In this document: in pieces, positions 1 to 31,037 of the stretch
Position numbering within the stretch: position 1 is the first letter of the stretch
Layout: every line of letters starts with the position of its first letter
Notes under the pieces: model-generated
The model's input: the letters and a program-made list of their open reading frames with translations, nothing else
The model's database searches: none
Told to the model about the DNA's origin: nothing
IMG/VR virus record: IMGVR_UViG_3300020505_000004
Location: 1-31,037 of that record
Source of the DNA: a virus
Direction: 5' to 3' (one strand)
Length of the DNA stretch: 31,037 nt
Translations under genes and position numbers: made by a program

Positions 1-1450
1 GTTGCTGTGCCTGTTGGGTTTCCTGTTGGATCTGCTCTTGGCTCTTAACGAGTCCATTGAGGTCGAGTCCAAGTGCACTTGCTCTCTTCGTGAGATACCC
101 CTGCACATTGAGGTATTGAGCGAGTGCCTGTGGTCCAAGGCTGTCCTTGACACCCACAACAAACGCATCGAGTTTCTGTAGATCCTGTCCACGACCAAGG
201 GCATCAAGGCCGGTGACGATGACGGGGCGAACCATGCCCTTAGGCATCTTGCGGAGTTTCTTCTTACGCAGCATCTGACCCATGACAATGAGGACGAGGG
301 GCTGCGACAGTTCTTCGCTGAGGGTTGCGAACACACCACCCAATGATGACTCTAGCTCTGAGATCATTGCGCGGACTTCAGTAGCAGTCACACGCTCTCC
401 CCCACGCTGTACCGCAGTGTTCAGTAGGAACGCATATCCAAGGCGATCCTTAATCCCATCCATAGTGTCTAGAGCAACCCGGAAGTCCTGGTACTTCTCG
501 ACCTGAAGAACACTCACATCGTCTGCAATGCCCTCACGGATAGCACCGTTAGGAGCATCCTGTAGGGTGCGAGCCTGTGTGAGTCCATTGGGGTTCACAA
601 GGAACAGCATTCGTGATGCTGCCATAGAAGCCTCAACGATGCTGCGGGTCAGACCTTCAAGGCTGATCAGGTCACCGAGGTACTCCTCAACGAGACCGCG
701 ACCATAGTCCTCGTCCGATACACGGTTCCACCTGAGGACAACATAGGGCAGATCTTCAGCAGCGTAGGTAGAGCGCGAGTCTGCTACCTCGATACCGGCT
801 ACCTCTTGCCAGACATCAAACTTGCCTGATTCATTACGGCAAGCAATGGTGTAGACATCGACTTCACGGGCGACATCACCTGATTCCATGTAGACAGCAG
901 CACGGATCTCAGGGGATAGTACGGAGAGATCAGACACTTCTTTCGTGACGATGTGGATGATGTTGTCTGAGGGATCCCGTTCAACGACATAACTCTCAAG
1001 CCCACGGAACCGCCACTTACCCTTAGGGGTCAGTTCGATCAAACCGTTGCCTGAGATCAGGAGGTGACGCATGGCCTCATACATGATGGGTCGAGTCTGC
1101 ATTGACTCGATTTCATCCATGATCTCCTTCTCCATCTCGCTGAAGGCATAGTCAAGTTCACCCAAGAGATCAGCGGACTGAGCAGCCCGGATGGTTTCCC
1201 GGTTGATGGTGAAGCGGAAGAAGGGGGTATTCGGGGGGAGCAGCGAGAGCAGCAGTTTGGCTGCTAGGTTGTTGACCCCTCGGGCTCCAAGGCTGTTGTA
1301 GGGGGTAGGGAGTGCCGAGGCAGATCCTGTACCGGCGGCTGGATACATATATGGCAGCGTCAGTTCAGAGCACTTACGCGCCCGAAGGACATAGGAGGAA
1401 CGCTCCCCATCCAAACGGTTCCACTTCTCCTTAGCCGAGTAGTCCATCAT
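1..1450 (-). CDS. Head-tail connector (portal) protein, gp8-like, 3' end cut off by window
   Basis: The frame is open from ATG 1450 to the window edge and gives 483 residues. It starts MMDYSAKEKWNRLDGERS and continues with an N-terminal stretch rich in portal-like signatures (SALPTPYNSLGARGVNNLAAKLLLSLLPPNTPFF, split here as SALPTPYNSLGARG and VNNLAAKLLLSLLPP), which is typical of T7 gp8 family connectors. The last visible residues (EQIQQETQQAQQ) are glutamine-rich like the tail end of that family. T7 gp8 is about 536 residues, so probably only a few dozen are missing. The protein forms the dodecameric ring at the capsid vertex through which DNA is packaged and ejected. The start directly follows the stop of the upstream small gene (stop at 1453-1451), so translation is probably coupled. 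The ATG at 1447 is an alternative start. Identification is by family resemblance and by its place after the DNA metabolism genes, as in T7. Confidence 0.93.
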   Translation of the reverse strand, partial: MMDYSAKEKWNRLDGERSSYVLRARKCSELTLPYMYPAAGTGSASALPTPYNSLGARGVNNLAAKLLLSLLPPNTPFFRFTINRETIRAAQSADLLGELDYAFSEMEKEIMDEIESMQTRPIMYEAMRHLLISGNGLIELTPKGKWRFRGLESYVVERDPSDNIIHIVTKEVSDLSVLSPEIRAAVYMESGDVAREVDVYTIACRNESGKFDVWQEVAGIEVADSRSTYAAEDLPYVVLRWNRVSDEDYGRGLVEEYLGDLISLEGLTRSIVEASMAASRMLFLVNPNGLTQARTLQDAPNGAIREGIADDVSVLQVEKYQDFRVALDTMDGIKDRLGYAFLLNTAVQRGGERVTATEVRAMISELESSLGGVFATLSEELSQPLVLIVMGQMLRKKKLRKMPKGMVRPVIVTGLDALGRGQDLQKLDAFVVGVKDSLGPQALAQYLNVQGYLTKRASALGLDLNGLVKSQEQIQQETQQAQQ

Positions 1451-1651
1451 TTAGTAAGCCCCAGGGATGTTGGCGCCGGATCCATTGTTCGTCGGGCGGT
1501 TCAGGGGGATCGTCAGGAGATCCAACCCGAAACCACCGGGCTTGCGCTTTGCCATGGTTGCTGCCGTAGCCTTGAAGGATTCAGCCATCTTGACGGGTGC
1601 CGGTGGCGGTGGTGGTGATGGTTGTGGCTTCGGGATCGAGGGCATACACAT
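1451..1651 (-). CDS. Small proline-rich protein upstream of portal (possible gp7.3-like)
   Basis: This 66-residue protein starts MCMPSIPKPQPSPPPPPAPV, has a run of prolines near residues 8-19, then a basic stretch (AKRKPGGFG) and the tail LTIPLNRPTNNGSGANIPGAY. An AGGA element lies 9 nt before ATG 1651; an earlier in-frame ATG at 1726 would overlap the preceding gene deeply and lacks a good ribosome site. The stop codon abuts the portal start. In T7 the genes directly before the portal encode small virion or tail-assembly proteins (6.7, 7.3), and the Gly/Asn-rich ending is loosely like the gp7.3 ending. That assignment is inference from position and a weak ending similarity only. The protein is probably a small structural or assembly factor. 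Confidence 0.6.
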   Translation of the reverse strand: MCMPSIPKPQPSPPPPPAPVKMAESFKATAATMAKRKPGGFGLDLLTIPLNRPTNNGSGANIPGAY

Positions 1652-1653
1652 GG

Positions 1654-1830
1654 TTATTTTTCCTGTTGTTCTTTGAGCTTTAGTTCGAGGAATTGGATCA
1701 CTGACCAACTCCCAAGGCGATGCCATATAGCGCGGTCTTCATCATCCAACCGAGGGATGGGTAGAGGGAACCGCGCCTTCAAGGCAACGATCAATTGGGG
1801 ATTGATTAGCGGGATTTCAGTATCCTTCAT
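1654..1830 (-). CDS. Small conserved phage protein of unknown function, 58 aa
   Basis: The start ATG at 1830 overlaps the stop of the preceding gene as ATGA (1830-1827), so translational coupling is likely. The longer open frame from 1941 lies entirely inside the upstream gene and is rejected. The protein is MKDTEIPLINPQLIVALKAR..., followed by FPLPIPRLDDEDRAIWHRLG and a charged C-terminal helix ending KLKEQQEK. Small proteins of this pattern (an 'L..AL..RFP...P.LDD.DR.IW...G..SV..FL' layout) recur in T7-like phages before the portal gene, but I know no function for them. The layout suggests two helices around a short acidic linker; no membrane segment is visible. Confidence 0.7.
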   Translation of the reverse strand: MKDTEIPLINPQLIVALKARFPLPIPRLDDEDRAIWHRLGSWSVIQFLELKLKEQQEK

Positions 1831-2228
1831 TCCATAGGTACCAATCCAGGCAGGATGACCTCGCCGGTGTCGTTCAATTCCATGGGCAAAGTGTTCTCCC
1901 GGATCCGGTTGAGAGTCCATTGGTAAGCCGCAAGGTTCCAACGGGCAGCCTGTAGATGGGGCTCATCCCGGTGACCAATCATGTACTTAGTCAGATGCCG
2001 TAGGCCTGAGTCGAGGTAGCGCGATAGGGGCTGCCCCTTCTCCCAGTTGCGATCCCCATACTTCTTGGCACCTAACTCCATGTACCGGGCATCTGCTTCG
2101 ATGATCTCCCAAGGAAGTAGATCGAACCTGCCCTTCCCCTCCCGTGTATCCCGGCGGCTACCCGTGTTCCACTCCTGCCGCTTACCACTGTCCTTCAGGC
2201 TGATCCCTGCTATCTGATGATCACTCAT
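1827..2228 (-). CDS. dATP/dGTP diphosphohydrolase-like protein (DUF5664, MazG-like fold)
   Basis: This 133-residue protein carries the hallmark run of the phage dATP/dGTP diphosphohydrolase N-terminal family: RFDLLPW at residues 34-40, GAKKYGDRNWEKG at 53-65, SRY at 69-71, RHLTKYMIGHRDEPHL at 77-92 and RWNLA at 96-100. Members are all-alpha, MazG-related NTP pyrophosphohydrolases that would convert purine dNTPs to monophosphates, adjusting nucleotide pools during replication. Acidic residues in the 41-52 and 87-89 segments are candidate metal ligands. The start at 2228 overlaps the previous stop by ATGA (2228-2225). It sits in the DNA-metabolism block right after the exonuclease, which fits a nucleotide-pool role. 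The family name is from recognition of the motif pattern; the exact substrate is not visible in the sequence. Confidence 0.8.
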   Translation of the reverse strand: MSDHQIAGISLKDSGKRQEWNTGSRRDTREGKGRFDLLPWEIIEADARYMELGAKKYGDRNWEKGQPLSRYLDSGLRHLTKYMIGHRDEPHLQAARWNLAAYQWTLNRIRENTLPMELNDTGEVILPGLVPME

Positions 2229-2470
2229 TCGACCACCGAGTGCCTTCCGTAGTGAACTAACTTGGGGGCCTTAGGTTCCACTCGGATGTCATCACCACAC
2301 CCAAGGTTCACCAGGCGAACCTCAAGCTCACGGATCCGAGCAAGGTGCTTCTTCTCTCGTTCCATGTGGTAGTCGAGTTCAGCCAGGATGTCGGACACCA
2401 GGTTGTCTGAGACAACCCCTGACCGCCGACTGTCTTCCACACGCTCAATCAATGTTTGTTTCTTTGGCAT
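2225..2470 (-). CDS. Hypothetical charged helical protein, 81 aa
   Basis: ATG 2470 overlaps the stop of the tiny gene before it (TAATG, 2472-2468) and has a GGAGG element 11 nt upstream, so I prefer it over the open frame from 2518, whose extra residues would lie over the preceding gene. The protein starts MPKKQTLIERVEDSRRS. Its central part (residues about 27-54, LVSDILAELDYHMEREKKHL and onward) is heptad-like with many Glu, Lys and Arg, so a short coiled coil is likely. The C-terminus is basic and aromatic (KLVHYGRHSVVE). I recognise no family. Its gene is the middle member of a tightly overlapped run between exonuclease and the diphosphohydrolase. Confidence 0.7.
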   Translation of the reverse strand: MPKKQTLIERVEDSRRSGVVSDNLVSDILAELDYHMEREKKHLARIRELEVRLVNLGCGDDIRVEPKAPKLVHYGRHSVVE

Positions 2471-2589
2471 TAGAACGACCACCTCCGGAAGAAGCACAAT
2501 GAATTGAAGATGATGCAAAACACCACCACCTTTAGGACAAAGATGGCAGACTTAACCACGATCAGTTGAGCATTAGTTTTCGCAGACAT
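2470..2589 (-). CDS. Tiny membrane protein, 39 aa
   Basis: An ATG at 2589 with AAGGA 6 nt upstream opens a 39-codon frame ending in TAA at 2472-2470, which overlaps the next ATG as TAATG. The protein has a polar start (MSAKTNAQLIVVK), a hydrophobic core at about residues 9-34 (LIVVKSAIFVLKVVVFCIIF) and a basic tail (FFRRWSF), as expected for one transmembrane segment with the positive end in the cytoplasm. It is too short for standard gene callers but its ribosome site and overlap make it credible. The function is unknown; small single-pass proteins in phages may act in lysis control, superinfection exclusion or host membrane modification, none of which is shown here. Confidence 0.65.
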   Translation of the reverse strand: MSAKTNAQLIVVKSAIFVLKVVVFCIIFNSLCFFRRWSF

Positions 2590-2600
2590 TCAAGATCCTT

Positions 2601-2699
2601 TCAGTAATCGGGTGAACTGTCTTTAACCCACCACAGCAGTGCTCCACATAGAGCGAATATGACGAAACACACACCTACATCGAGTACCAACTCAACCAC
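2601..2699 (-). CDS. Tiny membrane protein, 32 aa, GTG start
   Basis: A GTG at 2699-2697 overlaps the last codons of the exonuclease gene (stop 2694-2692) and has GGGAG ending 7 nt upstream. The frame closes at 2603-2601 after 32 residues: a short acidic start (MVELVLDVG), a hydrophobic segment at about residues 8-24 (GVCFVIFALCGALLWW) and a short charged tail (KDSSPDY). This reads as a single transmembrane helix with two cysteines inside it. It is one of two adjacent tiny membrane-protein genes filling what would otherwise be a gap of about 220 bp after the exonuclease. The function is unknown and the call rests on ribosome site, overlap and composition. Confidence 0.55.
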   Translation of the reverse strand: MVELVLDVGVCFVIFALCGALLWWVKDSSPDY

Positions 2700-3426
2700 G
2701 GCTTGGCTCCCATAAACGAACGCGACCCGTCTTCTTGACATAGTCACCCTTGCGAAGGATGTAGGCACACCGGGCTTGAGTAATGGCTACCGATGCTGAG
2801 AGCCCTGCTTTCGCATAGGTCTCCACAACACCTGCCCAACCACCTTCATCAACGATCTTCTCTGCCCGCACTGGACCAATACCCGGGCACCCTGGGTACC
2901 CATCGACTCTGTCGCCGGTGAGCGTTTGGATCAGATGGGTTCTGTTGGCATCCGCAGGGGTAACCGTGATCACACCGGCATCAGGGTTGTTGGGGTTGAA
3001 CCAACGACCGGGGATGGTCTTCATGTCCTTATCAGCGGAGACAATGATGGACTTGGTCTTGCCTGTGGCATAGATGCCCATGACATCATCAGCCTCAAGG
3101 TTCTTCCAGGTCTGGCAAGGCCAACACTCGTTGATGTAGGCGCGAAGCTCCAAGAAGCAGATGGGCTTACGGGTTGCCTTACGATTTGATTTGTACTCCG
3201 GGTACACACCCTTTCGGAAGTTTGTGTGATCCGTAAAGCAGACTGTGTAGGAGTCTCCCCCAAGTTTCTCAACGAACTCCACGATGTCTACATCAACCCG
3301 ACTCTTAGCCTCAGCGAAGTCTGAGTGGAGCGTGAAGAAGTCATCACCCCAGTTGATCACCTTCTCTACCGAGGCGGCTGCTGTGTATGCGAGGATGTCA
3401 CCATCGATAACAATATGTGTCTTCAT
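2692..3426 (-). CDS. 5'-3' exonuclease, T7 gp6-like (FEN/5'-nuclease family)
   Basis: This 244-residue protein has the acidic metal-binding sites of the 5'-nuclease family: IDGD (D8, D10) at the N-terminus, EADD (E111, D113, D114), SADKD (D132, D134) and GDRVDG (D172, D175). The last is followed by a helix-hairpin-helix-like segment GYPGCPGIGPVRAEKI (176-191) that grips the DNA. A basic arch region (YKSNRKATRK, 78-87) is also present. In T7 the equivalent enzyme removes RNA primers, degrades host DNA and works in recombination and concatemer processing. Length is close to that of small phage 5'-nucleases (T7 gp6 is about 300). ATG 3426 overlaps the previous stop as ATGA. All conserved acidic sites appear intact. 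Confidence 0.93.
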   Translation of the reverse strand: MKTHIVIDGDILAYTAAASVEKVINWGDDFFTLHSDFAEAKSRVDVDIVEFVEKLGGDSYTVCFTDHTNFRKGVYPEYKSNRKATRKPICFLELRAYINECWPCQTWKNLEADDVMGIYATGKTKSIIVSADKDMKTIPGRWFNPNNPDAGVITVTPADANRTHLIQTLTGDRVDGYPGCPGIGPVRAEKIVDEGGWAGVVETYAKAGLSASVAITQARCAYILRKGDYVKKTGRVRLWEPSRG

Positions 3427-3653
3427 TGCTCGTCCCTACCATCTCGCTCTTCAGCATTCGTAATCATGTTCCGCACTCGCATTGAGAGCATCTCAGTCAT
3501 CCCTAGCATCTCGGGAGCACTCCCATTGGTTTCCATAACGATTGCATAGGTGGTCTTGGATCTGTTCTGGTACCCAAAGAACACGAAGCAATCCATGCGC
3601 TTATCGATCTCTTCGAGTAGTTCTGTGGTGCTTGCAAGTTCAAGGTCTTTCAT
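3423..3653 (-). CDS. Hypothetical protein, 76 aa, between polymerase and exonuclease
   Basis: The protein starts MKDLELASTTELLEEIDKRM and has a hydrophobic strand-like segment (DCFVFFGYQ), then KTTYAIVMETNGSAPEML and a methionine-rich helix (MLGMTEMLSMRVRNMIT), ending in an acidic and basic tail. Both ends overlap neighbours as ATGA: with the LAGLIDADG-like gene upstream and the exonuclease downstream. Small proteins of this layout (helix, beta, helix) occur near the DNA metabolism genes of other podoviruses but I know no role for them. No catalytic motif or membrane segment is visible. The overlaps at both ends are the main evidence that it is a real gene. Confidence 0.75.
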   Translation of the reverse strand: MKDLELASTTELLEEIDKRMDCFVFFGYQNRSKTTYAIVMETNGSAPEMLGMTEMLSMRVRNMITNAEERDGRDEQ

Positions 3654-4012
3654 GGTTGTCCGTAGTCGATTCTCTTAAGGGATTTGATTCGTCGCATGAT
3701 TTGCCTCCGTTGTTCTGACCCTGGAGGCCAAGTGCGTATCTGCGTCATCAAGGATGCCTGTGCTTGTTTCTCGATGAGGTACGGGGAGACCATCAGGGCA
3801 GCGTTGATTGCCTTGTCTCCATCGATGACCCACTCCCAGGCTGTACGGGCGCGTGGGTTGGTTGTGGACTTGCGGCGGATGCACCCACCCCATTCCTTCT
3901 TGAGCGCAGCGAGTACCCCAGGAAATGTGTTCGAGACACATAGGCGCGGGCTACCTTTGCGGTAGAGCATGAAGCATCCTTCACCATCGATATAGCCAGC
4001 CAGATAAGCAAT
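3650..4012 (-). CDS. LAGLIDADG-type homing endonuclease-like protein, probable ATT start
   Basis: The residues YLAGYIDGEGCF fit the LAGLIDADG motif of homing endonucleases, with the acidic metal ligand at the second-to-last position (E11 if counted from the chosen start). A single motif implies a homodimeric enzyme. Conserved-looking strands follow (FMLYRKGSPRLCVSNT, then RKSTTNPRARTAWEWVI). The reading frame is open up to 4201, but everything before 4026 lies inside the DNA polymerase gene. A perfect AAAGGAG overlaps the polymerase stop at 4026-4020 and its best-spaced in-frame codon is ATT at 4012, 7 nt on, which makes the protein 120 aa and puts the motif at the N-terminus as in relatives. 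The next gene overlaps by ATGA. An alternative is ATG 4069, which lacks a ribosome site. The gene looks like a free-standing selfish element behind the polymerase; activity is inferred. Confidence 0.72.
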   Translation of the reverse strand: MAYLAGYIDGEGCFMLYRKGSPRLCVSNTFPGVLAALKKEWGGCIRRKSTTNPRARTAWEWVIDGDKAINAALMVSPYLIEKQAQASLMTQIRTWPPGSEQRRQIMRRIKSLKRIDYGQP

Positions 4013-4025
4013 CCAATTGCTCCTT

Positions 4026-5807
4026 TCAATGAGTCTCGGCCCATGTAGCCCCGGTACGGAACTCACCATCGAGGGCACACCGGAAGCCAAGGGTTTCCCC
4101 TGCTGACTTGATGCAACCAACGGCATTGGTGCCAATGATTTCTTCGAGACCCCGACGGCATTCGATTTGGAACTCATCATGGATCCATCCGATGACTGCA
4201 TAGTCTTTCCCCCATTCGAGATTTTTCCAGGACATATTCTGAACGAAGTGCAAGAGTGCTTGCTTCATAATGACTGCACCGGCAGACTGAAGCAAGGTGT
4301 TCAATGCTGCGTGTTCTGAGCGGATAGGTAGATGTCTGCCATCGAGACCAATCAGGTACCCACGCTTCGATGCTGCTGACACACACTCCTTGAGAACCTT
4401 GTAGGCACCCACCTTCTTCTCGAAGGAACCCCGGAGCCGCTTGCCCTCCTTCACGCCACCACCCACCGTCATGCCTAACTTGAGATCACCGGCTCCGTAG
4501 ATCATTGCGTAGATCAGAGTCTTGGCGATGTTCCGCTTCTCTTCAAGATCTGCATTGTGCTTGTCCCGCTTAGTCCCTGGTGCAACGATGCCGAAGGCGA
4601 TGGCATTCGTCCAGTGGATATCACCATTGAGTACAGCCTTGCTGTAGAGACCATCGTCATAGGCATGGAGGAAGTGGGATAGGCATCGAAGCTCTAGCCC
4701 CGAAGCATCAGCACCAACGAGTACCCAGTTGGGGCGTGGTCCAAAGAGGCTGCGGCACTCCTTGCCATAAGGTGACCTTGAGGCAGGAACCTGCGCCATG
4801 TTGGGCTTACTGTGGGTTGCTCTGCCGGTGACTGCACCATTGGTATTGATGCGGCCATGGATGACTCCATTGCGGGACAACTTCACCCATGCTTCCTCAC
4901 CCTCACCTATCTGCCCAAGACGCTTCACGATCAGTAGGTACTCACATAGAAGTTTGGCTTCCGGATAAGGGAGCTTTGAGAGCACAGCCTCATCGATCTT
5001 TGGTTGCCCTGAAGGAGTCACCTCCTCCGCTTGCCACCCGTAGAGTTCATTAAGACCTCTCGCAATGTCCATACGAGACCCTGGGTTGAATACAGCGGTC
5101 TTCACCTTGGTCTTCATCTGAATCATCTTGGCTGGGAACACCTTCACCAACTGTTCCTTGAGATCCACCCGCTTGATCAGTAGTTGCGCGGTGAGCCTGT
5201 CAGCACCAGGGCGATCAAAGTGCCACCCTGCCCGCTCAATGCGTTGGCAGATCCGAGCGACCCCTAGTTCCAATTCAACTGCCTTCGGTGCAGGACCCTG
5301 TGCAATCAGGTGCTGATAGAGAGCAAGGGTGACCTTGGTATCTACTTCGCAGTAATCCTGCATCTCCTGAGTCCATGCTGACCAATCAGCGTTCTCACCG
5401 TAGGTGTCCTTCAGGAGCCCAAGACGCTGCCCCCATGCCTTGAGGCTGTGGCTACCAATCAGTTCCTTGTTGAATCCAACACGCTTCCAATCGTCATTGC
5501 GGAGGTCTGGGTAGACCAAGCGAGAGAGTGTCAGGGTGTCAAGGATCTTCTTGGTTGGAATGAACCCAAGGAGTTGTTGAAGGATCGGTAGATCGAAGCC
5601 AATGATGTTCTGACCAATGATGCAAGAGGCTTCTTGGAGAACCTTGATGGAAGCACCATGACCTGAGGCGAGACTCGTAGATGTAATGATGGCTCCGGTA
5701 TTCGCATCACGGGTGACGATGCACCAGATCCTTGTGGAGGCATCGAGTGAATCGGTCTCGATATCGAAGACCACAGAAGTGTCCAAAGTATTTGGACTAT
5801 TGCTCAT
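4026..5807 (-). CDS. DNA polymerase, family A, T7 gp5-like
   Basis: The protein is 593 residues, shorter than T7 gp5 (704) but typical for marine T7-like phages. The N-terminal 3'-5' exonuclease has DIETDSL (D15, E17), IGQNIIGFDLP (64-74) and YCEVDTKV (152-159). The polymerase has GRATHSKPNMAQVPASRSPYG (328-348, in two parts), motif A VGADASGLEL (D367), motif B RNIAKTLIYAMIYGAG with K429 and Y433 (the T7 Y526 position that sets dideoxynucleotide discrimination) and motif C WIHDEF (D544). Both exonuclease and polymerase sites look intact. It replicates the phage genome, probably with host thioredoxin or an equivalent processivity factor, though the T7 thioredoxin-binding loop is not obvious. 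A candidate phage promoter ends 24 nt upstream of the ATG. The polymerase is followed directly by the LAGLIDADG-like gene. Confidence 0.97.
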   Translation of the reverse strand: MSNSPNTLDTSVVFDIETDSLDASTRIWCIVTRDANTGAIITSTSLASGHGASIKVLQEASCIIGQNIIGFDLPILQQLLGFIPTKKILDTLTLSRLVYPDLRNDDWKRVGFNKELIGSHSLKAWGQRLGLLKDTYGENADWSAWTQEMQDYCEVDTKVTLALYQHLIAQGPAPKAVELELGVARICQRIERAGWHFDRPGADRLTAQLLIKRVDLKEQLVKVFPAKMIQMKTKVKTAVFNPGSRMDIARGLNELYGWQAEEVTPSGQPKIDEAVLSKLPYPEAKLLCEYLLIVKRLGQIGEGEEAWVKLSRNGVIHGRINTNGAVTGRATHSKPNMAQVPASRSPYGKECRSLFGPRPNWVLVGADASGLELRCLSHFLHAYDDGLYSKAVLNGDIHWTNAIAFGIVAPGTKRDKHNADLEEKRNIAKTLIYAMIYGAGDLKLGMTVGGGVKEGKRLRGSFEKKVGAYKVLKECVSAASKRGYLIGLDGRHLPIRSEHAALNTLLQSAGAVIMKQALLHFVQNMSWKNLEWGKDYAVIGWIHDEFQIECRRGLEEIIGTNAVGCIKSAGETLGFRCALDGEFRTGATWAETH

Positions 5808-5828
5808 GGCTCTTGCTTTGCGGATTGA

Positions 5829-5848
5829 TCCATGTTGGTCAACTAATT
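5829..5848 (-). promoter_or_regulatory. Candidate phage RNA polymerase promoter P1 (upstream of DNA polymerase)
   Basis: On the minus strand the site reads AATTAG, TTGACCA, ACAT, then GGA at the presumed start. The 6+7+4 bases before the GG are exactly the -17 to -1 span of T7-class promoters. The presumed start at 5831 gives a 24-nt leader before the polymerase ATG at 5807. Three other intergenic sites match (9153, 15687 and 14507). AATTAG plus TGAC also resembles the SP6-type promoter layout. Assignment to the phage's own polymerase is inference. Confidence 0.68.
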
Positions 5849-5879
5849 ATAAGTGACGCTTCTGTCTATGCAAGGGATC

Positions 5880-5903
5880 AATCCCATCGATTTCCATGGG
5901 ATT
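5880..5903 (-). promoter_or_regulatory. Hairpin at the end of the primase-helicase gene
   Basis: Perfect 8-bp arms AATCCCAT and ATGGGATT enclose an 8-nt loop. The upstream arm overlaps the primase-helicase stop codon (5904-5902). There is no T-run after it, so it is not a classical terminator. It may be a ribonuclease III processing site or an mRNA-stabilising 3' end, as are common between T7 genes, lying just before promoter P1. Confidence 0.5.
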
Positions 5904-7503
5904 AGAAGGGAGCTTCTTCGACCTCTTGAGCAGGATCGAACATCACACATTCAGTCAAGCGACCTGTTTCCTTGTCGTACTCCAGTGCCATGCAGCACCC
6001 TGTCTCACCTGTGTAGCGACACTTCAGAACACGCACTCTCGTTTGGTTCTTATTCTCGCCCTGTTGGTTCCGCTCAAGGGCGATGACTGAATCACTCAGT
6101 TGAGCAATACTCTGAGATGACCTGAGGTGTGACAGACTTACTTCACCGCCCTCTTCATGGCTGCGCCCATCGATACGCTTCAGGTGGCACACAACAAACA
6201 GGGTGATACCTGTCTCCTCCACCAGGGTGCGAAGCTTGGTCATCAGGTTGTCCAACATCCGCCGCTCATCACCTTGCCCATCATTGAGCCCGGATACTGC
6301 AATGGATATGTGGTCGAGTACTACAGCCTTGCACCCAAGCCCCTTACCCATGTAGCGGATGCGGTCGAGGAGGTTCTGCCCCTCGGTACTCCCGAAGTGG
6401 TCATAGAGGAACACCTGTCCAGCAGCGAAGACCTTATCGAAGGAGTCCCGTAGTTCCTTCGGGTCAGCCCCGAGGTGGAGCCGCTTGTTCGCTTCGAGAC
6501 TCATCAGGCCAATGGCGGTACGCGCTACGGATTCCTCAAGGGCGATATAGCCCACGGGGATCCCTGCTTTGATCAGACTGAAGGCGAGTTCACGGCAGAA
6601 CTGGCTCTTACCTACACCTGTACCGGCGGTAACTGTGACGAGTTCCCCTGGGCGGATCCCATGGAGCATTGCCGACAGAGGAGCCCATGGGTATGGGATG
6701 CCCTCGGTTGCATCGAATGCTTGGATGCGCTCCCAGATGTCGTTGGCTGAAACGATGCCATCAGGGCGGAATGGTGGTGCTGTCCATATGGCATCAATCA
6801 GTTGCTTCGCCTTACCACCCTTGAGGCACTCGTTGGCATCCTTCAGGGGCAAGCGGGCTATGAAGGCTTTCCCGGGACTCAATACCTTGGCGCATTCCTT
6901 GGCAGCCAGTTGCCCTGGTTCATCCATATCAAAGGCGAACACCACCCGGTCAAACCCTTCCAACCAATCGAGGCTCTTCGCTACTGCCTTGGGTGCCGAT
7001 TGGGCACCATTGGGTACCGATACCACAGGCCACTTGTGATCCTGCATCTGAGACAGGCTCATGGCATCGATCTCACCCTCGGTCACTACCACCATGCGCC
7101 CACTACCGGCGAAGCGGTGTTGCCCAAAGAGCACCATTTGAGTGGCATCACCCAGGATACGGAACTGCTTGTCAGCGGTACGGATCTTCTGAGCAATGAT
7201 CTCGCCTGATGCGTTGCGGTACTGCGCTACCTGTACGGGTACACCAAGGTGCTCACCGATACCGTAGTTCCATGATCGGCAGGTTTCCTCGGAGAGACCT
7301 CTACGCTCAAGTGTCACATACTCAGTTTCAATCATTGCTGCGAAGTCCTTCCGCTGTGGGGTGGGTAGCGCGGTAGTTCCATCACCACGCTCATGGTGTT
7401 TGCATCCAAAGCAGAATCCGTGACCATCGGAGTAACGCGCTAGGTTGTTCTTGGAGCCACAGGCCGGACAAGGTTCATGGCGCAAGAAGGAAGCTTCAGT
7501 CAC
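5902..7503 (-). CDS. Primase-helicase, T7 gp4-like
   Basis: The 533-residue protein starts at GTG 7503 with AGGAG 9 nt upstream. Four cysteines (C12, C15, C31, C34) form the primase zinc finger. The TOPRIM primase domain shows EGEID (E142-D146) and FDMDEPG (D192, D194). The helicase domain has Walker A AGTGVGKS (293-300), the catalytic glutamate region ALEES (E323), Walker B VVLDH (D397), VVCHLKR (H440) and RYTGETG with the likely arginine finger R496. The C-terminus is acidic and ends in Phe (PAQEVEEAPF), like the T7 gp4 tail that binds the polymerase. The protein forms a hexamer that unwinds DNA at the fork and makes RNA primers. The start overlaps the end of the preceding small gene by 8 nt. 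All key residues appear to be present. Confidence 0.96.
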   Translation of the reverse strand: MTEASFLRHEPCPACGSKNNLARYSDGHGFCFGCKHHERGDGTTALPTPQRKDFAAMIETEYVTLERRGLSEETCRSWNYGIGEHLGVPVQVAQYRNASGEIIAQKIRTADKQFRILGDATQMVLFGQHRFAGSGRMVVVTEGEIDAMSLSQMQDHKWPVVSVPNGAQSAPKAVAKSLDWLEGFDRVVFAFDMDEPGQLAAKECAKVLSPGKAFIARLPLKDANECLKGGKAKQLIDAIWTAPPFRPDGIVSANDIWERIQAFDATEGIPYPWAPLSAMLHGIRPGELVTVTAGTGVGKSQFCRELAFSLIKAGIPVGYIALEESVARTAIGLMSLEANKRLHLGADPKELRDSFDKVFAAGQVFLYDHFGSTEGQNLLDRIRYMGKGLGCKAVVLDHISIAVSGLNDGQGDERRMLDNLMTKLRTLVEETGITLFVVCHLKRIDGRSHEEGGEVSLSHLRSSQSIAQLSDSVIALERNQQGENKNQTRVRVLKCRYTGETGCCMALEYDKETGRLTECVMFDPAQEVEEAPF

Positions 7504-7771
7504 GGAACTGATCTCCTGGGGTAACTACTGCCACTCGATCACCGTTGATCCAAGTGCAGGACACCGTTTCACCAAGGTGCTTTACGAGTGCCAAGGCATC
7601 CTCGCGGTACACGGGTAACCACTTCTCCGCAGTATGTGATCCTTTGCCGGTCGCCCCGGCTAGGAGTCGACAAATTGTCACACCGGCACCGTAGGGGTAG
7701 TCACCTTCAAGTGCGTAGAACGACACTGTGATCAGTTTCCCGCCACCTCGGTACTTGATGATGTCTTTCAT
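7496..7771 (-). CDS. Hypothetical protein, 91 aa, before primase-helicase
   Basis: The gene overlaps the previous stop as ATGA (7771-7768) and runs 8 nt into the primase-helicase gene. The protein is MKDIIKYRGGGKLITVSFYA..., with a beta-rich first half, a Gly/Ala loop (LLAGATGKGSHTAEKW) and a second strand pair (VSCTWINGDRVAVVTPGD). In T7 this position holds gene 3.5, the amidase that also inhibits RNA polymerase, but none of the zinc-ligand signatures of that amidase is visible and the protein is much too short. Function unknown. The tight overlaps argue for a real gene in the replication operon. Confidence 0.75.
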   Translation of the reverse strand: MKDIIKYRGGGKLITVSFYALEGDYPYGAGVTICRLLAGATGKGSHTAEKWLPVYREDALALVKHLGETVSCTWINGDRVAVVTPGDQFRD

Positions 7772-8028
7772 GCTTCCAGCGCGTAGTTGGTGCGTGGGCT
7801 TGCAGGAGTGCGCGTAGGTGTGATGCGGTCATCTAGCAGCGGCATCTGCCCAACAAGTGTTGAGAGGAAGATGCGGAGTGAGCGGATCTCTACGCGATCC
7901 AAGGTTGCAAAGGTGTCTGATCCAAACTCGATCTTCAGTTCACCACTTGTTTCCGATACTTGGCAGAAGGAGGGCTGACTCGGATCATCACTGACCAACC
8001 GTGGGTTGAATACTTGCTTGTATGCCAT
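7768..8028 (-). CDS. Hypothetical protein, 86 aa
   Basis: The protein is MAYKQVFNPRLVSDDPSQPS..., with a predicted strand pair (ELKIEFGSDTFATLDRVEI) and a C-terminal helix (RSLRIFLSTLVGQMPLL) before a Pro/Thr-rich tail. It overlaps the 3' end of the endonuclease gene by 41 nt in another frame. The ribosome site is weak, so start 8028 is not certain, but the stop overlaps the next ATG (ATGA), which supports the frame. No known domain is recognised. It is co-transcribed with the ssDNA-binding protein, endonuclease and primase-helicase genes. Confidence 0.65.
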   Translation of the reverse strand: MAYKQVFNPRLVSDDPSQPSFCQVSETSGELKIEFGSDTFATLDRVEIRSLRIFLSTLVGQMPLLDDRITPTRTPASPRTNYALEA

Positions 8029-8395
8029 ATTGATTCGTTTCTGTTAGGTGCATCATGGAGCCATGTTGCTCCTGCTGCGCTGCTGCTAATGACTGAATGA
8101 ATGAAGGGGTGTCAGATAAACGCATCATCAACAACCATTCGCCGCGATCTCTCCGCATCACAACAGCAGGAACCTTCTTGCCCTTACTGTCCTTGATGGC
8201 CTGTTCGATGAAGTCGTAAACAGCCAATGACTTCCGTAACTTCACCTCGAAGTGCAAGCCTCCGGTTCCTCCTAGGTCTGCCGAGAGGCTCCCGCTTGAT
8301 TGGGCTGCCCGGAAGCAACCAGGGAGACCTAAGTGCTCCCTGATTGCATCCCGTGCATCCCGTTCCCCACGCTTCCCTCGTTCCCGGTTGTTCAT
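7988..8395 (-). CDS. PDDEXK endonuclease, T7 endonuclease I (gp3) analogue
   Basis: The 135-residue protein has the spacing of the T7 endonuclease I active site: acidic residues near the N-terminus (E11 in GKRGERDA, E20), D40 in SADLGG, and E50-V-K52 in HFEVKLRK. The D to E distance of 10 and the ExK core match those I recall for T7 gp3 (D55, E65, K67). The enzyme family resolves Holliday junctions and branched DNA, breaking host DNA and clearing replication intermediates before packaging. The rest of the protein differs from T7 gp3 and also resembles Hjc/RecB-type resolvases, so 'analogue' is safer than 'orthologue'. The start overlaps the ssDNA-binding gene as TGATG (8397-8393). Confidence 0.82.
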   Translation of the reverse strand: MNNRERGKRGERDARDAIREHLGLPGCFRAAQSSGSLSADLGGTGGLHFEVKLRKSLAVYDFIEQAIKDSKGKKVPAVVMRRDRGEWLLMMRLSDTPSFIQSLAAAQQEQHGSMMHLTETNQYGIQASIQPTVGQ

Positions 8396-9054
8396 CAGAA
8401 GTCTTGCGCCTTGGGTGACTTCTTCTTAGGAAGTGACTCTTGCTTAGGTTCTTCCTTAGCAGCCGGTGCTTTCTTATCCTCCTCAAAGTCTGAGAAGGTC
8501 TCCGTAGTGAAGCCCGCATCAGTCGCGCCGAAACCGAAGTCCGATGCACTGGATGGCATACCTTCGCGGAGCTCAATGATCTGTACACCACGGAGACGGA
8601 GACTCAGACCTACCCCACCGATACCTGGTTGATTCCAAGAGGTGATCTCAACAGCAAGCCGAGCGCGGCTGCCGTTGCCTACCCGGATATCACCCTCAAG
8701 CTTGGTGCCGCGAGAGTCAAAGAGTGCCGGACGCTGAACCCAAGTCTTCCCTGACTTGGTCTCGACATTCGCCCGCAACTTTGCCTTGACTACTAACTGA
8801 CCCTCTTCGTTGCGGCTGTAAGGGAGCGAAGGGGATACCTTCACCTTCTTGCCACCGGAACGCTTGGTCTCTTCTTCAATCGCGGAAGCCAGTGCCCGTG
8901 CAAGGGTTGCCTCAAGGGCATCCGCATCAGCACCATCTTCAAACATGATCCGGGTGCTGTAGGTACCCGCTGCATCAAACTTCATATCCGGCTCAGTCAA
9001 GCTGGGCCAGATCAGGGTTCCTGTGGGTGTCGTTAACTGCGTATTTGCGCTCAT
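8395..9054 (-). CDS. Single-stranded DNA-binding protein, T7 gp2.5-like
   Basis: The 219-residue protein has the size and layout of gp2.5-type proteins. An OB-fold-like N-terminal region is about residues 1-160 (GTLIWPSLTEPDMKF, VETKSGKTW, and GVGLSLRLRGVQIIELREG). It is followed by a flexible tail with an acidic patch (FSDFEEDKK), mixed Lys/Glu residues and a terminal aromatic residue (KAQDF). In T7 the acidic tail and last Phe contact the polymerase and helicase; here the tail is more mixed in charge than in T7. The protein coats ssDNA and coordinates the replisome. AGGG lies 5 nt before ATG 9054. Its position between RNA polymerase and endonuclease matches T7. Confidence 0.87.
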   Translation of the reverse strand: MSANTQLTTPTGTLIWPSLTEPDMKFDAAGTYSTRIMFEDGADADALEATLARALASAIEEETKRSGGKKVKVSPSLPYSRNEEGQLVVKAKLRANVETKSGKTWVQRPALFDSRGTKLEGDIRVGNGSRARLAVEITSWNQPGIGGVGLSLRLRGVQIIELREGMPSSASDFGFGATDAGFTTETFSDFEEDKKAPAAKEEPKQESLPKKKSPKAQDF

Positions 9055-9133
9055 TTGCCCTACTTTCTATATATGTTGTGCCCGATATGCATACCTAACG
9101 ATCATTTTCACATTGTATGTACGAGAAGAGTAT

Positions 9134-9153
9134 CTCGCAATGGTCAACTATTA
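9134..9153 (-). promoter_or_regulatory. Candidate phage RNA polymerase promoter P2 (upstream of ssDNA-binding gene)
   Basis: On the minus strand the site reads TAATAG, TTGACCA, TTGC, then GAG at the presumed start 9136. It begins directly after the RNA polymerase stop codon (9157-9155) and would give an 82-nt leader to the ssDNA-binding gene. It shares AGTTGACCA with P1. The +1 region GAGA differs from GGA but the 17-bp frame is the same. Confidence 0.6.
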
Positions 9154-9154
9154 A

Positions 9155-11569
9155 CTACGAGAAGAAATACGGAGCATCCACCAACAACTTCGTATCAAGG
9201 GTTCCCTGGGGAGGAGCCGGTGGTAGCTCCATTCCCACGGGTAACTGAGCGTTGATCTGTCGGATCCAATCGCCCAAGGGATCACCATCGAAGGTGTCTA
9301 CCCATGCTGCCCGTAGTTCCCTGTTCAGTACCGGGGCGTAAGCAGCGTGTGTCAGGTAGGAGTCATGCACGAAAGCCATATCAGGTACCCCTGCTGCTAC
9401 CAACCGTATCGCTGTCTTCCGGGCTGCACAGGCATCCAAGGAGTGAACAAGGTTTGGAACGATGCCATGGATGTGCTTGCGCCTGTTGATCCGCGCTGTC
9501 TTCTTGCGGATCTGCCAGATGTTTGCCTGAGGTCCCAGGACAGTTCTGACCCGTGATTTGTCATAGTTCATGTATGACTGCTGCACAGTAAAGCCATCAG
9601 GGGTAACCCATGTGGCGTGTATCCCACTTTGAACGAGAACCTTGGCTGCCCGCTGCGCCCAACTGAGGAACGCCATGCCGCCTACACACACCTCGCTGAT
9701 TGCTGGCCATAGGCTCTTGATCAGGACTCCGCAGGGGTAACTCGGATCCATCCAAGGTCCACCACGGTGCTGCTCGAAGTATGCCTCTCGTAGGTACATA
9801 ACAGCAGACCGCTGCGAGATGCTGTAGGGAACAGTCATCACGACACGCTTGATGAGGCTCCGTGTGATCCCTAGTTCTGCCCATTGAGCAGCATGGTCAT
9901 CACCCCGCTTGGCAGCCTCAATGATCTTCTGCTGCGTCCGTGCAGCAACAATGCTGTAGATGTCTGCGGGGACATTAGAGGGCAGCAGGTTGACGGCTGC
10001 ACCCCCTACTTCATCCTTGAGGAGGAGCGAGAGAACCTGTAGGCCATTGCAGCTTCCATCGACGGCAACCATCAGGTGCGAAGGTTTACCGGCGCGGACA
10101 TTGGGTACATCAAGGCACCAAGCAAGGAACGAGAAGGGATCTGCGGCATCCTTCCAGCGACCCACGGTACCCAAGGGATCCTTGGCGATACTCTCGGCTT
10201 CCCCTGAGTTGACCCATTGGCGGGCTGCTGCCTCACGCTCCGCATAGGTGCCCTTGATACCCCTACAGGCTGCCGCATGGCGCAACCAGGCTGCTGTCGC
10301 CTCCCCTGCATGAGGGATCACATGACCCTGCCCGAACTCAATGAGACCCTTCTGAAGGTCATTACCCTGGTGGGACAGACCCGTGGACTGACAGTAGAAC
10401 CTGCCTCGGAAGTCCAGGCTTGAGGCATGGAAGAACCGGAGGTCACCCTCACTCGCAAACTTAGACGCAAGGCTGATGGTCTGAAGGATCCCGATGCGCC
10501 GTGACTTGATCCGCCGGTTGTTCTCGGCAACCCGGTTGGCCTCATGCCAGTACCTACGGATCTCAGCGCGTTGCTCAGGGGTCTTCTCACAGACCAAGTC
10601 GAGGATCGGAGGACGCGCAGGGAACACACCTTCGGCGTAGACATCAAGGTCACCCACGGGTGAACGGGTTTCCATGAGCCTCTGCACCACATCAAGGACT
10701 ACAGCATTGACGCGGTAAGGGGTGTGTTGCACAGCATTGATAGCGGCATACACCTCAGGCATAGTCTTGATGTCATGGCACTCGGTGGCTGACTTGGTAG
10801 CCCCACGAACCAACGGGAACCCAAGACCCTCCTCATAGCCACCATCGGTTGGTGAAGACCACTTACGGGGAGGGACAACCATGGGCATCTTGATGGGGTG
10901 CAAGGCCTCACCATGCTTCATGTTCTTGTGGGCATACTCCCAGGCATCCTCGGACAGGGACAGGAGCACCACCGTCTGCCGCATACCACGCTTATGGCTC
11001 CTACGCTCAAAGAGCCCTGTTGACTCAATAGCAGCAATAGCCAGGATGTACCCCACCTTGAGGGCAGTCTCATCGTCCCAGGCAAACTCGTTGGTGATGT
11101 CCGTGAAGGTGCGGGAGACAATCTTTCGGAGCTCCGAGGCTCTCCGTTGGGTAGTCCGATGGGCAACCCATTGCTGATACCGGGCTAACCGCTTCTCCTT
11201 GTCCTTGATCCTGATGGCAGTCAGGATGGCCTCAGTCTGGATGGTCTTGGCAGTAATGATGCAGACGCGGCTGAATGTCATGGACTTAGCAGCACCATCC
11301 ATGAACGACTGAAGGGCGATCAAGGCGACCCGGTCGTACTTGAGCCCAAGGTTCCTTAGGGCAGTTGCGCCTACCGAGGTTTCCCCGGGCAGAGTCTCCT
11401 CAAGGTGCTCTGTCATGGGCTGAATGGCTGCCGAGGTGAGGAGGGTTCCCCAGCCTGTCTCGGAACTCCTACCGGCATCCATGGCTACCTTAATCCGTGC
11501 ATAGAACCGACGGCGACCACGCTCATAAGACTCCAGGTCAAGTTCACGCTGAGAAAGCTTCTTAGACAT
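9155..11569 (-). CDS. Single-subunit DNA-directed RNA polymerase, T7 gp1-like
   Basis: The protein is 804 residues (T7: 883). Motif A is VAVDGSCNGLQVLSLLLKDE with catalytic D504. Motif B is RSLIKRVVMTVPYS with K574 and Y582, corresponding to T7 K631 and Y639 (ribose selection). Motif C is AFVHDSYLTH with catalytic D736. The segment SSLDFRGRFYCQSTGLSHQG (383-402) matches the conserved family core. The C-terminal end YFFS corresponds in place to the T7 FAFA foot. The residue after Y582 is Ser instead of Gly and the following loop is unlike T7, while the rest is intact. The enzyme transcribes the middle and late genes from phage promoters, probably the TTGACCA-core sites described here. AAGGAG lies 7 nt upstream of ATG 11569. 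The gene directly follows the attP region. Confidence 0.97.
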   Translation of the reverse strand: MSKKLSQRELDLESYERGRRRFYARIKVAMDAGRSSETGWGTLLTSAAIQPMTEHLEETLPGETSVGATALRNLGLKYDRVALIALQSFMDGAAKSMTFSRVCIITAKTIQTEAILTAIRIKDKEKRLARYQQWVAHRTTQRRASELRKIVSRTFTDITNEFAWDDETALKVGYILAIAAIESTGLFERRSHKRGMRQTVVLLSLSEDAWEYAHKNMKHGEALHPIKMPMVVPPRKWSSPTDGGYEEGLGFPLVRGATKSATECHDIKTMPEVYAAINAVQHTPYRVNAVVLDVVQRLMETRSPVGDLDVYAEGVFPARPPILDLVCEKTPEQRAEIRRYWHEANRVAENNRRIKSRRIGILQTISLASKFASEGDLRFFHASSLDFRGRFYCQSTGLSHQGNDLQKGLIEFGQGHVIPHAGEATAAWLRHAAACRGIKGTYAEREAAARQWVNSGEAESIAKDPLGTVGRWKDAADPFSFLAWCLDVPNVRAGKPSHLMVAVDGSCNGLQVLSLLLKDEVGGAAVNLLPSNVPADIYSIVAARTQQKIIEAAKRGDDHAAQWAELGITRSLIKRVVMTVPYSISQRSAVMYLREAYFEQHRGGPWMDPSYPCGVLIKSLWPAISEVCVGGMAFLSWAQRAAKVLVQSGIHATWVTPDGFTVQQSYMNYDKSRVRTVLGPQANIWQIRKKTARINRRKHIHGIVPNLVHSLDACAARKTAIRLVAAGVPDMAFVHDSYLTHAAYAPVLNRELRAAWVDTFDGDPLGDWIRQINAQLPVGMELPPAPPQGTLDTKLLVDAPYFFS

Positions 11570-11882
11570 CCTTGTCTCCTTAGGGTTCTTAATGATTCAT
11601 AATGGTTGAATAAGGCTTATCTTCAATCAGTATCAAGAGAAATTGTTAAAGCCTTTTTCCTGATCCTTAGATGATATTTTAAGCAAGGATATTCTCTCCC
11701 CAAGAGGGAAGATTTCAAGATTGATAGAAAGAAATATGCAGTTGTATTTCTTACGTCTAACCCTAGAGCACCCTTGGGTTTCATTATGTTTTCTTAAGGG
11801 CAACCAGTGCCCAGCTCTTACATAATGTCGGTATATGTAGTGAAATATGGACGGTTCGGGGCACATCCGTATATGACCATAC
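11570..11882 (-). other. AT-rich leader upstream of the RNA polymerase gene
   Basis: This stretch of about 310 bp holds no convincing gene and is visibly richer in A+T than the coding regions. It contains a small hairpin (GGGCA/TGCCC arms, about 11799-11813) and AT-rich words that could serve host sigma-factor promoters, but no clear -35/-10 pair. A GTG-started open frame of 89 codons (11902-11633) crosses it; its composition is odd and it lacks a ribosome site, so I do not call it. The strong AAGGAG of the polymerase gene is at the left end. Host-driven early transcription of the polymerase could start here. Confidence 0.5.
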
Positions 11883-11914
11883 CGAGACATTGACTGTGGC
11901 ACAGTATTGGAAAG

Positions 11915-11923
11915 TGTGTCAAA
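11915..11923 (-). promoter_or_regulatory. Putative integrase arm-type site (left of att core)
   Basis: On the minus strand this reads TTTGACACA, the same 9-mer found twice on the plus strand on the other side of the tRNA-like core (12091 and 12102). Inverted placement on both sides of a core is what tyrosine integrase arm sites look like. Function is inferred. Confidence 0.45.
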
Positions 11924-11990
11924 CCGCAGGGGACAGGGACAATCTTAGGGTTCCCCTGCGATCATTGACCAAAGCGATAGTCTCGCAAAG

Positions 11991-12032
11991 GGATTTTGAG
12001 TCCGCTGCGTCTGCCAGTTCCGCCACACCGGC
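11991..12032 (-). other. attP core: 42-bp 5' half of a tRNA-Leu (CAA) gene
   Basis: Read on the minus strand from 12032, this matches the 5' part of a bacterial tRNA-Leu: acceptor strand GCCGGTG, D-arm with GGCGGAACTGGCAGACGC, and anticodon loop CTCAAAA (anticodon CAA) flanked by the start of the anticodon stem. The pairing 3' half (variable arm, T-arm, CACCGGC) is absent, so this is not a functional tRNA. Lying about 220 bp downstream of the integrase stop, it is the expected att core: integration into a host tRNA-Leu gene would restore that part of the gene. P-SSP7-type cyanophages have a tRNA-Leu match of similar length in the same place. The crossover point within the 42 bp is not known. 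Confidence 0.8.
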
Positions 12033-12090
12033 TTCTCAATGCACTTTTTATTGGTGCCTCTGTGCCAATCGTGTGCCCGAAGGACACCTT

Positions 12091-12110
12091 TTTGACACAC
12101 ATTTGACACA
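12091..12110 (+). repeat. Two direct TTTGACACA repeats, putative integrase arm sites
   Basis: TTTGACACA occurs at 12091-12099 and again at 12102-12110, 11 bp apart (about one helical turn), between the integrase gene and the att core. A third, inverted copy lies across the core at 11915-11923. The one-turn spacing suits cooperative binding of two protein molecules on one face of DNA. Likely integrase or excisionase sites. Confidence 0.5.
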
Positions 12111-12249
12111 GTGTCACCGCAGCTACACGCCGGATAGTCCATCCGCTTGTAGATGCCACTGTTGTCACACTCATAAAGAGCCAAGGGGTGCATCGAACCG
12201 CCAAGGATACACACCCTGGCGAAAGACAACAACCCCTCCGCTTGGCAGA

Positions 12250-13245
12250 CTATCCCTGCTGTGAACGCTCAAGCATCATGACCACATCGTCCATACTCGA
12301 AGGTGCCAAGTGGGCGTACACTAGGGTCGATTGAATGCACTGGTGACCCATCCACATTTGGACCCGACGGACATCCACACCTGCCATCACTAGGCGACTC
12401 GCACAGGTGTGCCGGAGGCTGTGAAAGACCACCCCCGCATCCGTGATCCCCGCCGCCGTCGCAGCCCGCTTGAACCGCCGACTCGACTCCGTGGGACTCA
12501 AGTCCACGAAGGGTCCGGCAGACTGCCTCGGTAACCGCTCCATCACATCCCGAGCCCGCCGGGTCAAAGGCACCCCACGGCACTTACCGTTCTTCGTGAG
12601 GGTCAAGGAGATCCGGTCAACCCCCACATCCCGCCACCGAAGGTTTAATAGTTCGCTGATGCGGCACCCGGTCTCCACCGCGACCACCACCAGGTCAGCC
12701 GTCGGAGTCGATCCCAAGTGTGAGAGAATCTTGTCCTCCTCCTCATGGGTCAGCCAACGCCGCTCCTTCTTATGTTCCTTGCCAAAGGGGATCTTGGGCT
12801 TCGCAGCAATCCAATCCATATCAGCAGCCAAGTTCATCATCGTTGACAAAGCAGCCAGCCGCCGGTTGATGGTGGCCTGGGAGAGCCCTTGGAATTGCAG
12901 ATCCATGACCATCTTCACGACCACGGCATGGGTGATCTCGGAGACAAGTCTCCCCGGGGAGAGAAGGGCAACCACCCTGCCCCCCACATCAGTCATCGAG
13001 TCTGTTCTGAGTCTTGACCAACGGGTCTTATGGGTGATAAGAAAAAGATCCTGTAGCGTGTGAGTCTCTTTTTGGTCAACAATTGGTGCCGAAAGAAGAA
13101 CACTGGTGTCCTCACCACTATCAACAGCCAACTCAAGCCGCCGCCGCCACAGGTTTGCTTCCTTCTCAGTCTTGAAGCTTTGCCGGTACCGCTTACCGGA
13201 AACAGTAAAGGAGGCCTGATAGGAGTTACCGCGTTTCGTAAGCAT
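12250..13245 (-). CDS. int: Tyrosine integrase (site-specific recombinase)
   Basis: The 331-residue protein has an N-terminal arm-binding region (MLTKRGNSYQASFTVSGKRY, then a basic helix), a core-binding SAM-like domain (about 60-150) and the catalytic domain with all key residues: R195 (ETGCRISELL), K218 in the beta-hairpin (TLTKNGK), HSLRH (H275, R278), GH (H301) and the nucleophile Y310 (STLVYAHL). It would integrate and excise the phage at a host tRNA-Leu gene using the att core about 220 bp downstream. AAGG lies 7 nt before the ATG, which directly follows the stop of the MarR-like gene, so the two are co-translated. A TTGACCA-core promoter-like site lies inside the 5' part of the gene (13085). 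Integrases are unusual in T7-like phages generally but recur in marine groups. Confidence 0.96.
   Translation of the reverse strand: MLTKRGNSYQASFTVSGKRYRQSFKTEKEANLWRRRLELAVDSGEDTSVLLSAPIVDQKETHTLQDLFLITHKTRWSRLRTDSMTDVGGRVVALLSPGRLVSEITHAVVVKMVMDLQFQGLSQATINRRLAALSTMMNLAADMDWIAAKPKIPFGKEHKKERRWLTHEEEDKILSHLGSTPTADLVVVAVETGCRISELLNLRWRDVGVDRISLTLTKNGKCRGVPLTRRARDVMERLPRQSAGPFVDLSPTESSRRFKRAATAAGITDAGVVFHSLRHTCASRLVMAGVDVRRVQMWMGHQCIQSTLVYAHLAPSSMDDVVMMLERSQQG
13065..13085 (-). promoter_or_regulatory. Possible internal promoter P5 within integrase gene
   Basis: The minus strand reads CAATTG, TTGACCA, AAAA, then GAGA (presumed start 13068). This matches the 17-bp frame of P1-P4 and shares the GAGA start with P2. 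It lies inside the coding sequence, so a chance match is quite possible. Confidence 0.3.
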
Positions 13246-13617
13246 TTAAGAACCTTCCGATTGATTGATTTGCAGAGCAATGGTCTTGCCCTTGGTAGTT
13301 AGGAATAGCAATACTTGCCGCCGGTCAGCGGGATCTTCTTCAGGACGAATGAGGTCAAGACCCCAACGCCCTGCTCTCCCTGGGCGAACGAGGTTCTTCC
13401 CGAGGAGCGAGACATTGCGTGAGACCGTAGATGTTGAAACACCCATGACCTCTCCGATGTCAGCCATGCACAGCGGCTTCCCCCTGAGGTTGGACTCGGC
13501 AATTAAGCAGAAGATCGCGGTTGCCAGCACCGGGATATCTTCGTTCTGAGTCCTCATTAATGCACAATTGCTCAGGAACTTCTTGATCGGCTGTGTATTG
13601 TTGACTTTGGTTGACAT
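13246..13617 (-). CDS. MarR-like winged-helix transcriptional regulator
   Basis: The protein is 123 residues if started at ATG 13617, which has AGGGGA about 11 nt upstream; an in-frame ATG at 13680 lacks a ribosome site. The recognition region CMADIGEVMGVSTSTVSRNVSLLG is a clear helix-turn-helix, followed by a wing-like segment GRWGLDLIRPEEDPADRRQVLLFLTTKGKTIA, whose DPxDRR and LT.KG pattern is the MarR family signature. It probably binds DNA as a dimer and could regulate the integrase, being its immediate upstream neighbour with abutting stop and start. Whether it is a lysogeny repressor or an activator is not shown. Its 5' part overlaps another open frame (13759-13460). Confidence 0.82.
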   Translation of the reverse strand: MSTKVNNTQPIKKFLSNCALMRTQNEDIPVLATAIFCLIAESNLRGKPLCMADIGEVMGVSTSTVSRNVSLLGKNLVRPGRAGRWGLDLIRPEEDPADRRQVLLFLTTKGKTIALQINQSEGS

Positions 13618-13759
13618 AAGGAACAGTATCCCCTGCGCGGGAAGTTGCGTCAAGCCACTTGTCCCACTTATGGAAAACATTTATGTACAGAGTCCAGCGG
13701 TGGATTTCAAGCTCGAAGTGGAGCCAGGAGATACTTTGGTGAGTTATAAGCACTTGCAT
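13460..13759 (-). CDS. Hypothetical protein, 99 aa, overlapping the MarR-like gene
   Basis: ATG 13759 overlaps the previous stop as TAATG and has GAGGG 8 nt upstream, a better ribosome site than the MarR-like gene itself has. The first ~50 residues look like a real protein (MQVLITHQSISWLHFELEIH, RWTLYINVFHKWDKWLDA), rich in aromatics and strand-like. The second half overlaps the MarR-like gene by 158 nt in another frame and looks compositionally random (QSQQYTADQEVPEQ). Either the two genes truly overlap or the true product is shorter through a sequence error or frameshift near 13620. I recognise no family. Confidence 0.5.
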   Translation of the reverse strand: MQVLITHQSISWLHFELEIHRWTLYINVFHKWDKWLDATSRAGDTVPYVNQSQQYTADQEVPEQLCINEDSERRYPGAGNRDLLLNCRVQPQGEAAVHG

Positions 13760-14115
13760 TAGTAGACCCTCAGAAGAAGTTCGCCACGGAAATAGTTCAC
13801 ACTCATACGCAGACCCCCAGCCTCCACGAGTGCCCCCACTCGTCGCAAACCCAAACCCTGGATAGCAGCCATACGGTGCTCCCAGCGAGGCCCCAAGATG
13901 CGTGCTAACTGCTCAGCACCAATACGAAACTCATTGACATCCCAAGATTTCAGCATCTCCTTGCGGATTGCTCTATCAAGGACTCGTTCGGTGGAGTTAT
14001 AGGATAATGGATCCCCTTTAGATAGAGCCCGACGGCTTCCATCAGGGAATTTTCCCCATATTTCTGCATGATCTGAGGGAAGTGAAGCCACTGCACGGGA
14101 AGTTCGGGGAACCAT
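13759..14115 (-). CDS. Hypothetical basic protein, 118 aa
   Basis: The start overlaps the preceding stop as TAATG (14117-14113) and the stop overlaps the next ATG in the same way, so it sits in a chain of coupled genes. The protein is arginine-rich (MVPRTSRAVASLPSDHAEIW, ERVLDRAIRKEML) with a central helical segment (EQLARILGPRWEHRMAAIQG) that has a helix-turn-helix-like look and a strand-rich end (RMSVNYFRGELLLRVY). DNA binding is possible but unproven. No family is recognised. It belongs to the integrase operon. Confidence 0.7.
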   Translation of the reverse strand: MVPRTSRAVASLPSDHAEIWGKFPDGSRRALSKGDPLSYNSTERVLDRAIRKEMLKSWDVNEFRIGAEQLARILGPRWEHRMAAIQGLGLRRVGALVEAGGLRMSVNYFRGELLLRVY

Positions 14116-14336
14116 TACCAGTGTCCTCCCCGTGACTCCATCTCAGTCACCTTTTTTTGGATCATTAACAGGCTCTCCTTGGCCGCATCAATGCGACCCG
14201 CCTGTTCAATAATAAGGTCTGCTGCACGGGCGAACATAAGGGAATCAGGGGAAACCCCAAGGTCACCCCCCTCAGCCCTCGCTCTTGCCCGTAGGTAGTT
14301 CGCCGTCACTTCCACAATCGGATCTAGTGCCTTCAT
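14115..14336 (-). CDS. Hypothetical helical protein, 73 aa
   Basis: GGAGG lies 7 nt before ATG 14336, which makes the start secure. The protein is almost entirely helical: MKALDPIVEVTANYLRARAR, then a short Gly/Pro turn, then SLMFARAADLIIEQAGRIDAAKESLL and a final helix MIQKKVTEMESRG. No known domain or catalytic motif is visible; a small adapter or inhibitor is conceivable. It overlaps the end of the preceding gene by 65 nt in another frame and the next start by TAATG. Confidence 0.72.
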   Translation of the reverse strand: MKALDPIVEVTANYLRARARAEGGDLGVSPDSLMFARAADLIIEQAGRIDAAKESLLMIQKKVTEMESRGGHW

Positions 14337-14475
14337 GCTCCGCCTCCTTGCGATGTAGTGCCTCAGTCAGTGCCAACAGAGCCAGTTTGTGAGCATCCAA
14401 TGCTCTTTCCAGCTCCACGATTCTCCGCCGTAAATGCACATGGGTAACCACGGTGCCATCTGGATTTAGTTCCAT
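14272..14475 (-). CDS. Hypothetical coiled-coil protein, 67 aa
   Basis: The protein begins MELNPDGTVVTHVHLRRRIV and forms a leucine-rich heptad helix (ELERALDAHKLALLALTEAL) at about residues 20-45. The last ~20 residues overlap the next gene and are Gly/Ser/Asp-rich. The candidate promoter P4 starts transcription only 15 nt upstream of this ATG and no ribosome site is visible between them, so translation may be leader-poor or begin elsewhere. It is the first gene of the operon that ends with the integrase. No function is known. Confidence 0.55.
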   Translation of the reverse strand: MELNPDGTVVTHVHLRRRIVELERALDAHKLALLALTEALHRKEAEHEGTRSDCGSDGELPTGKSEG

Positions 14476-14487
14476 TGCAGGGAATTG

Positions 14488-14507
14488 TCCTTGGTGGTCA
14501 ATGATTC
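14488..14507 (-). promoter_or_regulatory. Candidate phage RNA polymerase promoter P4 (head of the integrase operon)
   Basis: The minus strand reads GAATCA, TTGACCA, CCAA, then GGA at the presumed start 14490, the same 17-bp frame as P1 and P3. It lies between a strong terminator (14588-14546) and the first gene of the operon leading to the integrase. The upstream half is less A/T-rich than in the others. Confidence 0.55.
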
Positions 14508-14545
14508 GTCAACGGGAATGTAAGGGGAATAGCAGAATAATTCGC

Positions 14546-14588
14546 GAAAAACAAAAACCCTCCCAAGGGGCGTAATCCCTGGGAGGGC
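14546..14588 (-). terminator. Rho-independent terminator with ATTACGC loop (H4)
   Basis: On the minus strand a 7-bp stem CCCTCCC/GGGAGGG, a single bulge and a further AGGG/CCCT stem enclose the 7-nt loop ATTACGC. The tail TTTTTGTTTTT follows at once. This is the clearest intrinsic terminator in the window. It ends the transcript of the early genes at 15654-14662 and precedes promoter P4. The loop is the exact complement of the loop in three upstream leader hairpins. Confidence 0.88.
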
Positions 14589-14661
14589 CTATTGCATCTA
14601 CCCTGCTATAACAGGGGATGCGTGGACGGGAATGGGTTCAGTGGGGAATCATCATAATGCT

Positions 14662-15057
14662 TTACGAATAGTGGCGGTCACCCTGGTGCTCTGATTCACC
14701 AGGCTTTGATTCAATCACAACAAAGTACGCCTCGGCACCATCCACCTCGGGAAGGGAATCAGAGTCTAGCCCACGCGCTTCCAACCAGTCACACTGGCGG
14801 GCACAATGGGCATTCTCGACGCGCTCCGCTTCCTTACTCTCGCGTAGTGCCACTGCCCCTACACGCGCTTCCAATACACGCGCTTCCTCAATCGACGCGC
14901 AGTGTTTATAGGAAACCAGTTTAACATCACTTCCCCACCAGCCCCCTTCCTCAGGGCCACCATAGTAGGGAATGGTTACATAGAGGGAAACAAAGTGACC
15001 CCCAAGGTAGACCGGCGGATTCACTACGGTATTGAAAGCTGCAACTAGATGGCTCAT
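14662..15057 (-). CDS. Hypothetical early protein, 131 aa
   Basis: ATG 15057 has GGAGG 6 nt upstream and overlaps the preceding stop as ATGA; the longer frame from 15123 lies over the previous gene and is rejected. The protein starts MSHLVAAFNTVVNPPVYLGG and has a strand-rich, tyrosine-rich first half (HFVSLYVTIPYYGGPEEGGW), a helical, Glu/Arg-rich centre (ASIEEARVLEARVGAVALRE) and an acidic strand near the end (AEAYFVVIESKPGESE). No known family is recognised. It is the last gene before the terminator at 14588. Small early proteins of T7-like phages often disable host functions, but no role can be assigned here. Confidence 0.75.
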   Translation of the reverse strand: MSHLVAAFNTVVNPPVYLGGHFVSLYVTIPYYGGPEEGGWWGSDVKLVSYKHCASIEEARVLEARVGAVALRESKEAERVENAHCARQCDWLEARGLDSDSLPEVDGAEAYFVVIESKPGESEHQGDRHYS

Positions 15058-15311
15058 CGGTCGCCTCCCTTCAGGCGAGGGGAATCCTGACCCTCTACCC
15101 AAACAAGATCCCCTATATGCCACCCGTAGCGGAGAATGTCTAGGCCGTCATGGATTTTCCAAACAACATCAACGACTCCATCACTGGCTATTGATAGTCC
15201 CCATGTTTTAACAGTCGCTTCAATGACCGAATCCGGGGGAATCGAATCGAACCCGATAGTGTTCCGATCATCGTTAAAGCTTCGCATATCTAGGCGGTAG
15301 TGGCTGGTCAT
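15054..15311 (-). CDS. Hypothetical early protein, 85 aa
   Basis: ATG 15311 has GAGGA 5 nt upstream, so I start here rather than at 15437, where the frame crosses a hairpin and lacks a ribosome site. The protein (MTSHYRLDMRSFNDDRNTIG...) contains an alternation of short strands (SVIEATVKTWGLSIASDG, VVDVVWKIHDGLDIL) and ends QDSPRLKGGDR. It looks like a small beta-rich protein; no family is recognised. The leader of about 100 bp upstream carries hairpin H1. Confidence 0.72.
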   Translation of the reverse strand: MTSHYRLDMRSFNDDRNTIGFDSIPPDSVIEATVKTWGLSIASDGVVDVVWKIHDGLDILRYGWHIGDLVWVEGQDSPRLKGGDR

Positions 15312-15352
15312 AGTAATCCTCTGCAAGTGTCGGGAATATCTGCCCTCATCAG

Positions 15353-15375
15353 TTCCCCTTATTACGCAAGGGGAA
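15353..15375 (-). promoter_or_regulatory. Leader hairpin H1 with 7-nt loop ATTACGC/GCGTAAT
   Basis: Perfect 8-bp arms TTCCCCTT and AAGGGGAA enclose ATTACGC (plus strand). In the minus-strand transcript the loop is GCGUAAU. It lies in the ~100-bp gap before the gene at 15311. Two other leaders carry hairpins with different arms but the same loop in the same orientation. Confidence 0.7.
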
Positions 15376-15414
15376 TACGGATCATTTAAGATCCGTTTCG
15401 GGCGCGTAGGGGAA

Positions 15415-15654
15415 TCACTCCAGCATGGCAGCGTCATCGATGGATTCGCATACCCATACGGTCACCCCTGTTAGCCATATGCGTTCCTCTTCGGTCAGTA
15501 GTTCGGGGGAATCAAGGAGCCCCAGTGCGGCCACTAGGCAACGATGGGCCTCCCAGTGATCACCTACCCATTCCCCCTTATCCACGCGGCGAAGGAGGGA
15601 ATTGATGCGATCGGATACGGTAGTGGATGTGGCGCGTGGCATAGGGATATTCAT
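15415..15654 (-). CDS. Hypothetical early protein, 79 aa
   Basis: The protein (MNIPMPRATSTTVSDRINSL...) is mostly helical: LRRVDKGEWVGDHWEAHRCL, VAALGLLDSPELLTEEERIWL and an acidic end VCESIDDAAMLE. Promoter P3 would start transcription 16 nt before ATG 15654, and an AGGA lies at the very start of that transcript, about 13 nt upstream. The ATG at 15642 is an alternative start. No family is recognised. The C-terminal acidity may indicate a DNA-mimic or inhibitor role but this is speculation. Confidence 0.68.
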   Translation of the reverse strand: MNIPMPRATSTTVSDRINSLLRRVDKGEWVGDHWEAHRCLVAALGLLDSPELLTEEERIWLTGVTVWVCESIDDAAMLE

Positions 15655-15667
15655 GGTATCGGTTTAT

Positions 15668-15687
15668 TCCTGTTTGGTCAATTAATT
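15668..15687 (-). promoter_or_regulatory. Candidate phage RNA polymerase promoter P3
   Basis: The minus strand reads AATTAA, TTGACCA, AACA, then GGA at the presumed start 15670. It differs from P1 in only a few positions over 20 bases and again gives a short (16 nt) leader. It lies right after the stop codon of the cysteine-rich protein gene. Confidence 0.66.
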
Positions 15688-16430
15688 TAATGAGCAATAA
15701 TGGCAATGCCGGAGCACAATCCACGGCGACCACTTGCGCCCGAGCACAAACGGCATCGGTCGCACTGGGTACGGTTTCCCCCCTCGGCACTCGCGGGACA
15801 AACCACTTCGCCGGGAATCATGGCATCAGTAGCGGAACTACGGACGCGGAAGGTGCGCCACCCTTGCGCTTGGGCTTCGGCGTGTTCCTCAGGGGAATCC
15901 ACGGATGCCATGCATAGGTGCTTATGGCTAGATGCCGTGCGCCATTGGTGTGTGTAGCCCGTATAGCCCGATGCCCTTGATACTAGGGAATCCCACACAT
16001 CCGCCGGAACCATTGCCGGATCCCCGTAGGCTCCTAGGCGAACGGCGCGGCCTCGAATCATGGACGATGCATCGCCTGGGGAAACCGTAGGGTAGTTGCC
16101 CGCAGCGTAACAACGATAGACGGCGTTAACGGATTTCCCTACTTCCACATAGCAGGTTCTAGGGGAATCAATGGATCCCCTATGTTTACAGTCTCCGCAG
16201 ATAGACGCGTCCTCGCCGTTCGCTAGGGCATCCGTAGGTCGAATGTCACTACGGATAATGAATGTCTGCGCCATATCGCCCGTCTTGGCATTGCGGGAAT
16301 GCCATACAACTATGGCGACAATGGGCGCACCGTCGATAGGGGAGGATCCTTCCCATATGACTGCCCCCGATGAACGGGGAATCTGTGGCAAGGTGATAGC
16401 GCGGGCCGTAGGCCGTTCTAGTAGTGACAT
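15687..16430 (-). CDS. Cysteine-rich early protein, 247 aa, widespread phage/plasmid family
   Basis: ATG 16430 with GGAG 8 nt upstream is preferred over 16472, which has no ribosome site and would place hairpin H2 in the coding sequence. Metal-type cysteine pairs occur at C78/C81 (ICGDCKHRG), C93, C211 (VVCPASAEGG) and C223/C226/C229/C239 (QCDRCRLCSG), so two zinc-binding sites are likely. The segments NGEDASICGDC, TCYVEVG and EAQAQGWRTFRVRSSATD recall a hypothetical family seen on many phages and plasmids whose function I do not know. It is the largest early protein here. P3 follows its stop at once. Confidence 0.8.
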   Translation of the reverse strand: MSLLERPTARAITLPQIPRSSGAVIWEGSSPIDGAPIVAIVVWHSRNAKTGDMAQTFIIRSDIRPTDALANGEDASICGDCKHRGSIDSPRTCYVEVGKSVNAVYRCYAAGNYPTVSPGDASSMIRGRAVRLGAYGDPAMVPADVWDSLVSRASGYTGYTHQWRTASSHKHLCMASVDSPEEHAEAQAQGWRTFRVRSSATDAMIPGEVVCPASAEGGNRTQCDRCRLCSGASGRRGLCSGIAIIAH

Positions 16431-16451
16431 TGTGCAGACTCCGAATAGATC

Positions 16452-16470
16452 GCCCGCATTACGCGCGGGC
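16452..16470 (-). promoter_or_regulatory. Leader hairpin H2 with 7-nt loop ATTACGC/GCGTAAT
   Basis: Perfect 6-bp arms GCCCGC and GCGGGC enclose ATTACGC (plus strand; GCGUAAU in the transcript). It lies 22 nt before the chosen start of the cysteine-rich protein gene, in a ~110-bp leader that also holds a 12-bp palindrome TAGGGATCCCTA at 16497-16508. Confidence 0.68.
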
Positions 16471-16542
16471 ATCGGCGGGAATCAAAGTGATGCCCATAGG
16501 GATCCCTACGGATGGCCGTAAGGATCCGAATGGATGCCACTA

Positions 16543-16848
16543 TTAGAAGTCTTGCACCACAACTACAGCCGATGGGTGAATCTTGGGATCATGCTCGAGC
16601 ACCGTAGTAGCGTCGCGTAGTTGCTTGGGAGTGACCCCCCAAGCGCGAGCTGCTTCATCGATGGTTTCGAACTCTGACCATTCGCACCGTATAGCTACCC
16701 GGTCGAATGTAATGGGTTCGCCCGTGTCCTCCGATAGTGCGTCTAGGTGTTCCATGATTAGACGGGCACCAAACCCGGTCCATCGGGCGCATTCATCGCG
16801 TAGGAGTATGTCCATACCATCTTCGACGGATAGGTGTAGCACTACCAT
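16543..16848 (-). CDS. Hypothetical phage protein, 101 aa, conserved small early family
   Basis: ATG 16848 overlaps the previous stop as TAATG. The protein starts MVVLHLSVEDGMDILLRDEC and contains LIMEHLDALSEDTGEPITFD and RVAIRCEWSEFETIDEAARA. A short phage protein with the 'E...F.P.AIRC.WSEY.S.EEA...' pattern is common in tailed phages, with no role known to me. It is acidic, with a central strand RVAIRCEW. In the leftward early operon it is followed by a 112-bp leader and the cysteine-rich protein gene. Confidence 0.78.
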   Translation of the reverse strand: MVVLHLSVEDGMDILLRDECARWTGFGARLIMEHLDALSEDTGEPITFDRVAIRCEWSEFETIDEAARAWGVTPKQLRDATTVLEHDPKIHPSAVVVVQDF

Positions 16849-16976
16849 TACGCGCCTACTTTCATTGCAAGCATGGCCGCATAGGTTCCATGGGCTACGA
16901 TTCGGTAGCCATTGCGTACCGTGTCGCCCTTACAGACGATGCGGTTTCCGTGTGAATCTGTTTGAAGCGTGTACAT
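16848..16976 (-). CDS. Small early protein, 42 aa
   Basis: ATG 16976 has AAGGGA 7 nt upstream; the longer open frame from 17072 lacks a ribosome site and would include hairpin H3. The protein starts MYTLQTDSHGNRIVCKGDTV and continues RNGYRIVAHGTYAAMLAMKV, a compact beta-type sequence with one cysteine. The stop overlaps the next ATG. Too small to assign to a family. It is the first gene after a 470-bp non-coding stretch. Confidence 0.62.
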   Translation of the reverse strand: MYTLQTDSHGNRIVCKGDTVRNGYRIVAHGTYAAMLAMKVGA

Positions 16977-17011
16977 TCGTGAATCCCTTATAGGAGGAGT
17001 ATGAATCGATT

Positions 17012-17026
17012 CCGCATTACGCGCGG
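17012..17026 (-). promoter_or_regulatory. Leader hairpin H3 with 7-nt loop ATTACGC/GCGTAAT
   Basis: Arms CCGC and GCGG (4 bp) enclose ATTACGC (plus strand). It lies 36 nt before the start of the 42-aa gene. Together with H2 it shares the 14-mer CGCATTACGCGCGG, present at 16455 and 17013. Confidence 0.55.
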
Positions 17027-17094
17027 CTCCGATGCATTCAAGTATAACGAGTACTTCGGCTAGGTCAACCATCTAGCAGGATGAAAAATGATAA

Positions 17095-17120
17095 ATGGGC
17101 AACTATTTATAGTCGCCCAT
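17095..17120 (-). promoter_or_regulatory. Long inverted repeat, possible weak terminator
   Basis: Arms ATGGGC/GCCCAT and ACTAT/ATAGT form an 11-bp stem with one A-C mismatch and a 2-nt loop. On the minus strand it is followed by a T-rich run (TTTATCATTTTTC), so it may act as an intrinsic terminator for transcripts entering from the terminus side. It could also be a near-palindromic operator. Confidence 0.5.
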
Positions 17121-17315
17121 ATTCCCGCCGGTGCTACCAAGTATGCCTGGGGAGGTGTGCTACCAACGATGCCTCGCCATGCGTCCCGATGCCCTACACG
17201 GGATCCATTATCCGATGCGGCGCATGGATGCCTAGCGGATTATGCTAGGTGTACCCCGATGCCTTGCCATTGACCCCTTCCATAGTCGCGCGTGATGGCG
17301 TGTATGCGCGTATTC

Positions 17316-17338
17316 GGGCGGGCGGGCGCGGGCGCGGG
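17316..17338 (+). other. G-quadruplex motif
   Basis: Five GGG runs are separated by C, C, CGC and CGC, a textbook short-loop quadruplex motif on the plus strand, which is the template strand for the genes here. It is followed at 17355-17373 by a GC hairpin with arms CCGGGG/CCCCGG. It is the most extreme low-complexity stretch of the non-coding region. Confidence 0.75.
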
Positions 17339-17445
17339 CGCGAGGCCACCGGCACCGGGGGGGAACGCCCCGGGCTCCTTGCGATACACCTCTTCAGACT
17401 TTTTCGCCAAACATTTGGGTTCCCCTTGGTTCCCCTCAAGACTCC

Positions 17446-17742
17446 TCAAGTGCCCCTTCGATACCCCAACCTCCAAAGAGCCTCGGCGACCCCTTCAGCT
17501 CCTTGGGCAACCGCTGACTCCTCAAGATCCGGGTAGGCAGCATGGATGATCTCATGGATGACCGTATCCAGTTCATCCTGAGGCTTCTGCCCCAGGGCTA
17601 TCCTAATGATCCCTTGGGTGTAGTCACACTGTCCAGCGGAGTCCCCAAGGTTCGGTACGAACCTAAGTCCCCATTTCTTCCCTCTCACCTTAAGAGTCTT
17701 AACGGTCCTCCTCGGACTCCGAGCAGGGTCTCCGCTAGTCAT
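17446..17742 (-). CDS. Small early zinc metallopeptidase-like protein (HExxH)
   Basis: The 98-residue protein has AGAGG 7 nt before ATG 17742. The N-terminus is basic (ARSPRRTVKTLKVRGKKWG) and the centre has strands (LRFVPNL, CDYTQGIIRIAL) before TVIHEIIHAAYPDLEE, a HExxH zinc motif (H63, E64, H67), followed by EGVAEALWRLGYR. Small phage proteins of this layout (strands, HExxH, then a helix ending LWRLGYR) form a known family related in outline to SprT-like or minigluzincin peptidases. A third zinc ligand could be one of the glutamates after residue 73. It is the first gene after the terminus-like repeats, so it should be among the first expressed; a host target is possible but not shown. Confidence 0.8.
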   Translation of the reverse strand: MTSGDPARSPRRTVKTLKVRGKKWGLRFVPNLGDSAGQCDYTQGIIRIALGQKPQDELDTVIHEIIHAAYPDLEESAVAQGAEGVAEALWRLGYRRGT

Positions 17743-17763
17743 CCTTTAGTCCTCTTAAGGTGT

Positions 17764-17935
17764 CTTTAGGTTCCTTGGTTCAGCATCATCAGTCTTCCTA
17801 TCTGATCTTCTGTAGGTACCCTTAGGTATCCTTAGGTATCCATAGGTATCCTTAGGTTCCCTGGTTCATCATCATCAGTCTTCCTATCTGATCTTCTGTA
17901 GGCACCCTTAGGTATCCTTAGGTATCCATAGGTAC
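17764..17935. repeat. Two tandem 86-bp repeats (A units) in the terminus-like region
   Basis: Unit A starts at 17764 and again at 17850 with only a few differences. Each holds TTAGGTTCC, a shared core including ATCATCAGTCTTCCTATCTG, and a tail of 10-bp sub-repeats CCTTAGGTAT, CCTTAGGTAT, CCATAGGTA. The nested repetition has no open frame. CCTTAGG/CCTAAGG words resemble in character the short repeats next to T7 genome ends. Confidence 0.85.
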
Positions 17936-18092
17936 CTGTCTACTGTCTTCTTTGTAGATTGCTGTTGTCATACCCATAGGCACCTTTAGGTACCCATAGG
18001 TACCCTTAGGTATCCCTAAGTATCTGTCTACTGTCTTCTTTGTAGATTGCTGCTGTCATGCCCATAGGCACCCTTAGGTACCCATAGGTACA
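17936..18092. repeat. Two 88-bp-spaced repeats (B units) in the terminus-like region
   Basis: Unit B starts CTGTCTACTGTCTTCTTTGT at 17936 and again at 18024. Each copy continues through GTAGATTGCTG and ends in CCATAGGCACC(T/C)TTAGGTACCCATAGGTA, the same sub-repeat family as in the A units. The second copy ends near 18092. Together with the A units it makes a ~330-bp repeat block. Confidence 0.83.
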
Positions 18093-18364
18093 CAAGACCA
18101 GCGTCTAGGTCACCGAGGGGGATTCCCACTACCCCCATGGCCGCTGAACGGCATCTTTAGGAAATTAGATCATCGGGACCCTGTATAGACGCTGTTTGCC
18201 CAGCAAGGCTCCTAGGTTGCCCCAGGATCGATTCTTTCCCTTTGGGCGACCTTTGACCCACCCGAGGGGTTCAAAGGGCACCTGGGGCATCCTGCGGCTT
18301 CGTATGGACGCAGAGGCTCCTAGTGAGACCTTGTTCAGGGCTCTGCGACTACCTGGGGTGTCGA
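18093..18364. other. Structured non-coding stretch between last late gene and repeats
   Basis: This ~270-bp stretch follows the last adhesin gene. It contains inverted repeats: GCCCCAGG near 18218 with CCTGGGGC near 18281, and a closer pair CTTTGACCC/GGGTTCAAAG around 18250-18278. A TTG-started frame of 67 codons (18368-18165) crosses it, basic and without a ribosome site; I do not call it. It may hold a late transcription terminator or part of a packaging or end-forming site. Confidence 0.45.
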
Positions 18365-18667
18365 TCAAACATTAGTGGCTCCCTCAAACTCACCACTAAC
18401 GATTGACTTTGCAAAGTCATATGCAGATTTCACCTCGTTCATTCCCGCAGCATCAATGACAGCAGGGGCAAACCACACATCAAAATCAACCACGGGGATG
18501 GTTCTTTCATCAAGCGGACTCTTATTGTCTAGTCGGGCCTGTTCAGAAACATACCCATCCAAAAGAACTGTACCTGTCTTCTCTGTATGGTTCAGACTGA
18601 TAGATCGCAGCTTCCAGTACTGCGAATAGGTTCCTGTTGGGTGCTGTATAATTTGCTGTAGTGCCAT
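18365..18667 (-). CDS. Small virion or appendage protein, 100 aa
   Basis: ATG 18667 overlaps the previous stop as TAATG. The protein (MALQQIIQHPTGTYSQYWKL, RSISLNHTEKTGTVLLDGYV, then SEQARLDNKSPLDERTIPVV) is beta-rich and ends in a helix (MNEVKSAYDFAKSIVSGEF). Proteins starting 'MA.....HP.G.Y..YWK....' occur in the tail-fibre regions of other tailed phages. The role is probably structural or in tail-appendage assembly. It is the last gene before the terminus-like region. Confidence 0.7.
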   Translation of the reverse strand: MALQQIIQHPTGTYSQYWKLRSISLNHTEKTGTVLLDGYVSEQARLDNKSPLDERTIPVVDFDVWFAPAVIDAAGMNEVKSAYDFAKSIVSGEFEGATNV

Positions 18668-18987
18668 TAGGTTGACTCCAATACGGATACGATGACATCA
18701 ATTCCCGCAGTCGCCCCGGCTGTAACTGTGAGGGTATCGCCGGTATTCAGTGGAATAGGTGAATCTAATACTTGGTAGGTGGATTGAATTGGGACTGCTG
18801 CTGCACGAACAATGTAGTAGCCAGTTGCTCCTTTGAACAACTGGACAGACACACTGTTGGCTAGTGTTGTACTTGTATTAGCAATATGAATTGCATTCAC
18901 AATCGCAGTGCCAGTAATACCCGCATACACTGTAGTAGCAGTAGTCACTCCAACGGATGTGGCATAGTTTTTATATGCGTCTGGCAT
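18667..18987 (-). CDS. Small beta-rich structural protein, 106 aa
   Basis: AAGGA lies 7 nt before ATG 18987. The protein starts MPDAYKNYATSVGVTTATTV and is Thr/Ala/Val-rich with strand repetition (AIVNAIHIANTSTTLANSVS, VQLFKGATGYYIVRAAAVPI, DTLTVTAGATAGIDVIVSVL). This composition suits a small beta-sandwich virion decoration or appendage protein. A related composition is seen in the 133-aa protein before the small terminase. No enzymatic motif is present. Confidence 0.72.
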   Translation of the reverse strand: MPDAYKNYATSVGVTTATTVYAGITGTAIVNAIHIANTSTTLANSVSVQLFKGATGYYIVRAAAVPIQSTYQVLDSPIPLNTGDTLTVTAGATAGIDVIVSVLEST

Positions 18988-19005
18988 TAGGATTTCCTTT
19001 GGTAT

Positions 19006-19797
19006 TTATGGTGTTGTTGGTTGTGTTGGCGGCGTAAAGTTGGCTGTGTATCTGGCAAATCCTTTGGTAATCCGAAGTTCGTCAATATAACCATTGAAAC
19101 TTCTCGCACCGCCTGGAAAGAATTGATAGCCACCGACTCGTAATGAGGTACCAGAACGAATGAAATTGGACGATGTTGTTGACCCAATTTGTGTGCCGTT
19201 GTAAAATAAACGAACTGTGCTTCCTGAACGACAAACAGCAATGTGATGCCAAGTGTTTGTTGTGGGAACCTGACTACTAGATACAAGAGTATTCCAACCA
19301 GTTGTGCTAGATCCTAAAAAAGTCAATGTGTTATTGGCTTCGGTAATCAAAGCCCAACCTGTTTGATCTCCACCTATTGCTGAACCAATAAGACCCTGAT
19401 AGCCCACATTGTTCGCATTAAACCGCCACCAACCCTCAATTGTAAAATCACCAGAATATTCAAAGTTGGTCATTTGAGTATTGATTAGACCAAAATCTCC
19501 TGTGCCATCTAGCAGCAAAGACGATCCGCCAAACTTACTTTGTGCGGTGCTGATTTTTGCATTATCTTGAGGAGTTACGGTTACTTGTGATAAACTACTA
19601 TCGGTAATTGTGGTGCTGTTGTTGGCTCCATCGCAATGAAGCAAAAGAGTAACAAAACTGTAATAGTCATCACTTGAGACGATGAACAACCCCAAATCTC
19701 TCTCAATGTAATGCTTCAGACTAGGAATGGTTCCTGCCAATGTACGGCGTTGATCTGTGGTTCCTGAGTATCCGCTGTTGAGTCTCCATCGCCTCAT
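19006..19797 (-). CDS. LamG/concanavalin-like adhesin, 263 aa
   Basis: A laminin G-like jelly roll covers about residues 50-255. The features are [64 protein letters not shown] and [20 protein letters not shown], the standard strand order of this fold (including 'G.IDE.RI.KG.ARYT.NFT'). Such domains bind sugars, so it is probably a receptor-binding appendage tip. ATG 19797 overlaps the stop of the collagen-like gene (ATGA); an in-frame ATG at 19809 is a close alternative. The N-terminal ~50 residues may be the attachment to the collagen-like shaft. Confidence 0.85.
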
Positions 19798-20603
19798 GCT
19801 AAGAACCATCCCTTCTTTATGTCTGCTGCTGCACCTGTCGCGCCAGTTGCACCTGTTGCACCTGCAGGTCCTGTAGGTCCTGCGATAGTGCTTGCTGCTC
19901 CTGCGGGTCCTGTAGGTCCTGTTGCTCCCGTAGGTCCCGTTGGTCCTGTAGGTCCTGTAGGTCCCGCAACAGTACTTGCTGCACCTGTTGCACCTGTAGC
20001 ACCTGTAGCACCTGTAGGTCCTGCTGGTCCTGTGGCACCTGTAAGTCCTGTAGGTCCTGCTGGTCCTGTGGCACCTGTAGGTCCTGCGACCGTACTTGCT
20101 GCTCCGGTAGGTCCTGTAGGTCCTGCAACAGTACTAGCTGCTCCTGTGGCTCCTGCGGGTCCTGTTGCACCTGTAAGTCCTGTAGGTCCTGTAGCACCTG
20201 TAAGTCCTGTAGCACCTGTAGGCCCTGTAGGTCCTGCGGGTCCTACTGCACCAGTAGGTCCAGCAATAGTGCTTGCGGCTCCTGTTGCTCCCGTAGGTCC
20301 TGTAGTACCTGTAGGTCCTGTAGCACCTGCGGCTCCTGCAGGTCCTGTAAGTCCTGTAGGTCCTGTAGGTCCTGCAACAGTACTAGCTGCTCCTGTGGCT
20401 CCTGTTGCACCAGTAGGTCCTGTGGCTCCTGTAGGTCCTTGGATTCCTGTGTAGTAAGCAAGCGCTGTCCATGCTGTAGTACCGTCGCCAGCCTTAATCA
20501 GCTTTGTATCAGTTTCAAATCCTAATTCGCCAACAATCAAAATTGGATTAGCAGCAGTCCATTGTGCGGCGGTACCCCGTCTTATTTGAATCTTAGATGC
20601 CAT
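19794..20603 (-). CDS. Collagen-like fibre with Mtd-type N-terminal domain, 269 aa
   Basis: Residues 1-53 ([51 protein letters not shown]) match the N-terminal domain found on phage tropism-determinant and fibre proteins. From about residue 55 to 258 the sequence is Gly-X-Y collagen-like, rich in GPTGATG, interrupted six times by the cassette [14 protein letters not shown]. The end is [10 protein letters not shown]. It probably trimerises as a rigid shaft carrying the LamG-like protein made from the overlapping next gene. The repeats make the DNA repetitive, so length variation between isolates is likely. The corresponding plus-strand frames are open only because of the repeat. Confidence 0.9.
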
Positions 20604-20824
20604 TAAGGTGTACCTCCATCTATGGTTGCGATGTTGCTGTAGTTGTCACTGGGGAAGCCGCCATCAATCATTCCTACGCCTGTATCAACAACTGCTACAC
20701 CAACTGAACTAACTTTCTCATTGGCCGCGATGACAACTGAGGTCTTCGCTAAAGAAGCCGACAAGCCCTGGAGTCTCCTATTCAACAACCTAGCTTGCTG
20801 CTGTAGCTGCCTATTTGATGCCAT
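20603..20824 (-). CDS. Small hypothetical tail-region protein, 73 aa
   Basis: The start overlaps the previous stop as TAATG and the stop overlaps the collagen-like start in the same way. The N-terminal half is a basic, leucine-rich helix ([20 protein letters not shown]) fit for a coiled coil; the second half is Gly/Val-rich with strands ([18 protein letters not shown]) and ends [13 protein letters not shown]. Such small proteins sit between fibre genes in several phages and could be connectors or chaperones. No motif is recognised. Confidence 0.7.
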
Positions 20825-21126
20825 TAGGCGAACACCCGGTATGGAATGGAGGGCTCAGGGGCAAAGGTAGGGAGCCCCTCGATCACCTCAGGGGTCAACT
20901 CGATCATGGCGCGGATGTTGGTGTGCCAACGGGTGTCACCGGGACTGGTCTGCACACCATCCCTATCCTCGGTGGGTGGGATAGGACCAATGTGGTCAAT
21001 AGAGATTCCTTCAGTAGGAACCACCCTGACCTCACCTTCGTGATCTGTGGTCTCCTGGGCAAGGCCAGCAGCGATGAGGATGTCTTCCATAGCGGACTCT
21101 GTGGGGGTGCGGAGCATATAGTCCAT
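20824..21126 (-). CDS. Hypothetical tail-region protein, 100 aa
   Basis: The protein (MDYMLRTPTESAMEDILIAA...) contains a short helix followed by a Pro-rich, mostly acidic body (VRVVPTEGISIDHIGPIPPT, TRWHTNIRAMIELTPEVIEG) and ends TFAPEPSIPYRVFA. Proteins of this type (with 'GD.RWH.N.R' and 'P..P.RV.A') recur in phage tail-fibre regions, with no established function. No ribosome site is clear; it starts 6 nt after the upstream appendage gene. It is probably a minor structural or assembly protein. Confidence 0.65.
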   Translation of the reverse strand: MDYMLRTPTESAMEDILIAAGLAQETTDHEGEVRVVPTEGISIDHIGPIPPTEDRDGVQTSPGDTRWHTNIRAMIELTPEVIEGLPTFAPEPSIPYRVFA

Positions 21127-21131
21127 GGTGT

Positions 21132-22928
21132 TTAGGGGGTCGTTAGGGTTTGGAGTTGTGTATTAGTTAGGAAAATTGGGTAGAACTTAATTTGCTTAAA
21201 GTGAGCGTTTACAGTTCCACCAATACCAATTCCAAGTGATGTTGCAGATGAATATCCAGCAGCAACTACACCTGTCGCAACAGTTCCCCCATTGAAAACA
21301 ATGCTTTTATTACTTTGATTATAAGAACTAGCAACCTTTGCACTAACTCCCGTTGCAGTGCCAGTCGCATTCAAAATATTTGTTCCATCATAAGACGCTA
21401 CCAATATGCTCCCTGTTGGCAAATACACAATTCTCTTTGATCCACTGCTATCGAAAGTTAATAGAAGAGAGGCAGAAGGCGTAATTCCAGAATATGTAGT
21501 TTGAAAATTACAGAGGAATGTGCCTTCTAGTGAGTTAGACCAAGAAGAGAAGTTCGTTCCGGTCATCACGCATGAGTCCTCATTCCGCGTGACCCCACTC
21601 GCACCCGTAGGGATGTAGGAGGATGCGCCGGAAGTTTCTTCAATTTGTGCGCCCCAAATATGAAGCGAGTCGTTTGTCGTTTGCCCAGAAGTACCCTTTG
21701 GGTAAAGGAACGCCTCAAACTTTCCCGTGCCACCAAGAACCGCATCTGTAGTAATGGCTACTCGCGTCCACCCCGTGGACGAAAGATTAGTAATAGTTGG
21801 AGCAGCTGATCCGTTTCCTGTGAAAGAAGCGGAAGCATTTGCTGGCTGCGAAATAACTACACCAGAAGAATTAACAATTCCTCCTGAATTGAAAAGCAAG
21901 AATGCTCCCCTATTTGTTCCCTTTGCTTTTAACCAAACGCTGTATGTAACTTTCGATGTTGTTGAAACTCCAAGAAGGGACGGACCAAGAAAGCGATTGT
22001 CACCGTTTGAAGTCGGCGCGAACCAAATGTTTCCAACAGTTCCGGCTGGATTCGTGCCAGTGGTTTCATTAAACAGTGTCGTAGTGTTAGGAATATAAAA
22101 TGCCGACGCAAATGTTTCGCTGTTGATTGCCTTATTCACCGCTTGAGACTCAATCAGCAGTCCCCTTGGTTGCCCAATGTTCGTAGGGCTGTAGTCGAAC
22201 CGAGGGGTGCTGTAATTTTGTGTTGTAGTCGTTGGAAGATATTCACCAACCGATGCACCCGGTTGAAGTTGTAATCCCCAGATATAAATGTTTGCCGATA
22301 CACCCGGACCGCTAACAATTGATCGTTGGTCAACTCCAACATCAATCGCACGATTTGCTGTGTCAGTCAGAGTGAACGCTGAAGTATTAAACCGTTGCCA
22401 TGTCTCTGTAACGGAACAAGTTGTGATTGAACTATTCGCTCCGGTGTTGATATTGGTAATTCTCAATCCAACAGATGCGGTTCCTGAAACAGTCCGCATC
22501 CACACGCTTCCAACATACTGCTGACCAACCGGGTTTGTTATTGCTGTTACATTATAAAAGTAATCTACGCTCCCAAAGTTTAGTTGGTCTGCCGTCAGTG
22601 TTCCGTTTGGGGCAATTGCCACATTAGCGGTAGCAGTAATGCTCTGCGCTCCCCCCCAAGATCCGCAGTTCTCTGAATGCGTCATGAGGTTCGCATTGGC
22701 AAATTGAACATACCCACTTGAGTTTACAAAGGTCGCAGTACTGGCTCTGCTGAAGGTCAACCGAGGATCAAGAACACCCGTAGTAAAATCAAGACTGAGC
22801 GTGGAGCCATCCCCTTGGTAGTTCGATGGCATCATTGTCGCCCGCCCACCCTTTCGCATACCCATCCCGCTGAATGGGATGAAGTTAGTGGGTGAACTCG
22901 TGGATGAGTAGGTATTGCTATATGTCAT
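21132..22928 (-). CDS. Multi-module receptor-binding appendage protein, 598 aa
   Basis: After a flexible N-terminus comes the phage fibre segment LSLDFTTGVLDPRLTFSRAS followed by TATFVNSSGYVQFANANLM. Two carbohydrate-binding-like modules follow, each with a 'W'-containing start, a 'VW(M/L)' strand and an ending of the form IWG.Q(L/I)..G....YLPTT or YIPTG (about residues 85-230 and 275-455). A C-terminal third (about 470-598) resembles a concanavalin-type lectin. This is a typical modular receptor-binding protein. Start 22928 overlaps the large terminase stop as ATGA, an unusual place for such a gene. Composition is more A/T-rich than that of the terminase gene, so recent acquisition or fast evolution is likely. 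The exact fold of each module is inferred. Confidence 0.82.
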   Translation of the reverse strand: MTYSNTYSSTSSPTNFIPFSGMGMRKGGRATMMPSNYQGDGSTLSLDFTTGVLDPRLTFSRASTATFVNSSGYVQFANANLMTHSENCGSWGGAQSITATANVAIAPNGTLTADQLNFGSVDYFYNVTAITNPVGQQYVGSVWMRTVSGTASVGLRITNINTGANSSITTCSVTETWQRFNTSAFTLTDTANRAIDVGVDQRSIVSGPGVSANIYIWGLQLQPGASVGEYLPTTTTQNYSTPRFDYSPTNIGQPRGLLIESQAVNKAINSETFASAFYIPNTTTLFNETTGTNPAGTVGNIWFAPTSNGDNRFLGPSLLGVSTTSKVTYSVWLKAKGTNRGAFLLFNSGGIVNSSGVVISQPANASASFTGNGSAAPTITNLSSTGWTRVAITTDAVLGGTGKFEAFLYPKGTSGQTTNDSLHIWGAQIEETSGASSYIPTGASGVTRNEDSCVMTGTNFSSWSNSLEGTFLCNFQTTYSGITPSASLLLTFDSSGSKRIVYLPTGSILVASYDGTNILNATGTATGVSAKVASSYNQSNKSIVFNGGTVATGVVAAGYSSATSLGIGIGGTVNAHFKQIKFYPIFLTNTQLQTLTTP

Positions 22929-24607
22929 TGATTCTTTCCAAGCCAGTTGAGGCCTGAGGTTCCTTGGGTTCCGAAGGTTTTCGTATATGCCCGCTCGACC
23001 CGTTCGAGTTCGACATCAATATCTCTTTGTTTCCTAGCGATGATCATTTTGTCCACATCAACTGCTACTGCTTTCGCCCAATAGCCCACGGCCATGGAGA
23101 GCGCATCGAGTCTGTCATCATGCCTGAGGCTCCCACGATCCCTTGTGATCCTGGTGAGTTGATAGAAGAGCTGATAGGACAACTGCTTCTCCGGCGGTAG
23201 CCCCTTGGTGGACTCATAGTCAGCCTTGATGACTGCCGGTTGCACTACGAGTCGATGCTGGTTGAGGATGGGTTCAAGGGTATCGATGATCCGCCGTTCC
23301 TTCTGAATGGAATGGCGTACCTCTTCGATAGAGCATGGCCATGAGTCCCGTAGGTATGGGGTCAGGAGCTGCGTGAACATTCCATCCCCGAAGTTTGATT
23401 CGACGATGCACTTGTTGACCTTCTGATCCCTGGCAACCTTGGCGAGTGCCCTGAGGTTCTCAGGTGTGTAGCCACCACGGAGTCCACCGGCTGCGGTGAG
23501 GTGCATCCATCCATTGCTCATCTTCACGACGGCATACGCAGTTTCATCCTCACCACGCCCTGAGGGGTCAATGGCAAGCACGGATCCTGCGAAGGGTATG
23601 AACTTGTCTGAGATGGATATGGGGTTGTGGTAGCGGTCACCACGGAAGCCAACGGCAGGTAGGTCTTCCTCGATCTTCTCCTTGGATCCTGACCACACCA
23701 AACGCTCCGGTGCTTGCTCCCAATCGCCACCATAGGCAATGAGATCATGGAGCTTGAGGGGATATCTGTCCTGATCAGCCAGACTCGTATTGAGCATGAA
23801 CTGAAGTTGGAACCCGCTTCGCCCATAGGAGAGTGCGCGTTCCTGTAGATCCTCTTTGGAGAACCGCTTGGGGTCTGTAGGACTGCCAACGATCTCTTGA
23901 GTCCACTCCTCTTGGATCGTGGGTGCCAAGCGACCACCGTAGGCGGTCATCTCGGTCTCTGAGGGGTACAGGGCTGGCCATATGCGGCACTCATAGCCCC
24001 GCTCTTGGAGGATGTTGTAGATGGACTCTTCGCTCTGAGGAGTCCCTAGGAAGATGACGCGCCCCCCAGGCTTGATGATTGCATCAACTTCCTTGATGCG
24101 CTCCTGTAATTGCTCCCTCATGGTGGAGGTCAGGCTGTTGTTGGCTACCTCCACATCGTCAAGGATCACTACATCAGCACGGGAGCCGGTTAACTGCCCG
24201 GTGATACCGAGGCTCTTGACACTTGGAGCATGGCTCGGTGGCGCAGGACCCACATCGAAGGCTATCGCTGAGTTCCTTTGGGTATCCCTGGGCATCAAGT
24301 GCTGGTACATGGGCACTACCTGCATCAACTTCCGGCAGAACGAGGCGAACTCATCAGCCCGGTTCTTGGATGCAGAGACAACGAGGAACTGCTTCGTAGG
24401 ATCCAACATCAATTCATGCATAACGAATGCTGAAGTGATCCACGACTTCCCTACCCCACGGAAAGCAAGCGTTACAGATCGCCTTGGACCCCCTTGGAGC
24501 CATGATGCCATCTCATATTGCACCTTGGTGGGCGCAGGGAGCCCAAGTTCAGCCCAGACAAGGTGGAGTCCATTGCGGAAGTCCTTGAGCCGGGGATCTA
24601 TCTCCAT
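22925..24607 (-). CDS. terL: Terminase large subunit, T7 gp19-like
   Basis: The 560-residue protein has the ATPase Walker A variant AFRGVGKS (48-55), the Walker B VVILDD (146-151) and coupling motif FLGTPQSEE (186-194). The C-terminal nuclease shows acidic residues VLAIDPSGRGEDE (D347), VESNFGDG (E403) and RHDDRLDAL (D497, D498, D501). It cuts the concatemer and drives DNA into the capsid through the portal. Length and motif spacing match T7 gp19 (586 aa). The ATG has no clear ribosome site; it starts 3 nt after the probable small terminase, so coupling is likely. Its stop overlaps the next gene by ATGA. Confidence 0.97.
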   Translation of the reverse strand: MEIDPRLKDFRNGLHLVWAELGLPAPTKVQYEMASWLQGGPRRSVTLAFRGVGKSWITSAFVMHELMLDPTKQFLVVSASKNRADEFASFCRKLMQVVPMYQHLMPRDTQRNSAIAFDVGPAPPSHAPSVKSLGITGQLTGSRADVVILDDVEVANNSLTSTMREQLQERIKEVDAIIKPGGRVIFLGTPQSEESIYNILQERGYECRIWPALYPSETEMTAYGGRLAPTIQEEWTQEIVGSPTDPKRFSKEDLQERALSYGRSGFQLQFMLNTSLADQDRYPLKLHDLIAYGGDWEQAPERLVWSGSKEKIEEDLPAVGFRGDRYHNPISISDKFIPFAGSVLAIDPSGRGEDETAYAVVKMSNGWMHLTAAGGLRGGYTPENLRALAKVARDQKVNKCIVESNFGDGMFTQLLTPYLRDSWPCSIEEVRHSIQKERRIIDTLEPILNQHRLVVQPAVIKADYESTKGLPPEKQLSYQLFYQLTRITRDRGSLRHDDRLDALSMAVGYWAKAVAVDVDKMIIARKQRDIDVELERVERAYTKTFGTQGTSGLNWLGKNQ

Positions 24608-24609
24608 AC

Positions 24610-24837
24610 TTAGGTGCCGGTACGCAGGTCTTCCTGATTATCGAAGGGAAGCTGCTGGGCAAGACGGAGAATTGGGGTACCCGCGAGAGCCACTTGATCC
24701 ACCTGGTTGTCCTTGAGCATCTGACGGGCAACATTGAGGTCAGCGGGTGTCGCTTCCCCTGAGGCAACCCGGCGCAGCAGCTCATTGCAGAGACTCGCAT
24801 GGAGGCTCTTGAGGGTTTCCTTGGTGGGATCAGCCAT
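24610..24837 (-). CDS. Probable terminase small subunit, T7 gp18-like
   Basis: This 75-residue protein starts MADPTKETLKSLHASLCNEL and contains LLRRVASGEATPADLNVARQ MLKDN, a small helical bundle like those of short phage terminase small subunits ('L....A.....A...L......G....A.L...RK.L...'). It lies directly upstream of the large terminase gene (3 nt apart) and overlaps the previous gene by 8 nt. It would recognise the packaging site and load the large subunit. The identification rests mainly on position and helix pattern; the sequence by itself is weakly diagnostic. Confidence 0.8.
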   Translation of the reverse strand: MADPTKETLKSLHASLCNELLRRVASGEATPADLNVARQMLKDNQVDQVALAGTPILRLAQQLPFDNQEDLRTGT

Positions 24838-25231
24838 TGAGGATCAATGCTCGGAGGTAAGTGGTTGCTGCACCAGCACCAGTAGCAAGTGCTGCTGAAG
24901 TAACGACACGCATACGAGGCATCGTCTGAACTACCTGTGTGTAGTTCCGTGAACCAAAGTTAATACCAACATCCCAACCATTGACAGGAACCTTCAATGA
25001 ACTTACGGGGACACTCAGGAGCGTAAACCACTCAAGATCATCAACACTTCCTTGGATCTCGATGATTGATGCAGCCGTCGGCGTTACTGTTGCTGTGGCG
25101 GTACTAACGATACTCAGTAGAAGCAGCCCAACCGTTGATGAAAGTGGGTTGTATGCCAATGGTGCACCGTAGGCACCGCTGTTAGTGATAGCGAAGTTGG
25201 TAGTTTTAGGCAGGAGATACTTGATTTGCAT
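24830..25231 (-). CDS. Beta-rich hypothetical protein, 133 aa
   Basis: The protein (MQIKYLLPKTTNFAITNSGA...) is rich in Thr, Val, Ala and Ser with strand patterns (LLLLSIVSTATATVTPTAAS, IIEIQGSVDDLEWFTLLSVP) and ends in YLRALILNG. Residues 33-60 are hydrophobic but read as strands rather than a membrane helix. It looks like a small beta-sandwich virion protein. It starts 3 nt after the holin-like gene and overlaps the small terminase gene by 8 nt. No lysis motif or catalytic residues are seen. Confidence 0.7.
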   Translation of the reverse strand: MQIKYLLPKTTNFAITNSGAYGAPLAYNPLSSTVGLLLLSIVSTATATVTPTAASIIEIQGSVDDLEWFTLLSVPVSSLKVPVNGWDVGINFGSRNYTQVVQTMPRMRVVTSAALATGAGAATTYLRALILNG

Positions 25232-25233
25232 AT

Positions 25234-25455
25234 TTATTTACTCGCTAGGGTGTACTGAAAGAGGGCTGAAACGATGGCAGCAATGACTCCTGCTGCACCA
25301 ATGATGTACGAGCGTGAATGCTCTAGATGACGAACGCGATTATCTAACTCCTTTAGTTCCACTTGGGCAGCCTGACGCTGCTGTAGAAGCAGGTCGAGCT
25401 TTCCCTCAAGGCGGCCAATGGCAAGCATGACTTCATGGTCGAGTTGGGTATTCAT
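25234..25455 (-). CDS. Holin-like protein with N-terminal coiled coil, 73 aa
   Basis: Residues 5-47 form a charged coiled coil (EVMLAIGRLEGKLDLLLQQR, QAAQVELKELDNRVRHLEHS) and residues 50-69 form one hydrophobic helix (IIGAAGVIAAIVSALFQYTL), followed by a Lys. This coiled coil plus C-terminal anchor is the layout of XhlA-type membrane lysis proteins. T7 encodes its holin (17.5) in exactly this position, between tail fibre and small terminase. Lysis function is inferred from layout and position. No ribosome site is obvious at ATG 25455; ATG 25431 is an in-frame alternative. Confidence 0.65.
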   Translation of the reverse strand: MNTQLDHEVMLAIGRLEGKLDLLLQQRQAAQVELKELDNRVRHLEHSRSYIIGAAGVIAAIVSALFQYTLASK

Positions 25456-25460
25456 GGGAG

Positions 25461-28400
25461 TTAGGCGATGCGGGTTACGGAGACATATCCCGTTTGGGTA
25501 TTGGGGACAGAACCACCGGGTGTTGCTGCCATAGTGATCAACGCCACTTGAGTATTTGTGTTGACAGGTAGTGGCTTGAGGTCAAACCCAGCTGTATGGG
25601 AAGCAGCGTTTCCTGCCATCGTTCCGTTTGCAGTCCTGTAGATCCCATTGACCCGTATGGACTGCGTTCCTGGATTCAACAGCAGATTCGCGGTCCGGGC
25701 TGAAGTACTACTACTAGTAATTGAGATTGACCATGGAATCAGTTGTTCAACACCTAGAGGAAACGAAGGTGTGATGATGAGGTTCGGTGCGGTACCACCG
25801 ATCTGAGCTACAGGTTGCCAAGTAGCCATGCTCCCGATGAAAGTCGGAATGCCTACTGGAGTTGGTGTTGGTGATGCCCAAGTCGCATTACCCGAGGCAT
25901 CCGTTGTGAGGAACTTACCTGCCGCTGGGCTCCCCGAAGTAATCTTCAGTGGTCCACCGATGGTAATCGCGTTTGCAGCGTTGTTGGTGGAACCAAGGAT
26001 CACGGTGCCATTCGTAGTGACCGCAGCGTTAACCGAGAGCGTATCTGTGGCTTCATTACCAACCACTACATTCCCTTGGAATGTGTTGGCACCCGTGAAG
26101 GTGTTGGTGCCCGTAGCGGATACCGTGGGGATCGCTGTGTTGGTGAGTTGACCCGCTACGAAACCAAGCCCGGTACCCAAGGAGATCTCAGCCACATTTG
26201 CGGGACCACTAACCGCAGGGTTTCCCAGTAGACGGTAACCCGCAACCTGCTGCATCTTTCCATAGGTGACCTTGTTGTTACCAATGGTTGGGGATGGGTA
26301 GGAGCCTGTGAGGTCACCAGTAGCGGGACCCAATGGAGCCGCACCGAGCACCTTGAGGGGTGAAGCGGCAGTACCAAGTCCAGATAGGCAGGACACAGGC
26401 AGATTGTTGATATCTGTTGTGGTGATAGTGACTGAACTCAGTTTCGTGGCAGCTACACCAGCAGCAGCGGCAGCATCAAGCGATGCATTGGTAGCCAAAG
26501 TGACCGCATCAGTGACTTGGCCTGTAAGGGTTGTAAGGGCACCTGTAGTGGCAGCACCAATGTTGGTAGCAGTTATGAGTACCGCACCTGTTTGAGCAAC
26601 GGGTGCCGCTGCGCCAATTTGGGTACTTACAGATGTAATGGTTTGATTCGCCCATGAGGCGTTACCAGTGCTATCACTTGTAAGAACACGCCCTGCGGCA
26701 GGATTCGTTGGGATCCTCAGTGTCCCGTTGACGAGGATTACATCAGCACCTGCGTCACCTAGGGTCACCCCTGCGTTGAATATCTGGGCGACCGAAAAGG
26801 TTTTTACACCACTAATAGATTGGGCAGTGTCTTTAGTGACTGCTCCAATACCAGTGGTTGTTTCATCCGCAGTGATTGTTACTGCGTCTACACGACCATT
26901 GACGGATATCACTAGTGGAGGTGTGGGTAGCCCCCAAGCCGTGGCACCATCCGCATCAGCGCAGGTCAGCACATGACCTACGACTGCGCCACTAGGGAAA
27001 ACTGGTGTCGCCGTACAGGTGAGTGTGTCTGATAGAGCATCCCCCAAAGACACATTCCCAGTGAATGATGTAGTACCTGAGAAAGTCTTGTTACCTGTAA
27101 TGGTTTGAGTAGTTCCCTTAGTGACAGCACCAAGACCCTTGGTTGAAGGACCATCAGGGTCATCAGCAGTAATGATCACTGCTCCACTAACACCGTTGAC
27201 GCTCTGAACAGGTACCGCTGGACCATCCCCCCAAGAGGCGTTACCTGAAGCATCTGACTTTAGGAACTTCCCGTTAGACCCACCCATAGGGATCTTTAGT
27301 GTCCCGTTGACCAGGATCACATCAGCACCTGCATCACCGAGGGTTACATTGGCTTGGAACACCTGATTGGCACTAAAGGTCTTTGCGCCGCTGATGGTCT
27401 GTGTTGCTGTCAGTGAGACACCACCAAGGTTTGCAGTAGGGTTTGCTTCACCATGTAGGCTGATACTCACGGAACCGTTAGTACCGTTGACCGTAGTCAC
27501 GGGAGCATTGAGCGGGTATTCCCAAGCGACTGTGCCAAGAGAATCCTTACAAGTCATTACCTTATTGAGCTCCGGTGCGCCACCACCAGTGAACTTCAGG
27601 GTGCCCGTAAGGTTGATGCCGTCATTCGGGTTATCTCCGAAGGTAACCCCTGCATTTGAGTAGAACCCTCCGTTAGCAGTAACTAGGCCGGAGAACACAG
27701 CATCTCCATCAGCCTCAATGAATGATGTAAGGCCGCCTGTTGGTGAGTAACCCTCCCATACATGAAGATTTCCATTGCCAGCTCGTTGGGCCTTCACAAG
27801 ACCTGTTGGCTCAATAGATACGCCGTTAGATCCGTTAGTTCCTATAGTAGTTCCCGATGATGTAACCGTAGGTGCTACTGTGAACTTCTTTGCAGCAGAG
27901 ATCGTCTGAATAGAGTCTGTAGTAACAGCTGCGTCCGATCCATCGATATTCTTAATCATGGACGCTTGGTAATCGTTCACTTCAGGGGTGACATCACCAG
28001 CACGACCCTTGAAGAGATTGACTCCGACACTACCATTTAAGGTGGCTGACACTACACCGGTAGCTGAGTTGATAGACAGACCACTGCCTATCTTGATACC
28101 ACCGAGCACATCGGCAGTCGCTATAGGTAGCGTTGCATTCTGAGTGACGCTTACAACACCATCGGTGACCGAGAGACCGCCACCAACCTGCATGATGCCC
28201 TTCTGGTTTCCAGTAGCAATCGGAAGTGGATAAGCACCTGCTGGGGTATAAGCACCAAGCGAGTCTGCACTAATTGTGAGCGGTCCAGTAGCCCCGTTGA
28301 GCATTGTCACACCCGCTGGTTCAGGGGTAGCCCAAATGGCCTTGTTACCTGCCGATGATGTCAATACTTGGCCGTTGGCTGTTGCGCCAGGTATCTGGAG

Positions 28401-30140
28401 TTCGCCGCCAACAACGATGATGTCGTTTGATGCGGTACCAAGTGTCACATTGTTGCTAAAGGTCTTAGCACCCGTGATCTCTTGTGAATAACCAACACTG
28501 ACTGCTCCTACATCAGCAGCATCGAGCGTTACAGTAGGTCCCGTTTGGTCATTAACACTAGTAACACCAGTTGCTGATGGAGATGCCCAAGAGGCTACGC
28601 CACTAGCATTACTAGTTAAGACCTTACCCTGTAGGTTTGATCCAACATTGTATGTAAGCGCATTCGTAACGACAGCATTGGCTGCTGAAGCAGTGCCACT
28701 AAAGGTCTTTACCCCTGCGATAGTCTGGTTGCTTGAGAGATCGACTGCACCTAAACCAGCAGCTGTAATAGTCACTGCTGAACTACTGTCTCCGTTAACA
28801 GAGATCACCCCTGTCGGTGGGACAGCAGCCCAAATCACTTCACCGTTAGGCTGAGATGTCATCACATGACCGGAGGCATACCCAGAGCGTGTGTAGTACA
28901 ACTTACCGGGGATATTGACAATGTCATTGCCATCATCACCTAGGTTGACCGTACTACTGAAGGTAGTGATTGCAGCAATAGTCTGGGGGCTACCAACTAA
29001 GACAGGTACACCCAACAAGGCTGGGGTGATTTCTACAACACCACCAGTTGTAGAACCAGTCAGTCCATTGACCGATGTGATACCTGTGGCGGCTGGTGAT
29101 GCCCAGGATGCTGTGCCATCAATGGCATTACAAGTCAATACGCGACCGATGACTTCATCAGTATCAGAGAGGTTGAGCTTGAGTTGCCCGGTTACGGTGA
29201 GGGTGTCCGCAGATACCTCATCACCAAGACCTACGCTCCCTGTGAATGCCACGGGTCCGGCTACAGTCTGCGTACCTCCGCTTGCCCCCGCAGACAGAGC
29301 ACCAATGGATGCCGGTGTAATGACCACTGTTCCCGTAGAGGACACAGCAGTATCTGATCCAAGCTTGATGCCATTGACAATGGATGACCACGCCACCGAT
29401 CCATCATTCGTTGAGGAAACAAGTGCTTTACCACTAACAGCAGATCCGGTGACCTTCAGTGGAGCATTGATCTCCACAGCACCCGTAAATGTCTTCTGCC
29501 CATCAATGGTCTGATTGGTATCCGTAAGTACTACTGTTGCAGGGAGAGAACCAGCGTTAATGGTTGTTTCTTCCCAATGGACATCACCGGATGTACCGTT
29601 TGCTCCAAGTACATACTGCTTACCGTCTGGAGTCTTGTCAGCAATGATGTCGAGACCTTGTAGGAACTTGAAGGATCCTTCAGGAGCAATAGTCGTAGTT
29701 CCCGTGAATGTCTTGGATCCCGTAATGGTCTCAGCGAAATTGATGCTGACCCCTGCTCCACCCTGGTCGAGGAACTGATCCGAGGATTCCTGAGATACAT
29801 ACAGGGAGTTCAGCTGCGACATATCCAGGTCTGATGCAGTCAGTACATCACCATCGGTAAAGTTGATCACACGGTCAGCCTCACGCGCCGGTGTGAATCG
29901 ACGGAGCATCACATTGCCTGGTGTTTGACCATCTGGCGGAATATCGAAGTGGACATAGGTTGCACCGTTGATGGTCACGAAAGACCAGCCACTCGATATC
30001 TGTGTCTGATTCACATACACCCGTACATGACTTGGGTCGAGCGGTGCTCCCCCGTAGAAGGTCACCAAGAAGTCATTGGTGCTGCCATTGCCTGAGTAGA
30101 AAGTACGGGCGTAGTAGTTCAGTTCATAGAATGCTGGCAT
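25461..30140 (-). CDS. Giant modular tail fibre, T7 gp17-like N-terminus, 1559 aa
   Basis: The N-terminal ~120 residues (YARTFYSGNGSTNDFLVTFY, GGAPLDPSHVRVYVNQTQIS, VINFTDGDVLTASDLDMSQL) match the T7 tail-fibre attachment domain that binds the tail. The middle is built of about 11 repeated modules (~90-120 residues) of the form QTI.G.KTFSG...F..NVTLGD...D.I.V.G.L.IP...G..L......G...W, many followed by V.SVNG..G.V.ITA..LGA. The end (about 1420-1559) is a distinct C-terminal domain (ATWQPVAQIGGTAPNLIITP). Such fibres are trimeric, with the repeats forming a long shaft. The start overlaps the previous stop as TGATG. T7 gp17 is 553 aa, so this is about three times as long; recombination between modules may change its length. 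Confidence 0.93.
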   Translation of the reverse strand: MPAFYELNYYARTFYSGNGSTNDFLVTFYGGAPLDPSHVRVYVNQTQISSGWSFVTINGATYVHFDIPPDGQTPGNVMLRRFTPAREADRVINFTDGDVLTASDLDMSQLNSLYVSQESSDQFLDQGGAGVSINFAETITGSKTFTGTTTIAPEGSFKFLQGLDIIADKTPDGKQYVLGANGTSGDVHWEETTINAGSLPATVVLTDTNQTIDGQKTFTGAVEINAPLKVTGSAVSGKALVSSTNDGSVAWSSIVNGIKLGSDTAVSSTGTVVITPASIGALSAGASGGTQTVAGPVAFTGSVGLGDEVSADTLTVTGQLKLNLSDTDEVIGRVLTCNAIDGTASWASPAATGITSVNGLTGSTTGGVVEITPALLGVPVLVGSPQTIAAITTFSSTVNLGDDGNDIVNIPGKLYYTRSGYASGHVMTSQPNGEVIWAAVPPTGVISVNGDSSSAVTITAAGLGAVDLSSNQTIAGVKTFSGTASAANAVVTNALTYNVGSNLQGKVLTSNASGVASWASPSATGVTSVNDQTGPTVTLDAADVGAVSVGYSQEITGAKTFSNNVTLGTASNDIIVVGGELQIPGATANGQVLTSSAGNKAIWATPEPAGVTMLNGATGPLTISADSLGAYTPAGAYPLPIATGNQKGIMQVGGGLSVTDGVVSVTQNATLPIATADVLGGIKIGSGLSINSATGVVSATLNGSVGVNLFKGRAGDVTPEVNDYQASMIKNIDGSDAAVTTDSIQTISAAKKFTVAPTVTSSGTTIGTNGSNGVSIEPTGLVKAQRAGNGNLHVWEGYSPTGGLTSFIEADGDAVFSGLVTANGGFYSNAGVTFGDNPNDGINLTGTLKFTGGGAPELNKVMTCKDSLGTVAWEYPLNAPVTTVNGTNGSVSISLHGEANPTANLGGVSLTATQTISGAKTFSANQVFQANVTLGDAGADVILVNGTLKIPMGGSNGKFLKSDASGNASWGDGPAVPVQSVNGVSGAVIITADDPDGPSTKGLGAVTKGTTQTITGNKTFSGTTSFTGNVSLGDALSDTLTCTATPVFPSGAVVGHVLTCADADGATAWGLPTPPLVISVNGRVDAVTITADETTTGIGAVTKDTAQSISGVKTFSVAQIFNAGVTLGDAGADVILVNGTLRIPTNPAAGRVLTSDSTGNASWANQTITSVSTQIGAAAPVAQTGAVLITATNIGAATTGALTTLTGQVTDAVTLATNASLDAAAAAGVAATKLSSVTITTTDINNLPVSCLSGLGTAASPLKVLGAAPLGPATGDLTGSYPSPTIGNNKVTYGKMQQVAGYRLLGNPAVSGPANVAEISLGTGLGFVAGQLTNTAIPTVSATGTNTFTGANTFQGNVVVGNEATDTLSVNAAVTTNGTVILGSTNNAANAITIGGPLKITSGSPAAGKFLTTDASGNATWASPTPTPVGIPTFIGSMATWQPVAQIGGTAPNLIITPSFPLGVEQLIPWSISITSSSTSARTANLLLNPGTQSIRVNGIYRTANGTMAGNAASHTAGFDLKPLPVNTNTQVALITMAATPGGSVPNTQTGYVSVTRIA

Positions 30141-31037
30141 CAGTTTCCTCGGTAAAGATTGGCTTTGACATCACGGGCATGAGCCATGGCTTGGGCTAGT
30201 TCAGGGGACTCTTTGATTAACTTCTCTAGGGCAGCGCGACGGTAGTCTGATACCTGCCCTCGGATGAGCGATGTGCGGGGACTTGTGATCCCATCGGTTC
30301 CCATTTCAGGGAGACCCTTGAAGAACGGTGATGAGATCACGGAGCGCAGTTGGTCACGCACAGTCTTCCCACCTATCTTTACTTGACCCGTTAGTTCCCC
30401 ATAGCGGTCATAGGCAGACTGACCGTTCTTCAACTTGATCTGCTTGAGATCGATGTTGCCTGGTAGGGTTCGACGGGCTCCACCGACTGAGATCAATGAA
30501 TCCGATAGAGCACGGTTCACAGGATCCTTGGTTGCCCTGGTACCAATCACGGGGAGAAGAAAAGACCAAGGGCTCTCTGCGCCTTGCAGTGGTTCACCAA
30601 GAGCATTACGAGTCTTATCCACTGAGACACCTGTAAGGGGCAAACGAGCCAAGATGGCATCGACTGCGTTACGGGTTTCATAGATAGTGCTATCGGTAAA
30701 GACTGCCTCAGTCTGTGCCAAGGCATTCGGTACAACTGCTCCTGCGAACTGACGCATCATCTTGTTTGCAGCAGCCTCATCACCCATGGCCGCTGACATT
30801 GCCGTAGTCAATCCACGCAGGTATGACTTGGAAGTCACATTGTTCGCAATGGACATCATGGCAGCCTTAGAGATACCCATGATGATCCCGTTGTCCTCAG
30901 GGGTTGGGTCATAGGTGCTGCGGCTGATGTCCACAGTGTCCGCAACGATTCCAAGGAAGGTGGCTACTGGGTCATTGCGTCCAAAGGAGACATACACGCC
31001 TCCCATCTTGATGGCATAGGGTTGCCAACCGGATGCA
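30140..31037 (-). CDS. Internal virion protein (gp16-like), C-terminal 299 residues; 5' end outside window
   Basis: The frame is open to the right edge: SGWQPYAIKMGGVYVSFGRN precedes DPVATFLGIVADTVDISRST. Helical segments follow (AAMMSIANNVTSKSYLRGLT and others). The ending is KESPELAQAMAHARDVKANL and YRGN. The part with 'KMGGVYVSFGRNDPVATFLG' recurs near the end of very large internal core or ejection proteins of marine podoviruses, and position directly before the tail fibre is that of T7 gene 16. Such proteins leave the capsid to form a channel across the cell envelope. The catalytic transglycosylase region, if any, lies outside the window. Identification is by position and a partial resemblance. 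Confidence 0.72.
   Translation of the reverse strand, partial: ASGWQPYAIKMGGVYVSFGRNDPVATFLGIVADTVDISRSTYDPTPEDNGIIMGISKAAMMSIANNVTSKSYLRGLTTAMSAAMGDEAAANKMMRQFAGAVVPNALAQTEAVFTDSTIYETRNAVDAILARLPLTGVSVDKTRNALGEPLQGAESPWSFLLPVIGTRATKDPVNRALSDSLISVGGARRTLPGNIDLKQIKLKNGQSAYDRYGELTGQVKIGGKTVRDQLRSVISSPFFKGLPEMGTDGITSPRTSLIRGQVSDYRRAALEKLIKESPELAQAMAHARDVKANLYRGN

Follow-up and report, generated by a model that had tools for sequence, protein, structure and literature searches.

Hairpins with a common loop, a complementary terminator hairpin and a type II hammerhead ribozyme in the early operon of an uncultured T7-like phage

In the ColE1 system, RNA I and RNA II interact by kissing 7-nt loops, and the partners originate from opposite strands of one locus. 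The early mRNA of phage T7 is processed between genes by the host RNase III, which leaves hairpin ends. The c4 RNA of phages P1 and P7 is located on the same strand and in the same operon as its target. This phage antisense RNA pairs around a ribosome-binding site, and the complementary segments are thought to be present in loops (PMC12197685; for c4 see also Citron and Schuster 1992, as cited in PMC8546580). Type II hammerhead ribozymes (RF02276) include cases of multiple hammerheads flanking single prophage genes (Perreault et al. 2011, PMC3088659); what hammerhead ribozymes do in phage genomes is not yet clear (PMC3088659).

The window, i.e., the whole stretch of DNA which was analysed (31,037 nucleotides), belongs to an uncultured, T7-like phage family. 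Comparisons were made with 22 related contigs, whose RNAPs were 58–99% identical where covered. Among phage isolates no close relatives were found, the best RNAP matches being 31% identical, and a host search via bacterial genomes yielded no close prophage.

Leader hairpins and the complementary hairpin in the window

All genes in the hairpin region are on the minus strand, and thus the four hairpins H1 to H4 are present in the same transcript sense. An early sigma70-type promoter (TTGACC-16-TATACT, positions 17041–17068, minus strand; 10/12 in a consensus scan) precedes H3 (17012–17026, minus), which has 4 bp and the loop GCGUAAU at 17022–17016; transcription is expected to start just upstream of H3. 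Folding extended its stem across an internal loop by an outer helix AUCG/CGAU. The 42-aa early gene behind H3 (16848–16976, minus) is kept in the relatives. H2 (16452–16470, minus; 6 bp, loop GCGUAAU at 16464–16458) is followed after about 10 nt by the GGAG of a 247-aa early gene (15687–16430, minus; PHROG 2554, unknown function). A possible reading frame of 261 aa contains H2, but the start with GGAG is the better one; the product then has 247 aa, and H2 is in the leader. H1 (15353–15375, minus), a perfect 8-bp stem with the same loop, precedes an 85-aa gene (15054–15311, minus). The terminator hairpin H4 (14546–14590, minus), found by a terminator scan, consists of a stem at 14558–14587, the loop AUUACGC at 14576–14570, which is the full complement of the leader loops, and a U-rich tail at 14557–14546. 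Just after H4 and before a near-leaderless 67-aa gene of the integration module, there is a promoter-like site, TTGACG-17-GACAAT (14484–14512, minus). The sister clade has a counterpart of this site, also after H4, and a comparable early promoter followed by a hairpin with GCGUAA in its loop.

The sequence-only reading, which had pointed out the common loop of H1 to H3 and its full complement in H4, was borne out by the sequence and by shuffling. In the early region, three hairpins with one loop, two of one loop plus a complementary one, and three plus a complementary one were each obtained in 0 of 1000 shuffles. In the whole window, where hairpins with stems of at least 4 bp were counted, three share a 7-nt loop, versus a maximum of two in shuffles (0/200). 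That reading had also described the arms as unrelated, which is correct for H1 and H4; H2 and H3, however, have 15 nt in common (CCGCATTACGCGCGG). Further copies of GCGTAAT are present at 21479–21485, without a hairpin, and at 16847–16853, overlapping the TAATG of a gene junction, where only one relative, L016, has a hairpin.

Ribozyme, H4 RNA block and their conservation in relatives

The region of H1 is, on good evidence, a type II hammerhead ribozyme (15334–15403, minus), predicted to be cut between 15376 and 15375, on the 3' side of GUA; H1 itself is stem I, a connection which had been overlooked before. The match to RF02276 in the window reached 29.3 bits (E = 0.035) and the best relative 36.6 bits, both below the gathering score of 37, which is a curation cut-off and not a biological feature. 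Type II hammerheads share a catalytic core of CUGANGA and GAAA with an NUH cleavage site; here the core, GAAA and CUGAUGA, is intact, and the cleavage triplet is GUA in the window and GUC in the sister clade. Unconstrained folding of the window RNA produced a three-stem junction (z = -4.2), with stems I and III loop-closed and stem II open, and stems I and III covary. In 19 copies, 99.3% of 301 cells of the 16-pair structure are paired. No variation was seen in stem II and its flanks (GCCCGAAAC, GGGCAG), which are kept together with the loop of stem I; for a pseudoknot of this loop with the 3' tail, no consistent complement of at least 4 bp was found. From this structure, self-cleavage would be expected. 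According to Rfam matches, one to four type II hammerheads are present before early genes in the relatives, up to four of them in tandem. H2 was considered as a further hammerhead and rejected, since it has no core.

In the related contigs the leader loop persists on arms that vary in a compensated manner; some ribozyme copies deviate from it at one position, and it is otherwise invariant. In 21 distinct leader hairpins, each of the six arm pairs shows compensatory changes (96.8% paired; covariation score 0.949 versus 0.179 when shuffled); the arms of H3, for example, occur as CCGC/GCGG, CCGA/TCGG and CCGT/ACGG. The H4 loop reads ATTACGC in every distinct version, with compensatory changes in three of five inner stem pairs, and exactly one AUUACGC hairpin per contig was found in all 19 contigs covering the region. 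Selection on the leader loop, as had been proposed, is thus well supported: relatives retain the loop in early leaders and vary the arms, not the reverse. The near-invariance of both the leader loop and the H4 loop leaves no double change that would prove that they pair. Promoter-proximal hairpins in part of the sister clade carry GCGUAA in another frame (loop AGCGUAA), which would fit a role of the sequence and not of one loop fold. In twelve sister-clade contigs the loop of the last ribozyme before H4 does not match (GCGUCAU, GCGUGAU or GUGUGAU); in the window clade H1 is the last ribozyme, yet its loop matches H4. The sister-clade contigs are related to one another, and their agreement is not fully independent. 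In L013 and L014 a second copy of H2 is situated ahead of another gene.

Distant relatives of the 247-aa protein (L017–L029) contained no GCGTAAT leader hairpins, and the system therefore does not follow this gene. Among 190 contigs or genome loci with T7-like RNAPs, shared loops with a complement were confined to this clade, except for L242, where the match was a repeated inverted element. A gapped pattern, CCTACTTTC-N-ATTACGC, was discarded as a search tool, as most new matches among those listed are probably due to chance; another pattern match, L090, has a pair of GCGTAAT repeats that overlap each other close to the end of the contig, and showed no relation to this phage group.

H4 is part of a conserved block (14546–14634, minus), a candidate small RNA, in which a hairpin, GCAUC-CCCUG-UUAUAG-CAGGG-UA-GAUGC, is followed by H4 and the U-tract. 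The block (MFE -41 kcal/mol, z = -5.3) is conserved in L008, L013, L014 and L016 despite differing upstream genes. No Rfam antisense-RNA family matched the H4 locus up to E = 1 in the window and four relatives. H4 of the window is an intrinsic terminator with a GC-rich stem and a U-run, whereas the U-rich tails of its counterparts in the sister clade are no more than weak. Directly before the AUUACGC hairpin, the sister clade has CCUACUUUC, which is complementary to the GAAAGUAGG ribosome-binding site of the early genes; this relation had escaped the first inspection. Over 9 nt, the invariant CCTACTTTC before the hairpin exactly complements the ribosome-binding site of the early genes, and this match is in antiparallel register with the loop pairing. 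Of 55 GAAAGTAGG sites, 33 lie 25–42 nt downstream of a leader loop, and GAAAGGAGG is never used at that place. Near the ribosome-binding sites of the window clade, no consistent second contact with the H4 RNA was found, shuffled sequences often being as good.

Proposed circuit and alternative explanations

We consider it reasonably probable that these elements constitute an early-operon RNA regulon of a temperate T7-like phage, where the H4 RNA would kiss the leader loops and repress early translation; a small RNA is probably the means by which the phage regulates its early genes. The early transcript would bear 5'-leader hairpins with the loop GCGUAAU of differing origin: that of H3 would arise just downstream of a host-type promoter, that of H1 through hammerhead self-cleavage, by which stem I would become the new 5'-terminal hairpin of an mRNA, and H2 would be an intergenic leader hairpin. 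The operon would end at its 3' side in the stable hairpin H4 with the loop AUUACGC. Termination and upstream ribozyme cleavage could release an independent RNA bearing H4, for which no promoter of its own was detected, and which may form loop-loop complexes with the leaders in trans. In the sister clade it would additionally pair via CCUACUUUC with the leaders' ribosome-binding sites. Judging from the sequences, pairing between H4 and the leaders is likely. Because of the additional pairing in the sister clade, the most likely output would be translational repression of the early genes after the whole operon has been transcribed. Attenuation or antitermination, which the sequence-only reading had suggested, is not supported, since no clade but that of the window has a good U-tract at H4, and the sister clade points to the ribosome-binding site. 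Among the three meanings it had offered, RNA kissing explains the data best; the other two, a loop-binding protein and a DNA cruciform, are weighed below.

The loop could be conserved for reasons internal to the ribozyme, GCGUNAU being the stem I loop required for a tertiary contact, with H2 and H3 as relics or copies and the complement in H4 as incidental. Tertiary contacts of loop I are known in type II hammerheads (PMC3088659), contacts with the invariant stem II may constrain the loop here, stem II and its flanks are invariant together with it, and type II hammerheads of other T7-like phages conserve a different stem I loop, GUNNNGC. We regard this explanation as unlikely, since H2, H3 and the promoter-proximal hairpins of the sister clade keep GCGUAA(U) without a core and with covarying arms, the H4 loop is retained on changing stems, and the 3' tail offers loop I no consistent partner. 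Control of ribozyme cleavage by the H4 RNA, which would compete for loop I, appears very unlikely; loop I is indeed the expected tertiary-contact loop and fully complementary to that of H4, but this would leave unexplained why H2 and H3, leaders without a ribozyme, have the same loop.

Kissing between 5' and 3' ends, within or between early mRNAs, might serve for protection or circularisation without translational repression. Ribozyme cleavage products carry 5'-OH ends, and such ends, together with 5'-terminal hairpins and a 3'-terminal hairpin with a complementary loop, would suit this purpose. The sister-clade ribozyme product bearing H4 has, however, a non-matching 5' loop, and the CCUACUUUC complement is aimed at the ribosome-binding site, which makes this explanation rather improbable. 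A protein binding GCGUAAU loops would likewise select an invariant loop on varied stems; such a protein is highly improbable, as H4 has the complement and not the same loop, and GCGUAA is kept in differing loop frames. Sense-strand G-U wobbles, which are A-C mismatches on the other strand, and the ribozyme context of H1 render cruciform or operator sites scarcely credible, even though the hairpins are inverted repeats and at the DNA level one loop is common to all four.

Comparison with known systems

Should the proposed regulon exist, self-cleaving ribozymes would be tied, in a temperate T7-like phage, to regulation by a trans-acting RNA. A role for the hammerheads is suggested: the early mRNA would be cut so that its pieces start with a standard hairpin, recognisable by a matching RNA. 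Cleavage sites, loops and expected compensatory changes are predicted to the base, and are thus directly testable. The chances appear about even that one 3'-end RNA switches off several early genes in trans by way of a leader loop provided by a promoter or a hammerhead, in the sister clade also by way of the ribosome-binding site, that this possibly serves the lysogeny decision or superinfection immunity, and that the circuit is previously undescribed; in the open-access literature no paper joining hammerheads and Autographiviridae was found.

The H1 region resembles type II hammerheads in the core GAAA and CUGAUGA, in the open stem II and in its position between phage genes. It differs in that loop I is nearly invariant, is common to non-ribozyme leaders and has its match in a separate hairpin. 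A pseudoknot between loop I and the 3' tail of stem II, usual in the family since most members have it, but not strictly defining, was not found. As in ColE1, two hairpins have fully complementary 7-nt loops (GCGUAAU/AUUACGC), but here one strand encodes both partners, at distances of up to 2.4 kb. As in T7, the polycistronic early message of this T7-like phage would be cut between genes, with hairpin ends; the predicted cutter is, however, an embedded ribozyme and not the host RNase III, and the loop of the product hairpin is common to other leaders. The H4 RNA of the sister clade is, similarly to c4, complementary to a ribosome-binding region, whereas no such complement was found in the window clade. 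In contrast to c4, the H4 RNA faces several leaders and comes last in its operon, at the 3' end, its targets being marked by promoter-proximal or ribozyme-made hairpins.

Early operon and relatives

The phage of this 31,037-base IMG/VR record is T7-like, with its own RNA polymerase (gene at 9155-11569, minus strand), primase/helicase, DNA polymerase, terminase and tyrosine integrase (12250-13245, minus strand); all genes considered are minus-strand genes. No usual head genes turned up among the window proteins scanned, and the phage isolate collection contained no near-identical isolate. Bacterial genomes gave no close prophage from which to assign a host. The early operon extends from a sigma70-like promoter (17068-17041, minus strand) to the terminator hairpin H4 (14546-14590, minus strand). 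A second promoter-like sequence (14512-14484, minus strand) follows, with genes for proteins of 67, 73 and 118 aa, a helix-turn-helix protein (144 aa) and the integrase behind it; the order early operon, second promoter, integrase is kept in relatives. At 17740-18100, where late genes give way to early ones, a 10-bp unit (CCTTAGGTAT-like) is repeated in arrays; these resemble the short repeats that adjoin the terminal repeats of T7, and the record seems to join genome ends. A tail-fibre gene with collagen-like 9-base repeats is located at 19794-20603 (minus strand).

Relatives were gathered with RNA polymerase and 247/261-aa protein queries, and later with a ribozyme pattern. They comprised the window clade (L008, L012, L013, L014, L016) and a sister clade (L099-L102, L179-L181, L183, L185, L186, L188, L196, L197, L293, L300, L303), whose RNA polymerase, where covered, is 58-59% identical to that of the window. 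The 31-kb window contains 23 copies of the motif GGGAAT, read as ATTCCC in the transcript, all in a single orientation and all within 14045-16482 (+); early regions in the two clades show the same strand bias. These repeats may be stoperator-like repressor sites or may act as an RNA motif, and the 144-aa helix-turn-helix protein encoded nearby is a candidate to bind them.

Leader hairpins and hammerhead ribozymes

The hairpins H1 (15353-15375), H2 (16452-16470) and H3 (17012-17026), in the leaders of the 85-, 247- and 42-aa early genes, were found with H4 where the sequence-only reading had placed them, with the loop GCGUAAU in the three leader transcripts and AUUACGC in H4; its description of the arms as unrelated needs correction, since H2 and H3 have 15 nt in common. 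Three hairpins with one 7-nt loop appeared in 0/200 shuffles of the window, and shuffling of the early region gave neither three of one loop (0/1000) nor two plus the complement (0/1000). Within the window clade the loops of the leader hairpins stay constant while the arms are altered on both sides, from CCGC/GCGG to CCGA/TCGG and CCGT/ACGG in H3, and from TTCCCCTT/AAGGGGAA to TACCCACT/AGTGGGTA in H1. Among 21 distinct leader hairpins of both clades, 96.8% of cells were paired, all six inner arm pairs showed compensatory change, and the covariation score was 0.949 versus 0.179 in shuffles. This comparison, which the earlier reading had proposed as its check, came out in its favour. A second covarying hairpin, GGGAATCA-CTT-TGATTCCC (GGGTTCA-CTT-TGAACCC in L014), precedes H2 leaders (window 16425-16500, minus strand).

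The region around H1, GCCC-GAAAC-GGATC..GATCC-GTA-TTCCCCTT GCGTAAT AAGGGGAA-CTGATGA-GGGC, is, judged by its sequence, a type II hammerhead. The Rfam model RF02276 matched with 29.3 bits (E 0.035), and in relatives with up to 36.6 bits, below the gathering score of 37; free folding of the window RNA returned the three-stem junction. In 19 copies from both clades 99.3% of cells were paired, and stems I and III showed compensatory changes. If the RNA is cut after GUA, as predicted, the downstream mRNA would begin with the first base of H1, at 15375. Relatives carry one to four hammerheads before early genes.

Similar elements were noted in other T7-like phages. Nine type II hammerhead-like elements, found by pattern and without Rfam listing at E 0.1, precede genes 5' of a T7-like RNA polymerase in L178 (4135-7980); most of them share a conserved stem I loop of a different sequence, GUNNNGC. 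Two other hammerhead-like elements precede genes in L146 (5550-6110), with CTGATGA or similar, then GAAAC, a common loop TTAATT and one weak RAGATH-1 hammerhead match. L174 has three similar intergenic hairpins (4516, 4787, 5012) with the loop GCCTGACTT.

H4 and its possible pairing with the leaders

One AUUACGC hairpin was present in 19/19 contigs covering the region, 3' of the last ribozyme and directly before the second promoter. Its stem varies among groups with compensatory changes; its loop is never altered. The U-tract is strong in the window clade and weak in the sister clade. Window-clade H4 lies within an 89-nt block which is kept although the upstream gene differs, and whose predicted fold is much more stable than that of shuffled sequences (z -5.3). 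Shortly before the sister-clade hairpin a hydrophobic short reading frame (~33-39 aa) was noted (L099 ~5015-5110, L101 ~7195-7310).

Because both loops are nearly invariant, we infer leader-H4 pairing from complementarity and context. Loop I may also be under constraint from the ribozyme, whose stem II is likewise invariant; other T7-like phages, e.g., L178, have a different conserved loop. Non-ribozyme leaders also retain GCGUAAU, and the promoter-proximal hairpin of some sister-clade members shows GCGUAA in another frame (AGCGUAA), so that a sequence is conserved rather than one loop geometry. In twelve sister-clade contigs the earlier ribozymes' loops match AUUACGC, whereas that of the last ribozyme, whose predicted cleavage product is the piece bearing the AUUACGC hairpin, deviates from GCGUAAU (GCGUCAU, GCGUGAU or GUGUGAU); window H1 is also the last ribozyme, yet its loop matches H4. 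Directly 5' of the sister-clade hairpin is CCUACUUUC; many sister-clade early genes have GAAAGUAGG, its exact complement, as ribosome-binding site, in a geometry antiparallel with the loop pairing; a GCGUNA loop lies 25-42 nt before GAAAGUAGG in 33/55 such sites of both clades. Predicted energies are -11.1 kcal/mol for the 9-bp duplex and -4.1 kcal/mol for GAAAGUAGG with the E. coli 16S tail, which may not be that of the host. The non-ribozyme leaders, the last-ribozyme mismatch and the CCUACUUUC complementarity favour an antisense RNA which would cover leader loop and ribosome-binding site, though the contigs of the sister clade have common ancestry; in the window clade no H4 RNA contact beyond the loop was found.

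Comparison with known systems

Type II hammerheads flanking single genes were described in prophages, as was a pseudoknot of loop I with the 3' tail (Perreault et al., PMC3088659), which is not consistently possible in the hammerheads here. Promoter- or ribozyme-made mRNA 5' ends with one loop, together with a single operon-end RNA carrying its complement, were not found in the open-access papers searched. Each part has a known counterpart among hammerhead ribozymes, kissing loops or phage antisense RNAs; one of the latter, P1 c4, blocks translation close to a ribosome-binding site (PMC12197685).
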